DNA of 64,000 nucleotides. Origin: Lachnospiraceae bacterium (GTDB lineage Bacteria; Bacillota; Clostridia; Lachnospirales; Lachnospiraceae). The translations under genes were made by a program, and so were the position numbers. Numbering within the stretch: the first letter of the stretch is position 1; each line of letters opens with the position of its first letter. Shown here piece by piece: positions 1 to 64,000 of the stretch. Below the pieces are notes generated by a model, which did no database searches, had not been told where the DNA came from, and saw only the letters and a list, made by a program, of their open reading frames with translations. The stretch is taken from contig JAFXQX010000033.1 in NCBI GenBank assembly GCA_017526745.1, forward strand, positions 124,001 to 188,000. Direction: 5' to 3'.

Positions 1-179
1 GCTCCATATGTCATTATGGATACAAGAATCAAAACTATAGGTGGGCTATTCACAAACACAACATACAGAATAAAGCTGATAATAAGCAATGATAGCCACT
101 GCCACCTAGCATTCAGTATGTAAAACACAAGTAAACCTAATAACCATGTCCCTAAAAAAGTTAAGGAAAAATAATCCAT
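1..179 (-). CDS. MBOAT-family O-acyltransferase, N-terminal part (cut by window edge)
   Basis: Reading the minus strand from an ATG at 179-177 gives an open frame to the window edge: about 59 residues starting MDYFSLTFLGTW, almost all hydrophobic, with at least two membrane segments. Length, hydrophobicity and layout resemble the N-terminus of the complete MBOAT gene at 2763-4211, which is also paired with an SGNH-like protein, so a second MBOAT acyltransferase is the likely identity. The start codon directly follows the TAA of the neighbouring gene (180-182), so the two are translationally coupled. The catalytic His region lies outside the window, so the family call rests on the N-terminus and context only. 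Confidence 0.5.
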   Translation of the reverse strand, partial: MDYFSLTFLGTWLLGLLVFYILNARWQWLSLLIISFILYVVFVNSPPIVLILVSIMTYG

Positions 180-1454
180 TTATAACAATTTTCCCTTCCC
201 CAAATAATTATTTGTCATGTCGAATATCTCAATGTAAGCATCATTTGTCAACTCGCTCATTATGATACTGTTCGTGTCCAGTATACCGCTATCAAATATA
301 ACCTGTTTATCGTCATACTCAATCAGTCTGTAACGATATTTCATAGTATTATAAGCTTCCACGTTCCAGGATATTTGTACAGCATTATCTATTTCTTCTG
401 TTTCATACGTTACACCTATGATTCCAGAATCTTTCTTTAATGGCTCATCAACAAACTCGTGGCTATGCGGATTCAAAAGCAAATCACAAATCACACTTGT
501 ACAATGCCTGGCACCATCTCGGGTCAAATGATCAAGATTAGAAAACTCATTATCCGAAAAGCACTCATCCTTAACTCGGTTAAGGTCATACCAAGGAATC
601 TCGTTTTCTACAGAAATCCGATTGACACGATCAACAAACTTTGCGTAGTCGCCGGCATGTTTTAGGTAAAAATCCGTTTCCGGAAATGTAACCAAGACAA
701 CTTTGATATCCCTTTCCTTGCAGAGTCTGATTGCTTTGTATAGATATCCCATCATATCAGCATTCTCTTCATCCAGTCCAATATGATCAAACCCGCCATA
801 ATCCTTTTTGTAAACGAAAAAATCAGACCCCTTATTAACTTTCTCTATCTCACACATACCTCTATCTCGATATGTGGAATAGTTCTTATAAACTCTGTTC
901 GTGGGCATATAATCCCAGTATTCTTTACATAGCTTTGCTTTAATATTACGTTTGCACCAGTTGATGGAAATATCGTCCTTATAGCGACATATCCCAGATA
1001 GCATTATCAGCCAATCAGATCTATCAAATACATTGAATATGTATTGGTACTTAATTAACCCTTTCATATAATCCGAAATAATCCAATTGGCTTTCTGCTG
1101 ATCCGGTTCTCGATTAAAGCCACTGAATTCCACATCCAAAATCACAGTTTCAACATCCTGTCTGTTAAGTAAGTCTCTCAGAATATAATATGAACCCGCA
1201 TAAGTCTGAGAAGATGATCCGAAATTGAATGAGTTAACTTCCATATGTCGATCAACCTCATCAGGATCAAATCCCCGATTTACTCGAGATGCGCCTATAA
1301 CAGCAATATCTATATTGTTCTGTTGGTAATAATCATGAAATTTTAATCTTGTTGATGAGTCAGTATCAATTACGGCCAATCCGACCAACTTATATGACAC
1401 AAAAAGTCCGATACAAAAAACCAATATTTTTAGAGAATTTTTAAAAGATTTCAT
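180..1454 (-). CDS. Membrane-anchored SGNH/DltD-like protein, likely polysaccharide O-acylation partner
   Basis: 424 residues. One N-terminal membrane anchor (about residues 9-28) is followed by an extracytoplasmic domain. Residues 53-64 read IGASRVNRGFDP, a Gly-x-Ser nucleophile block as in DltD, AlgX and other SGNH-like proteins. Residues 308-309 form an Asp-His pair (NLDHLTRDGA) placed like the distal catalytic Asp-x-x-His of the fold. After about residue 345 there is a beta-rich tail that may be a fibronectin-like domain. Such proteins act outside the membrane with MBOAT acyltransferases, taking an acyl group to the glycan. Here the partner would be the MBOAT gene whose ATG directly follows this stop. 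Substrate and acyl group are unknown. Confidence 0.6.
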   Translation of the reverse strand: MKSFKNSLKILVFCIGLFVSYKLVGLAVIDTDSSTRLKFHDYYQQNNIDIAVIGASRVNRGFDPDEVDRHMEVNSFNFGSSSQTYAGSYYILRDLLNRQDVETVILDVEFSGFNREPDQQKANWIISDYMKGLIKYQYIFNVFDRSDWLIMLSGICRYKDDISINWCKRNIKAKLCKEYWDYMPTNRVYKNYSTYRDRGMCEIEKVNKGSDFFVYKKDYGGFDHIGLDEENADMMGYLYKAIRLCKERDIKVVLVTFPETDFYLKHAGDYAKFVDRVNRISVENEIPWYDLNRVKDECFSDNEFSNLDHLTRDGARHCTSVICDLLLNPHSHEFVDEPLKKDSGIIGVTYETEEIDNAVQISWNVEAYNTMKYRYRLIEYDDKQVIFDSGILDTNSIIMSELTNDAYIEIFDMTNNYLGKGKLL

Positions 1455-1499
1455 TACGAATGATCCATAACCTCTTGTTAACTCTATAATACGTATCTT

Positions 1500-1508
1500 A
1501 TTATATCA
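1500..1508 (-). promoter_or_regulatory. Candidate extended -10 promoter before the first SGNH-like gene
   Basis: On the minus strand TGA directly precedes a perfect TATAAT (1500-1505), giving an extended -10 element 46 bases before the ATG at 1454. No good -35 box lies 17 bases upstream, which extended -10 promoters can tolerate. It sits in a 134-base gap inside the long operon and could give internal transcription of the two most distal genes. No terminator was seen in the gap. Confidence 0.35.
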
Positions 1509-1588
1509 CATAGAATAGATATATCTTTGATAGTCTGAATCTCTGCAGAAAAGCTTTCATGTGTTTTCGTTTTCCTACCCGGATTATT

Positions 1589-2752
1589 TTAGATATCATC
1601 TCCTGTTATACTGATTGGAGATGCATTTGTTAATTCCGTATTCAGCAACGTTTCTGCGTAATAATCATCCTCGTAATCTTCCTGTTTGTTTAAGCTGGAA
1701 TAATCGAACGTAGTATAGAAATCATATTCTTCTCTTAAATACTTATCAATATTGTCTTTTGTGATCTGATACTTACCATCATGCATCCACTTCAGGATCA
1801 AGCTGTTAATCCAAGCAGCATAATGTGTCGTATCTTTATAGTTATTTAAATCCGTTATAATATCCGTCCTATTGTTAATTGAAAACAAACGAATATTACT
1901 ATGTTCAACAATCAATTCAGTTACATACCTTTCAGCCTCCAACTGTTTTATTAATGTTCCGCTGTTGTACTGATCACTCCACCAAGCCGCGCTGTATGGT
2001 GTATAAAAATAATAAAAATCGACATTCGGAAATAAATCGGCGATACTTGTAACATTCAGATCAATATTCTTTTTTATTTTCAATTTATCCTTCTCAGTTA
2101 GATGTTTCATTTTTACATCTTTATCAACAGTCACGCCATCAGGGCAAACAGTATTAATACCAAAAGAATAATGATTCTGCCAACTTGAATACTCATCAAA
2201 AGGTGTTATACCTGCGACCTCTCCTTTATTCTTATCTACTACCATCTTGTATACTCTTGCAAAGAATACATCTTTATTCAACAGATACTTAACATCATTA
2301 AGGGGATTGTTATCATACAGATATGAAGGGTATTCACCCAAATCAAATCTCATTTTATCCGAAGGAGAATCGAATTTGTTCATATCCAATCCTCTAACCA
2401 CCAATCTAATATTCGGATTTGTTGTTATGGCTTTTTTAATATTGTCATTTATTTCTTTATAAGTTCCTCCTGAGAAAGGAATTTTGATGGAATTACAGTC
2501 AAAAAGTTTGTCCAACTCTGATGTTCTGAAATTCTGGGTCATTGATGTTCCAGTAATCAATGCATCATAATCAAATTGTTTTATTATGCCGTCATTTTGA
2601 CTTCTCTCATTATTCAAGACATAATAATAATCAGATATATATGGCTTATGAAAATGAAAAAAAGGATCAACATGATACGTCAAGAATCCAACGAAACTCA
2701 ACAGTAAAAAGGCTATAATTACCCACCCTATAATCCATCTGTTTGCTTTCAT
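1589..2752 (-). CDS. Membrane-anchored SGNH-like protein (second), MBOAT partner
   Basis: The start is placed at the ATG at 2752 (MKANRWIIGW), 10 bases after the MBOAT stop. The longer frame from 2827 would put 65 bases inside the MBOAT gene. It gives 387 residues. A membrane anchor spans about 6-25. A GTSMT motif at 68-72 matches the nucleophile block of SGNH/AlgX-like proteins, and a distal DTTHYA supplies an Asp-x-x-His. It is not closely similar to the SGNH-like protein at 180-1454, so this does not look like a recent tandem duplication. Role inferred: extracellular transfer or processing of an acyl group on the polysaccharide, together with the MBOAT encoded just upstream. Confidence 0.6.
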   Translation of the reverse strand: MKANRWIIGWVIIAFLLLSFVGFLTYHVDPFFHFHKPYISDYYYVLNNERSQNDGIIKQFDYDALITGTSMTQNFRTSELDKLFDCNSIKIPFSGGTYKEINDNIKKAITTNPNIRLVVRGLDMNKFDSPSDKMRFDLGEYPSYLYDNNPLNDVKYLLNKDVFFARVYKMVVDKNKGEVAGITPFDEYSSWQNHYSFGINTVCPDGVTVDKDVKMKHLTEKDKLKIKKNIDLNVTSIADLFPNVDFYYFYTPYSAAWWSDQYNSGTLIKQLEAERYVTELIVEHSNIRLFSINNRTDIITDLNNYKDTTHYAAWINSLILKWMHDGKYQITKDNIDKYLREEYDFYTTFDYSSLNKQEDYEDDYYAETLLNTELTNASPISITGDDI

Positions 2753-2762
2753 ATTAATTACC

Positions 2763-4211
2763 CTAAAAACCAAAGTATACGAACGTCGATTCCGATCCCA
2801 AACACAACACACCCCAGGCAAACACAATCGCAGCCGTTATCATTGATGATACTCCAATTTTGTATTTGTTCCTGTAGTTGTTCTCAGGGATAAAACAAAT
2901 GCTCATAGCAACAAATATAAATATTAACATGGCAAACCCACGAATACTATTATTAAAGAAATCTAAGTGGAGAATATTAATCATAAATGAACTCTCCGCA
3001 ATTTTGAAATGCATAATCAATCCTTCGCTTACACTAGTATCTTGCATGAGTAAAATCTTGCACATGATATTCTTCCATTGAGTTATAGATTCTGCACGAA
3101 AAAGCATCCAGAGAATACTGGTACAGAAAAAAGTGGTTATCCATCTCACTGGCAGAAATACTCTTTCCTCAATTCTTTCGAACGCCCTATCAAGGCAACT
3201 TAGCAATCCATGAGCCCCCCCCCATACGATAAATGTCCAATTTGCGCCATGCCATAATCCACTCACAAGAAAAACTATAAGTACGTTTAGATATGTAAGC
3301 AATTTCCCCTTCTTAGAGCCGCCCAATGGAATATATATATTTTTTGTAAGAAATTTTGTTAACGAGATATGCCATCTCTTCCAAAAATCTCGGATAGAAA
3401 TAGCCTTGTATGGCGAATCAAAATTAATCGGAAGATCAATATTTATCATTGAGGATACTCCAGTCGCCATATCACTGTATCCACTGAAATCAAAATAAAT
3501 TTCAAACGAATAGAACAGCACAAGCAACATACTATCCATAGCCGTCAACTTATCAATATTCTCAAAAGACCAAGTTACTGCCTTTGCAAATGTGTCAGCA
3601 AGCAAAACCTTTTTAAATAAACCGAAACTGAAAAGTTTTATTCCGCTGGCGATATTATCTGCATTAGCTATTTTTCTTTCACTCTGGTTTATCTGTAATA
3701 CAAAATCCACCGGATCTATTATTGGTCCCATAACCAATTTAGGGAAGTAAAGAATATATGCCAGATAATCAATCAGTTCATTGCTTTCCAGTTCTCCATT
3801 CTCTATTGATACAATATATGCAATCTGCTGGAATGTATAGAACGAGATTCCAAGCGGTAATACTATATTCCGAAATTGAAATGATTTATTCAAAATGTAA
3901 TTAATATTTAAAATCGCAAAATTTAGATATTTAAAATAAAGAAGAAGTCCCACATTAACCACAATAGGCATGGCCATCACACCTTTTCTTCTAATGTGAA
4001 ATCTTCTGATTATAAAGGCAAATAAATAATTGATTGAAATGCTAACTCCGAGATATACAAGCATATTCGCTCTTCCCCAGGAATAGAATAAAATGCTGGC
4101 AAAAATGATCAGTATTTTCCCAAACGCATAGTTTATTCTATTTAGAAAAAAGTACAGTATTATTGTTAGAGGAAGAAAAAACAATATAAAATAATAGCTG
4201 TTAAACTGCAT
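2763..4211 (-). CDS. MBOAT-family membrane O-acyltransferase (AlgI-like)
   Basis: 482 residues with about ten membrane spans. Family hallmarks are DFSGYSDMA (241-249), FWKRWHISL (277-285), a basic IPLGGSKKGK loop (294-303) and the catalytic region GLWHGANW (318-325), where His321 is the presumed active-site residue. AlgI and DltB relatives of this length carry acyl groups across the membrane for transfer to surface polysaccharides by SGNH partners. The ATG is preceded by AAGGTGAGTAA, an acceptable ribosome site. An SGNH-like gene follows 10 bases downstream. The donor is probably acetyl, by analogy; the glycan modified would be the product of this operon. Confidence 0.85.
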   Translation of the reverse strand: MQFNSYYFILFFLPLTIILYFFLNRINYAFGKILIIFASILFYSWGRANMLVYLGVSISINYLFAFIIRRFHIRRKGVMAMPIVVNVGLLLYFKYLNFAILNINYILNKSFQFRNIVLPLGISFYTFQQIAYIVSIENGELESNELIDYLAYILYFPKLVMGPIIDPVDFVLQINQSERKIANADNIASGIKLFSFGLFKKVLLADTFAKAVTWSFENIDKLTAMDSMLLVLFYSFEIYFDFSGYSDMATGVSSMINIDLPINFDSPYKAISIRDFWKRWHISLTKFLTKNIYIPLGGSKKGKLLTYLNVLIVFLVSGLWHGANWTFIVWGGAHGLLSCLDRAFERIEERVFLPVRWITTFFCTSILWMLFRAESITQWKNIMCKILLMQDTSVSEGLIMHFKIAESSFMINILHLDFFNNSIRGFAMLIFIFVAMSICFIPENNYRNKYKIGVSSMITAAIVFAWGVLCLGSESTFVYFGF

Positions 4212-4354
4212 TTACTCACCTTACTAATCTTTCATTTTGGAAATTTCTCATAATCTAAGTATTAAACAATCATCTATGACACCTACAAGATGTTCTACAT
4301 TAATCTCAAGGGGTTACACAGAATGTAATTTAAGCACTTATACGCTCATTTCAA

Positions 4355-5854
4355 TCATTTAGCTTCTTTCATTTCCTTCCAGATAATTTTTTTAACTTCT
4401 AATATGGTTTTTTCCAGTTCTCCTGTATTATCCACGACATACTCATTTGCCCCGACATAATTTAAAGATTTGATGATATTAATCTTTTGTTTTATACTCT
4501 CGTCTGTGCTATCATGCTTCCTCGCGCGAGAAACATCAAATGGTATATCCAATTTAATAACTACATCCGGCGAATATCGGCAAGCTTCACTAATTAGATT
4601 CATTTCTCTTTTCTGAAGCATTCTATTAATCCGAGACAGAAATCCTACTCCCACATCTAAAATGTGTACACCATCGTTAATCCCCGAAAATTGAAGTTGA
4701 GGATATCTATCTGTTATTGCTATTCCACCTTTATTACGTAAATCGTTCATTTCCTGACATGCCAATAGTTTTGCTTTTGCATTTGAAACCGTAACTATGT
4801 TTGATATCAATAATTTGAAGCCTTTTGGTCCTCGATAAAGATTTGGCAAACTGGTTTGCTTGTCAGCACTATCGTGAAATTCATTACTAAATCGCTTGGC
4901 TCTTTTTAAAACAGTATATCTTCTTAGAACACGTGTCAAAATACTTCTTGATCCATCTCCTGAACCAAGATAAAAATATCTGAAATCTATTTTCCAACCA
5001 AAATCCTTTGTAATACGCTTCGCGATTGTCGTCTTACCTGATCCATCAACTCCTAAAAATGCAACGATTAAGCCTTTATGAGAAGCAATGGCTTTCTTCG
5101 TGCATAACGGAATGCCCAAATACGCTCTAATCTTAATATAATAATATCTTATTGAACTTAATAAACATGAATACATATAACCGTATCGTCTGTCTTTTTC
5201 AAACATGTCTATTACAAGTCGCTTCAATCGTAGCATTCTTTTGTTTGAACATTTTTCAAAGATGATTGAAATCAACAGCTCGCTGTTGTCTGGGAATATT
5301 AGTGTTGCATATTTACGAACTGCCTCCACTTCCAGAGTTTTCTTCAAATACTCAAACTCCGTTTTTGCGTTCTTTCCAAACGAATAATACTTATTGTTAG
5401 CAATCGGAATAATTGATGATTGCTTAATAACAGTACGTATCAACAGAACAATTACTTCGAGATTGGGATCTGTAATATATACACCCGGAAAAACATATCT
5501 TTTTGAATTAAACATCATTTCAGAAAACGGCAGATACTGTTCTTTGACATATGGTTTCCCTGTAATCAGCCTAATATGCAGGTGTATATGGGTTTGAACT
5601 CCAGTTTCATTGCAATATCCAATCCAATCCTCTACATAGGGATATTGTTGCCAAACCATACTGACAACTTTTATATAGTTATTATTAATTAAACACTCAA
5701 CAAATAAATCATACTTCTCTTCTGCAATAAGGATATCTAAATCTGTTTTTCCACTCAAGCCTTCATCAAGATGTTCATTGCTCTTCCAGTGGAGATAACA
5801 AATATCCTTATCATTCAATTCCTTAAGTAACTGAAGAACATTTATAGGATACAT
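4355..5854 (-). CDS. Nucleotidyltransferase-like / thymidylate-kinase-like fusion protein
   Basis: The start is set at the ATG at 5854 (MYPINVLQLL), 4 bases after the flippase stop, with AGAGGA nine bases ahead. A frame extended to 5890 would overlap the flippase. It has 499 residues. The N-terminal half carries GKTDLDILIA (about 36-45), resembling the Asp-x-Asp metal site of a nucleotidyltransferase fold. The C-terminal half has a Walker A GVDGSGKT (268-275) and a later TDRYPQ motif as in thymidylate kinases. Bulk nucleotide metabolism is unlikely for a gene in a glycan operon between a flippase and an MBOAT. Phosphorylation or activation of a sugar substituent is more plausible but unproven. 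Confidence 0.55.
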   Translation of the reverse strand: MYPINVLQLLKELNDKDICYLHWKSNEHLDEGLSGKTDLDILIAEEKYDLFVECLINNNYIKVVSMVWQQYPYVEDWIGYCNETGVQTHIHLHIRLITGKPYVKEQYLPFSEMMFNSKRYVFPGVYITDPNLEVIVLLIRTVIKQSSIIPIANNKYYSFGKNAKTEFEYLKKTLEVEAVRKYATLIFPDNSELLISIIFEKCSNKRMLRLKRLVIDMFEKDRRYGYMYSCLLSSIRYYYIKIRAYLGIPLCTKKAIASHKGLIVAFLGVDGSGKTTIAKRITKDFGWKIDFRYFYLGSGDGSRSILTRVLRRYTVLKRAKRFSNEFHDSADKQTSLPNLYRGPKGFKLLISNIVTVSNAKAKLLACQEMNDLRNKGGIAITDRYPQLQFSGINDGVHILDVGVGFLSRINRMLQKREMNLISEACRYSPDVVIKLDIPFDVSRARKHDSTDESIKQKINIIKSLNYVGANEYVVDNTGELEKTILEVKKIIWKEMKEAK

Positions 5855-5858
5855 AATT

Positions 5859-7370
5859 TCAAGTCCTCTTCTTATATATTGCATTTCCAAATGAATTAAT
5901 ACAATTCATGAAATCATCCTTGTAAAATAAATAGTTAAATATAACATTGATCATTCCCATCAAAACCAAAGAACAGGCAGATTTTCCTATCCATACCAGC
6001 CAACTATTTGCCCTATCCAAATGTAGTATGAAGCATGTTGCAATACCAATTATCGATGATATAAGACCAATTAGTATTCTTAAGAAAAAATATGATGGAG
6101 AAAGACGAATAATATTTCTGCTTAAATAAAAGACATAATCTAATGTTCTATATATCATTGAGGCCAAAGTACCAATTGCCGCCCCAACTATCCCCCATTT
6201 AAATATGAATGCAATTGTCAAAAGGATATTGATAATTGCTTCAAGAACAGCTCCTGCTTGAGTTTGCTTATAATGTCCTGCTGCAGTAACAACCGCCTGA
6301 TAAGGCATTCTAAGGCAAAAAACAAACTCACCTAATATCAAAATGATACCAAATATGGGGCGTAAATAATTTACATCGGTTATCCCTTTTGAATACAATT
6401 TGACGTAGGATATCATCATCACTATTGCAACAGAAAATAGAACAAATGAAAGCATATGTACAATCAAGTTGTAAACCCGAAAGCTTCTCATCAAAGCGTG
6501 GTCTTCATCCTTTGCAATCATATTCCCAAATGCAGCCTGAAACGAATTTGTAGTCATTGATACAACTGCGTCAAGTCCTACCGCAATCGTAGAATAAACT
6601 GAATAGACTGATACTTCTTTAAGGGACAAAAACAGAGTGATCAGAAAGACATCTGTTTTTTTATGAACAAACGATGCTATAGAGAATCCCACACCGTTCC
6701 ACCTTTGTATGAGCGCTTTGTTATCAGGCGGAACATTCTTTTCTATTTCATACTTATGTGTTACGTATAGGTTTAAGAGTATGGGTCTTGCAACAAAAAC
6801 TACGGCACTGGAAAGCTTTACCACTTGTATACTATATCCAAGATTTACCGTTATAAAAACAATGATCACATTCAAAACTGTAGATACAATTTGAATAGAA
6901 CTATAAATATACCCTCTCTGATCCGCTCGAATCAGAAGCTGGGAGGGCATGCCAAAATAGTATTGCGCAATATTATTAATCCCGATTATTATTACTAACG
7001 AAGTCGTATATGCAAATTCCCAGTTAGATTTTAAAAACAAGGGAAGAATCACTGTCAGTATCGCAATGTATATAACAGATGCAAGAGCTATCTTGCGAAA
7101 AAAAATCTCTGTAGCTCTGATAACTCGGCTGATTTGCAATCGATCATGTTCCGCAAGCGGTTTATATAACGATGCCTTTACAACTCCACCAACACCAGAC
7201 TCTAACAAAGTAAGGTATCCTAAAAATTGCGTGATAGATGTAAGTAAACCATTCACGTCCGAGCCATATTTACCGATAATGATTCTTGGAACAATAATAC
7301 TTGATATCATAGTTACAACTTCAAGTATTATGGCAAAAATCGTGTTTATTAACGCTTTTCTACTTCTCAT
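5859..7370 (-). CDS. Polysaccharide flippase, Wzx/MOP family
   Basis: 503 residues, about 12-14 hydrophobic segments, starting MRSRKALINT. The N-terminus has the layout typical of Wzx and related exporters (IVPRIIIGKYGSDVNGLL, then a Ser/Gly-rich second span). The family moves undecaprenyl-diphosphate-linked repeat units to the outer face of the membrane. Length fits. It sits between a kinase-like gene at 7443 and the fusion protein at 4355. Together with the polymerase at 8127-9479 it makes a Wzx/Wzy-dependent pathway the natural reading. The DNA is AT-rich like its neighbours. The repeat unit cannot be predicted from the sequence. Confidence 0.85.
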   Translation of the reverse strand: MRSRKALINTIFAIILEVVTMISSIIVPRIIIGKYGSDVNGLLTSITQFLGYLTLLESGVGGVVKASLYKPLAEHDRLQISRVIRATEIFFRKIALASVIYIAILTVILPLFLKSNWEFAYTTSLVIIIGINNIAQYYFGMPSQLLIRADQRGYIYSSIQIVSTVLNVIIVFITVNLGYSIQVVKLSSAVVFVARPILLNLYVTHKYEIEKNVPPDNKALIQRWNGVGFSIASFVHKKTDVFLITLFLSLKEVSVYSVYSTIAVGLDAVVSMTTNSFQAAFGNMIAKDEDHALMRSFRVYNLIVHMLSFVLFSVAIVMMISYVKLYSKGITDVNYLRPIFGIILILGEFVFCLRMPYQAVVTAAGHYKQTQAGAVLEAIINILLTIAFIFKWGIVGAAIGTLASMIYRTLDYVFYLSRNIIRLSPSYFFLRILIGLISSIIGIATCFILHLDRANSWLVWIGKSACSLVLMGMINVIFNYLFYKDDFMNCINSFGNAIYKKRT

Positions 7371-7442
7371 TTAAACATTTATTCTGGCGTGGAGCATATA
7401 CACTGCAATCACGAAAGTACATTGTTAGATTGAATCTAAATA

Positions 7443-8123
7443 CTAAGTCACATCACAATACGACTTTAAATCTACACCCGCAGTATTAGAATTGACTTTT
7501 AAAATTTTTAATCCTGCGCTTTTTGCAAGTTCATAAATGTACTCCATTATTACCTGTTGCTTCTGTATTTCAACAAAAGCCTCTCTTCTATCTAATGATT
7601 TGATTCTGATCTCTTTATCTCTATTAAAAACACGATCCAAACATGTTTGACTATCCTCTTCTATATAACAGAAATCAATACTAAATATTGACTTTTTTTT
7701 TGTAAACATTTCCATAGCTTTTGAAATCAATTCGAGACTTATGTCATGGAAAAGAAATGCAGTGGATAAAGTTTGAAATAAGCCGTTATCAGTAATATAG
7801 GTCCCTTTTTTTTCTGCGACATCAAGTTGAGCAAAATAACTCCAGATTCCAATTATTTTTTTTAATGTCTTTATATCAAGAAGATCTAATTTTCGGAATA
7901 ATTCCAATAATGAAAAAAACATAAAAAAGTTACTTGGTTTAAGTAGACAAAGAAAAACCCGTATTTTATGTAGTATTCTACATCCTGATGTCTTTCCCGA
8001 TATCCATTCTATATTAGACATTTTATAACAGGATATATTCTTAGATGACCAATATGAACATAAAGCGTTTGCAGTTGTAGTTTTACCCGAACCCGGAAGT
8101 CCGAACAAATCAATAATTCTCAT
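7443..8123 (-). CDS. P-loop kinase-like protein in polysaccharide operon
   Basis: 226 residues beginning MRIIDLFGLPGSGKTT, so the Walker A motif (GLPGSGKT, 8-15) is at the extreme N-terminus as in small nucleoside, shikimate or adenylylsulfate-type kinases. An Asp-rich central region (TYITDNGLFQT) could be the equivalent of a lid or substrate loop. No clear subfamily was recognised. It lies 3 bases after the polymerase stop and 72 bases before the flippase. With the fusion protein at 4355-5854 it is one of two P-loop kinase-like proteins in this operon. A role in activating a glycan substituent, or in regulation, is an inference. Confidence 0.55.
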   Translation of the reverse strand: MRIIDLFGLPGSGKTTTANALCSYWSSKNISCYKMSNIEWISGKTSGCRILHKIRVFLCLLKPSNFFMFFSLLELFRKLDLLDIKTLKKIIGIWSYFAQLDVAEKKGTYITDNGLFQTLSTAFLFHDISLELISKAMEMFTKKKSIFSIDFCYIEEDSQTCLDRVFNRDKEIRIKSLDRREAFVEIQKQQVIMEYIYELAKSAGLKILKVNSNTAGVDLKSYCDVT

Positions 8124-8126
8124 TTT

Positions 8127-9479
8127 TCACCCGCTTATCTTTGTAATTACTCTAATCAATAAATAAAAAGCAAAAATAAACAATAAATGCGTAGGAACAA
8201 ATGAAAACTTATTGCGGGTCATATTAATGAAAACAGAACAACAGGCTCCTAAGATTGCAACGTCTATTGGTCTGTTAATCGTTTTTTCTCGTTTACCCAT
8301 AAAACCACCAATAATATAGTGAAACGCAACAACTCCTAATAAACCAAAATTAGCAAAACTTTCTGCAACCTGGTTAAACCCCATCGTCGAATATTCAGAA
8401 CGAAAGTTAAAGCTTTTGGGAACAAAATCAGAAATTTTAGTAGGAAGTATCCATCTGAACCACCGAAGAAAACACTCATAATATGAATAACCCCATAATA
8501 ATTTTCTTGTTCCTGCAACATACTCATTAAGGATATATACGGTTAATCTGATCTGTATTCCAATTTCAGAAAATGTATCTAATATTGAAGAAAAGAAATT
8601 AGAAGAATAGATTTGAAACAATTGAACCCAACCACCTGCATGTCTTGCGCTTGATATAAAGGGTATAATAATTATCAGAGCAATTACTCCGAGTACAATA
8701 AATATTTTTTTGAAATATATCTTTCTAACCCTTAAAATCGCATAAATTGCTAACGATGGAAATAAAACCTCGCCTCGATTACCAGTGATCAGAAGCATTA
8801 TTGCGGTTAATCCAAACAGCACACCTGCAAATATGAATTGTCTTCTTTCGGCAACAGAAAAAATAAAACATCCTCCAAATGAATACAATACTATCATATA
8901 CGAATAAAACGGATTGCTAAATGCTGCTTCTCTATATAACTTGTAATCCATCGAGGCGGATACTTGTCCCCGCAAAAACATAACTAACATAACAATAAAA
9001 CTATATATCAAAAGAAGTGATCCAATAAAAAAAATGACATTGTTCGTAGCATCGTTGATTATTGGAGCATTATATCCATGAGAGTCGTGAGATTGTTTTC
9101 GTGTCGCAGCTATTGTATATGAGAGCATTGCAATATTAGCTAACACCAATGCATCAGGATAGTTAACGCTTGATAAAAAATCAATAGTCCGAGATGGGTA
9201 TTTTAACCCATCCACCCCAAACAGGGCATGTACAATACTCAACCCAAAATGTGATAAAAAAAAGTATAAAAGAACCACACCCGTGCACCCTAATGGATCT
9301 ATTAAGGATTTTTTTAGCGAAACAATACAAACGACATAGACTAGTATAGATCCAATTGCAATGGGAAAAGATAATTGATTAATATCAAGAATACTATACA
9401 ATATCACATATATTAAAAGTAATAAATAAAGCAGTAGTCTGTCAGATTTTATAAAATAATATCCCCTACTTGAATCCAT
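8127..9479 (-). CDS. O-antigen/capsule polymerase-like membrane protein (Wzy-like)
   Basis: The start is taken as the ATG at 9479 (MDSSRGYYFI), with AGGGG ten bases upstream; a frame from 9509 would overlap the glycosyltransferase by 14 bases. About 450 residues with roughly 11-12 membrane spans and a large loop before the last spans (around SARHAGGWVQLF and YYECFLRWFRWI), the usual architecture of Wzy polymerases. These share almost no sequence identity, so the call rests on topology, length and the neighbouring flippase and glycosyltransferases. The reaction would be joining of lipid-linked repeat units on the outer face of the membrane. Confidence 0.7.
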   Translation of the reverse strand: MDSSRGYYFIKSDRLLLYLLLLIYVILYSILDINQLSFPIAIGSILVYVVCIVSLKKSLIDPLGCTGVVLLYFFLSHFGLSIVHALFGVDGLKYPSRTIDFLSSVNYPDALVLANIAMLSYTIAATRKQSHDSHGYNAPIINDATNNVIFFIGSLLLIYSFIVMLVMFLRGQVSASMDYKLYREAAFSNPFYSYMIVLYSFGGCFIFSVAERRQFIFAGVLFGLTAIMLLITGNRGEVLFPSLAIYAILRVRKIYFKKIFIVLGVIALIIIIPFISSARHAGGWVQLFQIYSSNFFSSILDTFSEIGIQIRLTVYILNEYVAGTRKLLWGYSYYECFLRWFRWILPTKISDFVPKSFNFRSEYSTMGFNQVAESFANFGLLGVVAFHYIIGGFMGKREKTINRPIDVAILGACCSVFINMTRNKFSFVPTHLLFIFAFYLLIRVITKISG

Positions 9480-9495
9480 AGTTTCAATACCCCTA

Positions 9496-10659
9496 TCACA
9501 CATTCTCAATAAGATTAATCCATTTCGGGATTATCCTTTCGGCAGAAAAATCTTGTGCTCTTAAAAAGGCTTTGTCTGAATACTTAATATACAGAGAGTA
9601 ATTATTATTTAATTCAAGGATTCTATCACAATACTCTTTCTCAATTTCTGTAAGTTGGACTTGCGGACCAAGAAACTTCTCATTTGAACACTCTATGAGA
9701 AAACCATAGTCTTCAGAATCGTCTAAAAGAATTTCTCTTGGTCCACTTTTACAGTCAGCGGCTATAACAGGAACACTACATGCCATAGCCTCTACTAAAG
9801 CATTTGGAAATCCCTCATATTTAGACGGGAACACGTAACAGAAGCTATTTCGAATAAACTTATATGGATTCTTTTTTTGTCCTGTGAAAATCACATCTTG
9901 ATTCAAATTATAATCCATTACAAGCTTTTTCAACAATTGGGCATATTCATCCTCGTCATTACCAATTATTACTAATCCAAATTTTTCAGATCCCTTATTA
10001 AGTTCTTTTAAAATCCTAATTAAATGGAAATGTCCTTTCTGTTCGGAAACCCTGCCCATGCTTGAAATGACAGTATGGCTATTGTAAAAGTCTTTATATT
10101 GTGATGGTATTTCTTCTTTCGACAATTTGACAATCTCATCTATATCGTATGGGTTATATATGCACAGGCATTTACCCGTAGGTAATTTAAACCTATCAAT
10201 CATTTCCGAATTAATCAACTGTGAGACACTAACAATTTTATCCGCCCTTTTAAAGAATAATCTAATTAGAATACTCCATAATATGAGTTTTTTTCCCTTA
10301 TATTGCTTCTCAATATAATTCCTTATTGAGATTATTTTTTGCGCCTTGTATTTTGTCATCATCAAGCAAAGGTTTGCGTTTTGCAAGAATGATATCATTG
10401 TCTTGGGGCTGTATTCATTGGCCAACTCATCTATTTTCTTAGCAGCACAAATAATATTGCCTATCCAATGCTTCCTGATATGTGAATCCTGAATAGATAT
10501 AATATTCCTTCCGAATTCATAATCATTTTGTGTCTGAGCCAATAAAGATATGACAATAACATTATATTTTTCATTGAGTAACTTTACTATTCTTGAAGCA
10601 GCATGTTCGGCGCCGCCTCCATACAAAGAGTTTATAATAACAAAGATACTATCTTTCAT
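9496..10659 (-). CDS. Glycosyltransferase family 4 (GT-B)
   Basis: 387 residues beginning MKDSIFVIINSLYGGGAE, with the Gly-rich acceptor-side loop of GT4 enzymes. The C-terminal donor domain has SSMGRVSEQKGH and the GT4 signature EGFPNALVEAMA followed by SVPVIAADCKSGPREIL, which includes the conserved E-x7-E pair. It adds one sugar, normally with retention, to the lipid-linked intermediate at the inner membrane face. It is 20 bases after the upstream GT2 gene and just ahead of the polymerase. Donor and acceptor cannot be told from sequence. Confidence 0.85.
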   Translation of the reverse strand: MKDSIFVIINSLYGGGAEHAASRIVKLLNEKYNVIVISLLAQTQNDYEFGRNIISIQDSHIRKHWIGNIICAAKKIDELANEYSPKTMISFLQNANLCLMMTKYKAQKIISIRNYIEKQYKGKKLILWSILIRLFFKRADKIVSVSQLINSEMIDRFKLPTGKCLCIYNPYDIDEIVKLSKEEIPSQYKDFYNSHTVISSMGRVSEQKGHFHLIRILKELNKGSEKFGLVIIGNDEDEYAQLLKKLVMDYNLNQDVIFTGQKKNPYKFIRNSFCYVFPSKYEGFPNALVEAMACSVPVIAADCKSGPREILLDDSEDYGFLIECSNEKFLGPQVQLTEIEKEYCDRILELNNNYSLYIKYSDKAFLRAQDFSAERIIPKWINLIENV

Positions 10660-10679
10660 TGTTATCCCATCCGTCTGAT

Positions 10680-11576
10680 CTATTTATATTTTTTTAAATA
10701 TAAGTACAAAAATGTACCTGCAGGAAATAGTACTACTGTTAATGCTTTTGTTGGACTATCTTTTATTATTCTTCTCCTTGCCAGAATACACTCTGCTATA
10801 TAATGAATATTCTGGATACACTTCTCCTTAAATGGGAGGTCTTTAAAACCCAGTTTAAATAATCTCCAGTCAGCGTAAGTATTAGGTACCCTGCAGTAAT
10901 CTTTTAGTCTATGACTGAAATCGGACCTTCCTCCTGTTTGGTATTCAACAACACAAATCGGCTCATTTAGTAAAATAAATTTCCATCGCTGTGCTATCTG
11001 CAAATGTAAATAAGTTGCATTAATAGTTCTCTCACCGGGATAACATTTTGCTGATTTGGCCGTTTTATATACTTCAGTTCTGATGACTAACATTCTATCG
11101 GCCATCGGTCGAACTATTCTTTTTCTAATATCAATATCAAGTAAATCAATCTCATCCCCAGATTTTAACCCAGGAAACATTCCTCCCAAAATATTACCAT
11201 CGGAGAACTGATCCAGTGCAAGAATTCCGGCGTATTTCTCCGATCCATGTTCATCCCAAAACTTACTTATTCTCTCAATAGCATCATCTAATAGGTAGTC
11301 ATCCGAATCAACACAAAAACACAAATCTGTTTCAATATGTTTTAGCGCTTCAACATAACCCGATTGTAATCCGCCATTTTCTTTATAAACATATTTGAGC
11401 TGAAAATCATGCTTTTCGTTAGCCCATATTTCTACGATATCCTTTGTATTATCGCTAGATCCGTCATCTACTATCAACCATACAAAATTCTGATTTGTCT
11501 GTCTTCTCATAGCTTGATAAGAACGTTCCAGCAATTTCGCTCTATTATACGTTGGCGTAAAAACAGTAATTGTCAT
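10680..11576 (-). CDS. Glycosyltransferase family 2 (GT-A)
   Basis: The start is placed at the ATG at 11576 (MTITVFTPTYNRA), which overlaps the TGA of the acyltransferase by 4 bases (ATGA); the frame open back to 11720 lies inside that gene. 298 residues. The GT-A fold is shown by FTPTYNRAKLLERS near the start, VDDGSSDNTKDI and the metal-binding FCVDSDDYL. An inverting transferase acting on the lipid-linked repeat unit in the cytoplasm is expected. The C-terminus has no clear membrane anchor beyond a short hydrophobic stretch. Donor unknown. Confidence 0.85.
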   Translation of the reverse strand: MTITVFTPTYNRAKLLERSYQAMRRQTNQNFVWLIVDDGSSDNTKDIVEIWANEKHDFQLKYVYKENGGLQSGYVEALKHIETDLCFCVDSDDYLLDDAIERISKFWDEHGSEKYAGILALDQFSDGNILGGMFPGLKSGDEIDLLDIDIRKRIVRPMADRMLVIRTEVYKTAKSAKCYPGERTINATYLHLQIAQRWKFILLNEPICVVEYQTGGRSDFSHRLKDYCRVPNTYADWRLFKLGFKDLPFKEKCIQNIHYIAECILARRRIIKDSPTKALTVVLFPAGTFLYLYLKKYK

Positions 11577-12172
11577 TTTCTTTCCTTTATTCTCTTTGCA
11601 GGTGTTCCAACATATATACCATCTTTTTCTGTAGTCTTTGTTACAACTGAATTTGCCCCTATGACACATCCCGAGTTTATTATAACTCCACACAATACTG
11701 TTGATTTTGCCCCTATCCAAACATTATTGCAGATATGAATAGGCTTAAAGTCTATAGGCATATCCTTTATTGTTTTGATTGTTTCATGGCTGTATGTGTG
11801 CGATGTGCATATCAATGTTGTTCCATGTGCTATAGAAACATCATCATCTATTCGAATGTATGATTCTTCAAATGGACCACACTCTAAATAACACATTGGA
11901 TGAATACTTACATTATTACCTACTATAAGGTTGTGTGGATTAAAAATATACACGCCTGGAGCTATTGAAACATTATCTCCACATCCTTTAGAGATTGCTT
12001 TAAGCAAGCAAAAACGTAAGGCATATCCCAGATTACCAAGAGTGTTTCTATGATGTTCTAAGAGCCTTTTTTTTACGCTCAAAGGAAAGAGACCATAAAA
12101 AAAAGAAAGAACAACAAGTATCCATTTATACCTTTTAAATTTGTCTCGTCCTCTATTTGTTCGGTTTCCCAT
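11573..12172 (-). CDS. Hexapeptide-repeat acyltransferase (left-handed beta-helix)
   Basis: 199 residues. From about residue 65 to the end there are repeated hexapeptide turns (VSIAPGVYIF, VGNNVSIHP, ICNNVWIGAKSTVLCGV, IGANSVVTK), ending in GTPAKRIKERK, the usual close of the WbbJ/CysE-type acetyltransferases. The His in CTSHTYSHE is a candidate catalytic base. The N-terminal 45 residues are basic and hydrophobic and could touch the membrane. The likely role is O-acetylation of a sugar in the repeat unit with acetyl-CoA. The ATG overlaps the epimerase stop by one base (TAATG). This is the first gene of the AT-rich block. Confidence 0.8.
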   Translation of the reverse strand: MGNRTNRGRDKFKRYKWILVVLSFFYGLFPLSVKKRLLEHHRNTLGNLGYALRFCLLKAISKGCGDNVSIAPGVYIFNPHNLIVGNNVSIHPMCYLECGPFEESYIRIDDDVSIAHGTTLICTSHTYSHETIKTIKDMPIDFKPIHICNNVWIGAKSTVLCGVIINSGCVIGANSVVTKTTEKDGIYVGTPAKRIKERK

Positions 12173-13146
12173 TAGAGATTTTCCTTATACCACTCAATAG
12201 CAACTTTAATCCCTTGGTCAAAACTCCAATCAGGATCGTACCCAAGAAGCTCTTTTGCTTTGATGATATCGGCATTGCTATGCTTAATATCACCAGCGCG
12301 ATCAGGACCAAAGTTTGGCTCGACATCCACACCCAGTGCCTTGGTCAGCCCATAGTAGATATCGAGAAGATATTCTCTCCCACCATAAGCGATATTGAAC
12401 GCCTCACCAGCAGCCTCGTGAGGTGCCAAACATGCCTTAAGATTCGCTTCGATAACATTTTCAATATAGGTAAAGTCTCGGCTCTGTTTGCCGTCACCAT
12501 TGATAGTAGGCACTTCTCCATGGAGCAACTGACGTATAAACTTCGGAATAACGGCAGCATATGCACCATCTGGATCCTGTCTTCGTCCAAATACATTGAA
12601 ATATCGAAGTCCATAAGTATCAAGTCCATAATGAAGGGTATACTGCTTGCCCCACTCTTCATCACACATCTTACTCACCGCATATGGAGAGAGCAAGTTA
12701 CCTTCTCTCCCTTCTTTTTTGGGCAAATTTGGCTCGTCACCGTATACTGAAGAGCTGGAAGCATAAACAAACTTCTTCACACCACTTTTCCTCGCGGCTT
12801 CCATCATATTCAATGTGCCCATAATATTATTGGCGCAATAGAACAGCGGCATTTCGATACTTCGCGGCACGGAACCCCATGCAGCCTGGTTAAGCACATA
12901 ATCCACTCCATCACAGGCATGTATGCAGGTATCAAAGTCTTTTATATCCCCTTTGATGAAAGTGTAGTTAGGGTCCCCCATGAGCATATCTACATTTGCC
13001 TGCTTCCCAGTGCTCAGGTCATCTAGGCATCGCACCTTATAACCCAATTTCAGAATGGCTTCACATAGATTAGACCCAATGAATCCTGCACCCCCTGTGA
13101 CTAAGAACGTTGAATTTTCAGGAAAACACACATTTTGATAACCCAC
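12172..13146 (-). CDS. UDP-hexose C4 epimerase, WbpP/TviC-like (extended SDR)
   Basis: 324 residues from a GTG at 13146 with GGAGG seven bases upstream. An NAD-binding TGGAGFIG sits at 17-24. Further on come the SDR catalytic Ser stretch YASSSSVYG, the YAVSK Tyr-Lys pair and GLRYFNVFGRRQDPDGAYAAVIP, a stretch found in UDP-GlcNAc (or GlcNAcA) 4-epimerases such as WbpP and TviC. Paired with the dehydrogenase just upstream it would give UDP-GalNAc or UDP-GalNAcA for the polymer. Its DNA looks more GC-balanced than the genes downstream of it, marking the edge of the conserved half of the cluster. Confidence 0.85.
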   Translation of the reverse strand: MGYQNVCFPENSTFLVTGGAGFIGSNLCEAILKLGYKVRCLDDLSTGKQANVDMLMGDPNYTFIKGDIKDFDTCIHACDGVDYVLNQAAWGSVPRSIEMPLFYCANNIMGTLNMMEAARKSGVKKFVYASSSSVYGDEPNLPKKEGREGNLLSPYAVSKMCDEEWGKQYTLHYGLDTYGLRYFNVFGRRQDPDGAYAAVIPKFIRQLLHGEVPTINGDGKQSRDFTYIENVIEANLKACLAPHEAAGEAFNIAYGGREYLLDIYYGLTKALGVDVEPNFGPDRAGDIKHSNADIIKAKELLGYDPDWSFDQGIKVAIEWYKENL

Positions 13147-13184
13147 TTCATTTCCTCCGTCTATATCTCTATCCTGATTTCATC

Positions 13185-13213
13185 CTTATAAAAAAGATAA
13201 GTAAAAATAGCAA
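13185..13213 (-). promoter_or_regulatory. Candidate internal sigma-A promoter before the epimerase
   Basis: On the minus strand TTGCTA (13208-13213) is spaced 17 bases from TATAAG (13185-13190), about 40 bases before the GTG start at 13146. The surrounding 75-base gap is very AT-rich. It would allow separate expression of the epimerase and the AT-rich downstream block. Box quality is moderate. Confidence 0.4.
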
Positions 13214-13221
13214 AAAATCTA

Positions 13222-14532
13222 CTACAGTCTCCAATAATTGTAACCCGCCGCTTCGTACTCACTACGATTCAGAAGCCCCTTGAGATCAAGAAGAACTTTC
13301 TTCCCTTCGGCGAAGAACATGTCCATTTCGGCCATAGAAAGATGACTGAATTCAGCATGTGAAACCGCAAGGATGACTGCATCCATATTCCTAATAGTAC
13401 TCATGTCAACAAACTCGATACCGTAAAGCATCTTTGCTTCTGCCGCATCCGCTTCAGGATCCGCTATCACAGGAGTAATGCCATACTCCTGAAGTTCATG
13501 AACGATGTCAATAATCTTGGTATTACGAGTGTCCGGGCAGTTTTCCTTAAAAGTAAAACCCAGAATTGCTATTTTCGCTCCTTTAACTGACTTATCAGCA
13601 GCGATCAGGTTCTTAACGCAGTTCTCGGCGCAATATCTGCCCATATCATCGTTAATTCGGCGACCAGACAGGATGATCTGACTATGATATCCAAGCATTT
13701 CAGCTTTGTAAGTAAGATAATAAGGATCAACGCCGATGCAGTGACCGCCGACAAGGCCTGGTTTAAAATTTAGAAAGTTCCACTTAGTTCCAGCGGCTTC
13801 CAAAACACTTTTTGTATCAACGCCCATCTTGTTGAATATGATTGATAGCTCATTCATGAATGCAATGTTGATGTCACGCTGGCTGTTCTCGATAACCTTT
13901 GCTGCTTCAGCAACCTTAATAGAATCAGCTCGGTGCACCCCTGCGTCCACAACCAACTCATAAACCTTTGCTACACAGTCAAGGGTCTCTTCATCCATGC
14001 CAGATACAATCTTCTTAATTGTCTCAAGCCGATGTACTTTATCTCCGGGGTTGATGCGTTCAGGAGAGTATCCGATTTTAAAATCCACTCCACATTTCAG
14101 CCCGGATTCTTTTTCAAGAATTGGAACGCAAACATCTTCTGTAACGCCGGGATATACCGTAGACTCGAAGACAACAACAGAGCCCTTTGTCAGGTTCCGT
14201 CCGAGTATCGTACTGGCGCCTTCCACAGGGCTCAGATCCGGGGTGTGATCGGCATTTACGGGAGTCGGGACAGCAACAATATGGAACTTTGCTTCACGCA
14301 ACTTCGATTCATCAGAAGTGAATTCAACGGTTGTTTTAGAAATGATCTCATTTCCCACCTCATGAGTGGGGTCGATACCATTCTTATACATCTTTATTTT
14401 CTTTGCATTCAAATCAAATCCGATTACATTAATCTTTCTGGCAAAAGCCACAGCGATAGGCATACCAACATATCCAAGACCTACTAGAGATAGTTTTTCT
14501 TCCTTATTGACAAGCTGGTCGTACAGTTTCAT
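13222..14532 (-). CDS. UDP-N-acetylhexosamine 6-dehydrogenase (WbpO/TviB/WbpA family)
   Basis: 436 residues. The N-terminal NAD site is GLGYVGMP (18-25). The catalytic thiol is Cys265 in VGGHCIGVDPYYLT (262-275), and the central helix region around KVAEAAKVIENSQRD (206-220) is typical. The C-terminal UDP-binding domain contains GFTFKENCPDTRNTK. Enzymes of this type oxidise UDP-GlcNAc or UDP-GalNAc twice to the uronic acid. The 18-DH motif style and the adjacent C4 epimerase favour the TviB/TviC or WbpO/WbpP pair, hence an acidic polymer. An AAGGAGAG ribosome site precedes the ATG. Confidence 0.88.
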   Translation of the reverse strand: MKLYDQLVNKEEKLSLVGLGYVGMPIAVAFARKINVIGFDLNAKKIKMYKNGIDPTHEVGNEIISKTTVEFTSDESKLREAKFHIVAVPTPVNADHTPDLSPVEGASTILGRNLTKGSVVVFESTVYPGVTEDVCVPILEKESGLKCGVDFKIGYSPERINPGDKVHRLETIKKIVSGMDEETLDCVAKVYELVVDAGVHRADSIKVAEAAKVIENSQRDINIAFMNELSIIFNKMGVDTKSVLEAAGTKWNFLNFKPGLVGGHCIGVDPYYLTYKAEMLGYHSQIILSGRRINDDMGRYCAENCVKNLIAADKSVKGAKIAILGFTFKENCPDTRNTKIIDIVHELQEYGITPVIADPEADAAEAKMLYGIEFVDMSTIRNMDAVILAVSHAEFSHLSMAEMDMFFAEGKKVLLDLKGLLNRSEYEAAGYNYWRL

Positions 14533-14572
14533 TTTGATCTCTCCTTCAATTGTTCTTATATCATTTTAATAC

Positions 14573-15688
14573 TCAAATGGCTTCATCGCCCTGCTGGTGT
14601 TTTTTTGAGTTTAACTCAATCTCTTCTTGATAGGCCTCGAGGACAATATTCCTATCATATTCCGTTTCCATTTTTACCCTTGCCGCCAATCCCATTTCCC
14701 TTCGTTGATTTTGTGAAATAGAGAGGAATTTTCTCATAGCTTCCGCAAGACTTTTTGTGCTTTTTACTTCACAGCCAAAACCCGTTATTCCCTCCTCAAA
14801 TGTCTCCTGACATCCGGGAACTCGTGTTGTTATAACCGGACGTCCCGTTGAAGAAGCCTCAAGTATAACGTTCGCAGTACCCTCATGATAAGATGGAAGA
14901 ACTGTGCAGTGGCAATGCTTGTAAAAAGGATGAATATCGGGTTGAAAGCCATGATAGTGAACAAGTCCTTTCTGTTCTGCATTCCTTAACATCTCCGAGT
15001 AATCCTCATCAAACCCTCCAACAATATCTAGAGTCACATTCGTATACTCCTTATGTATTAGATACATTGACTCCAGAAGTTCGCAAATCCCTTTATCTTT
15101 CATGATTCGTCCAACAAACAGGAACCGGATTCCATCCTGGTCGTCAGGATAAGGCTCGACACAATGTATTTGCAGATTGACACCTGAACCAGGAATTAGC
15201 CGGGTTCTTCCCTTAACAATCCCTCGGTTAACAAAATACGTCTGATTATCTATGTTTTGGAAAAACACACAACTTGCACTTTTCAATCCAACTTTATATA
15301 GCATGGTAGAAATAAAACATAATAAACCACCATTTTCAATCGAAGTGCCTAGTCCAGTAATATTTGCTAGGTATGGCACCTTCGTCATCTGGCATGCCAT
15401 CCCACCGTAAATATTGGGCTTTATGGTATATGTCAAGACAACATCCGGTTTTATCTCTTTAAGTAATGTAATATACCGTTTTATCTGACCAAGATCTGCG
15501 ACAGGATTCATTCCACGCCTATTGAATTCTAGCGAAACGAATTCACAACCCAATTGTTTAAGTGGTTCAATGAATTCTCCCCACGGAAGAACTATGTATA
15601 TTTCGTTATCCACACAGAGTTTTTCAACAAGTTCTTTTCGAAACTTGTAAAGGCCAATATCTGCATTAGCCAGGATAACTATGCGCAT
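14573..15688 (-). CDS. Glycosyltransferase family 4, PglA/CapM-like
   Basis: 371 residues beginning MRIVILANADIGLYKFRKEL. The acceptor domain has DVVLTYTIKPNIYGGMACQ, a stretch characteristic of the PglA/CapM-type enzymes that act next to the PglC initiating transferase. The donor domain has FVGRIMKDKGI, and the GT4 signature is present as YHEGTANVILEASSTGRPVITTRVPG. In Campylobacter PglA adds GalNAc to undecaprenyl-PP-diNAcBac. The presence of PglF, PglE, PglC and PglD homologues upstream makes second-sugar addition the best guess. AGGAG lies just before the ATG. Confidence 0.8.
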   Translation of the reverse strand: MRIVILANADIGLYKFRKELVEKLCVDNEIYIVLPWGEFIEPLKQLGCEFVSLEFNRRGMNPVADLGQIKRYITLLKEIKPDVVLTYTIKPNIYGGMACQMTKVPYLANITGLGTSIENGGLLCFISTMLYKVGLKSASCVFFQNIDNQTYFVNRGIVKGRTRLIPGSGVNLQIHCVEPYPDDQDGIRFLFVGRIMKDKGICELLESMYLIHKEYTNVTLDIVGGFDEDYSEMLRNAEQKGLVHYHGFQPDIHPFYKHCHCTVLPSYHEGTANVILEASSTGRPVITTRVPGCQETFEEGITGFGCEVKSTKSLAEAMRKFLSISQNQRREMGLAARVKMETEYDRNIVLEAYQEEIELNSKKHQQGDEAI

Positions 15689-15706
15689 ATTGTTTCTCTC
15701 CTCCAG

Positions 15707-16312
15707 TTAATCCCGAATTATCTTTGCCGGAACCCCGACATATGTTTCTGATTCAGTAATATTCTTTATTACAACAGCGCCCGCACCTATTGTGCAACCA
15801 CCGCAGATATTAATGTTATTGCTCACCGTCGCGCCGGCCCCGATCCAAGTACCTTCTCCCACATGGACAGTCCCACTTAAATGTGCACCGACTGATATAT
15901 GGACATAATCTTCAATTTGACAATCATGGTCAACAGAAGAACTTGTGTTTATAATGCAACCTTTCCCAATAACAGTGCCCGGATTTATTACGGTTCCAGC
16001 CATAACGACCGTACCAGCCCCAAGCCGAACGTCATCAGAAAGAACCGCATTAGGATGAACTAATGTGACTAAATGCTTTTCTGAATACCGCTCTATAAAA
16101 GATTTTCTGGTATTTGAATTTCCAATTGCCACAAACATGTCGTCTTCTATTTCCATGGCCCTATTGCACTTCCCTACAACAGGCCATGAACCACAACTGG
16201 ATATAGACTCATCATCATCCAAAAACTCAATCTGGTCATATCCACAAAGAACTGCAATATCGGCGACTACTTTTCCATGCCCAGAAGCACCAATTATAAT
16301 TAATCTATTCAC
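15707..16312 (-). CDS. pglD: Sugar O/N-acetyltransferase, PglD/NeuD family
   Basis: 201 residues from a GTG at 16312 that overlaps the TGA of the preceding gene (GTGA). The N-terminal Rossmann-like domain opens LIIIGASGHGKVVADIA (4-20), the signature of the PglD/NeuD family. It is followed by a left-handed beta-helix of hexapeptides. The SSVDHDCQIEDYVHIS stretch carries the His of the active site in PglD, where it deprotonates the amino sugar. Expected reaction: acetyl-CoA dependent N-acetylation of the UDP-4-amino-6-deoxy sugar made by the aminotransferase encoded two genes upstream, giving UDP-diNAcBac. The exact sugar is inferred. Confidence 0.82.
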   Translation of the reverse strand: MNRLIIIGASGHGKVVADIAVLCGYDQIEFLDDDESISSCGSWPVVGKCNRAMEIEDDMFVAIGNSNTRKSFIERYSEKHLVTLVHPNAVLSDDVRLGAGTVVMAGTVINPGTVIGKGCIINTSSSVDHDCQIEDYVHISVGAHLSGTVHVGEGTWIGAGATVSNNINICGGCTIGAGAVVIKNITESETYVGVPAKIIRD

Positions 16313-16941
16313 TCATCACCGCTCCCCATGAATTCAGTCATCGTGGCAGATTCACCACCACTGATACCCTTACGTTTAAAAACGGTTTTCACCGTTTCAA
16401 AAATAATCTTCCAATCGCCAAGAAATGTGATGTGATCGACATACTTGACATCCCAATCAAATTTATCTTCCCAAGAAATGCTGTTCCTACCATTAATCTG
16501 TGCAAGCCCAGTGAATCCCGGTCTCACCTCGTGCCTCCTGGCCTGCTGCTCGTTGTATCGGGATAGATACTGAACAAGGAGCGGTCTCGGGCCAACCACA
16601 GCCATATCTCCCTTGACAATATTGAACAGTTCCGGAAGTTCATCAAGCGATGTGCTACGTAGCTTACGTCCAAAAGGAGTCAATCTCGCCGCATCATCCT
16701 CAATTCTCACTTTCCCTTCCTTTGCCGGTAGCATAGTCCGGAATTTATAAAGCTTGAAAATTTTACCGTCCTTCCCTGGGCGATCCTGAATAAAAAAAAC
16801 CGGGGATCCAAGTTTGATACGAACTAAAAGGGCTGTAATCAAAAGGATCGGAGAAAGGACTATAATTGCCAAAAACGCACACAGAAAATCCTGCGGGCGT
16901 TTAATAATCTGTTCATATGGGCCATATGGTCTATGCTTCAT
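16309..16941 (-). CDS. pglC: Initiating phosphoglycosyl transferase, PglC-like (monotopic PGT)
   Basis: The start is set at the ATG at 16941 (MKHRPYGPYE), six bases after GGAG. A GTG at 17007 in the same frame would add 22 residues with no better ribosome site. 210 residues. A single reentrant hydrophobic helix (FLCAFLAIIVLSPILLITAL) is followed by the catalytic domain: FKLYKFRTM, the Asp-Glu dyad in TSLDELPELFNIV, VVGPRPL and RPGFTGLAQINGRN. Small one-helix PGTs of this type transfer a phospho-sugar, diNAcBac-1-P in PglC, to undecaprenyl phosphate. It therefore starts assembly of the repeat unit at the inner membrane face. Confidence 0.85.
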   Translation of the reverse strand: MKHRPYGPYEQIIKRPQDFLCAFLAIIVLSPILLITALLVRIKLGSPVFFIQDRPGKDGKIFKLYKFRTMLPAKEGKVRIEDDAARLTPFGRKLRSTSLDELPELFNIVKGDMAVVGPRPLLVQYLSRYNEQQARRHEVRPGFTGLAQINGRNSISWEDKFDWDVKYVDHITFLGDWKIIFETVKTVFKRKGISGGESATMTEFMGSGDE

Positions 16942-17029
16942 CGTTAACTCCATCGCCCCTTTGATTGTTTGCGTATCAATTTCATTATTATTCTTCTTCG
17001 CTGACACATTTCTGATCTGGAATAATACC

Positions 17030-18682
17030 TTAGTTTAAACTTTTAATATATCCGTTGCAGATCTCAGTAAATTTATCTATGGTTTTAGCTACTTCACTGT
17101 CAGACAGTGTAGAGTACAACGGAAGAGTTATCTCATTTACATATTTGTCATAAGCGTTTGGATAATCTGCTATATCAAATCCCAGATTCTTATATGCTGT
17201 CATCATGGGAAGAGGCTTGTAATGAACGTTGCAAGTCACTCCCGCTTCAGCCATCTCGATAATGATCTTGTTTCGTACTTCTTCCGTTATTCCCGGAACA
17301 CGTGTGATATATAGATGCCCCGATCCGGTCCTGTCCTCTGTGCGATGTTCCAGGGTTATGATTCCACGTTGCTTTAATGCATCATCATATTTACGTATTA
17401 TGATCCTGCGGCGTCTTAACATTAGAGGGTATCGCTCCAGCTGAGCCAGACCTATTGCCGCCGCCACATCTGTCATATTACACTTATACCACGGAGCAAC
17501 TATATCGTATTCCCAACTGCCTTTTTGAGTCTTGGCAAGAGCATCCTTGGACTGACCGTGAAGTGAATATAACTGAAGCTGTTTGTAGATCTGATCATCA
17601 TCCACCCCGTCTATATGTCTCCATGTCAATGCTCCACCCTCGCCTGTCGTGAAGTTCTTGACGGCATGAAATGAAAAGCACGAAAAGTCGGCTACGGAAC
17701 CTACCATCCCGCCTTTATACCTCGCCCCAAGTGCATGCGCGGCATCCGCTATAACAACAACCCGTCCTATTGCGGCTTGAATATCACTATTAGCAGAGAA
17801 TAATGCTTTTTTTCGTTCTACTATTTCAAACACCCTGTCATAATCGCATGGAATGCCGGCAAGATCCACCGGGATCACGGCTTTTGTTCTGGTTGTTATA
17901 GCCTTTTCCAATGCGTCGTAATCCATTTCTATGGATCCATCTTCCCGGCCGCAGTCCACCAATACAAGCTTTGCTCCTACGTGTATGACGGGAGATGCTG
18001 ATGCTGTGTATGTGTATGCGCACGTAATTACCTCATCACCGTCTCCGATACCCAGAATCCGAAGTGCCATCTCAAGACAGGCGGTATTGGAATTCAGGCA
18101 CACGCATCCACTCGCTTCCAAGTATTCCTTCAGGTTTTTTTCCAGCAGCTTGGTTCTTGGGCCCGTTGTGATCCATCCGGATCTGAGAGCATCCGACACC
18201 TCCTGTATCTCCAGATCACTTATATCAGGAGGTGAAAAAGGGATTGTATCCGAAAGATCTATTGACCACTTACGTATCTGGTACTGAAACCAGCGCATCA
18301 AAAACGACAGACCCATGGTGGGAGCAACTATCAAAGCTATAGTGACAAGTTCTATTCTGTCCATGTAATTCAGCAAATGCTGTGAAAAATAGTATATAAG
18401 CATTGCCACACAATCAGATTCAACCAGTAAAACGATAGCGGTTATTCTGTCCCTTCTCTTTCTGCGGCTGTATACTCCTAACACTGTGCGTAAAGTGGCT
18501 ATGACGATAAACCCAAAGCATATGTGAAGGAGTATTGTCCTTAAAGTAAGCTTTGCATCAAAACTCGGATGAAGGACCAATATCAGCGACGAAACCATCA
18601 GGTACGCCAGTATGTCTCCCATTCTCAAGATAATATCGTTATCGATTTGTACTTTAATTATTCTGTTCTTTAACTGTTTCAT
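17030..18682 (-). CDS. PglE/DegT-type sugar aminotransferase fused to an N-terminal membrane domain
   Basis: 550 residues, about 150 longer than normal DegT/DnrJ/EryC1 enzymes. Residues 1-135 hold four predicted membrane spans (about 24-40, 48-70, 80-100, 110-130). Residues 145-550 are a complete PLP aminotransferase: GWITTGPRTKLLE (169-181), NSNTACLEMAL (198-208), the Asp of VVIADAAHALGA (Asp313) and the PLP-binding Lys342 in FSFHAVKNFTTGEGG. Expected reaction: transfer of an amino group to the UDP-4-keto-6-deoxy-HexNAc made by the adjacent dehydratase. The membrane part is like the four-span anchor of PglF/WbpM dehydratases, which would hold both enzymes together at the membrane. The stop lies 22 bases ahead of the GTG of the next gene. 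Confidence 0.8.
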   Translation of the reverse strand: MKQLKNRIIKVQIDNDIILRMGDILAYLMVSSLILVLHPSFDAKLTLRTILLHICFGFIVIATLRTVLGVYSRRKRRDRITAIVLLVESDCVAMLIYYFSQHLLNYMDRIELVTIALIVAPTMGLSFLMRWFQYQIRKWSIDLSDTIPFSPPDISDLEIQEVSDALRSGWITTGPRTKLLEKNLKEYLEASGCVCLNSNTACLEMALRILGIGDGDEVITCAYTYTASASPVIHVGAKLVLVDCGREDGSIEMDYDALEKAITTRTKAVIPVDLAGIPCDYDRVFEIVERKKALFSANSDIQAAIGRVVVIADAAHALGARYKGGMVGSVADFSCFSFHAVKNFTTGEGGALTWRHIDGVDDDQIYKQLQLYSLHGQSKDALAKTQKGSWEYDIVAPWYKCNMTDVAAAIGLAQLERYPLMLRRRRIIIRKYDDALKQRGIITLEHRTEDRTGSGHLYITRVPGITEEVRNKIIIEMAEAGVTCNVHYKPLPMMTAYKNLGFDIADYPNAYDKYVNEITLPLYSTLSDSEVAKTIDKFTEICNGYIKSLN

Positions 18683-18688
18683 CGTATT

Positions 18689-20725
18689 TTACAAATTGTT
18701 AGGTTTATATGTAACCACCATCTCAGCTACTTTCTTCTTGATATTGTCATCGTTATCATAAGCAATCTCCATCAGTTCGGCCAGACGCATGAGGAACGTG
18801 TCAGTGTCAAAATCTATGGGCTTTCCTATGTGTATTAGCTCATTATCTGTTTTCTCCAGACCTTCTTCATCCATGAGTTTCTCTTCGTAGAGTTTCTCTC
18901 CCGGGCGAAGACCTGTATATTCGATCTTTATGTCCTCATCAGGCCTGAATCCCGAGAGCTTGATCAGGTTTCTCGCCAAAGTGTCTATCTTCATGGGGCT
19001 TCCCATATCAAGTACAAATATCTCGCCACCCTTGGCATATACCCCGGCAAGCATAACAAGGCTCACTGCTTCAGGAATTGTCATGAAATATCTGATGATG
19101 TCCGGATGTGTAACCGTCACCGGACCTCCTGCAGCTATCTGCTTCTTAAATAACGGAATAACTGAGCCGTTACTGCCAAGAACATTCCCAAATCTGACAG
19201 CTACATATTCAGTAGTGTATCGTTTCTTTTTGTTATAAATGCGTACATCATCAAAAGCAGCTTCTGAAGCCGGCCTTCCGTTCCCTCTCTCATATATCTT
19301 AACGGTATCTCCGTCATACCCACCATGCGTAAACATCGGGATCATGTCGTCAAACTTGTTGAACTTGATCTTACGGTCAAATGACTGAATGATCATCTCG
19401 CATAAACGCTTTGATGCGCCCATTATGTTGGTCGGGTTGACAGCCTTGTCTGTTGATATCAGGACAAACTTCTTACAACCGTTTACGGCCGCTGCATATG
19501 CGGTCTTATATGTTCCAATGGCATTGTTCTTGATAGACTCACATGGGCTGTCTTCCATAAGGGGGACATGCTTATGGGCAGCCGCATGATATACAACATC
19601 AGGTTTATATAGTTCAAATACCTGACTGATGCGTCGGCTATCACGTACAGATCCTATGAGAGTCACCAGATTCAGATCCGGATATCTGGTCTTCAGTTCA
19701 TTCTGTATGTCATATGCATTATTCTCGTAAATATCAAATATAATAAGCTGCTTCGGCTTATGTGCGGCTATCTGGCGGCAAAGCTCACTCCCGATAGATC
19801 CACCGCCTCCGGTAACAAGGATAACCTGGTCATGAATGAACTCAAAGACTTCCTTCATGTCAGTTCTGATCGGTTCACGCCCCAGAAGATCCTCTACAGA
19901 TACATCCGTCATCATATTGACGCCAACCTCGGCTCCGACCATCACCTGCATGTTAGGAAGGATCTTAACCTCACAGTTGGTTTCACTGCAAATGTTTAGA
20001 ATATCTCGTTTAGCAGCTACGCTTGCATTGGGGATCGCCATATATATGCGGTCAATATCATATTTTTCGACATTCTTGAGAATGTCATCTCTGCCGCCAA
20101 CAATGGGTACTCCCTCAATATATCTGTTCCACTTATTGGAATTATCATCTATAACACAAACTATCTGATCAGGATTATTGGGATTCTTATGTATATCACG
20201 CATGATTAACTGTCCCGACTCGCCGGCTCCGATCATCATGACTCTGTGTGTGGCACCGTCGATCTGATACATCTGCTTGCGCTTAAATATCAGGAAAATT
20301 CTATAAGAGAAACGTATTCCCAATGTAAACATGAACTGAAGCAGAATACCCAGACAATAGTATGTGACCGGCATACGCCTGAAAAATATGAGGGTTCCCG
20401 CCAACTGTACGGCAAACGTAATCGCCGTTGCCTCAAGGCATCTGGCAAGCTCAGTAAAGCTAACATATCTCCAAACACTCTTATACATCTTGCAGAGCAC
20501 AAATACTACTATGCAAATGATCGTATAAAAGGGCGCAAACTTCTTGAACGGTCCAAAATACTCAGGCAATAGTTCGATAGCCTTAAAACTGCAGTCAAAC
20601 CTGAACCAAAGCGCCAGAAAAAACGATGCATTAACCGCAAAAATATCAAATATTACAAGCCCAATATTGATTATCTGGTAGTGCTCCAGACCAAATCTCT
20701 TTTTTCCCAGTTTTCCGTTAAACAC
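18689..20725 (-). CDS. pglF: Membrane-bound UDP-HexNAc 4,6-dehydratase, PglF/WbpM/CapD family
   Basis: A GTG at 20725 lies six bases after GAGG and is taken as start; a TTG at 20737 would add four residues. About 678 residues. Four N-terminal membrane spans (to about residue 150) precede a Rossmann-like domain (RVMMIGAGESGQLI) and a C-terminal SDR domain with TGGGGSIGSE. The SDR domain carries STDKAVNPTNIMGASKR, the Asp-Lys form of the catalytic site found in PglF/FlaA1-like dehydratases in place of the usual Tyr. Expected reaction: UDP-GlcNAc to UDP-4-keto-6-deoxy-GlcNAc. It is the first gene of the minus-strand operon, 7 bases before the aminotransferase. Confidence 0.88.
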   Translation of the reverse strand: MFNGKLGKKRFGLEHYQIINIGLVIFDIFAVNASFFLALWFRFDCSFKAIELLPEYFGPFKKFAPFYTIICIVVFVLCKMYKSVWRYVSFTELARCLEATAITFAVQLAGTLIFFRRMPVTYYCLGILLQFMFTLGIRFSYRIFLIFKRKQMYQIDGATHRVMMIGAGESGQLIMRDIHKNPNNPDQIVCVIDDNSNKWNRYIEGVPIVGGRDDILKNVEKYDIDRIYMAIPNASVAAKRDILNICSETNCEVKILPNMQVMVGAEVGVNMMTDVSVEDLLGREPIRTDMKEVFEFIHDQVILVTGGGGSIGSELCRQIAAHKPKQLIIFDIYENNAYDIQNELKTRYPDLNLVTLIGSVRDSRRISQVFELYKPDVVYHAAAHKHVPLMEDSPCESIKNNAIGTYKTAYAAAVNGCKKFVLISTDKAVNPTNIMGASKRLCEMIIQSFDRKIKFNKFDDMIPMFTHGGYDGDTVKIYERGNGRPASEAAFDDVRIYNKKKRYTTEYVAVRFGNVLGSNGSVIPLFKKQIAAGGPVTVTHPDIIRYFMTIPEAVSLVMLAGVYAKGGEIFVLDMGSPMKIDTLARNLIKLSGFRPDEDIKIEYTGLRPGEKLYEEKLMDEEGLEKTDNELIHIGKPIDFDTDTFLMRLAELMEIAYDNDDNIKKKVAEMVVTYKPNNL

Positions 20726-20784
20726 GACTTTCCTCAAAACAGCGCCCCAAATTAGCCATGAACGCTTAATTTAATACAGCGGGT

Positions 20785-20813
20785 ATTTTACCATTTTTAG
20801 TAATCATAGTCAA
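20785..20813 (-). promoter_or_regulatory. Sigma-A promoter of the exopolysaccharide operon
   Basis: On the minus strand TTGACT (20808-20813), exactly 17 bases, then TAAAAT (20785-20790), with TGG just before the -10 box as an extended element. Transcription would start near 20778, leaving a leader of roughly 40-50 bases before the dehydratase. The -35 box shares an inverted repeat (GTCAA-AA-TTGAC, 20809-20820) with the TTGACA of the divergent plus-strand side, a natural place for one regulator to control both directions. Confidence 0.6.
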
Positions 20814-20815
20814 AA

Positions 20816-20844
20816 TTGACACATTCTATGATATAATCTCTAAA
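20816..20844 (+). promoter_or_regulatory. Candidate plus-strand promoter for the Wzz-like gene
   Basis: A perfect TTGACA (20816-20821) is followed after 17 bases by TCTAAA (20839-20844), a 4/6 match. A better -10 (TATAAT, 20832-20837) also lies here but only 10 bases from the TTGACA, so it would need another, weak -35. One of these probably drives the ATG at 20883. Which one cannot be decided by eye. Confidence 0.3.
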
Positions 20845-20882
20845 AACTACTACATCGCTTGGAAAGGTTGGTTACAAACAAT

Positions 20883-22406
20883 ATGAATAACAGGCTGTTT
20901 AATGAGCAGGAGATCGATCTGCTCGATCTTCTTCTCAGACTGGTTGAACAATGGAGAGGGCTCCTCATTTCGGGACTGATATTTGCGCTTATGTTCTCCG
21001 GTTCAATGTATATGAAGTACGGGACACGTGATTCCGGCATTATTAATAAAATTACCTTAACCGAGTCCACTAACGTGGAGGATGTTTATCAGCAGATATG
21101 TACAGCTCTCAGTCAGTATGCTGACTACATGCTGGCTAAGAATACTTATGATAACAGTATTATCAACAGAAGCGATTATAAGAATCTTTTAAGTGTAACT
21201 CTTAAGTATCAGATAGAATCGTTGGAAGGTGGCGAAGATTTAGGCTCGGGAAACTCTGATGTATTCACACTGATGAACCTGTATTCTTCAATTATGGGAG
21301 ATGGAGATTTTACTGAAAGCATGCTCGCAGAAGCAAACAGATTCTGGAATGATTTTAATCCCGCTTCGCTCGGAGAGATACTAAGCATAACGGCCTCTCA
21401 GGATACATCGGCCGAAAGCAGGAAAATAGGGCTTCTCACCATCACTTGTATTATTCCCAACAGTGCAGATATACATGAATTGGAGAATACCATGACGGAT
21501 TCTCTGAATGCATACCATAACAAGATATCACCGCTTGCCGGCCAGCACACCGTAAAATTGATCATTCTAACAAACAAAAAGATCAATAATGATTCTCTGA
21601 CGAGCACTCACAACAACAGTTACTCTACACTGATAAATGCCAAGAATACCTACGATAAAACCGTGGCAGGACTTGCCGACAGCGATAAAAAACTGGTAGA
21701 TAAGATCATCAGTGAGAACGAAGGTTCCTACGATATAGCTACATATATAAGTTCTCTTGATAAAAAACTTGAAGAAGCAAAGAAACAGGCTCAGGAAGCG
21801 GATATCACTCCTCCGCAGGCCGTAAATCAACCGGAGAACGCCACTTTCAGTATCAAGTATTTTGCGTTGGGCTTCATCTTGGGCTGTTTCATATATGCCG
21901 GGGTTTACTTTACATATTTTGTACTCATCAGACTTGTCAGGGATGAACATGTGCTTGAAAGGGCCTCGGGCATGAGAAATTTCGGCGGAGTATATGATTA
22001 TCCGTACACAGGTAGTTTTCAGAGATTTCTTCATGATAAGAAGGTCTACAGTTTCAGGACCAGAAAAGGCAAATCGGCAGAGGCAATAAACGAAGATATT
22101 GTTTCAAAGCTTATTTACCTGAAAGACAATAATGCTACTGTTATTTCAGTCGGAAAGCTGTCAAAGAGAGTTCAGACATTTATTGACAGTCAGGGCCAAT
22201 ACCTTGCAGATCATAAGATCGATGTCAAAACCTTCAATATTGAGGATGATGTAAGTGCTGTAAGGGATTCTCAGTTTATTGATATGAATAATGTGATAAT
22301 CCTGCTTCTCGGAAACAGATCAAAATGGGTGAATGTGCGTGATCTGTATTACAAGCTCTGCGAATATGGGATCAATATCATCGGATCGGAATATCTTGAA
22401 AACTAA
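20883..22406 (+). CDS. Wzz-like chain-length protein with degenerate tyrosine-kinase-like tail
   Basis: The start is the ATG at 20883 (MNNRLFNEQE); a TTG at 20859 is less likely. 507 residues. NEQEIDLLDLLLRLVEQWR precedes a membrane span (about 27-44), as in Wzz/CapA polymerase co-regulators. A long extracytoplasmic region of about 270 residues with coiled-coil-like stretches follows, then a second span (about 318-342). The cytoplasmic tail of about 160 residues ends NVIILLLGNRSKWVNVRDLYYKL...GINIIG, resembling the last strands and helix of a BY-kinase, but no Walker A motif is present. It probably controls polymer length for the divergent operon; the tail may be a regulatory remnant. Confidence 0.6.
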   Translation: MNNRLFNEQEIDLLDLLLRLVEQWRGLLISGLIFALMFSGSMYMKYGTRDSGIINKITLTESTNVEDVYQQICTALSQYADYMLAKNTYDNSIINRSDYKNLLSVTLKYQIESLEGGEDLGSGNSDVFTLMNLYSSIMGDGDFTESMLAEANRFWNDFNPASLGEILSITASQDTSAESRKIGLLTITCIIPNSADIHELENTMTDSLNAYHNKISPLAGQHTVKLIILTNKKINNDSLTSTHNNSYSTLINAKNTYDKTVAGLADSDKKLVDKIISENEGSYDIATYISSLDKKLEEAKKQAQEADITPPQAVNQPENATFSIKYFALGFILGCFIYAGVYFTYFVLIRLVRDEHVLERASGMRNFGGVYDYPYTGSFQRFLHDKKVYSFRTRKGKSAEAINEDIVSKLIYLKDNNATVISVGKLSKRVQTFIDSQGQYLADHKIDVKTFNIEDDVSAVRDSQFIDMNNVIILLLGNRSKWVNVRDLYYKLCEYGINIIGSEYLEN

Positions 22407-22416
22407 TCCGTTTAAA

Positions 22417-23805
22417 ATGAAACATATCATGCTGGCGGTCATGTTCGCCATATATATGGCTGAATACATGGTCAGTCTCATATGCATGGATAACTCAGTA
22501 TATGGTCTTGAAGCTTCCGGCGAAGCTATCCACTATCTCAAGATGCCTGCATTGGCGTTAGGCTTTCTTCTGTTTCCGCTAAGCCAGCAATTACTGTCAA
22601 CAATTAAAAGCCGGCGAATAATACTGGGCATAATAAATGTCATATTCCTGGTAGGAATGGCTCTATTGATGGGATTATTCTTTGAACCGGGATTAGTTGT
22701 TACTCTTGCAGCTAACACTGTATCGCTTGTTTCTCTCGGATTTATCGGAGGGGCTGTATACTACTACTATTCTATGGGCCTGGCTGATCACCCCTATATG
22801 GGAAGGCTGGGTGGAGTAGCAGGTACATCCGCTTTTCTTCTCCAGATGGTGATTTCATCCCTTGGTCTTGTAAATTGGGCAATCCTCCTTCTGCTGCTGG
22901 CAGGATTTGCCTTTATCGCATATTTAACTATCGGTTCACAAGAACGATTTGAATGGATGTTTGATGAACCCCTTGAGTATGCCAGAAAAGGTGACCCTTC
23001 TCTCCCTGATTCAAGGGCAATAATTGCAGGTATTGCCGGAATGATCATACTTTATATGATATGCGGATTAACAGATACGATCATTCTGTCGATCAACTTT
23101 GCCGGTGATATGTCAATATACGCATGGCCACGTCTATTTGGTGCTGTTGGCTACCTTGTTGGAGGATTCTTGTCAGATATAGGCCATCGCAGGTGGCTGA
23201 TGATATTTGCTCTGTGTATGTCAATATTATCGATCCCTCTGCCGTTTATTCTTAAAAGCGGATATATTATCGCAGGAACATGCCTATACTACATAATAGC
23301 TGTTTCCCTTCTTATGTTCCTGAATGTTTTCTTTTGGGATCTTGCGCCCAAAACGTCGCATCCCCACCTCATTTCAGGCATGAGCCGGGTAATCGCATGC
23401 TTAACCGCAGTGATTTTACCTCTGTTTTCCGGAGTTCCGATTATGGCAGATCTGATCATAGAGGTATTACTGGCAATACTTGTTGTGCTGTGTATCGCAT
23501 CAGGTGGATATGTTCCGGCTGTTTCGCACAAAGAGAACTATTCCATTAAGGAAGGGACTGCTGGTCCGGATCAGGCAGCAGAAAACGCAGAGAAACTTGA
23601 CAAATTTGCACAAACCCACGGACTGACACCACGGGAGAAGGACTTCCTGATACCGCTTATTGAAAGTGATGATGAGATACAGGTCATTGCATCGAACATG
23701 AACATAAGCACTAGAACGGTATATAGACACATTAACAGCATATATGAGAAAACGGGGACGGAGACCAGATATGCTCTGATGAGGTATTTCTATCAAACAA
23801 AATAA
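22417..23805 (+). CDS. Membrane-embedded LuxR-type regulator (MFS-like membrane domain plus HTH)
   Basis: About 463 residues from an ATG at 22417; an in-frame TTG at 22396 or ATG at 22366 would overlap the gene before, and none has a strong ribosome site, so the start is uncertain. Residues 1 to about 370 contain about 12 membrane spans arranged like a transporter (for example LFGAVGYLVGGFLSDIGHRRW, the loop 2-3 style of MFS proteins). After a charged linker, the last 60 residues are a LuxR HTH: LTPREKDFLIPLI, IASNMNISTRTVYRHINSIYEK. Proteins of this build are seen in gut Actinobacteria and Firmicutes; ligands are mostly unknown. The position next to the capsule genes suggests it controls them. 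Confidence 0.75.
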   Translation: MKHIMLAVMFAIYMAEYMVSLICMDNSVYGLEASGEAIHYLKMPALALGFLLFPLSQQLLSTIKSRRIILGIINVIFLVGMALLMGLFFEPGLVVTLAANTVSLVSLGFIGGAVYYYYSMGLADHPYMGRLGGVAGTSAFLLQMVISSLGLVNWAILLLLLAGFAFIAYLTIGSQERFEWMFDEPLEYARKGDPSLPDSRAIIAGIAGMIILYMICGLTDTIILSINFAGDMSIYAWPRLFGAVGYLVGGFLSDIGHRRWLMIFALCMSILSIPLPFILKSGYIIAGTCLYYIIAVSLLMFLNVFFWDLAPKTSHPHLISGMSRVIACLTAVILPLFSGVPIMADLIIEVLLAILVVLCIASGGYVPAVSHKENYSIKEGTAGPDQAAENAEKLDKFAQTHGLTPREKDFLIPLIESDDEIQVIASNMNISTRTVYRHINSIYEKTGTETRYALMRYFYQTK

Positions 23806-23813
23806 GACGGTTA

Positions 23814-23845
23814 AAATGGGACGGTCATTGAAGGCCGTCCCATTT
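23814..23845. terminator. Bidirectional rho-independent terminator between convergent genes
   Basis: A perfect 11-bp stem, AAATGGGACGG (23814-23824) with CCGTCCCATTT (23835-23845), and a 10-base loop. It sits between the stop of the plus-strand regulator (23805) and the stop of the minus-strand secreted protein (23882). The A/T-rich ends of the stem provide a short U-tract in either direction. Confidence 0.75.
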
Positions 23846-23881
23846 GACAATACTTCTTTGTGTAGTTCACAATCCCGTCAA

Positions 23882-24832
23882 TCAATCTGCAAAGACAAGC
23901 TCAAATGCATATCCCTCAATATCAATATTAGCTGAGAAACTGCCTGCATCAGTAGATGTGTTGTCGAATATCTTAACATTACCATTATTATCTACGCCCA
24001 TAAGCTTAAACTTCCTACCATTCTTAACAAACTGAGCAGGAATCTTGAATGATATTGAACCATTCTTTGCCGTATAGGTTGTCTGGCCCCCATTAGTCAC
24101 GGAAAAGGCAAATGCCTTTGCATAGCCTGCAGGGGTTGCTGCCGCAAACGCTGCCTCAGCAAGAGGGCCGGGCTCTTCAGCCTTGATGCCTGCGTTGCCA
24201 AGTGAAGCTGTTGAACTGCCTGTGCTAAAGGAAAAGGCACTTGAAAGCGTTGCTGTGTAAGGTGACGAATATGTAGTTACAGTCGCTGATGTGCTGCCGG
24301 AAGAACTATTATTGGTGGCAGGTTCTTCAGATGAGGAATCATCATCGTCATCATCGTCATGGCTACCGGATGATTTGCTCTTATCATTGCCACTTTCACC
24401 TTCATCTTTACTATCGGAACTATCAGAATCCTTACTATCAGAACTATCAGAACTATCAGTATCTTTACTATCGGAGTCTCCGCTATCACCGGTTACCGTA
24501 TAAACATAGTAGGGGCCACCCGGATCACCATCATACTTTGTTCCATTCTGAGATGCCGGCTGTCCATTTATAGTAACCTTTGTATTCTCGTCAGCTACAT
24601 ACTTCTCTGAATAATCTGTATCCGGATCAGCCAACGTATTAAACACAACTGTACCGGATTCTGCGTCATATTCATCGACAAATACTGAATCCGGCGGATC
24701 ACATGACCAGTCATCTTCGCTGTTTACATCAACTGATTCAACATGTCCTCCCTCAGCATAGGCCAACGATACGCTTCCAAATGCAAGGCAGAGCGTCAGT
24801 CCTAAAGTTGTAATAAAACGTAATTTCTTCAT
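23882..24832 (-). CDS. Secreted Asp/Ser-rich protein of unknown function
   Basis: 316 residues with an excellent AAGGAGG ribosome site before the ATG. A signal peptide (MKKLRF..., cleavage after AYA at about 26) shows export; no anchor or LPxTG motif is seen. Residues about 27-110 form one small domain. Residues about 112-165 are a low-complexity linker of Ser-Asp-Ser-Lys-Asp repeats ending in seven Asp. After another Ser/Thr-rich stretch the last 75 residues (NGSISFKIPAQFVKNGRKFKLMGV) look like a compact beta domain. The acidic linker could bind calcium or simply space two surface domains. It is monocistronic. No family was recognised. Confidence 0.75.
   Translation of the reverse strand: MKKLRFITTLGLTLCLAFGSVSLAYAEGGHVESVDVNSEDDWSCDPPDSVFVDEYDAESGTVVFNTLADPDTDYSEKYVADENTKVTINGQPASQNGTKYDGDPGGPYYVYTVTGDSGDSDSKDTDSSDSSDSKDSDSSDSKDEGESGNDKSKSSGSHDDDDDDDSSSEEPATNNSSSGSTSATVTTYSSPYTATLSSAFSFSTGSSTASLGNAGIKAEEPGPLAEAAFAAATPAGYAKAFAFSVTNGGQTTYTAKNGSISFKIPAQFVKNGRKFKLMGVDNNGNVKIFDNTSTDAGSFSANIDIEGYAFELVFAD
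24406..24486 (-). repeat. Coding repeat of the Ser-Asp-Ser-Lys-Asp linker
   Basis: Tandem degenerate units of about 12-15 bases (variants of ctatcagaa, ctttactatcgga on the plus strand) encode the SDSKD repeats of the secreted protein. Such arrays can change length by slippage. The units are in frame, so changes of whole codons would alter only linker length. Confidence 0.6.
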
Positions 24833-24880
24833 CAGATACCTCCTTGTGACATTGTGATGAGTAATCGATGCGTGATGGCA

Positions 24881-24910
24881 CCTTTAGGATTACGATTTTA
24901 TCCTTTAGGA
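24881..24910 (-). promoter_or_regulatory. Paired CCTTTAGGA sites flanking the -10 box (candidate operator)
   Basis: CCTTTAGGA occurs at 24881-24889 and again at 24902-24910, 21 bases apart, i.e. on the same face of the helix two turns away. The second lies in the perfect dyad TCCTTTAGGA (24901-24910). One copy sits just upstream of the -10 box and the other over the expected start of transcription, where a repressor would act. No regulator can be assigned from sequence. Confidence 0.35.
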
Positions 24911-24922
24911 GAAAAAAAACAA
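24895..24922 (-). promoter_or_regulatory. Candidate promoter of the secreted-protein gene
   Basis: On the minus strand TTGTTT (24917-24922), a 16-base spacer and TAAAAT (24895-24900), about 63 bases before the ATG. The -35 box overlaps the 3' end of the upstream terminator. Box match is moderate; the flanking paired sites support a regulated promoter here. Confidence 0.35.
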
Positions 24923-24943
24923 GAGTCATCTTTGTGACACTTG
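24912..24943 (-). terminator. Rho-independent terminator of the GT2 gene at 24992-25936
   Basis: On the minus strand CAAGTGTCA (24935-24943) pairs with TGACTCTTG (24920-24928) with one T-T mismatch and a 6-base loop, directly followed by eight Ts (24912-24919). It lies about 50 bases after the GT2 stop. This is a textbook intrinsic terminator. Confidence 0.8.
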
Positions 24944-24991
24944 TCTGAAAACCCGGCATAACATATAGAAAATGAACTGTCGGCCGAAGCA

Positions 24992-25936
24992 TTAATTATC
25001 GAAATTGATCCGTCTTTCTTCTATAACTACGGGTCTGTTGATCACACGGGTATTGATGTTTAGAATGTATTCGCCGAGCAGGCCCAAGAAGAGCAGCTGG
25101 ATGCCACCGAGAAGGAATACGCCCAGAGTTATCGGAGCGTTACCGACAACGAAGTTTTCCCAGTCAATAAGCTTCATGATAAAGTAATACAGCGCAACGA
25201 TAAAGCTGACAAATGAACAGAAGGCTCCGGCAAAGGTAGCCAGGCGAAGGCCAACCTTCGTATATGACGTAAAGCTCAGCATAGCAGCATCATACAGGCT
25301 GTAGAAATTGTTATGGGTCTTGCCCGCACGCCTTCTCTCCTGGGTATACTGGTATTTCTTCATGTTAAATCCCGCCCCATACTCGGCAACTATACCGCGA
25401 AGGAAGGGGATGGGATCATCAAGCTGCCTGATCAGTTCGATAAAACTCTTATCATAAAGGCCAAAGCCCGTGAAATGCTCGATCATCTTTACAGGCGACA
25501 TTTTCATGATCACCTTGTAGTAGATGGAGCGGAGCAGGTAAAGGATGGGATTTTCCTTGCTGGATGATTTTACCCCCACGACGATCTTATGGCCCATCTC
25601 CCACTCCCTGATAAATTCGGGGATCAGTTCGACCGGATCCTGGAAATCGCAGCAGATCGGAATGACGCAGTCACCCGTACACTGGCACATGCCGTAAAAC
25701 GGCGAATTGAACTGACCGAAATTGGAGATATTAAAGATAGCCTTTATCCTTGTGTTTTTGGCGCACAAGTTCTCTATAACATCCCTTGTGCCGTCGGTTG
25801 AACAGTTATCGATAAAAACTATCTCGTAATCGTATCCCGATAATGCTTCGGAAAACACGTTTATTATTGAATTTGCCATCAGTTCCGCATTCTCAACTTC
25901 GTTGTAGCACGGAACCATAATACTTATTTTTTTCAC
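24992..25936 (-). CDS. Membrane GT2 glycosyltransferase, polyprenyl-phosphate type (GtrB/DPM1-like)
   Basis: The start is set at the GTG at 25936 (VKKISIMVPCYNE), because the TTG that would begin a longer frame (25972) falls inside the promoter -35 box. About 314 residues. The GT-A domain has SIMVPCYNEVENAE, VFIDNCSTDGTRDVI and CDFQDPVELIPEF. Two C-terminal membrane spans (GAFCSFVSFIVALYYFI and TLGVFLLGGIQLLFLGLLGEY) are those of GtrB/ArnC-like enzymes that load a sugar on a polyprenyl phosphate for use by a GT-C transferase outside. The GT-C-like protein at 29861-31507 is a possible user. It has its own promoter and terminator. Confidence 0.82.
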   Translation of the reverse strand: MKKISIMVPCYNEVENAELMANSIINVFSEALSGYDYEIVFIDNCSTDGTRDVIENLCAKNTRIKAIFNISNFGQFNSPFYGMCQCTGDCVIPICCDFQDPVELIPEFIREWEMGHKIVVGVKSSSKENPILYLLRSIYYKVIMKMSPVKMIEHFTGFGLYDKSFIELIRQLDDPIPFLRGIVAEYGAGFNMKKYQYTQERRRAGKTHNNFYSLYDAAMLSFTSYTKVGLRLATFAGAFCSFVSFIVALYYFIMKLIDWENFVVGNAPITLGVFLLGGIQLLFLGLLGEYILNINTRVINRPVVIEERRINFDN

Positions 25937-25943
25937 GTCGATT

Positions 25944-25972
25944 ATTCTACCATTTTTGAAATATACAGTCAA
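25944..25972 (-). promoter_or_regulatory. Sigma-A promoter abutting the GT2 start codon
   Basis: On the minus strand TTGACT (25967-25972), exactly 17 bases, then TAGAAT (25944-25949), again with TGG just before the -10 box. The GTG at 25936-25934 begins 7 bases after the -10 box, so transcription should start at or next to the start codon. That would leave almost no leader. Confidence 0.55.
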
Positions 25973-26003
25973 AGTTGTGAAATTGCTGAATTTAGGAGTT
26001 TGT

Positions 26004-27923
26004 TTATGGAGACTTTCTTAACTCTTTTATCAGTTGGTCAATCTTGGCGGAACGTTTCGTCAAATATTCATGTATCTCCTTGCATTCGGATTCGTCCCAT
26101 TTGCCGGATTCCAGACACTTTTTGATATGCTCCTCGGAGAAGCTGGTATTACCAAGTCTCTCCAGTTTGTCTGCAAACCTCATTCTGAAATCTTCATTTT
26201 CAATTAGTTTATTGAAGAGCTCTATGTGCGTATGGTAATTCTCATCAATACGCACTTCATCGGAACGAAAGATCTGATCAACGTCATGTATTATCCATCT
26301 GAATCTTCCGTCACCGTATGATTTGTCATACGGCCTGATAACCCGCCAGTACTCATCATTCTGAACTTCCTGCCAATCGGTGTTGCCTATCCACGTATTG
26401 ATTGCAAAGTAATCCATGTAGTTATCTGTATCCATCATCGTTTTGATAGTGGAATAGTTCTCAGGGACCGAAAGATCATTTGCCTGTATGAAATCATATA
26501 GATCAAAGAACTGTAGTCTCAGTTTTTCGGACTCTTCTTCATCGGCATAGTCTGTTTCCAGAAATGTCTCATTCATGATCATGAGATTATCCGGATCTAT
26601 CCCAAAATGGTCAAAGAAATACCTTTCATCAAGTTTCTGCCGAATATATACATTGTTCCAGAATTCTCCGTTTACGAACAATGCAGCTCTGTCCGTAGTC
26701 TTCTGTTTGATTATGCTCTCTTCGGAGATCAGATCAAGAGCTACTGATTCCCTAAAGCTGCTGCGGAGTAGCAGTCCATCTGATCTGTACTGCTCATTAT
26801 CAAAAAAGTCATACTCAAAGACATCTGAACCGCTGTAGCAGTTCCTGGCTTTCACTTGGAAATTCTTGTCCCGACGGTTTCTGGTGGATTTACCATGAAC
26901 CTTGAGCCCGCATTTTTGCTCAAAAACCTTTATACCGCTTCTGAAGTAATCCATATCGGCAGGGATCTCCCACTCTCTTCCTTTTTTCCTGAAGTTTGCC
27001 CGAGGTTCATCGCCTTCCATACCGTTTCTATACCATTCATCATACTCTGATCCGGTAGATACTATGCCGCAAGGTCCAAACAGATCATCAGTATCCGCTA
27101 CAATGGAAATGATGTTTTTGTATTTATCTCCACAGAAGAAATACTCACGTGTTACTACATCACTTATGTTGCCTGACTCATCAACGGCAACAGCTCTTAC
27201 AACAAATGCCTTGTCCACCGGGAACTCAGGAGGCTTAGGCACAATTCTGTGCTTGCCCTCCGCTGTCGTATATTCCTCTTCCAAGTACCGGAACACAGTG
27301 TTGGGAACGCTTACCACTCTGTTCTCTTCAGCTGAGCGGTCATACACATGTATCGGTTCTGTATATGGGGCGCTGTTTTCATCAGGTTCATCACCGTTTA
27401 ATGTGAAAAAAATCCTGCAATCACCTTTAGCGGACAGTTTCAGATCGAACTCATCATGGTAAATACCGCTTTCCCGTGAGAAAACAGGCGAAGCGGGTTT
27501 CATCGCACCAGTGTACTTGAAGATGATATTACCTTGGTCATCTGACAGATAGACAGTTTCAGTACCTGAGCTCTTCAGAGCAAAATTCCAGCTTGGATCA
27601 AGTTTGATCTTCTGACTGCCTCCCGGCTCCAGTGATACCCCATCGAGAGGCAGTTTTTGCAGATCATGCCTGCTATCGGAGAGCCAAAATCCGGTCAGGT
27701 CGAAGGCTTGATCGGTCATGTTCCTGATATGAACATAATCGGCAAGTTCAATGGAACCGTCTTCCTTTACAACGCGGGGGCTGTCAGGACGGACATCATA
27801 CAATATCAGTTTTCCAAGTCCGCCAACTTCCTTAGATCTGGGGCCCGTACCAAGAAGGAACAGGATGAACGCTGACATCAAAGACAATATAGTAAGTGAA
27901 AAGACCTTTTTCCTAATCTTCAA
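26004..27923 (-). CDS. CotH-kinase family surface protein (copy 1), lamin-tail and chitobiase-like domains
   Basis: 639 residues from a TTG at 27923 that overlaps the stop of copy 2 (TTGA), with AAGGG nine bases ahead. An N-terminal membrane anchor or signal (8-25) is followed by a lamin-tail-like beta domain (about 36-138), a chitobiase-C-terminal-like domain (about 145-195, FFTLNGDEPDE...PYTEPI) and a CotH kinase domain (about 268-620). The kinase has GLKVHGKSTRNRR and FRWIIHDVD (Asp pair near 547), the metal and ATP site of CotH. CotH-type kinases phosphorylate secreted proteins; in Bacillus the targets are coat proteins. Here the target is unknown and the protein faces outward. Last gene of the operon. 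Confidence 0.82.
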   Translation of the reverse strand: MKIRKKVFSLTILSLMSAFILFLLGTGPRSKEVGGLGKLILYDVRPDSPRVVKEDGSIELADYVHIRNMTDQAFDLTGFWLSDSRHDLQKLPLDGVSLEPGGSQKIKLDPSWNFALKSSGTETVYLSDDQGNIIFKYTGAMKPASPVFSRESGIYHDEFDLKLSAKGDCRIFFTLNGDEPDENSAPYTEPIHVYDRSAEENRVVSVPNTVFRYLEEEYTTAEGKHRIVPKPPEFPVDKAFVVRAVAVDESGNISDVVTREYFFCGDKYKNIISIVADTDDLFGPCGIVSTGSEYDEWYRNGMEGDEPRANFRKKGREWEIPADMDYFRSGIKVFEQKCGLKVHGKSTRNRRDKNFQVKARNCYSGSDVFEYDFFDNEQYRSDGLLLRSSFRESVALDLISEESIIKQKTTDRAALFVNGEFWNNVYIRQKLDERYFFDHFGIDPDNLMIMNETFLETDYADEEESEKLRLQFFDLYDFIQANDLSVPENYSTIKTMMDTDNYMDYFAINTWIGNTDWQEVQNDEYWRVIRPYDKSYGDGRFRWIIHDVDQIFRSDEVRIDENYHTHIELFNKLIENEDFRMRFADKLERLGNTSFSEEHIKKCLESGKWDESECKEIHEYLTKRSAKIDQLIKELRKSP

Positions 27924-29833
27924 TTTCTTAAACCCTTTATGAGTTTTTCGACCTTATCTGATCGATTTCTCAGGTACTCTTCTATTTCACCGCGGCCGGC
28001 TTCGTCCCATTTGCCAGAATAAAGGCATTTGTGCACATTATCGTTCGAAAAACACGTATCTCCAAGTTCTTCAAGCCTGTCGGCAAAGCGCTTTTTGAAA
28101 TCATCATTTGCAAGAAGCTTGTTAAACAGTTCAAAATTAGTCTTATAATTCTCGTCAAAGTATACCGACTCGGTATCAAGTATTAGATCTCCGTCATGGA
28201 TCAGCCATCTGAATCTTCCGTCTCCGTATAACTCATCATACGGTTCAATGACCCGCCAGTATGTGTCGTTGTGTGCTTCCTGCCAGTCACTGTTTCCAAT
28301 CCACAGGTTGATAGCAAAATAGTCTATGTAACTGTCAGTATCCATCATTGTTTGGATCTTGGAATAGTTCTCCGGGATCGAAAGATCATTGGCCTGGAGA
28401 TAGTCGTATAGGTCGAAGAAATATCTTCTTAGTCTGTCAGCTTCCTCTTCATTCGAATAATCTGTTTCCAGAAACGTTGAACTCATGATCATGAGATTAT
28501 CCTCTGCCATCCCAAAATGATCTGAAAAATACATCTCATCCAATCTTTGCTTGAGATATACATCGTTCCAGAACTCCCCGTTTATGAACAATGCCACTCG
28601 GTCTGTTGTCTTCTGTTTGATAATACTTTCATCTGCGATCAAGTCAAGAAAAAAGGCCTCCTTAAAGCTGTCACGAAGGAGCAATCCGTCGGATCTGTAC
28701 GGTTCATTATCGAAAAAGTCATACCCAAAGACATCTGATCCACTGTAACAGTTTCTGGATCTGATCTGGAAGTTTTTGATCCTGCGTCTTCTTGTGGAGT
28801 TACCTTGCAGCTTAAGCCCGCACTTTTGGCCAAACACGCATATCCCATCTCGGAAATACTCCATATCGGCCGGAACTTCCCATTCCCTTCCATGTCGCCT
28901 GAAGTTCGTCGTCGGCGCATCACCATCCATGCCATTTAAATACCACTCATCATATTCCGGTCCGGTAGACAAGATCCCACCGGATCCAAATAGATTATCA
29001 GGATCTGTAACTATCGAAATGATGTTTTTATACTTGCTGCTGCAGAAAAAATATTCACGGGTAATAACATCGCTCCGGTTGCCATACTCATCGATTGCTA
29101 CAGCCCTTACGATAAAAGCCTTATCCACAGGTTCCTCAATTGGTTGTGGAACCTCAACGTATTCACCATCCACGTCAGTAAATCCTTCCTCCAGATAGCG
29201 TTCCACCGTGTTGGGAACATTTACTGCGCTGTTTTCCTCGTTCGATCTGTCATATACGCGTATCGGTTCGCTGTATAACTCACTTTCCTCATCAGGTTCT
29301 TCTCCGTTAAGTGTATAAAATATCCTCTGTCCATCTGTTGCTTCAAGTTCCAGATCAAATTCATCATCAACTATCCCGCTGTCCTTTGAAAACCTTGGGG
29401 CATCGGGTTTCATCGCGGAAGTATATACATACACTATACTGCCGCCCGGATTCGACAAATACACGCTCTCTTCGCCTGAACTTTTAAGCGCGAAATTCCA
29501 ACTCGGATCAAGCTTTATCTTCTGTGTGCCTCCCGCTTCAAGCACGACACCATCAAGAGGTAGTTTGTGCGGATCTTTTCTGTCATCTGACAGCCAGAAC
29601 CCTGTAAGGTCGTAAGGATGATCAGAGGTATTCCTGATATGTACGTAATCGGCAAATTCAATTGACCCGTCATCCTTGACTACGCGAGGGCTGTCGGGAC
29701 GGACATCATACAATATCAATTCTCCAAGCCCGCTGGCTTCCCGTGATCTTGGGCCTGTACCAAGAACGAACAGGATCGTAGCTGACATCAAAGACAATAT
29801 GATAAAGGAATACATGTTTTTCCAGTTTCTCAT
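27920..29833 (-). CDS. CotH-kinase family surface protein (copy 2)
   Basis: 637 residues, the closest relative of copy 1 throughout: the same anchor, lamin-tail-like domain (LILYDVRPDSPRVVK), chitobiase-like domain (IFYTLNGEEPDE) and CotH kinase domain. The kinase Asp pair is in FRWLIHDGD near residue 547, and the basic block is GLKLQGNSTRRRR. Similarity to copy 1 is high along the whole length, so these two look like a tandem duplication within the operon. It lies 27 bases after the GT-C-like gene stop and overlaps copy 1 by four bases. A shared or sequential set of substrates on the cell surface is an inference. Confidence 0.82.
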   Translation of the reverse strand: MRNWKNMYSFIILSLMSATILFVLGTGPRSREASGLGELILYDVRPDSPRVVKDDGSIEFADYVHIRNTSDHPYDLTGFWLSDDRKDPHKLPLDGVVLEAGGTQKIKLDPSWNFALKSSGEESVYLSNPGGSIVYVYTSAMKPDAPRFSKDSGIVDDEFDLELEATDGQRIFYTLNGEEPDEESELYSEPIRVYDRSNEENSAVNVPNTVERYLEEGFTDVDGEYVEVPQPIEEPVDKAFIVRAVAIDEYGNRSDVITREYFFCSSKYKNIISIVTDPDNLFGSGGILSTGPEYDEWYLNGMDGDAPTTNFRRHGREWEVPADMEYFRDGICVFGQKCGLKLQGNSTRRRRIKNFQIRSRNCYSGSDVFGYDFFDNEPYRSDGLLLRDSFKEAFFLDLIADESIIKQKTTDRVALFINGEFWNDVYLKQRLDEMYFSDHFGMAEDNLMIMSSTFLETDYSNEEEADRLRRYFFDLYDYLQANDLSIPENYSKIQTMMDTDSYIDYFAINLWIGNSDWQEAHNDTYWRVIEPYDELYGDGRFRWLIHDGDLILDTESVYFDENYKTNFELFNKLLANDDFKKRFADRLEELGDTCFSNDNVHKCLYSGKWDEAGRGEIEEYLRNRSDKVEKLIKGLRN

Positions 29834-29860
29834 GATAATAATGCTTTTCTTAAAGGTTCT

Positions 29861-31507
29861 CTACGGCGTATACAACACAACCTCATAGGGCATGTTGCCA
29901 AGTTGAAGGTCAAGAGATTCCAGGGGTTGATAGCCCATTTGCAGAGGCGCATCGTCGCAAAAGGGATTGAACTGTTCGAACTTTTCGGCAGATATCAGTA
30001 CAAATTCCCCGTTTTCTGCCATTTGCTGCTGTTTTTTCCTGAATGCTATATTCTGATCGACGATCTTCCGGATATATGGAAAATGCTCAACAGGGAATCC
30101 TGCTCTCTCAAGGCCTGTTATGGTCCAATCCGATACTTCGCCGTCATGGCCGTATACACAGTAAGGACTGCCGTTTGCAAATGCTTTATAGGCTAGGCTT
30201 CTTGAATAGAATACTTCGCCTTCTTTTGCGTATTCATCGACATATGCGTAGGCTTTCTCCCAATTCGATATTTCCTCGGGGGTGAGGATATGAAGAGGGA
30301 GTTTGCCGAAGCCGAAGTAGATGGATGTTGCTGCGATCAGGGCATAAAAGCATATGTATAACATTTCATTTCTTATATGTCTCTCTTGTTCTGTACTGTT
30401 CACATTTTCTATTGAATCGCGTGATTTTACGTTTTCCATCTGTTTCATTCGTTCGAGACAGATAAGTGCCGTTATGGAAATCGACGGGAGCCAAAGCTGG
30501 AGGAAATATGAGAGGAATGCTCCATCGTTTCGTCCGAGAATAAAGAGGGGCACAAGCATAACGAACGAATTTATGGCGCAGAAGGCCAGAGCATCGTTCT
30601 CCACGATTCTGACATTCCTCAGCCTCTCGTTGTTCTGCCTGAGTCTGCGGATCCCCATTACCGCAGCAACAATGATCACAATAAACAGGGCTGCAAACGC
30701 TATAAACAGATACTTAAACTGCTCAAAAAACGTTGATAGCTGCGCTCCGCCTCCAACTACTGTGCCAAGATAAGTAAAGAGGAAGGCTTTCGTCCAATAT
30801 AAAGGCCAAAATTCAGTAATAACGACAACTATGGCCGCATTTATGGCACAAGTCCATATTGCGAGCTTAAATGCTTCCTTTCTTGAATATAACAGCATAT
30901 AAACAAATATGCCCGCTGCTATGAATACGAAATACTGCTTGGTATAAAACGCCAGGGTTATCCCTATGGCACACCAGAAAGGCTTGTGATCTACTTCCCG
31001 GTTTACGGCAACATACATTGTAAGGAGAGATATAAACAGGCCCAGGTCGTCCGGGGCTGCCGAGATATACCCGAATCTCCAGTGGCAGAACATGAACATG
31101 ATCGCTGCCAAGGCTGGGCCTATGGGAGTCCTGGTGTGATCCTTGATCATAAGTGCTCCAAGTATTCCGGAGCCTATAATGCATAAAAGGGAAATGACAA
31201 AATGGGCGGTAACGGACGTACAACACGTGATTTTGGCTATTGAGGCAGCTATAAGACTGTTAAGAAAAGGATAATCATAGTTTACGGGAGGAACTTCCCA
31301 ATCAAGTGACGAGAGCGTATATGGACTCTTGCCCTGCAGGAATGTGTTTGTAAGTGCAATGTTGCTTGGCTCCAGGAGCTCTTTCGGGTATGGAAGTGCT
31401 ATAATGCCGGCATATACAATTCGGCATACAAAGAATATGCCAGCCAAAAGAACTGCCAGGGCGATCAATTTATATAGTATTCTCAGTGTTTTATCTTCTA
31501 AGTTCAT
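29861..31507 (-). CDS. Multi-span membrane protein, GT-C glycosyltransferase-like
   Basis: 548 residues with about 10-11 membrane spans and an extracytoplasmic C-terminal region of about 130 residues (from about 415, IYFGFGKLPLHILTPEE onward). Early residues GKSPYTLSSLDWEVPPVNYDYPFLNS form the first large outer loop with several acidic and aromatic residues, where GT-C enzymes (ArnT, PMT, DUF2029 types) have their catalytic Asp/Glu. It would use a polyprenyl-phosphate sugar, perhaps supplied by the GT2 at 24992. It sits between CotH copies 3 and 2, overlapping copy 3 by 17 bases. No subfamily is certain. Confidence 0.6.
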   Translation of the reverse strand: MNLEDKTLRILYKLIALAVLLAGIFFVCRIVYAGIIALPYPKELLEPSNIALTNTFLQGKSPYTLSSLDWEVPPVNYDYPFLNSLIAASIAKITCCTSVTAHFVISLLCIIGSGILGALMIKDHTRTPIGPALAAIMFMFCHWRFGYISAAPDDLGLFISLLTMYVAVNREVDHKPFWCAIGITLAFYTKQYFVFIAAGIFVYMLLYSRKEAFKLAIWTCAINAAIVVVITEFWPLYWTKAFLFTYLGTVVGGGAQLSTFFEQFKYLFIAFAALFIVIIVAAVMGIRRLRQNNERLRNVRIVENDALAFCAINSFVMLVPLFILGRNDGAFLSYFLQLWLPSISITALICLERMKQMENVKSRDSIENVNSTEQERHIRNEMLYICFYALIAATSIYFGFGKLPLHILTPEEISNWEKAYAYVDEYAKEGEVFYSRSLAYKAFANGSPYCVYGHDGEVSDWTITGLERAGFPVEHFPYIRKIVDQNIAFRKKQQQMAENGEFVLISAEKFEQFNPFCDDAPLQMGYQPLESLDLQLGNMPYEVVLYTP

Positions 31508-33407
31508 TTATAGCTTCTGCCATCCTTATCTTGCGGTTCAGGAGGAATGATTCTATTTCCGGAAGTCGGGGATCATCCCATTTGCCGCTGTGGAGAACCT
31601 GTTTGATATTTTGATCAGAGAAGGATGTTTGTCCCAGTTCTTCAATGCGTTTGGCAAGATCTGCCCTAAACAGGGAGCTGTTCAAAAGGCCATTCACAAG
31701 ATCTCCGGATTCTGAAAACCATTCCTGTTCCCAAGTGATCTGATCATTGAATACATTGTCACCGTCATGTATGATCCAGCGAAATCGTCCGTCACCATAA
31801 TGATTATCATACGGGATCTTTGCTCTCCAATACGTGTCATTCTCATATTCCGCCCAATCGGCGCATCCGACCCATGTATTGATTGAGAAATAATCAAGAT
31901 AACTGTCCATATCAATCATGGTTTGGAGCTTAGAATAGTTGTCCGGATCGTTAAGATCATTTTCTTTTGCGAATTCGTCTATATCAAGATACCAGTTTCT
32001 TGCCTCCTCGAGTGCGGCGTCATCATCCACACCGATCTCGCCAAAAGACTCGCTTAATACAAGAAGATTATCTTCCGGAATACCAAAATGATCAAAGAAG
32101 TACTTCTCATCTATCTTCTGTCTGATATATACGTTGTTGTAAAACTCTCCATTTATGAAGAGAGCAACTCTCCCCGTTGTATGCTGTTTGATGATCTCCT
32201 CATCCTTTATAAGGTCCAGGAATAGCGATTCCCTAAAACTATCATCAAGTGTTATGCGGTCAGGAAGATAGTCTTCACCATCAAAAAATTGATAAGGAAA
32301 TACGTCAGATCCGTTATAGGAGTTTCTCGCAAAGAGCTGGAAATTCTTGATCCTTCGTTCTCTGGTTGTCCTGCCTTGAAGCCGCAACCCGTATGTTCCG
32401 CTCAGAACGCTATTCTCGTTGTAAAACAGGTTGATCGCTGCTGGTATCTCCCATTCTCTGCCTTTTTTCATATAGTTGGGATCATCATATTCTGCTTCTT
32501 GATCTTCCAGATACCACTTATCATATCCTATTCCGGTCGACAGTATTCCGTAGTCCCCGAACAGATCATATGTATCAGCTATAATAGACAATACCTTGTC
32601 ATACTTGTCACCGCAGAAAAAGTATTCGTTCGTAACGATTTCGCTACTGTTACCGTAATCATCCATTGCCACGGCTCTGACAATAAAAGCTTTATCCACG
32701 GGATCGTCAACAATATGCCAATAGGCTTTAGGATGTTCCGGATCATGTTCATCCGTATCCTCTTCAAGATAGTCCTTAACTACATTTGGGATGCTTACAA
32801 CCATATTGGGCTCACTTGACCTGTCATACACGTGAATAGGACCGGTGTACAGAATTCCGGTTTCGGACGGATCACTGCCATCAAGAGTATATAACACCTT
32901 ATATTTGCTGTCTGAACTTATAGTAAGATCAAATTCACTGTCGTAAAACCCACTCTTCACTGATAGTACAGGTTTTTCGGGTTTCATACTTGGTCTGTAT
33001 TGAAAAATGACATTCCCTCGGGAGTCGGACAAATATATATCCTCATCGCCTTCTCGATGAAGGCCGAAGTTCCAACTGGGATCAAGTTTGATCATTACAT
33101 AACCAAACGGCTCTATAACTACACCGTCAAGCGGCAGTTTTTGAAGATCACCCCTCTTATCTGACAAAAACAATCCCGTTAGATCATACGGATGGTCTGT
33201 CAGATTCCTGATCTTGAGATTATCGGCAAATTCTATGGTACCGTCATCCTTGACTATCCTGGGGCTGTTAGGACGTACATCCGCTATCACGAGTTCTTTG
33301 GGAGACTTAGCATGCGGAGCCACATACACAATTGCCGTCACCACGAGTGTGAGGACGGCAAGTATAAAGCATACATAATATGTTTTTCCGTGTTTCATAA
33401 CTATCAT
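31491..33407 (-). CDS. CotH-kinase family surface protein (copy 3, divergent)
   Basis: 638 residues with the same order of parts as copies 1 and 2: anchor (about 9-27), lamin-tail-like domain, chitobiase-like domain (VLYTLDGSDPSETG...YTGPI) and CotH kinase with GLRLQGRTTRERR and FRWIIHDGD near residue 547. It is clearly more different from the other two than they are from each other, so it is the older paralogue. An ATG at 33398 would align better with the other copies than the one at 33407; neither has a clear ribosome site. It follows DUF4956 by 10 bases. Confidence 0.8.
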   Translation of the reverse strand: MIVMKHGKTYYVCFILAVLTLVVTAIVYVAPHAKSPKELVIADVRPNSPRIVKDDGTIEFADNLKIRNLTDHPYDLTGLFLSDKRGDLQKLPLDGVVIEPFGYVMIKLDPSWNFGLHREGDEDIYLSDSRGNVIFQYRPSMKPEKPVLSVKSGFYDSEFDLTISSDSKYKVLYTLDGSDPSETGILYTGPIHVYDRSSEPNMVVSIPNVVKDYLEEDTDEHDPEHPKAYWHIVDDPVDKAFIVRAVAMDDYGNSSEIVTNEYFFCGDKYDKVLSIIADTYDLFGDYGILSTGIGYDKWYLEDQEAEYDDPNYMKKGREWEIPAAINLFYNENSVLSGTYGLRLQGRTTRERRIKNFQLFARNSYNGSDVFPYQFFDGEDYLPDRITLDDSFRESLFLDLIKDEEIIKQHTTGRVALFINGEFYNNVYIRQKIDEKYFFDHFGIPEDNLLVLSESFGEIGVDDDAALEEARNWYLDIDEFAKENDLNDPDNYSKLQTMIDMDSYLDYFSINTWVGCADWAEYENDTYWRAKIPYDNHYGDGRFRWIIHDGDNVFNDQITWEQEWFSESGDLVNGLLNSSLFRADLAKRIEELGQTSFSDQNIKQVLHSGKWDDPRLPEIESFLLNRKIRMAEAINELRR

Positions 33408-33417
33408 CTGGAACAGA

Positions 33418-34092
33418 TCAGAAGCTTACCTCTCCGTCATGAGACAATACCGAAACAGAGGATACACCCGATACTGCCGAAACAGCCTTTGAAAGGGCGG
33501 GAACATCCTTGGTGCGAAGCTCATATACAAGCTCAAGTGTCCCGTTTGTAAGTACACGGGATTTTTCCTCAAAGTAAGCTGAATTCTTCTTGACCTCCTC
33601 AAGGATCGATGAATCCGCATCCTGAGACGAGTTTACTATGAGGATCATGGGGCTCTTAAGAACGGGTATACGGTCGAGAATGTAGATGACTACTGTAGCT
33701 ACAACCGAAAGGATGAGTGCTATCTCAACAAGTCCCGCTCCGCATATGATACCTACGGAAATTGACCAGAACAGGAAGGCAAGATCCATCGGATCCTTGA
33801 CTGCGGTCCTGAAGCGGACGATCGAAAGAGCACCGACCATACCAAGGGAGATAACTACGCTTGACTGGACTGTCAGGATGATGGCTGCCGTTATGACTGA
33901 CATAAGGACAAGCGATGCGTTAAAGCTCTTGGAGTAGAATGTCTTCTTCGTCATGAACCTGTATACCGCATAGATGTATAGGCCGAGAAGCACCGCAAAG
34001 CCGATGACTACGACTATCTGCTTGGCAGAAAGCTCAATATTTGCGTATCCTTCAAGGAATGATTTTTTGAAAATGTCTGTAAAGGTTATCAT
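33418..34092 (-). CDS. DUF4956 membrane protein
   Basis: 224 residues with four to five membrane spans in the first 145 residues. The conserved DUF4956 core is plain: GALSIVRFRTAVKDP (87-101), followed by DLAFLFWSISVGIICGAG. The last 70 residues form a cytoplasmic ACT/ferredoxin-like-looking alpha-beta domain (LELVYELRTKDVPALSKAV). GGAGG precedes the ATG. Its function is not established. DUF4956 genes are often found beside VTC-domain and CotH genes, as here, which points to a shared process at the membrane. Confidence 0.85.
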   Translation of the reverse strand: MITFTDIFKKSFLEGYANIELSAKQIVVVIGFAVLLGLYIYAVYRFMTKKTFYSKSFNASLVLMSVITAAIILTVQSSVVISLGMVGALSIVRFRTAVKDPMDLAFLFWSISVGIICGAGLVEIALILSVVATVVIYILDRIPVLKSPMILIVNSSQDADSSILEEVKKNSAYFEEKSRVLTNGTLELVYELRTKDVPALSKAVSAVSGVSSVSVLSHDGEVSF

Positions 34093-34142
34093 GGTTGCCT
34101 CCGTTACTGTTAATAATTACTGTTGTCCTGTTACATTATATC

Positions 34143-34868
34143 CTAAAAATGCATTGCCACAACCCCGTTATGGGGGAATCTGCGTGCAAGAATATACTTG
34201 GAAAATGTCTCTCTTCGCATTCTGCCGTGCTCGATGGCATGAGCGATCTGATCAGGCAGGAATGCGTCATATTTTACCTCAAGAAGGTTTTGTCCCTTGG
34301 ATAACACCGGGCGGGATGACAGTTCCCTATCGCATAGGAACAGATCGATCTCCGAGGAGGAGCGGATATTTCTGTCAAATGTCACCCTTGTGTTACCTTC
34401 TGCGGCCACAAACGGTGTTCTGTCATATTCAACGATGATGGCCGGATGAAGCGCATGGGTCTTGATCTCGGTTAAAAAGAGATTAAGAAGCGGAGCATTA
34501 TCGGAAGATATAACAGCTGTCCTGGCCATTATACGGCTGTAGGTGTCTTTATCAATGGCACAGCTCTGCTTGGAAATAAGGTCGCTCTTTCTGATCTTAC
34601 GCTCCAGGCTGATGAAGCTGTCGCTCCTGTCATATATCCTGATACGCCATTTGCTTCGCTCATCGGTACCGTCGATATTCTCGTTAAGGTACCTGTCCCT
34701 GTAATCGTCAAAATACAGGCTCCTGATACTGTAGAACCCCTTCTCGCCCACATGATGATCCTTCTTCATAAGACAGCTTATGCGGCTCTCCATTCCCTTC
34801 AGATTGATCTCGGGCTCTACATATTTGTGTTCGTGTCTGAACTTATCAAGGTCTTCAAACATGATCAT
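34143..34868 (-). CDS. VTC-domain protein (polyphosphate polymerase-like)
   Basis: 241 residues. The tunnel-fold VTC domain is shown by FRHEHKYVEP (10-19), YSIRSLYFDDYRDRYLNEN, KWRIRIYD, FISLERKIRK, VEYDRTPFV and the closing LLEVKYDAFLP. These Arg/Lys/Glu residues bind phosphate and metal in yeast Vtc4, which makes polyphosphate from ATP. Bacterial stand-alone forms mostly lack a tested activity. The ATG overlaps the TGA of the CDP-glucose dehydratase by four bases. With DUF4956 and CotH kinases downstream, a phosphotransfer role linked to surface modification is plausible but inferred. Confidence 0.85.
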   Translation of the reverse strand: MIMFEDLDKFRHEHKYVEPEINLKGMESRISCLMKKDHHVGEKGFYSIRSLYFDDYRDRYLNENIDGTDERSKWRIRIYDRSDSFISLERKIRKSDLISKQSCAIDKDTYSRIMARTAVISSDNAPLLNLFLTEIKTHALHPAIIVEYDRTPFVAAEGNTRVTFDRNIRSSSEIDLFLCDRELSSRPVLSKGQNLLEVKYDAFLPDQIAHAIEHGRMRRETFSKYILARRFPHNGVVAMHF

Positions 34869-35968
34869 GACTCCATATATTCTCGGATCTGCTCATCCGT
34901 GCATTTTATAAGGTCTCCGTTTTCAGCATAAACATGGTACCATTCCACAAGTTTTTCCATTGCCTTGTCGATATCCCACCTGGGATGCCATGAAAGCTCT
35001 CTCTTGATCTTCGTACAGTCAAGCTTCAGGAAATTGGCCTCGTGAGGGCCTCCGGAGGACTTGTTGATCCACTTGATATCCTTGATCGTTTTGCCGGTCT
35101 CTGTATCCGCCATCACATACGTGTTCCATTGATCACAGAACTTCGTGGCTATCTGAGCTGTGGTCACGGCATCCTTATCATCCGGGCCGACGTTGTAGCA
35201 TCCTTCGATCTTCGGATCATCATACTGCATGGCTGCGACCATCAGGTAGCACACTACGGGCTCAAGAACATGCTGATAGGGCCTTATGGAATCAGGGTTT
35301 CTGACTATTATATCCTCACCTGCCATTGCCGCCCTTACGCAGTCGGGAATGATCCTGTCCTTTGCAAAATCTCCTCCGCCTATGACGTTACCGGCGCGCA
35401 TTGTGGTAACTGCTATGCCTTTGTCATGAAGAAAAGAATTGCGATAGCTGTCGGTGACAAGCTCGCTGCATGATTTTGAATTGGAGTACGGGTCAAATCC
35501 GCACAGTTCCTCGTCCTCACGGTAGCCTTCCGCGCGCTCCATGTTGCGGTAAACCTTATCGGTAGTAACATTTATGACTGATCTTACGGAATCCGTCAGG
35601 CGGCAACACTCGAGGACATTAACCGTTCCGATAACGTTCGTCTCATACGTGTATACGGGATCTTCATATGAAAGTCGCACCAGTGGCTGGGCAGCCATGT
35701 GTATCACTATCTCTGGGCGGGATTCTTCAAAGGTCCGGCGAAGCTTTTCAAGATCCCTTATATCTGCGTAGACGTTTGTAAGGTCATCCGTGTCCTTATC
35801 AAGCCCAAGCAGTTCAAAGAGACTGGGATCTGTCGGAGGCTTAAGGGCGTAACCTGTAATGATCGCACCCGCATTAATCAGGAGCCTGGTCATCCACGAG
35901 CCCTTAAAACCGGTATGTCCCGTGATGAGGACCCTTTTGCCTTTGTAGAAATCCATGATATCACTCAT
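34865..35968 (-). CDS. rfbG: CDP-glucose 4,6-dehydratase
   Basis: 367 residues, an extended SDR. Its opening FYKGKRVLITGHTGFKGSW (7-25) and the SINVTTDKVYRN-type catalytic stretch are diagnostic of RfbG. The YSNSKSCSE segment (Tyr-x-x-x-Lys) and RAGNVIGGGDFAKDRIIPD are also typical. It makes CDP-4-keto-6-deoxyglucose, the entry to CDP-3,6-dideoxyhexoses and related sugars. No CDP-glucose synthase or downstream 3-dehydrase is in the window. As first gene of the CotH operon it suggests that a deoxysugar is part of the same surface structure. The start at 35968 lies at the predicted transcription start; a second ATG at 35956 is possible. Confidence 0.85.
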   Translation of the reverse strand: MSDIMDFYKGKRVLITGHTGFKGSWMTRLLINAGAIITGYALKPPTDPSLFELLGLDKDTDDLTNVYADIRDLEKLRRTFEESRPEIVIHMAAQPLVRLSYEDPVYTYETNVIGTVNVLECCRLTDSVRSVINVTTDKVYRNMERAEGYREDEELCGFDPYSNSKSCSELVTDSYRNSFLHDKGIAVTTMRAGNVIGGGDFAKDRIIPDCVRAAMAGEDIIVRNPDSIRPYQHVLEPVVCYLMVAAMQYDDPKIEGCYNVGPDDKDAVTTAQIATKFCDQWNTYVMADTETGKTIKDIKWINKSSGGPHEANFLKLDCTKIKRELSWHPRWDIDKAMEKLVEWYHVYAENGDLIKCTDEQIREYMES

Positions 35969-35975
35969 GGTTATG

Positions 35976-36004
35976 ATTATATCAAGCAGGCGATGAAGTG
36001 TAAA
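35976..36004 (-). promoter_or_regulatory. Sigma-A promoter of the CotH/VTC operon, abutting the start codon
   Basis: On the minus strand TTTACA (35999-36004), exactly 17 bases, then a perfect TATAAT (35976-35981) with TGA before it as extended -10. The first ATG (35968) is 7 bases beyond the -10 box, so the mRNA would be leaderless or start at the second ATG (35956) with a leader of about 13 bases. Confidence 0.6.
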
Positions 36005-36041
36005 CTTGAAAAATGTGAAAAAAGAATGAAGAATCCGCAGC

Positions 36042-37340
36042 CTACATTTTATTCATCACTATCCTTATCCTGGTGCCAAGGTCCTCTCTGGATGTTATCT
36101 CGAAGTGGCCGTTGTGCTTGTCGACGATCCACTTGGCTATGGACAGACCGAGGCCTGTTCCGCCGAAGCTCCTTGCCTCATCGGACCGGTAGAACCGCTC
36201 AAACATATGCTCAACATCGGATTCTTTCATGCCGATGCCGGTGTCCTGGACCTGTACATATACTTCCGAGTCGGATACGAAGCCGACCGAGAGGATTATC
36301 TCATCCTTCTCGCGTGTGTATTTGGCAGAGTTGTCCACAAGTATCCTTACGGCTTGCTTGATAAGGCCTTCATCGGCCATCACATATACGGGATCGGTCG
36401 GACATGAGTACTTGTATATATGTTCCTCGTCGATCATGAGCGATTCCTCATATACGGTCTGCATCATCTCGCACAGATCCACCTGCTCGGGATTGATGAC
36501 AGTACGTCCGGCGTCGCCTCGGGCCAGGAACAGGAGCTGTTCCACGAGATGCTTCATATGATCGGCTTCATTCTTGATCGCATTTATCGACTCATCAAGA
36601 ACCTTTTCATCCTCACGTCCCCATCTGGAGAGCATGTTCGCATAGCCTTCTATAACGGCGATGGGAGTCCTGAGCTCATGCGAGGCATCGTTTACAAAGC
36701 GCGCCTGCTGCCTGTTGCTCTCACGTATGCGCATAAGAAGGTTGTTCATCGCCCTCTCGATACCGAGAAGATCCTCGTCCCCGAATGATAGCCTGGCCTC
36801 CTGGGTAGGCTCCAGGCTAGTTATCTTCTCTTCGATCAGATGGTACTTATCCTCCGACAGCTCCAACTGTGAAAGCGCTTCGACACTTGCTGCCATCTCA
36901 TCAAGAGGTGCGAACATCTTCTTGATGCGGTGCATCTCTCCCGAATATGAGATCAGGTCAAATATGAACTCTAGGAAGAATATCCCCGAGCAGAAAACGG
37001 CTATTACCGCAACCGGCGCAAATATGGCCTCCGATAATATGACCTTTCCGGCATCCGTTATCACCGAATACCTGAGCGTCCGAAGACTTGTGATAAACTG
37101 ACTGAAAGTGTTTATCCCGCCCTCCAGCGGAAACAGGTCTATACGCCTTGTCCTAGTAAAAAAAGAAACGGCCTGATCGGCCATATATTCCCTTGCTGCT
37201 AGCCAGACAACGATCATAACCGCGATCATGAAGATCATCTGCGCAAAATGCATGCCTATCTTCATGCGGACTCGCTGGCCTGCAAGCCGGTGTCTTATCG
37301 ACCTTACCCGGCCCCTTGCATTATTCTGATTTGACGACAT
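36042..37340 (-). CDS. Sensor histidine kinase of a two-component system
   Basis: 432 residues. Two membrane spans (about 30-48 and 106-130) bracket a short outer loop of about 57 residues, so sensing is probably at or within the membrane. A HAMP-like region follows, then the H-box FVNDASHELRTPIAV with His221. The ATPase domain has the N-box (VDNSAKYTREKDE), the G1 motif VQDTGIGM, the F-box FERFYRSDEARS and the G2 motif GTGLGLSIA. It overlaps the response-regulator gene by 20 bases, so it belongs with it. The signal is unknown; the ArlS/CssS-like build suggests envelope conditions. Confidence 0.9.
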   Translation of the reverse strand: MSSNQNNARGRVRSIRHRLAGQRVRMKIGMHFAQMIFMIAVMIVVWLAAREYMADQAVSFFTRTRRIDLFPLEGGINTFSQFITSLRTLRYSVITDAGKVILSEAIFAPVAVIAVFCSGIFFLEFIFDLISYSGEMHRIKKMFAPLDEMAASVEALSQLELSEDKYHLIEEKITSLEPTQEARLSFGDEDLLGIERAMNNLLMRIRESNRQQARFVNDASHELRTPIAVIEGYANMLSRWGREDEKVLDESINAIKNEADHMKHLVEQLLFLARGDAGRTVINPEQVDLCEMMQTVYEESLMIDEEHIYKYSCPTDPVYVMADEGLIKQAVRILVDNSAKYTREKDEIILSVGFVSDSEVYVQVQDTGIGMKESDVEHMFERFYRSDEARSFGGTGLGLSIAKWIVDKHNGHFEITSREDLGTRIRIVMNKM

Positions 37341-38046
37341 ATCCTACTCCTCTGACCGTTTCGATCATTTTGATATCAAACGCTTCGTCTATCTTGGAGC
37401 GCAGGAATCTGACATATACATCAACTATATTTGTCTCGCCCACATAATCGTAGCCGCACACTTTTTCCAAAAGGGTATCCCTTGACAGGACTATGTCCTG
37501 ATTGGAGAGGAAGACCTTGAGCATCTCAAACTCCCTGTTTGTGAGCGTGATCTCCTTACCGTCATAGGTGACCCTGTGCTTTTTCTCATCAAGCATAAGG
37601 CTTTTCCAAACGTAGATCCCGTTTGCGGGATCATGCATGTCTTTGGATCCCTTATCAGACAAGTCACCGCCTCCCGCCTCTTTTACGGGATGAAGCTTTA
37701 ATGCGACCCTCACCCTTGCCAGGAGTTCTTCAATGGCAAAAGGCTTGGTGATATAGTCGACCGCTCCGGCATCAAGGCCGGATACCTTATCCATGACCGC
37801 ATCCCTTGCGGTAAGAAGTATCACAGGGGTCGGATGTGTATTCCCGAGCCTGCGTAAAACTTCCAGGCCGTTAAGGCCCGGAAGCATTATATCGAGCAGT
37901 ATGAGGTCATATGAATTGTTCGTCGCAAGTTCAAGCGCCTCGCGCCCGTCGCCGCTCTTGGACACTTCATATCCTTCGTGAACAAGCTCCAGTTCTATGA
38001 AACGTGCAAGTTTTTCTTCGTCTTCAACGACAAGTATATGTGCCAT
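37321..38046 (-). CDS. OmpR/PhoB-family response regulator
   Basis: The start is the ATG at 38046 (MAHILVVEDEE), seven bases after AGGGGTG; the frame extended to 38130 runs through a hairpin repeat and is not used. 241 residues. The receiver domain has acidic VEDEE (7-11), the phosphorylated Asp52 in LLDIMLPG, and Lys in ITKPFAIEE. A winged-helix DNA-binding domain follows (LTNREFEMLKVFLSN through VDVYVRFLRSKID). It is the partner of the kinase encoded downstream. It has a somewhat long linker between domains, with a Gly/Ser/Asp-rich stretch. Confidence 0.92.
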   Translation of the reverse strand: MAHILVVEDEEKLARFIELELVHEGYEVSKSGDGREALELATNNSYDLILLDIMLPGLNGLEVLRRLGNTHPTPVILLTARDAVMDKVSGLDAGAVDYITKPFAIEELLARVRVALKLHPVKEAGGGDLSDKGSKDMHDPANGIYVWKSLMLDEKKHRVTYDGKEITLTNREFEMLKVFLSNQDIVLSRDTLLEKVCGYDYVGETNIVDVYVRFLRSKIDEAFDIKMIETVRGVGYVVKSE

Positions 38047-38062
38047 TACTTCACCCCTATAG

Positions 38063-38147
38063 GAGACTCGCGCATTAGGATCGACTGACGTCGATGGGCG
38101 CTCGTCGTGCAGTAAGGAATCCTCCCGCAAGTGGGTCCCTCCTTACA
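38063..38147 (-). repeat. Post-stop hairpin repeat, copy 1 (two hairpins)
   Basis: About 85 bases that match 40592-40675 over most of their length. Hairpin A has an outer stem GTAAGGA/TCCTTAC (38112-38118 with 38140-38146) around a CCC...GGG inner stem; the TAA stop of the DUF4342 gene lies inside its arm. Hairpin B is ATCGAC/GTCGAT (38080-38085 with 38090-38095). There is no T-run, so it is not an ordinary terminator. It lies between the DUF4342 gene and the response regulator. Confidence 0.7.
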
Positions 38148-38652
38148 GCATATTATTATATCCTTCCTTTACCTTCTCAGCGGCCTCGGACACCTTTTCA
38201 CATACATCGTTTGCGGCCTTCATCTCGTCAACGCCCTTGAAGCTGTATCTGCATCCGAGGAAAAGTGCCACTATCATTGCGATAAGGGTTACATGCCATG
38301 TCAGTATCAGGATTAGGATGAATACCCATATGGGAATGTTGACGATCACCTCATCCTTGTGCTCGACAACGAAGCTGTTCTCACATGATTTGTGCCAGAG
38401 AACTTTCAGCTTATCGGTAAATGCGTTTCCGCGCTTTCTTTCTTTTTTCTCGGGCTGATCCACCACCAGAAGGTCGGTATTGTCATCCTTTGTGCTGTAG
38501 GTCTCTTTTTTCTCCTCAGCCTTCCCCTGCTTCTCGAGAAGGATCATCGCATCGAGAAGATCCCCGTTTGCCTCTTCAAGTGCAGCCTTTGCCTCTTCAA
38601 AGGAAACGTTTGCCTTTTCCCTGAGCTTTTCAACTTTTTCGAAATTATCCAT
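38143..38652 (-). CDS. DUF4342-type membrane protein with N-terminal UBA/TS-N-like domain
   Basis: The start is the ATG at 38652 (MDNFEKVEKL), eight bases after GGTGG; an ATG six bases upstream is also possible. 169 residues. Residues 1-42 form a UBA/TS-N-like helical bundle (NVSFEEAKAALEEANGDLLDAM). A charged linker follows, then a DUF4342-like part (LWHKSCENSFVVEHKDEVIVNIPI) with one or two membrane spans (about 100-130) and a short amphipathic tail. It lies upstream of the two-component genes and may be co-transcribed with them. The function is unknown; a cytosolic or membrane sensor role is only a guess. Confidence 0.7.
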   Translation of the reverse strand: MDNFEKVEKLREKANVSFEEAKAALEEANGDLLDAMILLEKQGKAEEKKETYSTKDDNTDLLVVDQPEKKERKRGNAFTDKLKVLWHKSCENSFVVEHKDEVIVNIPIWVFILILILTWHVTLIAMIVALFLGCRYSFKGVDEMKAANDVCEKVSEAAEKVKEGYNNML

Positions 38653-38767
38653 TATCATTTCCACCTTTCTCCATTGTAACTGTACATATTTGCGGCCGGG
38701 ATTCTGCTGTCTGTCCCCTGCCTTACATGGCACAGTATAGAGAAAGATCTTTAAATCATCTTTTATG

Positions 38768-38785
38768 AATGATTAAAAAATCATT
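38768..38785 (-). terminator. Weak AT-rich hairpin after aspS
   Basis: AATGATT (38768-38774) pairs with AATCATT (38779-38785) around a 4-base loop, about 14 bases beyond the aspS stop, with further T-rich sequence. The stem is only A/T-rich with one G-C pair per side, so termination would be weak. It is the only candidate before the DUF4342 gene. Confidence 0.25.
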
Positions 38786-38798
38786 AAACAGTATTAAA

Positions 38799-40562
38799 TC
38801 ATTCCTTATCTTCTTCGATGATCGCAATGTGCACATCGTCGAGCTGCTTCTTATCAACTGTTGAAGGTGCGCCCATCATCACATCCATTGCCATCTTGTT
38901 CATCGGGAACGGGATGATCTCCCTTATGCTCTCCTCGCCGGCAATGAGCATGACCATTCTGTCAACGCCCGGAGCGATGCCCGCATGCGGCGGTGCCCCG
39001 TAGCAGAACGCATTGTACATCGCGGGGAACTTGGCCTTGACATCTTCTTCGCCGAGTCCCACAAGAGAAAATGCCTTGACCATTATCTCGGGGTCGTGGT
39101 TTCTGACCGCACCCGATGAGAGCTCAACCCCGTTACATACGAGGTCGTACTGGTAAGCAAGTATCGAGAGAGGATCATTGTTCTCAAGCGCTTTCATCCC
39201 GCCCTGCGGCATCGAGAAGGGGTTGTGGCAGAACTCGAGCTCTCCCGACTCCTCTCCGATCTCATACATCGGAAAATCAACTATCCAGCAGAATTCATAG
39301 CAGTCTTTCTTCATATGTCCTTCGGAAGCTTCTCCGAGAAGTTTCCTGAGAACTCCGGCGCACTTTATCGCATCCTTTTTTGCCCCTGCGCTAAGTCCTA
39401 CAAGGCATCCCTTATCAAGTCCCAGCTTTTCGATAACTTCCTGCTTCTTATCCTGCAGGAACTTTGCGACTCCGCCGACGATCTCGCCGTTCTCATCCAG
39501 TCTGAACCAGAAAGGCTTGAATCCACTTATCGTCTCGGTATCGGCCATTATGCCGTCTATCACTTTTCTTGAAGCATTAAAGCCCGATACAACAACAGCC
39601 TTTACAGTCTGTCCTTCAAAAGGCCCGAATCCCGTACCCTGCATCAGATCCGATACATCGGTGACCATAAGGTCTATGCGAAGGTCCGGCTTGTCGGTGC
39701 CGTATGTTTCCATGGCATCCTTATATGAGATCCTCTTAAAGGGTGCAGAAGATGCCGTATCGTATTTTCCGTATTTTGCAAATACCGGCGGCAGAACATC
39801 TTCGATAACATCAAAGACATCCTCCTGATCGGCAAATGCCATCTCCATGTCGAGCTGGTAGAACTCGCCCGGCGACCTGTCGGCCCTTGCATCCTCATCC
39901 CTGAAGCACGGTGCGATCTGGAAATACCTGTCAAATCCGCTCGTCATGAGTATCTGCTTGAACTGCTGGGGCGCCTGCGGAAGGGCATAAAACTTGCCCG
40001 GATGATTCCTTGACGGCACGAGATAATCCCTTGCGCCTTCGGGAGATGAACACGTAAGGATCGGTGTCGTGATCTCGAGAAAATCATGAGCCGTCATTCT
40101 CTGTCGAAGCTCAGCCACTATCCTGCTTCTAAGTACGATATTATCCCTTACTGCGGGATTTCGAAGGTCGAGGTACCTGTATTTAAGCCTTACGGCTTCA
40201 TCGGCTTCCCTGGACCTTGCCACTTCAAAGGGAAGTTCGTTATATATGCACTTCCCAAGTACCTCGATGGATTCGGGAACAACCTCGATATCACCGGTTG
40301 CGATGTCGGGATTTTTATTGGAACGCTCCCTGACGACTCCGGTTATCGAAAGCGTCGATTCGTTGTTTACGCCGGACAGTTTGTCCATCATCTCTTCGGT
40401 CTCGATTACCGCCTGAGTGATCCCGTAAAAATCGCGAAGGATCAGGAATCCCAAGTTTTTGCTGACCTTTCGCATATTGTCGTACCATCCGACTAAAGTC
40501 ACCTTCTCGCCGACGTTTGCGATGGTAAGTTCGTTGCAGTTGTGTGTTCTACCTTGTGTCAT
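38799..40562 (-). CDS. aspS: Aspartyl-tRNA synthetase (bacterial type)
   Basis: 587 residues, the normal bacterial length with the GAD insertion. The OB-fold anticodon domain opens at VTLVGWYDNMRKV. Class II motifs follow: VRLKYRYLDLRNP, FLEITTPILT (motif 1), QAPQQFKQILM and FQIAPCFRDEDARADR (motif 2), and GIAPGVDRMVMLIAG (motif 3). It charges tRNA-Asp, and may also charge tRNA-Asn if the genome lacks AsnRS, which cannot be judged here. AGGAG lies seven bases before the ATG. It follows the Trk genes after a hairpin repeat, an uncommon neighbourhood. Confidence 0.97.
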   Translation of the reverse strand: MTQGRTHNCNELTIANVGEKVTLVGWYDNMRKVSKNLGFLILRDFYGITQAVIETEEMMDKLSGVNNESTLSITGVVRERSNKNPDIATGDIEVVPESIEVLGKCIYNELPFEVARSREADEAVRLKYRYLDLRNPAVRDNIVLRSRIVAELRQRMTAHDFLEITTPILTCSSPEGARDYLVPSRNHPGKFYALPQAPQQFKQILMTSGFDRYFQIAPCFRDEDARADRSPGEFYQLDMEMAFADQEDVFDVIEDVLPPVFAKYGKYDTASSAPFKRISYKDAMETYGTDKPDLRIDLMVTDVSDLMQGTGFGPFEGQTVKAVVVSGFNASRKVIDGIMADTETISGFKPFWFRLDENGEIVGGVAKFLQDKKQEVIEKLGLDKGCLVGLSAGAKKDAIKCAGVLRKLLGEASEGHMKKDCYEFCWIVDFPMYEIGEESGELEFCHNPFSMPQGGMKALENNDPLSILAYQYDLVCNGVELSSGAVRNHDPEIMVKAFSLVGLGEEDVKAKFPAMYNAFCYGAPPHAGIAPGVDRMVMLIAGEESIREIIPFPMNKMAMDVMMGAPSTVDKKQLDDVHIAIIEEDKE

Positions 40563-40591
40563 GGATTTGCTCCTTTTCTATATCACTGTAT

Positions 40592-40675
40592 GAGACTCGC
40601 CAATTAAATCGACTTCGTCGATGAAGGCTCGTCGTGTAGTAAGGAATCTTCCCACTTCGTGGGCCCCTCCTTACA
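40592..40675 (-). repeat. Post-stop hairpin repeat, copy 2 (two hairpins)
   Basis: Matches copy 1 in sequence and in both stems. Hairpin A has GTAAGGA/TCCTTAC (40639-40645 with 40668-40674) around CCCAC/GTGGG (40651-40655 with 40659-40663). Hairpin B has ATCGAC/GTCGAT (40608-40613 with 40617-40622). Loops differ from copy 1 while the stems are kept. It starts five bases after the trkH stop and ends about 30 bases before the aspS start. Confidence 0.7.
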
Positions 40676-40679
40676 ACAA

Positions 40680-42122
40680 CTATCTCTGCCTTCTCCACGT
40701 GGTGGGCATAAATATCAGCAGCATCGGGAACAGTTCGAGACGTCCCGCAAGCATGTCGAACATCAGCACATACTTGGCAAATGCCGAAAACTGGGAATAA
40801 TTCCCGGTAGGGCCGACCATCTTCAGGCCGGGTCCGATATTGTTGAATGTCGCGATGACAGCCGTCACCGTGGAAGTAAAATCTTTGCCGTCAAATGCCA
40901 CGAGGAGCACTGACAGCGCAAATATCGTAAAGTAAGTAAGGAAATACACGTTGACCCCGCGAAGGACCGCATGCTCGATCGGCTTATTTTCAAACTTCAG
41001 TATGCGGACGCTCCTTGGATGAACGAGATGCTCGAACTCTTTTTTGATCGTCTTGAACCCGATGACGATACGGCTGACCTTGATACCGCCTGCGGTAGAG
41101 CCTGCACATCCGCCGATGAACATAACGAGCAGCAGCATGGTCCTCGAAAAGTTCGGCCACCTGTCAAAATCGGCCGTTGCAAAACCCGTGGTCGTCATGA
41201 CCGATGCAACGTTAAACAGGCTGTGGTGTATGACCTCGCCTATTGTCGGGAACATATGCCTGATATTTATCGCAACAAGGACGACAGCCGTCGCATATAT
41301 GGACAGATATGCGATGACCTCCTCGCTCTTTACGGCATCTTTTATCTTTTTGGCTACTATCAGGAAATAAACGTTGAAGTTCGCACCGCACACGATCATG
41401 AAGAAGGTTATGATACCCTGCTGGAGCGCAGTATATGCGGCACATCCGTTGTTTGTGACCGCAAATCCGCCGGTGCCCACGGTACCGAACGTTATAACGG
41501 CCGCATCAAATACCGGCATTCCCGTAAGGGCTAGAACGACCATCTCCGTTATGGTGATCGCTATATAGATAAGATAGAGTATCTTGGCTGTTGATTTTAC
41601 CCTCGGTACGAGCTTTCCGACCGAAGGGCCGGGGCTCTCCGCTTTCATAAGGTAGATGTTCTCGCCGCTGGCCCCGGGAAGGAGCGCCAGGACGAATACC
41701 AGGATGCCCATGCCGCCTACCCAGTGGGTAAAGCTCCTCCAGAAGAGGACGCCCTTGGGAAGCGATTCAACTTCGGTAAGTATGCTGGCTCCGGTCGTCG
41801 TAAACCCGGATATGGTCTCAAAGAGCGCATCGGTAAATCCGATATGCCCGACCGCATGCCATAAGGGGATCGATCCGAATATCGACATGAGTATCCACGA
41901 GAGTGCGACCGCAGTTATGCCCTCGCGGGTATAAAACGACACATTCTTGGGCCTTCTGAAGCTCAGGAGCAGTCCCACGAGAAAGCTTATGGCAACCGCC
42001 GCAGCCAGATAAATCCATTCCGACTCGAGATAGATCACGGATACAAGTGTCGGCAAAAGCATCAGCGCCGCTTCTATGCGAAGGACTCTTCCGACGAAAA
42101 ATGCGACCATTTTCCTGTTCAT
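40680..42122 (-). CDS. trkH: Potassium transporter membrane subunit TrkH/KtrB-type
   Basis: 480 residues with about ten membrane spans in four M1-P-M2 repeats. The selectivity loops are visible as ISGFTTTGASIL, FGTVGTGGFAV, MTTTGFATAD and FNNIGPG, each with the central Gly of the filter; FIGGCAGSTAGGIK is the typical loop after the third filter. It carries K+ inward, gated by the TrkA protein encoded directly upstream (ATGA overlap). The length and pore motifs are complete. A hairpin repeat follows the stop. Confidence 0.95.
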   Translation of the reverse strand: MNRKMVAFFVGRVLRIEAALMLLPTLVSVIYLESEWIYLAAAVAISFLVGLLLSFRRPKNVSFYTREGITAVALSWILMSIFGSIPLWHAVGHIGFTDALFETISGFTTTGASILTEVESLPKGVLFWRSFTHWVGGMGILVFVLALLPGASGENIYLMKAESPGPSVGKLVPRVKSTAKILYLIYIAITITEMVVLALTGMPVFDAAVITFGTVGTGGFAVTNNGCAAYTALQQGIITFFMIVCGANFNVYFLIVAKKIKDAVKSEEVIAYLSIYATAVVLVAINIRHMFPTIGEVIHHSLFNVASVMTTTGFATADFDRWPNFSRTMLLLVMFIGGCAGSTAGGIKVSRIVIGFKTIKKEFEHLVHPRSVRILKFENKPIEHAVLRGVNVYFLTYFTIFALSVLLVAFDGKDFTSTVTAVIATFNNIGPGLKMVGPTGNYSQFSAFAKYVLMFDMLAGRLELFPMLLIFMPTTWRRQR

Positions 42123-43480
42123 GCGAGAATGTCCTCCAGATCGTTAAGACCGAGCCTGCCGCTTACGATAACTACAAAATCACCTTTTTCGATCACGCTT
42201 GTTCCGTCTGGGATAATGGCTTTATTACCCTTTACGATGCAGGCGATGATGATATCGGGCTTAAGGTTGAGCTCGCGAAGGGACCTTCCGACCACCTTTG
42301 AGTCATCCCTTACCCTAAATTCCAGTGCCTCGGCTCTTCCCTTTGCGATCTTGTAAAGGGTCTCGACATTACTGCTGCCGCGGCTGTTATTGAGTGCACG
42401 GACGAACCTTACGATATGGTCGCTCGTGATGCTGTTTGGATTGATGATACTGCCGATATCAAGGCCGGCGATGGTCTCCTCGAACGTGATCCTGTTGATC
42501 TTGGTCAGAAGCTTTGCCTTGCTGATGCTCTTCTCGTAAAGGGACAGGAGGATATTTTCCTCGTCGATGCCGGTAAAGTTTCCGACCGCATCGACTACGC
42601 TTATCCCTTCCTCGTCAAGTATCTGCTTATCCGTGCCGTCACCGTTTATGATCACGGCATGAGGGAGCATCTCCGAAAGTGACTGGCATTTTTCAAAGTC
42701 CTGCTCGATGATCTTGACGCTGATCTTCGTCTCTTCAAGCATCTTGGCAATGTAATAGCTCATCTTGCCGCCGCCGATCAGCATGATCGATCTTACGGCA
42801 TTCGAGATCTTCGTTCCGCTTGCCTTGAAGAATGCCGATGCCACCGAATGCGGTGCGATAAACGATACGGCATCTCCTGCCAGGATCGTAAAATCACCGT
42901 GCGGGATCAGCAGTTCATCCCCGCGCTCAACCGTGCATATGAGCACCCTGCAGCCAAGCTTTGAATCCATGTCGTGAAGACGCAGACCGTCAAGCTTTGA
43001 TCCTTCCGGTACAGTAAGCTTTATGAGTTCGACCCTTCCTCTTGCAAACGTATCGACCTTTGTTGCGGAAGGGAATTTGATGATCCTGGCTACCTCGGCT
43101 GCCGCAGCCTGCTCGGGGTTTATTACCATGGAAAGGTTCAGTTCGTCCCTGATATAGCGCATCTCATTGAAGTATTCAGGGTCCCTGATCCTTGCTATAG
43201 TCTGGCAGTTTCCGGCCTTCTTGGCGATAAGGCAGCAAAGGAGGTTCAGCTCATCGGAGTTGGTGGTTGCTATAAGGATATCCGCATCCTTGACGCCCGC
43301 CTCCCTCTGGGTGGAGACACTTGCGCCGTTTCCTTCAACACCGAGTACGTCGATATGCTCCGAGAGGAACTTGAGCTTCTCCTGGTGTCTGTCGATTATC
43401 GTAATGTCGTGGCCTTCCTGGTTAAGGTGCTCGGCAAGGGTCGATCCGACCTTACCGCAGCCGACTATGATGATCTTCAT
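42119..43480 (-). CDS. trkA: Potassium channel regulatory subunit TrkA (two RCK units)
   Basis: 453 residues, the duplicated form: two NAD-binding Rossmann domains (VGCGKVGSTLAEHL near residue 5; LIGGGKMSYYIAKML near 230), each followed by a TrkA-C domain (about 140-220 and 370-450). It binds nucleotides in the cytoplasm and gates the TrkH pore. GxGxxG is intact in the first unit and altered (GGGKM) in the second. AAAGG stands seven bases before the ATG. It is the first gene of trkA-trkH-aspS, which follows an intrinsic terminator. Confidence 0.95.
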   Translation of the reverse strand: MKIIIVGCGKVGSTLAEHLNQEGHDITIIDRHQEKLKFLSEHIDVLGVEGNGASVSTQREAGVKDADILIATTNSDELNLLCCLIAKKAGNCQTIARIRDPEYFNEMRYIRDELNLSMVINPEQAAAAEVARIIKFPSATKVDTFARGRVELIKLTVPEGSKLDGLRLHDMDSKLGCRVLICTVERGDELLIPHGDFTILAGDAVSFIAPHSVASAFFKASGTKISNAVRSIMLIGGGKMSYYIAKMLEETKISVKIIEQDFEKCQSLSEMLPHAVIINGDGTDKQILDEEGISVVDAVGNFTGIDEENILLSLYEKSISKAKLLTKINRITFEETIAGLDIGSIINPNSITSDHIVRFVRALNNSRGSSNVETLYKIAKGRAEALEFRVRDDSKVVGRSLRELNLKPDIIIACIVKGNKAIIPDGTSVIEKGDFVVIVSGRLGLNDLEDILA

Positions 43481-43524
43481 TTAATAACCTTTCTTCCTGC
43501 TGCCGGGAATGATTTCATGTGCAT

Positions 43525-43560
43525 ATAAAGAGTCGGAACAAAACTGTCCCGACTCTTTAT
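43525..43560 (-). terminator. Rho-independent terminator after the DUF5067-like gene
   Basis: A perfect 12-bp stem, ATAAAGAGTCGG (43525-43536) with CCGACTCTTTAT (43549-43560), and a 12-base loop, about 20 bases beyond the stop at 43580. T-rich ends follow on the minus strand. It separates this gene from trkA. Confidence 0.75.
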
Positions 43561-43579
43561 GATCGCTTAGCCTGCCTGA

Positions 43580-44251
43580 TCAGCTGATGGGGATCTCTGT
43601 GGATCCGATATCCTGGAATGTTGAATAATTGTCATGTATCGTAAGCGTGAGCGGGCTCGTCTGGTCGGACAGTTTAAATGCATATGCGCAGTCAACCGAC
43701 TGACCGCCTGAAACCTGCATATCCTTGTTTGCGATCTCTGCAGGGGTATCCGTAAGGTTCGTATCCTCCGGACAATCCGTTCCGTTCTGCTTGACGCTTG
43801 CAGGGAACACCGCACTCATCGCAAGCGGTGTATCGGTCTTGTTCACGAATGTGAAATAAACGACCGCCGCTGTTTCGTTATCGGCATCCATGACCAGCTG
43901 AACCTTGGTACATGTAAGAGTAAAGTCTTCGCTCTCAACGTTTACTCCGTTCGATCCGCCCGATGCCTGCGATCCTTCAGCGCTTTCCGTTGAAGCTGTA
44001 TCCGGTCCGGTATCATCGATCTTACCCTTAAGTACGAAGAATCCTATAAGAAGGCCTATGAACACAACGATCTCGGCAACAAGTATGATGATCGAAGTCA
44101 TATCGTTCTTCTTCCTGTGCCTTGCCGGTGCTGTCCTTGAATGAGACCTGCCTGCCGGCTCGCGCCTTCCCGCAGGACGTGCCGCACGCTGGGGGCGCTC
44201 ACGGACTTCCTCGTCCTGAAATTCAAAATCCAGATCTAAGTCTCTTGGCAT
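43580..44251 (-). CDS. Membrane-anchored DUF5067-like protein
   Basis: 223 residues. Residues 1-48 are cytoplasmic, rich in Arg, Pro and acidic residues (EEVRERPQRAARPAGRRE). One membrane span runs about 51-73, then a Ser/Gly linker. An extracytoplasmic beta domain from about 105 (LTCTKVQLVMDADNETAAVVYFTFVNKTDTPLAM) is of the immunoglobulin-like DUF5067 type often seen on clostridial surfaces. It has its own promoter and terminator. Function unknown; binding of cell wall or protein is typical for such folds but not shown. Confidence 0.65.
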   Translation of the reverse strand: MPRDLDLDFEFQDEEVRERPQRAARPAGRREPAGRSHSRTAPARHRKKNDMTSIIILVAEIVVFIGLLIGFFVLKGKIDDTGPDTASTESAEGSQASGGSNGVNVESEDFTLTCTKVQLVMDADNETAAVVYFTFVNKTDTPLAMSAVFPASVKQNGTDCPEDTNLTDTPAEIANKDMQVSGGQSVDCAYAFKLSDQTSPLTLTIHDNYSTFQDIGSTEIPIS

Positions 44252-44293
44252 AATAGTACTCCTTTATGACATATAAATGTATACACTCTAACT

Positions 44294-44322
44294 ATTTTAT
44301 TCTCATTGAGCCAAAAAATCAA
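44294..44322 (-). promoter_or_regulatory. Sigma-A promoter of the DUF5067-like gene
   Basis: On the minus strand TTGATT (44317-44322), exactly 17 bases, then TAAAAT (44294-44299). It lies about 43 bases before the ATG at 44251, which has AAAGGAG upstream. Good spacing, good -10. Confidence 0.55.
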
Positions 44323-44344
44323 GTAAAATCACGCATCCCGACGC

Positions 44345-45253
44345 TTACAGCCCGAAAGAGACGACCGTATACTGGTCTCCGTTGCACTTAAAACTCGATG
44401 CGCCTACTGACTGGTACTTCTCCGTAAATATCAGATTCCTTGATACGGGATCGTTCTTGATGAGCTGATCCACGATCTCCTCGCCCTTGCTGCGGCTTCT
44501 GACTATCATCTCCGCTTTGAAGTGCTCCGGTGCCAGGGAATAGAACATCTGCCCGTTCGGCCGGACATGGTCGAACCTTGCGACCGTCTCTCTGGTCCGT
44601 CTGTCGGCACATGTTGCCAGAGACTTGTTATTTACAAGTTCCTTGTATCCGAGGTCCTTCCTGACCTTATTGATCGCCGTAACGACCTCGGTGCCGAGTC
44701 CCGAATCACTCTCACCGTTGATGTATATGCAGCACTTCCCGACATCAAACTCTTCCGGAGTGATGTACGGGGTCGGCTCCGGTGTGGGCGTTGCGTTCGG
44801 ATCTTCCGTCGGGGAAGGTGACAGCTCATCGGTAGGCGTCGGAGTCGTTGAACCAAACGGATCCGTGCTTCCGTCTGAAAGAGGATCGGTTACCACGTCT
44901 GGGCTTTCCATGGACGAGATATCAATGGCAGACGGTGCATTCCTGTCGGTACTTATGCTCCTTGTCTCGGGAACCTTTGTGGGTGCCTGTGTGCCGTCTT
45001 CTCCTGTGGGAGATGTTCCTTCAGCGCCGGGCTCGCCGCTGCTTCCGGCATTTTGAGCACTATCCCCGTTTACGCGGTCAAGTGCCGCCCGGATATATTC
45101 GTCATATGCATCCGCCGCAGGCTCCTCCTGTGTCTCGTCGGCCGTCCCGGCCGCAGCATCCTCTGCCGCCTCTTCATTACATCCGGCAAGCACAAGGCTT
45201 AACGCAAGGCACATTATCATTAATATTGTCGGGAACGTGTTGTTTTTCTTCAT
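44345..45253 (-). CDS. CAP-domain (SCP/PR1-like) lipoprotein
   Basis: 302 residues. A lipobox LAGC ends at Cys25, so the protein is a membrane-anchored lipoprotein. Residues 26-180 are a low-complexity Ala/Glu, then Pro/Thr/Ser-rich spacer (for example TPTPTDELSPSPTED). The last 115 residues are a CAP domain (VVTAINKVRKDLGYKELVNNKSLATCADRRTRETVARFDHVRPNG), with the His in the FDHVRPNG block and QYTVVSFGL as closing strand. CAP proteins in bacteria are secreted proteins of mostly unknown activity. The spacer carries the domain through the wall. Probably monocistronic. Confidence 0.85.
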   Translation of the reverse strand: MKKNNTFPTILMIMCLALSLVLAGCNEEAAEDAAAGTADETQEEPAADAYDEYIRAALDRVNGDSAQNAGSSGEPGAEGTSPTGEDGTQAPTKVPETRSISTDRNAPSAIDISSMESPDVVTDPLSDGSTDPFGSTTPTPTDELSPSPTEDPNATPTPEPTPYITPEEFDVGKCCIYINGESDSGLGTEVVTAINKVRKDLGYKELVNNKSLATCADRRTRETVARFDHVRPNGQMFYSLAPEHFKAEMIVRSRSKGEEIVDQLIKNDPVSRNLIFTEKYQSVGASSFKCNGDQYTVVSFGL

Positions 45254-45288
45254 TCTACTCGCAAGTGCATTTTCAGCTTATGATCTGC

Positions 45289-45311
45289 AGCTGATCTGCT
45301 TCGGATCAGCT
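45289..45311 (-). other. Perfect hairpin after the Hyd-aldo/keto reductase operon
   Basis: AGCTGATC (45289-45296) and GATCAGCT (45304-45311) form an 8-bp perfect stem with a 7-base loop, between the reductase stop (45318) and the CAP lipoprotein start (45253). No T-run follows on the minus strand, so it may be a weak terminator or an RNA-stabilising end. Confidence 0.3.
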
Positions 45312-45317
45312 TCGGAT

Positions 45318-46493
45318 TTACTTCAGATGGCCGGGCTGAAAGAGCTTGACCAGCTTAAATACAGGATTTTCAAACCTTCGCTTTACTTTTTTTAGTTCAT
45401 CTCTGATATGGATCCCCTGCGGACAATGAGTCTCGCATTTTCCGCACTGTCGGCACTGGGAAGCCATCGATGTCTCGTTCTTCATCGCGGTACACATGAA
45501 ATACTCGCGAAGACCGTTATAGTAATTCTCAACATAAGATGTGTTATAGGTCTTGAAACACCCCGGAATATCAACTCCCGCAGGGCAGGGCATGCAGTAC
45601 CCGCAGCCCGTGCATCTGACCTTGATCTTGCGCTCTATCTCTTCTATGACCTTCTCATACGTGTTCATATCATCGGGAGTGAGAGAACCTTCTTCCATTT
45701 CCGAAGCTATCCTAATGTTCTCTTTGACCATGTCCATCGAATTCATGCCGGACAGGACGCATGTGACTTCCGGCTGGTTCCACAGCCATTTGAGTCCGAA
45801 CTCGGCAGGTGACCATCCCGGAGTCATGGTCCTTATCATCTCCTTCGCCTTTTCGGGGATCCCGTTTACAAGGCGTCCTCCCCTTAAAGGCTCCATAATG
45901 ATGACGGGTATGCCAAGCGCTGAGGCTTCTTTTAACCCTTTTGCCCCCGCCTGCGTGTTCTCGTCTATGTAATTGTACTGGATCTGGGCAAAATCCCAGT
46001 CGTACTCATGAAGTATCTTTATGAACATCTCGGAAGAGCCGTGAAACGAAAAACCGACTCGTCTGATACGGCCTTCCTCTTTCTGCTTTATCAGCCACCC
46101 CGGTATGCCCCTTTCTACAAGGGCATGCCATGACCTTACATCGGGCAGCATATGCATCAGATAATAATCGACATGATCGGTGCGAAGACGGGTAAGCTGC
46201 TCATCAAAACGCTTTTGTGCCTCTTCGACGGATTTCATGAAGTAGTGAGGCATCTTCGTCGCGATGTTTATCTTCTGCCTTACACCAAGCTTTTCTACTG
46301 CTTTTCCGAATGCCTCCTCATTTCCGGGATACAGATATGCGGTGTCAAAATAATTGACGCCGTTTTCAACCGCATATTCTATCTCCCGCCCGATCTCGTC
46401 CAGGTCAAATCCGTTCCCTTTCTTCGGAAACCTCATGCATCCGAAGCCGAGAGTCGACAGGTTATCGGGATTGTTGATGGTTCTGTACTTCAT
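45318..46493 (-). CDS. Aldo/keto reductase with C-terminal ferredoxin-like [4Fe-4S] domain
   Basis: The start is the ATG at 46493 (MKYRTINNPDN), six bases after GGAG; a frame to 46520 enters the hairpin repeat. 391 residues. The AKR TIM barrel shows LGFGCMRFPKKG, FDTAYLYPGNE with the catalytic Tyr, and VDYYLMHML. After about residue 285 come two Cys clusters, CTGCGYCMPCPAGVDIP and CRQCGKCETHCPQGI, for iron-sulfur centres. Such enzymes take electrons from ferredoxin or NAD(P)H; substrates are unknown. Following HydA by 37 bases, it could use reductant linked to the hydrogenase. Confidence 0.88.
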   Translation of the reverse strand: MKYRTINNPDNLSTLGFGCMRFPKKGNGFDLDEIGREIEYAVENGVNYFDTAYLYPGNEEAFGKAVEKLGVRQKINIATKMPHYFMKSVEEAQKRFDEQLTRLRTDHVDYYLMHMLPDVRSWHALVERGIPGWLIKQKEEGRIRRVGFSFHGSSEMFIKILHEYDWDFAQIQYNYIDENTQAGAKGLKEASALGIPVIIMEPLRGGRLVNGIPEKAKEMIRTMTPGWSPAEFGLKWLWNQPEVTCVLSGMNSMDMVKENIRIASEMEEGSLTPDDMNTYEKVIEEIERKIKVRCTGCGYCMPCPAGVDIPGCFKTYNTSYVENYYNGLREYFMCTAMKNETSMASQCRQCGKCETHCPQGIHIRDELKKVKRRFENPVFKLVKLFQPGHLK

Positions 46494-46505
46494 ATTTTCT
46501 CCAAA

Positions 46506-46528
46506 GGAATGTCGCCGCAAGCGGTTCC
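46506..46528 (-). repeat. Post-stop hairpin, short related form (copy 3)
   Basis: GGAA...TTCC around GCCGC-AA-GCGGT (46514-46518 with 46521-46525). It is similar in design, and partly in sequence, to hairpin A of the repeats at 38.1 and 40.6 kb (AAGGAAT...CCGCAAG.GG..CCC). It begins right at the hydA stop (46530-46532) and ends just before the reductase ribosome site. Hairpin B is absent. Confidence 0.45.
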
Positions 46529-46529
46529 C

Positions 46530-48215
46530 CTACATACTTCTATGTAACAGTTCGTGTTCGCGTCCTTTGATAAGGTCTTCCCAGATACGGTCGATCAGAG
46601 GATTTTCGTCCGTATAACGTATGCTCGAGAGCTGGTCGACCTGATATATGCCGTCCATGCGGGCCGTTCTGGTGTTGGGGCCCATTGGAACAGGCTGGCC
46701 TCCGCCGAGGATGCAGCCTCTTCTGCATGCCATGACCTCGACAAAATCATACTGCGCACGTCCCGCCTTGATATCCTCGAGAAGGTTTGATGCGTTGCGA
46801 AGCCCGTGGACAACGGCTATCCTGACCGTCCGATCCCCCAATGTGACCTCGGCATGCTTGAAGCCTTCCTTGCCGCGGATGCCCGAATACCTGATATTCT
46901 CAAGCGTCGTATGATCCTTGTCGGGCGACAGATACCGAAGGACCGCCTCCGTAACGCCGCCGGTGATGCCGAAGATCGAAGCACCTCCCGATGCCATTGA
47001 AAACGGCATGTCGCATGCTTCGCTTGTAAGGTTTTCGAACTTGATCCCGACCTGTTTGATCATACGTATGATCTCCTGGGTCGTGATCACGATATCCGTA
47101 TCCTGCCGTCCGTTCGTATGATTGTCAGGACGCAGTATCTCGGCCTTCTTGGCCGTACACGGCATAATGGCAACGATATATGTCTCTTTGCCTTCCTCTT
47201 TGTCCCGTTTTGCAAAATACTCTTTGATCACGGGAGAGAACATGCTCATAGGAGAACGGCATGTGCTTATGTTCTTGGTAAATTCGGGATATCGGTTCTC
47301 GCAGAACTTCACCCAGCCGGGGCAGCATGACGTAAACAGCGGCAGGTTTTCTCCGCTTTCAAGCCTCTTGGCAAATTCGCGGGATTCTTCCATAACCGTA
47401 AGATCCGCGCCGAAGTTCGTGTCATATACTTCGTCAAAGCCCATGATGCGAAGTGCCTTGACGAGCTTGCCCATAGTGTTCTCACCCTTGGGAAGGTTGA
47501 ACTTGTCACCGACTGCAACCCTGACTGCGGGAGCTATCTGTGCAACGACGCGCTTTTTCGGGTCTTCTATCGCATCCCAGACTTCGGTAACGTTCGTCCT
47601 TATCGAGATCGCGGCGGTAGGACAGACAACGGCGCACTGTCCGCATCCGACGCAGTCCGTATCGCAAAGCTGCTTGTCAAACGCGGGCGTGATCTGCATC
47701 TTGGATCCCCTGTAGGCAAAATCGATCGCGCCAACAGCCTGGTTCTCGGAACATGTCCTGACGCAGTCGCCGCAAAGTATGCACTTGTTCGGATCGCGCA
47801 CGATGCACTTCGAGCTCATGTCGATCGGAAGTTCTTCCTTCTTGTTAAGGAACCTTACGGCATGCACGCCTACACGGTATGCGAGGCTCTGAAGCTCGCA
47901 CATCCCGTTCTTGGTGCAGGTCGTACAGTCCCTGCAGTGAGCCGAAAGCAGCAGCTCGATTATCAGTTTTCTGTACTGCTGGAGCTTCTTCGTGTTCGTG
48001 TGGATGACCATTCCAGCCCGGGGCTGCTCTGAGCACGATGCGAACATCTTGCCCTTGTCATCCTCGACCATGCACATCCTGCACGCACCGTAAATGGACA
48101 GATCCGAGTGATAACAGAATGTTGGGATATCGATCCCTGCTTTTCTGATCAGCGAGAGTATGTTCTTCTCGCCTTCCATCGGCACCTTGATGCCGTCAAT
48201 TGTCATATAATCCAT
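46530..48215 (-). CDS. hydA: [FeFe] hydrogenase catalytic subunit HydA (trimeric, NAD-linked type)
   Basis: 561 residues. N-terminal [2Fe-2S] domain (Cys34, 45, 48, 62), a His-Cys3 cluster (HCRDCTTCTKNGMC) and two [4Fe-4S] clusters (CILCGDCVRTC, CVGCGQCAVVC) lead electrons to the H-cluster domain. All three H-cluster signatures are intact: FTSCCPGWVKF, IMPCTAKKAE and EVMACRRGCILGGGQP. It reversibly reduces protons to H2. With HydB and HydC it forms the NADH-linked, electron-bifurcating type of hydrogenase in the cytoplasm. It follows hydB with a 24-base gap and a GGGAGG ribosome site. Confidence 0.93.
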   Translation of the reverse strand: MDYMTIDGIKVPMEGEKNILSLIRKAGIDIPTFCYHSDLSIYGACRMCMVEDDKGKMFASCSEQPRAGMVIHTNTKKLQQYRKLIIELLLSAHCRDCTTCTKNGMCELQSLAYRVGVHAVRFLNKKEELPIDMSSKCIVRDPNKCILCGDCVRTCSENQAVGAIDFAYRGSKMQITPAFDKQLCDTDCVGCGQCAVVCPTAAISIRTNVTEVWDAIEDPKKRVVAQIAPAVRVAVGDKFNLPKGENTMGKLVKALRIMGFDEVYDTNFGADLTVMEESREFAKRLESGENLPLFTSCCPGWVKFCENRYPEFTKNISTCRSPMSMFSPVIKEYFAKRDKEEGKETYIVAIMPCTAKKAEILRPDNHTNGRQDTDIVITTQEIIRMIKQVGIKFENLTSEACDMPFSMASGGASIFGITGGVTEAVLRYLSPDKDHTTLENIRYSGIRGKEGFKHAEVTLGDRTVRIAVVHGLRNASNLLEDIKAGRAQYDFVEVMACRRGCILGGGQPVPMGPNTRTARMDGIYQVDQLSSIRYTDENPLIDRIWEDLIKGREHELLHRSM

Positions 48216-48239
48216 AAGATCCTCCCGGATGAGCCCTGG

Positions 48240-50117
48240 CTATGAAAGTGATATGGCGGAGAAAGGACAGTTTTCGGCACAGGCTCCGCACTTGATACAT
48301 TTACTCTGGTCGATCGTGTAGGGGGATTTGAGTTCCCCGGTTATAGCACCGACAGGACAGTTTCTGGCACATTTGCTGCATCCCTTGCAAAGTGCGGGAT
48401 CTATAACATAACTTGAAAGTGCCTTGCAGGTGCCGGTCCTGCATTTTTTGTCCCTTACATGCTCCTCATATTCTTCCCTGAACACACGCAGGGTAGACAG
48501 TACGGGAAGGGCGGCTGATTTGCCGAGGCCGCAAAGTGCAGTATCGGATATAGCCTTTCCGAGCTCTTCAAGAAGATCGAGCTGCTCCATCGTTCCGCGT
48601 CCGGCTACGATATCTTCGAGTATCTCGAGCATCCTCATCGTGCCTTCCCTGCAGGGCACACACTTGCCGCAGCTCTCGTTCTGTGTAAAGTTCATGAAGA
48701 ACCTTGCCACTTCGACCATGCATGTATCTTCGTCCATGATGACAAGACCGCCGGAACCTATCATCGCACCCTTGGCCTTTAAGGAGTCAAAATCAAGCGG
48801 AACGTCCAGATCTGCCGATATCAGACAGCCTCCGGAGGGCCCTCCGATCTGCACCGCCTTGAAGGCTTTGCCTCCCTTGATGCCGCCGCCTATATCGTAA
48901 ATGATCTCGCGCAGCGTCGTTCCCATCGGAACTTCGATAAGCCCCGTGTTGTTGATGCTTCCGGTCACCGCAAAAGCCTTTGTTCCCGGGCTCTTTTCGG
49001 TACCTATCGAATGATACCAGTCTGAGCCGTTTATGATGATCATAGGCACATTTGCGTATGTCTCAACGTTATTGAGCACGGTAGGCTTGCCGAACAGGCC
49101 CTGCTCGACCGTACGGGGCGGTTTGGTCCTCGGCATGCCTCGCTCGCCTTCGATCGAAGCCGTAAGCGCACTGCCCTCGCCGCAAACGAATGCTCCCGCA
49201 CCCTTGTTGATATGAAGCCTCATCGAAAATCCCGAACCGAGTATGTTATCACCGATAAGCCCGGCCTCCTCGGCCTGGGCGATCGCAGTCTTAAGACGCG
49301 ATACGGCAAGCGGATACTCCGCACGGACATAAATATATCCTTCATCTGCGCCGACCGCATACGCAGCGATCAGCATACCCTCTATCATCTTGTGGGGGTC
49401 GCCTTCCATGACTGATCTGTCCATGAAAGCTCCCGGATCTCCCTCGTCACCATTACAGACGATATACCTCTTGGTCTCGGCCTGGCGTGCGACCTGGCGC
49501 CATTTGTAGCCGGTCTGGAATCCGCCGCCTCCGCGGCCGCGAAGGTTGGAATCATATATACAGTCGATGACCTCTTCGGGTGTCATCGTAAACAGTGCTT
49601 TTTCAAGTGCCTTGTATCCGCCGAATGCCAGCGATTCCTCGATATGCTCCGCGCCGATATGTCCGCAGTTCTTAAGGACCAGACGCATCTGCTTGGCATA
49701 AAATGGTATATCCTCCTGTGCGGGGTATGTGACCCCGTCCATGCTGTAAAGGAGCCTCTCGACCGGCTTGCCGCCCTTTACGGTCGTATTGTATATCTCC
49801 TCACAGTCTTCGGGCTTGACCTTTATATACAGGAAATTGTAAGGCTCTATGCGAACGAGCGGTCCCATCTCGCAAAAGCCGTGACATCCGCTTTTTTGAA
49901 CATCGATGTCGGTGTGCGCGACCTCTTTTCCGAACACTATCTCGGCGTCGGGGTCTGTACCGCAAAGGCTGCACATCTTCTCATATATCTTCTGCGAGCC
50001 GCCCGCAAGGCAGCCGGTTCCGGCACATATGAGTATTCGGCACTTTATGTTTGCGATCCTGTCTTCGGAATTCTTTCTTGCGGTTAAAAGATCTTCGCGG
50101 GATGATAATCTGTTCAT
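48240..50117 (-). CDS. hydB: Hydrogenase flavoprotein subunit HydB (NuoF-like)
   Basis: 625 residues. An N-terminal thioredoxin-like [2Fe-2S] domain (ICAGTGCLAGG, KSGCHGFCEMGP) precedes the NuoF core with FMN site GRGGGGFQTGYKW and NADH loop VCGEGSALTASIEG. The N3-type [4Fe-4S] site ESCGKCVPCREGT follows, then two ferredoxin clusters at the C-terminus (CKGCSKCARNCPVGAI, CIKCGACAENCPFSAI). It exchanges electrons between NADH, ferredoxin and HydA and is the presumed bifurcation site. Its start overlaps the hydC stop by four bases. Fused C-terminal clusters separate it from complex I NuoF. Confidence 0.93.
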   Translation of the reverse strand: MNRLSSREDLLTARKNSEDRIANIKCRILICAGTGCLAGGSQKIYEKMCSLCGTDPDAEIVFGKEVAHTDIDVQKSGCHGFCEMGPLVRIEPYNFLYIKVKPEDCEEIYNTTVKGGKPVERLLYSMDGVTYPAQEDIPFYAKQMRLVLKNCGHIGAEHIEESLAFGGYKALEKALFTMTPEEVIDCIYDSNLRGRGGGGFQTGYKWRQVARQAETKRYIVCNGDEGDPGAFMDRSVMEGDPHKMIEGMLIAAYAVGADEGYIYVRAEYPLAVSRLKTAIAQAEEAGLIGDNILGSGFSMRLHINKGAGAFVCGEGSALTASIEGERGMPRTKPPRTVEQGLFGKPTVLNNVETYANVPMIIINGSDWYHSIGTEKSPGTKAFAVTGSINNTGLIEVPMGTTLREIIYDIGGGIKGGKAFKAVQIGGPSGGCLISADLDVPLDFDSLKAKGAMIGSGGLVIMDEDTCMVEVARFFMNFTQNESCGKCVPCREGTMRMLEILEDIVAGRGTMEQLDLLEELGKAISDTALCGLGKSAALPVLSTLRVFREEYEEHVRDKKCRTGTCKALSSYVIDPALCKGCSKCARNCPVGAITGELKSPYTIDQSKCIKCGACAENCPFSAISLS

Positions 50118-50593
50118 GCTTCCTCCTCCCTGATCTTTTTGATCGTCTCGGAAACCTTGTCAGGCGTCATAGCGGGATGAACCTCGTCATTTACGGTCAT
50201 GACGGGGGCCAGTCCGCATGCGCCGAGGCACGATACGGTCTCGACCGTGAACATCATGTCGTCGGTCGTATGCTTCTTGTCAGACAGTCCCAGTTCCTTG
50301 TAGAGCCTCTCCAGTATGAGCGTACCCTTTCTGACATGGCATGCGGTACCGTCGCACACTTTGATTACATACTTTCCCTTGCTGTCAAATGAGAAGTTCT
50401 CGTAAAATGTCGCAACGGAATATGCCTTGGCCTCGGTGATGCCGATGCACTTTGCAACATATGACAGAAGTTCCGGCGGGATATACCGGTATTCGGTCTG
50501 AATATCCTGCATTATCGGAATAAGAGATTCCTTCCCCTTACCGTGTTCTTTTATGATCTCATCAGCTTTGTCGTAATATGACTTATCGAGCAT
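50114..50593 (-). CDS. hydC: Hydrogenase subunit HydC (NuoE-like, [2Fe-2S])
   Basis: 159 residues. A helical N-terminus (PIMQDIQTEYRYIPPELLSYVAKCIGI) is followed by a thioredoxin-like [2Fe-2S] domain with CDGTACHVRKG and CLGACGLAPVM, the four Cys ligands of NuoE. It is the small electron-carrying subunit of the HydABC complex. GGAGG lies four bases before the ATG. It is the first gene of hydC-hydB-hydA-reductase and has an extended -10 promoter about 40 bases upstream. Confidence 0.93.
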   Translation of the reverse strand: MLDKSYYDKADEIIKEHGKGKESLIPIMQDIQTEYRYIPPELLSYVAKCIGITEAKAYSVATFYENFSFDSKGKYVIKVCDGTACHVRKGTLILERLYKELGLSDKKHTTDDMMFTVETVSCLGACGLAPVMTVNDEVHPAMTPDKVSETIKKIREEEA

Positions 50594-50632
50594 AGTGCCT
50601 CCTATCTTTGCCCGGCCAAACCCTATCCAACT

Positions 50633-50641
50633 ATTATACCA
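50633..50641 (-). promoter_or_regulatory. Extended -10 promoter of the hydrogenase operon
   Basis: On the minus strand TGG precedes a perfect TATAAT (50633-50638). The -35 region 17 bases upstream (AGACAA) is poor and lies inside the end of clpX. The start of transcription would be near 50626, leaving a leader of about 33 bases to hydC. The same TGG-TAxxAT context occurs at the promoters near 20.79 and 25.95 kb. Confidence 0.45.
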
Positions 50642-50647
50642 TTAATA

Positions 50648-52222
50648 TCATGCCCTTGTCTCTATAAGGGGGCCGCCCTTCTTATCAAGGTAATCCCCGG
50701 TAATGGTCACCCTTCCGATGTTCTCATCCTTCGGGATCTCATACATGATATCGAGCATGATATCTTCGATTATGGAGCGAAGCGCCCTGGCTCCGGTATC
50801 CTTCTCCTGTGCCTTTTTGGCGATCGATAAAAGCGCATCGTCGGTAAATACCAGATCGACCTCATCCATCGACAGGAGCTTCTGATACTGCTTGATTATA
50901 GCATTCTTGGGCTCTTTTAATATATCAACGAGCATCTCGTCGGAAAGTCCCTCCATCGTGCATATCACGGGAAGACGGCCTACGAACTCGGGTATCATGC
51001 CGAACTTCTTGATATCTTCCACGGTCACTTCCGACAATATGTCTTTTCTCTTGTCGAGTGTATCCTTTAATTCCGCATTGAATCCGATCGATGTCTGTTT
51101 GCGGAGCCTCTGCTTGATGATCTCGTCAAGATCCGGGAAAGCGCCGCCGCACACGAACAGGATGTTTCTTGTATCGACCGTGGCAAGAGGCACCATCGCA
51201 TTCTTGGAATTGGCTCCGACCGGAACCTCGACTTCGGAGCCTTCAAGGAGCTTGAGCATTCCCTGCTGCACGCTCTCTCCCGAAACATCCCTTGAATGGG
51301 AGTTCTTCTTCTTGGCGATCTTGTCGATCTCGTCTATGAAAATGATGCCTGTCTCGGCCTTGTCAACGTCGTTATCCGCCGCAGCCAGAAGCTTTGATAC
51401 GACCGATTCGATATCGTCGCCTATATAGCCCGCTTCCGTAAGGCTTGTCGCATCGGCTATCGCAAGCGGGACATCCAGAAGCTTTGCGAGCGTTTTTACA
51501 AGATAGGTCTTTCCGCATCCGGTAGGGCCGATAAGCAAAACGTTTGATTTTTCGATCTCGACGTCCCTTAATGCTTCACCGAACTCTTCGGGCGCCATGG
51601 TCTCCGAAGCAACCCGCTTGTAATGATTGTAAACGGCCACCGACATGATCTTCTTGGCTGTCTCCTGGCCGACGACATATTCGTCGAGAAGTTCCTTGAT
51701 CTTGTGGGGAAGCGGGATGTTCTTGATATCTATGACAGGCGGCTTCTTGGCATCCTTGTCCTTCTTCCTCTTCTCGGCGGGGGACCCGAACATCATCTTC
51801 TGCAGATCCGCCATATTTAAAAATCCCACGTTTGGCAGTCCGAAGCCTCCTGCAAACCTTACCTTGTCGGGATCCTTATCGGGATCTTGGGCCGGGGTCT
51901 TCTCCGGAGCTGTTCCCGGGGCTTCTTCCGGCGCATCGCAGGGCTCGGTCGTCGCCTCCTTTTCCGGATCGCTGTCAGGCGATGTACCCGTTTCCTCTTT
52001 GCCAAAAGCAGGATCCTTGGTATGGTCCTGAGTAAAACTCTGTGAAAAGAACGGCTCGATATTATCGGAATTCCTGGTAAACGTTGTCAGTTTTTGTGCG
52101 AGGTTCATCGCATTGTTCATACATGAGCTGCATACCTTTATGCCGCCCGTTACCGGAATGAGCGGTCCGGCATCCGAGCTGCTCCTTCCGCACAGATCGC
52201 AGAACTCTTTTATCTCACCCAT
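50648..52222 (-). CDS. clpX: ClpX-like AAA+ unfoldase, variant with long linker and no RKH loop
   Basis: The start is the ATG at 52222 (MGEIKEFCDLCG), nine bases after GGAG; the longer frame overlaps the GT2 gene. 524 residues, about 100 longer than usual. A zinc-binding domain (CDLCG ... CSSCM) is followed by an acidic, Pro-rich linker (about 55-150, e.g. EEAPGTAPEKTPAQDPDK). The AAA+ module has Walker A GPTGCGKT, Walker B IIFIDEIDKIA, pore loop GYIGDD (usual GYVG), and IGF in QTSIGFNAEL, the ClpP-docking loop. Where ClpX normally has GGRKH this protein has GANSKNAM, so the RKH substrate loop is lost. It sits at the end of a polysaccharide operon with no clpP nearby. Confidence 0.88.
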   Translation of the reverse strand: MGEIKEFCDLCGRSSSDAGPLIPVTGGIKVCSSCMNNAMNLAQKLTTFTRNSDNIEPFFSQSFTQDHTKDPAFGKEETGTSPDSDPEKEATTEPCDAPEEAPGTAPEKTPAQDPDKDPDKVRFAGGFGLPNVGFLNMADLQKMMFGSPAEKRKKDKDAKKPPVIDIKNIPLPHKIKELLDEYVVGQETAKKIMSVAVYNHYKRVASETMAPEEFGEALRDVEIEKSNVLLIGPTGCGKTYLVKTLAKLLDVPLAIADATSLTEAGYIGDDIESVVSKLLAAADNDVDKAETGIIFIDEIDKIAKKKNSHSRDVSGESVQQGMLKLLEGSEVEVPVGANSKNAMVPLATVDTRNILFVCGGAFPDLDEIIKQRLRKQTSIGFNAELKDTLDKRKDILSEVTVEDIKKFGMIPEFVGRLPVICTMEGLSDEMLVDILKEPKNAIIKQYQKLLSMDEVDLVFTDDALLSIAKKAQEKDTGARALRSIIEDIMLDIMYEIPKDENIGRVTITGDYLDKKGGPLIETRA

Positions 52223-52227
52223 ATGTG

Positions 52228-53157
52228 TTATCTCCAGTGTCTGTAAAAATATTTGGGGCTTGCCGTACAAAATAGCACAAGGCCGTGCGGCAGCCTGTCA
52301 TACCTTTTTCCGAGCCTGTACCCGCAGAGCCTGAACGCACACGCTATGGCAAAAGGTATGAAATACAGAGGCCTTTTGGCCTTTTTAAAATACGCGAACG
52401 CAGCCTTTGCATAAGATCTGCCCTCTGATTCCGAGGAAATCCCCCCGAAGGCTTCGGGGTGCATTGCCTGTGATACGGCAAGGTCGAAGTTTCTGTGAAA
52501 CTGCTGCATGTTCGTGTAATTATGAGAATGGTATACCTTGGCATCGGCCGCATAGGCGATGGAACAGCCGCTGTCGATGATGCGTCTTGCAAATACCATA
52601 TCCTCGTTAAATATCATATCCGTTGGGAACTTTCCGAGCCTCTCGAATACCGTCCTGTCATACATCGCACATGCATTCGAGCAAAAGAAGGTCTTAATCC
52701 CGAGCCTGTCTAGGTCGGCAAGTGATTTTACGGCCGAGCTTTCAGGATAATTGAACTGCCTCGAGAACTTCTCGGAAAGAGATGCATTATCATCCGCAAG
52801 CTGCCTGGCATATACGGCCGCAACATTATCCTGCTCAAGGGCTTTTTGCATGTTTGCGATAAGCTCGGTATCTGCGGGAACGGCATCCATCGTCATGAAA
52901 AGAAGGGCGTCGGCGCTGCTCCCCTTTGCTCCCTCATTTCTGGTCCTTCCGTGATCGAATTCGTCTTCGGTGATGTTTATGACATCAACGCCCGAAAGCA
53001 CGTCCTGCCTTCCTGCCATAAGAGTATCAAGGTACCGCTTCTCGGTATTGATGATAACGATCCTTGAGGGAGGTACGGACTGCTTCTTAAGGGCATCAAG
53101 AAGGGAGATGAGCTTTTCGTCCGGTTTGTATGTGGGTATGATTACATCAGTACGCAT
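52228..53157 (-). CDS. GT2 glycosyltransferase, rhamnosyltransferase-like
   Basis: 309 residues. The GT-A domain starts DVIIPTYKPDEKLISLLDAL, has the unusual short INTEKRYLDTL in place of the first DDGS block, then DEFDHGRTRNEGA and FMTMDAVPAD as the metal site, and FNEDMVFARRIID. This pattern (EFDHGxTRNxG, then NEDMVFARRI) is that of rhamnosyltransferases of the RfbF/RhlC kind. A C-terminal hydrophobic, basic stretch may touch the membrane. It overlaps the WbaP-like gene by 11 bases. It probably adds the second sugar after the initiating one. Confidence 0.82.
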   Translation of the reverse strand: MRTDVIIPTYKPDEKLISLLDALKKQSVPPSRIVIINTEKRYLDTLMAGRQDVLSGVDVINITEDEFDHGRTRNEGAKGSSADALLFMTMDAVPADTELIANMQKALEQDNVAAVYARQLADDNASLSEKFSRQFNYPESSAVKSLADLDRLGIKTFFCSNACAMYDRTVFERLGKFPTDMIFNEDMVFARRIIDSGCSIAYAADAKVYHSHNYTNMQQFHRNFDLAVSQAMHPEAFGGISSESEGRSYAKAAFAYFKKAKRPLYFIPFAIACAFRLCGYRLGKRYDRLPHGLVLFCTASPKYFYRHWR

Positions 53158-54547
53158 TCTTGTTGATAAATCCCCTGAAGATGGTAAGGATCAGGATCTT
53201 GATGTCAAATTCCAGAGTCCAGTTCTCGATATAGAACAGATCGTGCTCGATCCTGTGCTCGATAGACGTGTCACCCCTGAATCCGTTGATCTGCGCCCAT
53301 CCCGTAAGACCGGGGCGGACCTGGTGCTTGATCATGTAGCGCGGTATCTCTTCCCTGAACTTCTCGACAAACTGGGGCCTTTCGGGACGCGGTCCGACAA
53401 GCGACATCTGCCCGACCAGTATGTTGAACAGCTGGGGCAGCTCATCAAGGCTCGTGCGGCGAAGGAATCTTCCGACCTTTGTGACCCTGGGGTCATCCTT
53501 GGTAGTCCATCCCTTTGCCTCGTCAGACTCGTCCTGCTCGACCATTGTCCTGAACTTGTACATCCTGAAAGGCTTGTTATGAAGCCCGACGCGCTCCTGG
53601 GCAAAGATAACGGGACCGTCGCTCGTAGCCTTTATGAGTATGGCGGATACAAGCATGACCGGGGATGCGATGACAAGGCCGATCGCAGATCCTATGATAT
53701 CCATCGTGCGCTTTGCAAACCTGTTGAGAGTGTTCGACAAAGGGATACGGCGGATATTGATTACCGGAAGTCCCTGGATATCCTCGGTATAGGGGCGGTT
53801 CGGTATGATGCCCGCATAATCGGGGATGAACTTGGTATGAACGCCTGATTTTTCGCACAGGTTGACTATCTCCTTAAGCCGGCCGTACTGGCCCAGAGGA
53901 AGCGTGATCGCGATCTCGTCGAGCTTGTTCTCGGGAAGGATAAGAGGAAGGTTATCGATCGTGCCGAGCACCCTGACACCCTTGTATTCGGTACCTCTTT
54001 CCGTATTGTCGTCCAGTATGCCCCTTATGACATATCCCCACTGGGGATTGAGGGAAACCTTGGAGATATAGCTTTCCGCAGAGCCCGAATAACCGATCAA
54101 CAGTACGTATTTGAGGTTATATCCTCTCTTCCACCAGAACATCATGAGCGCACGCATGAAGTTTCTGACCGCCGTCTCAAGGCAGATGCACACACCCCAG
54201 AAGATGAAAATCATCTGTCTGGAAAAGTCGGGCTGGTTGATCAGGTACAGAACCATCATGAACAGCAGCGCACCTACCGTGTTGGCCTTTATAACGTTAA
54301 TGAGTTCCCTTTTTCTGCCGGAAGCCCTCCTTGTGCTGTACAGATCCATCTGAGTGTACAGTATCAGATAGCCCGGAAGCAGGAAATACAATGCCGTCAT
54401 ATATGTTCTTGCAGGCAGTCCCTCCTCATAAAGGAGCAGTCCGCTCTCGAACTTTAGGAACCATGCGAACAGATAGCTCGCAACTATGACAAATCCGTCT
54501 ATGATCAGCGTCAGCCTGTTTATAAGTCTCTGATTATCCCTTATCAT
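53147..54547 (-). CDS. Initiating phosphoglycosyl transferase, WbaP/WcaJ type (undecaprenyl-P hexose-1-P)
   Basis: The start is the ATG at 54547 (MIRDNQRLINR) with AGGTTACC ahead; an in-frame start at 54595 would overlap the preceding gene. 466 residues. Four membrane spans and a CoA-binding-like domain lead into the C-terminal transferase domain: FRMYKFRTM, TSLDELPQLFNILVGQMSLVGPRP and RPGLTGWAQINGFRGD. Long forms move glucose-1-P or galactose-1-P to undecaprenyl phosphate. The window therefore has two initiating enzymes of different classes (this and the PglC-like one at 16309), one per polysaccharide cluster. Confidence 0.85.
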   Translation of the reverse strand: MIRDNQRLINRLTLIIDGFVIVASYLFAWFLKFESGLLLYEEGLPARTYMTALYFLLPGYLILYTQMDLYSTRRASGRKRELINVIKANTVGALLFMMVLYLINQPDFSRQMIFIFWGVCICLETAVRNFMRALMMFWWKRGYNLKYVLLIGYSGSAESYISKVSLNPQWGYVIRGILDDNTERGTEYKGVRVLGTIDNLPLILPENKLDEIAITLPLGQYGRLKEIVNLCEKSGVHTKFIPDYAGIIPNRPYTEDIQGLPVINIRRIPLSNTLNRFAKRTMDIIGSAIGLVIASPVMLVSAILIKATSDGPVIFAQERVGLHNKPFRMYKFRTMVEQDESDEAKGWTTKDDPRVTKVGRFLRRTSLDELPQLFNILVGQMSLVGPRPERPQFVEKFREEIPRYMIKHQVRPGLTGWAQINGFRGDTSIEHRIEHDLFYIENWTLEFDIKILILTIFRGFINKNAY

Positions 54548-54585
54548 GGTAACCTCATACCATATGTTCTGTCCGCGTATGCGGC

Positions 54586-55536
54586 CTAGCCGCATATGCG
54601 CCTTATCATGTTAAGCCACAGTTCGAGCTGGATCAGGCAGTACCTGCCGGTATCCCTCAGCCTGTGCCTTGGTCTTGTGCCACCGGTACACAGTCCAAAT
54701 CCCTGCCCCAGTCCTGCAAGATAGTCGCCCCCGTATCCTTTTGCGGTAAAAAATACAGCTTTTATGACCATGCCCGCTAGAAGGAAGGGAATATTGATTA
54801 TTATCTGGAGCACAGGCATGTTCTTGTAAATGACATATATGCCGTTTGCCGCAGCCTGTCTTATCTTGTAAGGATTATGCCTCGAGCCGGTCGTGCCGCT
54901 CCCGGCATGCAACACCACGGCCTTCGGAGCATAAATGTTCCTGTATCCCGCTATCCTGGCCCTGTAGCCGATGTCGACATCTTCAAGGTAGGATACATGT
55001 GCCTCGTCAAACCCGCCCAGGCTGTCAACAAGATCCTTCCGGTAGATGGCAGCACCCGCGCAAGCGGAAAAGATGCGCGCAGGATTGTCATAACGGCCTG
55101 CCGGGCTGTCCTTTCCGAGCGAGAACGCCCATCCGAGTGCGCAGTACAGATCCCCCGCGCTGTCGATAGTCGACGGATCATCCATCCGAAGCATCTTTGC
55201 TGCCGCCGAAAACACCTCGGGGTGAGGGTCTATAGCCTTGTACAGTTCCTCGGTAAATGAAGGCTCCGCCTTGGTATCGTTGTTTAACAGTATCACGTAT
55301 CTGCCGGCGCACTGCCTGATGCCTTCGTTTACCGCACGGCAGAACCCGTAGTTCCTGTCAAGCTTTACAAGCTTGACCATATCGTATTCTTCGCATATCT
55401 TCTCGGATCCGTCCGTCGATCCGTTGTCCACCACGATGACATCTGCGACCATCGTCTGCGCCGCAAGGCTGTCAAGACAGTCCTTTAAGTACTTTATTCC
55501 GTTGAAGTTGGGTATAACTATGCTTACTTCTCTCAT
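54586..55536 (-). CDS. GT2 glycosyltransferase, RfbF/WbbL-like
   Basis: 316 residues beginning EVSIVIPNFNGIKYLKDCLDSL, then VVDNGSTDGSEKI, LLNNDTKAEPSF (metal site) and the acceptor-side motif YLEDVDIGYRARIAGY with ED-x-D, as in rhamnosyl- and related inverting transferases. A membrane-associated segment (PVLQIIINIPFLLAGMVIKAVFF) is near the C-terminus. It overlaps the upstream GT2 by four bases and leads into the initiating transferase after a 38-base gap. Donor not predictable. Confidence 0.85.
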   Translation of the reverse strand: MREVSIVIPNFNGIKYLKDCLDSLAAQTMVADVIVVDNGSTDGSEKICEEYDMVKLVKLDRNYGFCRAVNEGIRQCAGRYVILLNNDTKAEPSFTEELYKAIDPHPEVFSAAAKMLRMDDPSTIDSAGDLYCALGWAFSLGKDSPAGRYDNPARIFSACAGAAIYRKDLVDSLGGFDEAHVSYLEDVDIGYRARIAGYRNIYAPKAVVLHAGSGTTGSRHNPYKIRQAAANGIYVIYKNMPVLQIIINIPFLLAGMVIKAVFFTAKGYGGDYLAGLGQGFGLCTGGTRPRHRLRDTGRYCLIQLELWLNMIRRICG

Positions 55537-56984
55537 ACGCCTCTTCGGGAGAAAACGGCCTTCGGAGTGTAATATATGTCATAGCCTTCCTTGAGCCTTA
55601 TCCACGATCCGGATGTGGTCACGGCTTCACGCCGAAGGAGCACGCAGTCGTTTGAGTATCCCTTAACGAGCCTGTCCAGGTTAGCCCTGTGCATATATCC
55701 GGAAAAATGCCTTCCGAGTCCGGCAAACATCGGCACCATATTCCCGTTGTCATCGATGTCAAAACCGGCGCTCTCGACCTTTTTGTCCTTCCCTATGATC
55801 TTGCCGGTCACGGCACCTACGTTGCTGTGTCTCATGCAGCCCATCATATCCGCTATATACTCGTTATTGAGCGGCATCAGCGATGATGAGAGCACCATGA
55901 CAAATTCGCTGTCAAGCTTTGCGGGATCAAGTTCCTCCGTTTTTATGCGCATCACCGGGCGGTGATATCTCTCGTAGCCTATCCTGAAAAAGCCCAGATC
56001 CGGGGAATCCGTGACCTTTGCCTCGATCCCGATCCTCTTTAAGTGGTCTGTGACCGCGCGCTTTCCCGCCTCATATGCGTAAAGCTTGGCATCGGGATTT
56101 TCGGCGGTGGAGCCTTCCGAACTCCTCCAGTGATAGAGGATCTTCGGAACATGCAATATCTGGTCGCGCCGAAGCCCTTCCGTGCACCTTAATATAAAAT
56201 CATGATCCTGGGCTCCGTCGTATCCGCTCCTGAAGCCTCCGACGCCCTTTGCCACGTTCGTATCCGCAACAAAGAAATGGCATACATAATTGTTGGTGCA
56301 AAGAAGCACAGGGTCAAAATCGGGCTTTTCATGAGGATCGAAATACTGACTGCCGTCCTCGCTGATCTTGTCCTCATCGGTATAAACGGCTGCCACCTTT
56401 ATGATCGAATCCGCCTGTCTGGCCTCGTTCTCTTTTTCCTCTATGGCACACATTATATCAAACAGTGCCGTTATCTCCAAAACATCGTCATGATCGAGCA
56501 GACCGATGTAATCGCCGTCAGCACGTTCGAGCGCCGCATTGGTATTGGACGCTATCCCGTTATTTACCGGAAGGTGAACGTAGGTGACCTTATCGGATAT
56601 GGCACCATAGGTATCACGGCATATAAGGGTATAATCCTCCATAAAATCACGGACGATATCCCTTCTGGACTCATCCGAGCTTGCATCCGCGATTATCAGC
56701 TCCCAGTTCCCGTATGTCTGGTCGCCCACCGAATGCAGCATGGCCGTAAGCATATCGGGATCGGTCTCGTAAACCGGGACGAGGATGCTGAACTTGTACG
56801 GATTATCGAATCTGCGCATCTTCTGCCGCAGGACAGTCGCGTCGTCGACAACCGGAGGCTTATATCCTTCTTCGCTTCTGTTGCGCGAGATCCGCTCAGC
56901 TGCCTTTTCAAGCGTGCTCTTTAATCCGTTCCTCTTAAAATAGCTGATCCCTCTTTTAAAGTAATTCCTGTTTGAACCCATCAC
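55533..56984 (-). CDS. GT2 glycosyltransferase with N-terminal basic extension
   Basis: 483 residues from a GTG at 56984 (AGGA nine bases ahead); an ATG immediately after is an alternative. The first 60 residues are basic and helical, then the GT-A domain has FSILVPVYETDPDMLTAML, IADASSDESRRDI, GLLDHDDVLE (metal site) and a C-terminal DCVLLRREAV/YDIYYTPKAVF region. The ALERADGDYIGLLDHDD pattern is that of WbbN/SpsA-like GT2 domains in wall-polysaccharide clusters. The C-terminal part (about 315-483) resembles half of a second GT2 domain and lacks its own first motif. Confidence 0.8.
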   Translation of the reverse strand: MMGSNRNYFKRGISYFKRNGLKSTLEKAAERISRNRSEEGYKPPVVDDATVLRQKMRRFDNPYKFSILVPVYETDPDMLTAMLHSVGDQTYGNWELIIADASSDESRRDIVRDFMEDYTLICRDTYGAISDKVTYVHLPVNNGIASNTNAALERADGDYIGLLDHDDVLEITALFDIMCAIEEKENEARQADSIIKVAAVYTDEDKISEDGSQYFDPHEKPDFDPVLLCTNNYVCHFFVADTNVAKGVGGFRSGYDGAQDHDFILRCTEGLRRDQILHVPKILYHWRSSEGSTAENPDAKLYAYEAGKRAVTDHLKRIGIEAKVTDSPDLGFFRIGYERYHRPVMRIKTEELDPAKLDSEFVMVLSSSLMPLNNEYIADMMGCMRHSNVGAVTGKIIGKDKKVESAGFDIDDNGNMVPMFAGLGRHFSGYMHRANLDRLVKGYSNDCVLLRREAVTTSGSWIRLKEGYDIYYTPKAVFSRRGV

Positions 56985-56987
56985 AGA

Positions 56988-57710
56988 TCACAGTCCTGTA
57001 TTTTTAAACTGCTCAAGTTCTTCGGGGGTGCCGAGAACATGAACATCTTTTTCGTCGATCAGGCTGATCGAAACCTTCATCCCGAGCGATATCATGTGGT
57101 TATAAAGCGGTGCCACGTATTTCTCGCCCTTTTCGAGATTTTCCCCGGTGGAATAGTACTCTTTGTACATCCGCTCATAAAGAGAGCAGGAGGAGAAATA
57201 GTAGGCCCCGAGCGTGCAGTTGTCGGAAATGCGCTGTTTTTCCCTGACCTCAGTTGCAAGTCCGTTACTGTCTGTTGCGACAAAACTCCAGTGATCGCCG
57301 GGGGCGTTAAAGCAGGGGATAAAACCGTCCCCCCTGATATCCTCCGGCCTCATGGATCCGGCCTTCACATATGTATCGATGTTATAGATCATGAGTGGAT
57401 CGTCCCCTCTCCAGTAAGGAGCCGCAAGAAGTGCGGTAGTAGCCTGCCCGTCGGTGGCGTGGTCTATCTCAATGACCTTTATGTCTGAAGGATCTGCAAA
57501 TGAAGAGGCCTCTTTTCGTATAAAATCAGCCGCATCATCCTCACGTCTTACGATAAAGTACCAGCTGCCATTGTCTGCAAACGCCTTCAGGCTTTTCATC
57601 GACCAGGAAAACAGCGTCCTGCCGTGTGCCGTGATCTCATATTTGGGCATGTCATATCCGGCCTTTTTAAACCTTGTGCCAAGGCCTGCCATCGTGATGA
57701 CTATCTGCAT
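56988..57710 (-). CDS. Sugar/choline-phosphate nucleotidyltransferase-like protein
   Basis: 240 residues beginning QIVITMAGLGTRFKKAGYDMPKYE, the Gly-rich nucleotide loop of NTP transferases (G-x-G-T/S-R-x2-P-K type). The second substrate loop shows up as IYNIDTYVK and EVREKQRISD, with an Asp for metal binding. It would join a nucleotide to a phosphorylated small molecule or sugar. It overlaps the HAD gene by ten bases and the APH-like kinase is next but one, so the three probably supply one activated substituent. CDP or UDP product not predictable. Confidence 0.7.
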   Translation of the reverse strand: MQIVITMAGLGTRFKKAGYDMPKYEITAHGRTLFSWSMKSLKAFADNGSWYFIVRREDDAADFIRKEASSFADPSDIKVIEIDHATDGQATTALLAAPYWRGDDPLMIYNIDTYVKAGSMRPEDIRGDGFIPCFNAPGDHWSFVATDSNGLATEVREKQRISDNCTLGAYYFSSCSLYERMYKEYYSTGENLEKGEKYVAPLYNHMISLGMKVSISLIDEKDVHVLGTPEELEQFKNTGL

Positions 57711-58096
57711 CGGTCTCTCCTTACGATCTCGTCAAGCTCATCGACCGACTTTTCCAGGAACTCGGAGGGCCTTACGGTCCTGTCGTCGACGTAGAAGCCG
57801 TGATGACCCGGCCAGGGCTTGCCGTATATTATCTCATCATAGGGAATATCCCACTTGTCAAGCCATTCCAGCAGTATCTTTGCGGTCCTGGCGTTTATTA
57901 GGCCTATATTTCCGTTAAAGGAATTCATGTTGCGGCTCGTCAGAAACACTATCTTCGCCCCGCCCGCCTTGTATTCGCGTATCTTTTCGACCATTTCGGG
58001 GTAGGGAACGATATCCTCGTATCTCTCATCTTCCTTTTTGATCGGGCAGAGCGTCCCGTCAACATCAAATACAAATGTCAGATCTTCGTACATCAT
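57701..58096 (-). CDS. Small HAD-family phosphatase of capsule type
   Basis: 131 residues. HAD motif I is FVFDVDGTLCPI (Asp nucleophile and general acid), motif II FLTSRNMNSF, and motif IV is GFYVDDRTVRPSEFL. The minimal cap-less size is that of capsular polysaccharide phosphatases working on small phosphates. Its ATG overlaps the APH-like stop by four bases (ATGA) and its end overlaps the nucleotidyltransferase start by ten. It could remove a phosphate from a sugar-bisphosphate between the kinase and the nucleotidyltransferase steps, as in ADP-heptose type pathways; this is inferred. Confidence 0.75.
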   Translation of the reverse strand: MMYEDLTFVFDVDGTLCPIKKEDERYEDIVPYPEMVEKIREYKAGGAKIVFLTSRNMNSFNGNIGLINARTAKILLEWLDKWDIPYDEIIYGKPWPGHHGFYVDDRTVRPSEFLEKSVDELDEIVRRDRCR

Positions 58097-59490
58097 TTAT
58101 TCTCCAGACTGTCCATGATAGCAAGTGCATTAAGCACAAATCCGAACACCTTCTTCGGCCTGTCCATATGAAACGGCAGCATCGACAAAAACAGGGATGT
58201 CTCATACAGGCGGATAAGTGCCAGGTCGACGCCCGAATCTTTTAACTTTTCCTTAAATATCGCTACCTTCTGCCTATTGTCGGCATCGACCCTGACCTTT
58301 GCCTGCATGTTCTCATCAACGTAAATCTCATAAAGATCACTGTTGAAGTAGTCATAATGGCCGCAGATCGAATGCGAGAGCTTGGCTATATCGTAATAAG
58401 GATCCATGTAAAGCTCGTCTTCGGTCAGTGCTCCCTTCGGATCTACAAGCACCATGAGCGAATCGGCACCGGAAAACAATATGTTTGAAAAGCACAGGTC
58501 TCCGTGGCTGACCGTCCTGACATGGTCGAACGGGACATTTGTCCGCATCCTGTCATAAAGATTTACGTATCTTGTTACTATCGCATCTATATCCTCATAA
58601 CCGGTGAGCGCTTTAATGTTTTGCGCCAGCTCCCCGTAGCCGTCCATGGTCTTGAGCTGGCGGATCCTGTCATATATCTTTGTCACATACAGCCTCTTTG
58701 CTTCGGCCTCATATTCCATAGCGGTCACGGGTTCGCTCTTCCTATGGGATAAGAACCAGAAGAGCTGTCCCATTATCTCGGAAAACTCGGCAAGGGTTAT
58801 CGAGCCGTGGACATACCTTATGGCAAGATCGGTCATGAAATAGCGCTGCATCCTGTAGCTTGCGCCGTCCTCGTCCTCGCGATAGTCAAAAGGCCTTGCA
58901 AACCACTGCTTCATATCATCCGGGAGCAGGCCGTAAAATGTATATTCGGCCTTTATCTTGCTCTTTTTGGCCGATGACTTGACGAGAGTATATCCGTCCT
59001 CCGAGAGCGAATTGAAGAACCTGGCGTCGAACCCTCCCGTAATAAATGAACGGAATGCCGACACTTCCGACAGGTCGGTAAAGGCGTCGCTTTTTATCGG
59101 GGTGTAGTTTTCAATATCATCATATGAGGAGGCAAGGTATGACTGTGCGTCTTTAAAGATAACGCATGCTATTCTATCCCGGTGTGTTATTTTATAATTC
59201 TCGTGTGCATACCCTGCTTTGTATACAATCGTCTCTAATTCCTTTAAATTCGCTATTCCGAAGTCGGAGTAGTATAGAATAACAGGTGTGTTTCTAAGGC
59301 TTGCGAGTTCACGGGAACCTGCATCGTAAAATGCTTCCACGGTGTCCATCGCAAGGAATGCATCCGCAACTCTGTCCCTTAAGGTCTTTCTCTTATAGAT
59401 AGTCCGGCCGAAGGACTTGCCTCCTGTTATTCCCGCTATATCCCTTCCGGGTTTTCTTGAGTCATCATAGATAACGGCTACTTTTGGCAT
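58093..59490 (-). CDS. APH/choline-kinase-like phosphotransferase with N-terminal extra domain
   Basis: 465 residues. The C-terminal half has the kinase catalytic loop VSHGDLCFSNILF (H-x-D-x4-N) and the metal-binding VLVDPKG, of the aminoglycoside phosphotransferase or choline-kinase fold. The N-terminal 120 residues look like a Rossmann-type domain with the start PKVAVIYDDSRKPGRDIAGITGG, and an adenosine-binding region is in the middle. It probably phosphorylates a small molecule or sugar that the next two genes process. It follows the flippase-like gene by one base. Confidence 0.7.
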   Translation of the reverse strand: MPKVAVIYDDSRKPGRDIAGITGGKSFGRTIYKRKTLRDRVADAFLAMDTVEAFYDAGSRELASLRNTPVILYYSDFGIANLKELETIVYKAGYAHENYKITHRDRIACVIFKDAQSYLASSYDDIENYTPIKSDAFTDLSEVSAFRSFITGGFDARFFNSLSEDGYTLVKSSAKKSKIKAEYTFYGLLPDDMKQWFARPFDYREDEDGASYRMQRYFMTDLAIRYVHGSITLAEFSEIMGQLFWFLSHRKSEPVTAMEYEAEAKRLYVTKIYDRIRQLKTMDGYGELAQNIKALTGYEDIDAIVTRYVNLYDRMRTNVPFDHVRTVSHGDLCFSNILFSGADSLMVLVDPKGALTEDELYMDPYYDIAKLSHSICGHYDYFNSDLYEIYVDENMQAKVRVDADNRQKVAIFKEKLKDSGVDLALIRLYETSLFLSMLPFHMDRPKKVFGFVLNALAIMDSLENK

Positions 59491-59491
59491 A

Positions 59492-60259
59492 TCATTTTAT
59501 CCCTTTTGCTCTTCGTTTTGAAAGGATCAGGTACCTTATCGTAAATATGATCGTCAGGGCTGCGATGACCGCAGCCGAGCACAGGGTGTACAGCTGTTTT
59601 GTGTCATAACTGCTTCCGGATACGATCGATTCTATATACACGCCGAAATCGGATACCGAAAAGCTCTTTCCGCACAGATGTGCAAAACCGGCCAGAACCG
59701 CCATCTCGGCTGTCCAGGCCGCCAGCGAGAACAGAAACAGTATTCCGTAGCGTCCCGTGACAAGCCCGCTTGCGTATTCGTACCACCGGTTTACCTTCTC
59801 AAGGCCCGCAAGAGCCATCATGGACCTTTTCGAGTCCCTGGAGGTTATGATATACCTGTTCAGGAACGAATATGACGGCAGAAAGACCCTGTATGCTATC
59901 AATACGACGACAAGGAAGGCCGTAAGGAGCAGTGTCGGAAGGGTTACCTGTTTGGTTATAAGGAGCTGGTAGGGTAAGAGTATCAGTACCAGCGCCAGTG
60001 TATCAAAGAACCTGTCTATGAGCACGGAGAAAAACCCGGTCCTGAATCCGTCCGATATCCTGCCGAACACCGCTATCCTGTATATCTCGCCCAGCTTATA
60101 AGGTATCAGAAGGTTAACAAACGTTGTGCGAAGGTATGCGGGCACAAACCTGTCAAAGGATACCCCGCTGTCCATCACGATAAGGTAGAGCCTCATCATC
60201 TTGATCAGGTGAACTAGCAGGAAACCCAGAAGTATTGCTGATCCCGCAACTATCTTCAT
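59492..60259 (-). CDS. Lysylphosphatidylglycerol synthase TM-domain (UPF0104/AglD-like) protein
   Basis: 255 residues with about six to seven membrane spans. Signatures of the family are RTTFVNLLIPYKLGEIYRIAVF, with the Pro-x-Lys-x-Gly-Glu motif, and SVLIDRFFDTLALVL. Members without the synthase domain are flippase-like or support glycolipid synthesis. It is somewhat short, missing the last span or two of longer members. The ATG overlaps the stop of the GT2 gene before it by four bases. It may move a polyprenyl-linked precursor made by the neighbouring GT2. Confidence 0.78.
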   Translation of the reverse strand: MKIVAGSAILLGFLLVHLIKMMRLYLIVMDSGVSFDRFVPAYLRTTFVNLLIPYKLGEIYRIAVFGRISDGFRTGFFSVLIDRFFDTLALVLILLPYQLLITKQVTLPTLLLTAFLVVVLIAYRVFLPSYSFLNRYIITSRDSKRSMMALAGLEKVNRWYEYASGLVTGRYGILFLFSLAAWTAEMAVLAGFAHLCGKSFSVSDFGVYIESIVSGSSYDTKQLYTLCSAAVIAALTIIFTIRYLILSKRRAKGIK

Positions 60260-61038
60260 ACCGGATCAGCCTCGTATCTTTCTATGATCCTGTCCCTGTA
60301 ATCCTTCGTTATGACCGAAGGATCGGCATAATAGTCTTTCAGCATGCGAAGGACCTTCACAGCCTGGTCAGCCATCTTGACATTAGATACCTGGTCGTCC
60401 TCCCTCCAGCTTATCGGGTAGAACTTGATATCGTGTCCGTAATACTCGGACGCCATGATCATCGCATAGTTGAACATCAGATCATCCGGAAACTTCTCGT
60501 AGAACCTGTCCCTCAGCATGTCGGTCGAGTAGATGTTAAGGCCTGAGCCCAGATCATATATACGTCTTCTTGTCACAAATGCGAAGAGAAAATCATATAT
60601 GACGTTTCCGAACGTTCTGAAACGGGAATATCCTTCAAGTTTGGACCCTCTCATGAACCTTGCGCCGAGAACGCAGTCATGTTTTCTGTAATACCGCTTT
60701 GCCAGTACCGGAAGGAAATCCGATAGGCATCCCTGGTCATCCCCGTGAAGCACTATGATATGGGTATATCCGTGCTCTATGGCATAGGAAAAGGCAACCT
60801 TATGGGAGCCGCCAAGGCCGTAGTTCTCCCTGTTCCGAAGCAGGGTGATCGGAAGATTGGCATGGGCTCTCATAAATGAGGTCACGGCCTCCTCTGTTTT
60901 GTCGGTGCTGCGGTTGTTTACGACAATGACTTTTGTGATCATCGACATTATCGCCGGATCGAGCTGGTCCAGGACGCGGACTATCTGGTTTTCGCAGTTA
61001 TATGCCGGTATGAACAGCAGTATTTTGTCGTTTTCCAT
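60256..61038 (-). CDS. GT2 glycosyltransferase, dolichyl-phosphate-mannose-synthase-like
   Basis: 260 residues. The GT-A motifs are ILLFIPAYNCENQI, VVNNRSTDKTEEAV and VLHGDDQGCLSDFL, the DDQ metal site typical of DPM1-type enzymes. FMRGSKLEGYSRFR and LGSGLNIYSTDML complete the fold. It probably makes a polyprenyl-phosphate sugar. It stands next to a flippase-like UPF0104 gene and near GtrA and a GT87-like enzyme, so it is likely the donor maker of that small system. GGAGG precedes the ATG. Confidence 0.82.
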   Translation of the reverse strand: MENDKILLFIPAYNCENQIVRVLDQLDPAIMSMITKVIVVNNRSTDKTEEAVTSFMRAHANLPITLLRNRENYGLGGSHKVAFSYAIEHGYTHIIVLHGDDQGCLSDFLPVLAKRYYRKHDCVLGARFMRGSKLEGYSRFRTFGNVIYDFLFAFVTRRRIYDLGSGLNIYSTDMLRDRFYEKFPDDLMFNYAMIMASEYYGHDIKFYPISWREDDQVSNVKMADQAVKVLRMLKDYYADPSVITKDYRDRIIERYEADPV

Positions 61039-61063
61039 CGTTTTACCTCCAATATCGGTTGCG

Positions 61064-62239
61064 TCAGTATATATCGTCGATGTTCAGATCGGTAAGATCG
61101 AGCGGATCTTCCATTCTGTCCTTATCGGCTTCTTCGACCTTTTCGTCTCCGGTTTTTCCATCTCCTGATCCTTCATCCCCGGATTCTTCATCGTCCGCTG
61201 TGGCATCCTCGGGATAGATGTATCCGCCTTCCCTGTAGTCGTATACGATCATTTCCTCGTTATTCTTTGTATAGTACGCAACGGAATCAGCAGATCTCAT
61301 CCCGACAAGGTTTAGCACGTGCTGGTTATAATGGTACTGGTCACGCATGAACTCGGTGCTGACCTTGGTAAGTATCGTGGTGGCTATCGCATAATACCCG
61401 CTCTCGCGGCATATCTGCTTCTGGACGTCTATGATCTTCAGGAATATATCCCTGTAATCTATCGTCCGACCGGGCATTATGAGGAAGACCTTCTGCAAAC
61501 CGCCTATAAAGAGCGGCCTCATGATAGTATCTAGGTTGCTCTTATATACTTCCGGATCGGTCCCCTCGATCGCATCCGACTCTCCGTGAAGCCACAGGGC
61601 GTACATATGGCCGATCTTATACCCGTTATCGTTAAGAAAGCTTTTGGCGGTGTTAAATCTTGCGGTAACATCATCCGTAACACCGGGCAGCATCCACCGG
61701 CTCATATCCGTTGCGCCCATAGATATCGATACCGCAATGACCTTTCGGCCCGTAAGCTCATGGTATCTGTTGACGAACGCGGATACAAGAGACCCTTTCT
61801 TGGCTCCGGGGTATTCGTACAGTCCGGAAGGGTTATTCTCGTTTACTCCGAAAGGCTCGGTTATCGGATAAAGCTTTGTCGGATCGGAAACCGCCCTGAA
61901 TTCCTCACCCGCATCAGGAGATACATACGGCGCAAGTGCGGCATCGCCCGCTGCTCCGGACATGTTGGACTGTCCCATGAACAATATGAGGTCGACCTCT
62001 TCCGCCTGTTTGCCGGCCTCCTGATCATCCGGGGTCATGGCGGCTGTTTCCTGATCTGCGGACTCTTCCGTTTTCCCGGTCGCCTCCTGATCCTCTGCAG
62101 CCTTACCGGTATTTTCCGATATCGTACTTTCTTTTGTATTATCTGCTGCGGGGGAGCCTGCATCGTCCGATGAGCACCCCGAAAGAAGCACGGCAGCAGT
62201 AAAGACTACCGCTAATACTGTAATTATCCTATTTTTCAT
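61064..62239 (-). CDS. SASA/SGNH-type esterase lipoprotein
   Basis: 391 residues. The lipobox LLSGC gives Cys22 as anchor. Residues 23-80 are an acidic, Gln-rich spacer. The catalytic domain starts ILFMGQSNMSG (about 85-95; Ser nucleophile block of the SASA/DUF303 family), with WLHGESDA as the Asn/Gly-side motif and DQYHYNQHVLNLVG holding the distal Asp and His. Such enzymes remove acetyl groups from sugars, including sialate and xylan esters. The acidic C-terminal tail (EESGDEGSGDGKTGDEK) is unusual. In this operon it could trim acetyl groups from the surface polymer. It overlaps the GtrA stop by four bases. Confidence 0.82.
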   Translation of the reverse strand: MKNRIITVLAVVFTAAVLLSGCSSDDAGSPAADNTKESTISENTGKAAEDQEATGKTEESADQETAAMTPDDQEAGKQAEEVDLILFMGQSNMSGAAGDAALAPYVSPDAGEEFRAVSDPTKLYPITEPFGVNENNPSGLYEYPGAKKGSLVSAFVNRYHELTGRKVIAVSISMGATDMSRWMLPGVTDDVTARFNTAKSFLNDNGYKIGHMYALWLHGESDAIEGTDPEVYKSNLDTIMRPLFIGGLQKVFLIMPGRTIDYRDIFLKIIDVQKQICRESGYYAIATTILTKVSTEFMRDQYHYNQHVLNLVGMRSADSVAYYTKNNEEMIVYDYREGGYIYPEDATADDEESGDEGSGDGKTGDEKVEEADKDRMEDPLDLTDLNIDDIY

Positions 62240-62724
62240 TTATCTTTCTTCTTTTCAAGCGTCATTTTTCTGGAAATGAAGTTATATACCATGACAACGC
62301 CGGTCGCAAACATCTTGACAGCGGCTGTTACCGCCGAGGGGTATGACTTTACCGCCCACGGTGCTGCTGCATTGCATGCGATGACACCGAAATACAGTAT
62401 CAGCTCGTTTATGCCAAGGCCAATGGCCGACAGAAGGGCAAATATGGCAAATTCCTTCTTGCGGTCAAGGTCGTCCCTCCGCTCGAAAACGAACTTCATG
62501 CTCATGAAATAGTTGAAAACGAGCGAGATACAAAAGCCGAAAAGGCCTCCGACAGTGGCAGCGCCTGCCACATCCATCCCGAAAGCCCTGCAAAGTGCCG
62601 AAACACCGAGCGTTATGACAAAGTCTATAACAAAGGACAGTCCGCCCACCACACCGAACTTCAGTATCTGGGCGAACAGTTTCTTTCTCTTATCCTGTTT
62701 TGATATCACATTTTCTTCCATCAT
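62236..62724 (-). CDS. GtrA-family membrane protein
   Basis: 162 residues with four membrane spans. The N-terminal KFGVVGGLSFVIDFVITLG (about 17-35) is typical GtrA, and the third span carries the usual small-residue pattern (GLGINELILYFGV). GtrA proteins are thought to help move polyprenyl-phosphate sugars or to anchor GtrB. Here a DPM1-like GT2 and a GT87-like protein are close by, completing a GtrA/GtrB/GT-C type module. Its ATG directly follows the stop of the GT87-like gene. Confidence 0.88.
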   Translation of the reverse strand: MMEENVISKQDKRKKLFAQILKFGVVGGLSFVIDFVITLGVSALCRAFGMDVAGAATVGGLFGFCISLVFNYFMSMKFVFERRDDLDRKKEFAIFALLSAIGLGINELILYFGVIACNAAAPWAVKSYPSAVTAAVKMFATGVVMVYNFISRKMTLEKKKDK

Positions 62725-63954
62725 CTATCCCCTTATCGATCCGTCTTTCCTTATCGATCTTACCCCCTTTATCGTTGCTGCGATCGTAAACAGATAATAT
62801 GTTATGCCCACGATCAGCTTTGAGGCCGCATTCTCATCAAATATCCGAAGGACGAAACATAGCATGAACATAAGGAGTGCATACCATATGAACATGATAC
62901 AGTCCCGGCGGCCGCTCTTATCATCCTGAATATCTCCCGGATATTGCCTTACAAACATCGCTGCGGCCGCGGAAAATACGAAGAAATCGTATGTTCTGTG
63001 ATATGTTATCACAAGCGACCACAATATCAGTATCGAAAACAGGAGATTTGCGGCGTCTTCCGGCATCTTTAAGGCCAGATACAGCAGTAAGGCCGCAATG
63101 ATAACCGCCGCAGCCGCATACAGCCCCTGCGGAAGAAATACTCCGAGATCTATCCCGCCTTCAGATGCCAGGACCGATGCAACCTTAAGCGGTGCCGTTA
63201 TCAGGTATATAAAGCTCTTCCCCAGCCAGACGGCGGCAAATGCCGTCATTATCACATGTATCATCACCGAGGCCGCAAACTCCCTGTACCTTTTCCTGAA
63301 GAGAAAATACAGGACAAGAGGTGCGGTAAGCGTGTACTTGAAGTACGAGACCGCCAGGCAGAGCGTGATGCCGGCAGATCTCATCAGGCCCGCCCGGTCA
63401 CCGGGGTGCCTGTCGATAAATACCGCAAGCATAAAGAAAAAGAAGGCGAATAATGTATGCTGCCCTACACCGAGCTGGTTGCGGTACGGTGTTCCTGCGA
63501 TCATAAGGAGCATCACTGCCGCAAAATCCGTCCTGTCCGAGTGCTCAAAAAAGGTCCTCCCAAGGAGCCATATGATCCCTGCGGTAAATCCGATGTTAAG
63601 CACTGCCCATACGATCTTTGCCGCCTGCGGCGAAAAGACTGTCATCGGTGCAAGAAGCATAAGGAGTGACGGAAACTGGTTGGCCTCCATCTTCTGCTTA
63701 AGGCCTCTGTCGGTAAACATCCTGTAAAACCGGTCGAGTGGCTCTATACCGGCTGTCCGTGAAGGCTCTAGCGACAGTTCATAAGGATCCAGCCGCATCG
63801 TGAGCGCTTTTGCGGCATCCCACTGGAAATCCTGGGAAAACTCCGCAGCGTTCTGCAGTCCTTTGATGACCGAAACAAGAGCAAGAGCCGCCAGCATAAC
63901 AAGCACTGTGGCCCTTAAGGCTTTATTATCCTTCCATTTCCTTAACAACTGCAT
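62725..63954 (-). CDS. DUF2029/GT87-like membrane mannosyltransferase-type protein
   Basis: 409 residues with about ten membrane spans. The outer loop near residues 40-80 (FQWDAAKALTMRLDPYELSL) has the acidic residues expected at the GT-C catalytic site, and QLGVGQHTLFAFFFFML with NQxGxGQ is the typical DUF2029 motif. It uses polyprenyl-phosphate sugar on the outside of the membrane. The family is best known for mycobacterial PimE and arabinofuranan enzymes. It overlaps the tail of an upstream gene by 29 bases, so it is in the same operon. Confidence 0.8.
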   Translation of the reverse strand: MQLLRKWKDNKALRATVLVMLAALALVSVIKGLQNAAEFSQDFQWDAAKALTMRLDPYELSLEPSRTAGIEPLDRFYRMFTDRGLKQKMEANQFPSLLMLLAPMTVFSPQAAKIVWAVLNIGFTAGIIWLLGRTFFEHSDRTDFAAVMLLMIAGTPYRNQLGVGQHTLFAFFFFMLAVFIDRHPGDRAGLMRSAGITLCLAVSYFKYTLTAPLVLYFLFRKRYREFAASVMIHVIMTAFAAVWLGKSFIYLITAPLKVASVLASEGGIDLGVFLPQGLYAAAAVIIAALLLYLALKMPEDAANLLFSILILWSLVITYHRTYDFFVFSAAAAMFVRQYPGDIQDDKSGRRDCIMFIWYALLMFMLCFVLRIFDENAASKLIVGITYYLFTIAATIKGVRSIRKDGSIRG

Positions 63955-64000
63955 TCTTCAGACTCTCAAGTTTCTTGCCTGCATCATCAAGGTCCCTGCC
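63926..64000 (-). CDS. C-terminal end of an unidentified protein (cut by window edge)
   Basis: On the minus strand an open frame enters at 64000 and ends with TAA at 63926-63928: GRDLDDAGKKLESLKNAVVKEMEG, a charged, helical tail of 24 residues. It overlaps the start of the GT87-like gene by 29 bases in another frame. Too short to identify; real coding is supported by the in-frame stop and the operon structure only. Confidence 0.4.
   Translation of the reverse strand, partial: GRDLDDAGKKLESLKNAVVKEMEG

Follow-up and report, generated by a model that had tools for sequence, protein, structure and literature searches.

Why a VTC domain protein, a DUF4956 membrane protein and three CotH kinase-like proteins should share one tightly packed operon with genes for sugar transfer is the question raised by this locus of a gut Lachnospiraceae bacterium. 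To our knowledge, no phosphate donor is known for extracellular CotH-like kinases in vegetative bacteria. We analyzed the locus within its window, the whole stretch of 64,000 nucleotides, and in related genomes. Tentatively, and at slightly less than an even chance, we propose that the operon encodes a two-arm system of envelope-polymer modification, with a sugar arm and a phosphate arm.

The seven genes of the original prediction (26004-35968) were all found on the minus strand, closely packed and with their families confirmed. In reading order they are rfbG, for a CDP-glucose 4,6-dehydratase of 367 aa (34865-35968); the VTC gene, for a predicted polyphosphate polymerase of 241 aa (34143-34868); the DUF4956 gene (224 aa, 33418-34092); CotH3, for a membrane-anchored CotH kinase-like protein of 638 aa (31491-33407); a GT-C fold glycosyltransferase gene (548 aa, 29861-31507); CotH2 (637 aa, 27920-29833); and CotH1 (639 aa, 26004-27923). 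Although these seven are present, the count was one short, with a GT2 glycosyltransferase gene (24992-25972, minus strand) lying 31 bp downstream of CotH1 as the eighth member. The true start of this gene may lie downstream of the listed TTG. Intergenic gaps range from -17 to +50 bp, and the operon ends 3′ of GT2 in an intrinsic terminator on the same strand (24908-24950; hairpin of -10.8 kcal/mol, then U8). A Ser/Asp-rich secreted protein encoded at 23882-24832 was considered as a further product of the operon and a substrate of CotH. It was rejected because this terminator intervenes and homologues of its C-terminal part are scattered over other contigs.

The single clear promoter that had been claimed held up in part. 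The match at 36004-35976 (minus strand, TTTACA-17-TATAAT, 11/12, with TG before the -10) is the best sigma-70-like match of the region and is of the extended -10 type, but the region's total of 29 such matches is at chance level (25.5 ± 5 expected). As this match would place the transcript start almost at the RfbG ATG, the message is apparently leaderless. A two-component system adjoins rfbG at a distance of 73 bp on the same strand (36042-38130; histidine kinase 36042-37340, response regulator 37321-38130). It is a possible regulator of the operon, and its membership is uncertain. When only direct adjacency is counted (a looser count came out at about chance level), histidine kinases of the same sequence cluster are the immediate upstream neighbors of VTC at 14 of the genus's 77 loci and lie upstream of RfbG at two further loci, the window included. 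Polysaccharide genes (Wzy, glycosyltransferases) adjoin the module in the window and also in relatives.

The kinase-like proteins were considered with regard to their catalytic residues, orientation and history. The CotH domain (PF08757) scores above its cut-off of 23.8 bits in all copies (CotH1 70.8, CotH2 67.2, CotH3 56.3), and both catalytic aspartates, whose comparison had been proposed as a check, are intact in all three. Asp516 and Asp547 of CotH2 are invariant across nine relatives, as are the Lys and Gly motifs, and CotH3 keeps the pair as CAD/HDGD. The N-x-D and H-D-x-D motifs are the equivalents of D228 and D251 of Bacillus subtilis CotH, as judged by motif and spacing against 5jd9 (NFD...WDYD). 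Each CotH has one N-terminal span with basic residues ahead of it, which places the kinase domain outside. The chitobiase-like domain (CHB_HEX_C_1/Fn3_assoc) exceeds its cut-off in all three, as predicted. The lamin-tail-like domain is probable, but not proven: PF00932 reaches 24.5, 27.4 and 19.5 bits against a Pfam cut-off of 34.3, while a low-confidence CotH2 model resembles the lamin A/C Ig fold. That AlphaFold2 model, built from nine sequences, is poor (pLDDT 56.5) and matches mainly beta-sandwich adhesins, so its matches were used only as weak support for this domain; a single-sequence PDB search with CotH2 gave no match.

The order of duplication had been read correctly, with CotH1 the sister of CotH2 (support 96/100; 70% identity) and CotH3 more distant (about 50%). 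A recent duplication of CotH1 and CotH2 is ruled out, however, by a dS of about 2.4 (dN 0.20, dN/dS < 0.1), and by this measure they are an old pair. CotH3 occupies the DUF4956-CotH-GT-C position, where four relatives (G211, G218, G223, G224) have a single CotH, and only the window genome, compared with six relatives in the genus, has three copies. Several targets may be served, the three kept copies being the sole basis for this suggestion.

The VTC protein is a predicted polyphosphate polymerase. PF09359 scores 127.8 bits and the VTC profile matches the yeast Vtc4 structures 3g3q and 5iig, while a single-sequence PDB search gave no match. The window protein has equivalents of Vtc4 K200, R264, R266, K281, R361 and R373, as do 69-70 of 70 members of the family. 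DUF4956 (PF16316, 51.2 bits) has three predicted hydrophobic spans, a C-terminal soluble part and a motif, VISLGMVGALSIVRxRTA, that is invariant in 11 sequences. DUF4956 has no homology to channels; its weak relation is to MgtC, seen as weak MgtC/SapB matches. These matches favor a reading, which we consider unlikely, in which VTC and DUF4956 form a regulator: VTC would bind a triphosphate or nucleotide signal, the MgtC-like DUF4956, with a C-terminal ACT-like domain, would transmit information on phosphate or energy to polymer synthesis or secretion, and CotH would use ATP. The two-component system upstream at 14 of 77 loci is in keeping with such a role. So are deletions in Streptococcus intermedius, where loss of the CotH or DUF4956 homologue alters Pel amount and aggregation, Pel rising in the DUF4956 deletion and falling in the CotH deletion (PMC12345266). 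Given these phenotypes, the original prediction lags slightly behind the literature where it says that no joint function is established. Against regulation, about 79/79 VTC proteins retain every Vtc4 catalytic residue tested, which is more than binding alone would need.

Co-occurrence of VTC, DUF4956 and CotH, which had been suggested as a check that could refute the original prediction, was strongly borne out in both the genus and the phylum. Among 86 places in the genus, VTC lies within 5 kb of DUF4956 in 82 and of CotH in 56, with about 1 expected in each case. Of 118 other genomes of the phylum, 13 have VTC, the identical 13 have DUF4956 (p about 1e-17), and 11 of these also have CotH (p about 6e-12). 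The association is non-random. It also corrects a published statement: the triad had been described before as accessory genes in Gram-positive Pel operons (PMC7112168, PMC12345266), and a 2025 paper did not find its synteny outside Pel (PMC12345266), yet Pel operons hold only 6 of the 86 places.

The secreted partner of the triad is swappable. CotH is present at 52 of the genus's 77 VTC loci, and 16 others have the carbohydrate-binding Cthe_2159 (PF14262) with no CotH nearby. VTC-DUF4956 is therefore not solely a CotH donor, and supplying CotH only is ruled out as its general role. This interchangeability, together with the constancy of the VTC-DUF4956 pair (82/86) and its kept active-site residues, would also fit exported polyphosphate as the product itself, deposited at the surface by VTC and DUF4956, with CotH or Cthe_2159 as matrix proteins that bind polyphosphate, calcium and polysaccharide and with CotH kinase activity minor or lost. 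We regard this as improbable, since the invariant Asp pair in all copies and the dN/dS below 0.1 for CotH1/CotH2 argue for active kinases.

The sugar-arm genes were assigned with varying strength. RfbG scores 432 bits against TIGR02622 (cut-off 278); its partner in the CDP-deoxysugar pathway, RfbF, is encoded elsewhere (G000:C43:62800-63570) and was present in seven of seven genomes tested. The GT2 protein (PF00535, 70.9 bits) has C-terminal membrane spans, and its nearest NCBIfam models are PgfS and ArnC, both below cut-off; it appears to be GtrB/PgfS/ArnC-like, of the polyprenyl-phosphate sugar synthase type. The multi-span protein between CotH3 and CotH2, predicted to be GT-C-like, has a genuine GT-C fold in its AlphaFold2 model (mean pLDDT 83.6), whose 18 PDB matches at E ≤ 0.001 are without exception GT-C enzymes (e.g. 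STT3, AftA, ALG9, ArnT, PglB); it has no Pfam family, and a single-sequence PDB search gave no match. The operon contains no flippase or polymerase gene, and the three-component set is not encoded together: GT2 and GT-C are in the operon, and the GtrA-type flippase gene of the window lies apart at 62263-62661. The fold, GT2, RfbG and this flippase gene all lend support to the glycosylation half of the original prediction, which finds partial support as a whole.

Whether the two arms belong together was judged from relatives. Six in the genus carry VTC, DUF4956, CotH and GT-C, five of them with RfbG and five with GT2, and content persists while gene order is shuffled. A portable VTC-DUF4956-CotH cassette could have come by chance to lie beside an independent glycosylation cassette in a glycan locus, as the shuffled order in every relative, the dispensability of RfbG or GT2 and the common occurrence of triads without GT-C would allow. 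This is quite improbable in our estimate, because seven genomes share this combination of VTC, DUF4956 and CotH subfamilies with the same GT-C, the CotH and GT-C genes often overlap or nearly abut, and GT-C is rare in the family (4/200 genomes).

Our best reading is that VTC-DUF4956-CotH is a portable phosphate device, combining synthesis and export of polyphosphate with secreted CotH, and that it works on a surface polymer together with a pathway of lipid-linked side-chain glycosylation. Precedents are the export-coupled polyphosphate synthesis of yeast VTC (PMC9911596), the altered Pel in S. intermedius deletions of CotH or DUF4956 homologues (PMC12345266) and GT-C glycosylation from lipid donors (PMC11127046). 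The analysis shows which genes are present and how closely they are packed, together with their folds, catalytic residues and conserved linkage; all reactions of the two-arm model are inferred, along with its phosphate donor and acceptor. RfbG, with RfbF, would make a CDP-4-keto-6-deoxy sugar, GT2 would load the sugar onto undecaprenyl phosphate, a flippase would turn the sugar-lipid outward and, on the outer side of the membrane, the GT-C enzyme would attach the sugar to a surface polymer. Cytoplasmic VTC would make polyphosphate from ATP and either deliver this to DUF4956 or pass it through that protein. The three CotHs, anchored in the membrane and facing outward, would use their N-terminal beta domains to bind the polymer and would phosphorylate either that polymer or a protein associated with it, the donor probably being exported phosphate. 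The two-component system upstream of rfbG is the probable regulator of these genes. The data suggest, but do not prove, a surface polymer decorated with both sugars and phosphate.

Several points stand against the two-arm model: the Cthe_2159 loci, a VTC homologue deletion in S. intermedius for which no phenotype was reported (PMC12345266), the use of ATP by B. subtilis CotH in vitro (PMC7821199), the DUF4956 protein without channel homology and the operon without flippase or polymerase. A bolder version, which we think doubtful, has VTC and DUF4956 form a bacterial equivalent of the VTC machine of yeast, exporting polyphosphate to power extracellular CotH kinases that phosphorylate the very glycan glycosylated by the operon. 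If true, such export would answer where phosphoryl groups come from in the ATP-free bacterial envelope, and the tight linkage of the triad across distant bacteria makes this answer directly testable.

Known systems resemble the operon in parts. In yeast, VTC couples polyphosphate synthesis to export via a basic channel (PMC9911596); the VTC tunnel domain and its catalytic residues are shared, and here VTC adjoins a three-span membrane protein, but SPX is absent and no homology between DUF4956 and the membrane domain of VTC was detected. The Bacillus CotH spore-coat protein kinase (5jd9/5jda; PMC7821199), for which the source of ATP was stated as unanswered, shares the CotH domain and the D228 and D251 equivalents, whereas the proteins here are membrane-anchored, have N-terminal beta domains and lie in no spore-coat operon. 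GT-C glycosylation after polymerisation, from lipid donors, is established (PMC11127046), and three-component systems of the GtrB/GtrA/GT-C type share the GT2 lipid-sugar synthase type and GT-C fold enzyme, differing in the placement of the flippase gene. In the portion of the Clostridium perfringens NELoc-2 account available to us (PMC2879425), VTC pairs adjoin CotH and a processive-type glycosyltransferase; there the glycosyltransferase differs, CotH is single and RfbG and GT-C are not reported. The Pel accessory set (CotH, polyphosphate polymerase, DUF4956 and DUF4832; PMC7112168, PMC12345266) likewise joins the triad to polysaccharide genes in one operon. Six genus loci are clear Pel versions, with PelF, PelG, two CotH, VTC, DUF4956 and DUF4832. 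In contrast, the locus described here has no Pel genes such as pelF or pelG, and combines RfbG, GT2 and GT-C with three CotH proteins of a different subfamily, bearing LTD- and chitobiase-like domains.

The operon is read from the minus strand of contig C43 in a source genome of 2.6 Mb. In transcription order it comprises rfbG (34865-35968), encoding a CDP-glucose 4,6-dehydratase, VTC (34143-34868), a predicted polyphosphate (polyP) polymerase, DUF4956 (33418-34092), the CotH kinase-like paralogue CotH3 (31491-33407), a GT-C fold protein (29861-31507), CotH2 (27920-29833), CotH1 (26004-27923) and a GT2 glycosyltransferase (24992-25972). The original prediction of a seven-gene operon correctly named seven of these genes but overlooked GT2, which follows CotH1 after 31 bp; intergenic spacing within the operon is -17 to +50 bp. 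A hairpin with a U8 tail lies 3' of GT2, and a two-component system upstream of rfbG ends 73 bp away from it. The best promoter match lies so close to the rfbG ATG that nearly no leader would remain, and sites resembling promoters occur across the region at no more than chance frequency; a promoter upstream of rfbG is thus plausible but not certain, and not the clear one that had been described.

VTC, DUF4956 and CotH (the triad) were found to be linked, as proposed. Across 37 genomes of the genus, DUF4956 occurs within 5 kb of VTC at 82 of 86 VTC places and CotH at 56 of 86, against a chance expectation of about one each. Among 118 other genomes of the phylum, VTC and DUF4956 occupy an identical set of 13, of which 11 also have CotH; the co-occurrence p-values assume independence between genomes, which does not hold for related ones, and are thus upper bounds on the strength of this evidence. 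The triad is also present in an Oligoflexia genome. The operon-type module recurs in six relatives, all with VTC, DUF4956, the GT-C protein and one CotH copy from the same subfamily, five with RfbG and five with GT2, in varying gene order, and the GT-C protein is rare in the family (4/200 genomes). The operon association is real, non-random and coherent.

The three CotH proteins each carry a single N-terminal span with basic residues before it, so that the remainder of the protein should face outward. Every copy scores above cut-off for a CotH domain and for a chitobiase-like/Fn3-associated domain, while the lamin-tail domain that had also been assigned matches below cut-off in CotH1-3. Judged by motif and spacing, the catalytic residues D228 and D251 of Bacillus CotH (PMC7821199) have their counterparts in N-x-D (which is C-x-D in CotH3) and H-D-x-D, and the two Asp residues are invariant across nine CotH proteins, so the key kinase residues have been kept. 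CotH1 and CotH2 are a sister pair (tree support 96/100) with 70% identity, dN of 0.20 and dS of about 2.4; the pair is thus old and subject to strong purifying selection, not the recent duplication first suggested. The single-copy CotH of several relatives occupies the CotH3 position, and the six closest CotH loci all come from Lachnospiraceae genomes, some named after rumen or reindeer sources. Of the seven CotH genes in the source genome, three belong to the operon, one accompanies another VTC-DUF4956 pair, two are interspersed among GDP-fucose genes and one is of canonical type. At L012 (G000:C43:64000-78000, in the genome under study), two CotH genes further to those of the operon alternate with gmd, fcl and a mannose-1-phosphate guanylyltransferase/isomerase-like gene, an arrangement in which CotH is interleaved with GDP-fucose synthesis.

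The VTC profile search recovered yeast Vtc4 structures, and essentially all of the 79 VTC proteins examined, that of the window included, retain equivalents of K200, R264, R266, K281, R361 and R373. DUF4956 is predicted to span the membrane three times and carries the invariant motif VISLGMVGALSIVRxRTA. The multi-span protein matches no Pfam family, and its description as GT-C-like was borne out by its structural model (pLDDT 83.6), whose 18 best PDB matches are GT-C enzymes only (STT3, AftA, ALG9, ALG12, ArnT, PglB, AglB, AftD and DPY19). The models nearest to GT2, PgfS and ArnC, both scored below cut-off; RfbG scored well over its own, and its CDP-sugar pathway partner RfbF is encoded in 7/7 genomes checked. 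Shorter GT-C paralogues occur at L053 (10516-11949; G000:C43, about 95.5 kb; 477 aa) and L050 (3605-4990; G193:C28; 461 aa), both without the region around residues 270-385 and followed by two proteins of roughly 400 aa. Elsewhere in the window, a GtrA-type flippase domain (62263-62661, minus strand) adjoins a GT87 glycosyltransferase (62725-63954, minus strand), a second extracytoplasmic glycosylation pair.

VTC makes polyP from ATP, and the yeast enzyme then passes the product through a basic channel in the membrane (PMC9911596). GT2-type synthases make lipid-linked donors, from which GT-C enzymes transfer the sugars on the outer side of the membrane (PMC11127046), spore CotH is a protein kinase whose ATP source is unknown (PMC7821199), and CotH and DUF4956 homologues affect the amount and aggregation of the polysaccharide Pel, with no phenotype reported for loss of the polyP polymerase (PMC12345266). 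From these roles we infer that the operon may be a surface-polymer modification set made up of two arms, one for sugar and one for phosphate. Its weakest links are the donor that CotH uses, the acceptor and DUF4956 as a putative exporter; the donor hypothesis for CotH may be regarded as an attractive candidate idea. Among the 77 VTC neighbourhoods of the genus resolved in the ORF set, CotH lies nearby in 52, Cthe_2159 (PF14262) without CotH in 16, and neither in nine, several of which are at contig ends. The role of VTC-DUF4956 is therefore not always dependent on CotH, and the 16 loci would be explained equally well by polyP laid at the cell surface or by a regulatory role of VTC-DUF4956. Loci where Cthe_2159 replaces CotH include L074, L076, L078, L091, L093, L094, L096, L108, L114, L126, L142 and L144, and some such loci carry a two-component system upstream. 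At 14 loci the genes directly upstream of VTC encode an OmpR-type two-component system.

Beyond the terminator that follows GT2, a secreted protein (23882-24832, minus strand) with a stretch rich in Ser and Asp (residues 116-215 contain 34 Ser and 19 Asp) is a candidate kinase substrate. Its C-terminal part occurs at four other places in the source genome and is matched in 19/37 genus genomes; its synteny is not conserved.

A second triad type, in the order CotH-VTC-DUF4956 (L011, L056, L058 and related loci), repeatedly adjoins genes beginning MKELELKYGCNPNQKPSRIY and MEKLNLFRELNANSYPGRGIVIGRS, the former PurH-like by eye. At six loci of the genus, PelF, PelG, two CotH, VTC, DUF4956 and DUF4832 make up a Pel operon of the kind that PMC7112168 described. 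The three-gene synteny was reported to be absent outside Pel (PMC12345266); the genus loci contradict this, with many VTC-DUF4956-CotH syntenies outside Pel, and the operon is a variant of an accessory set that was already partly known.
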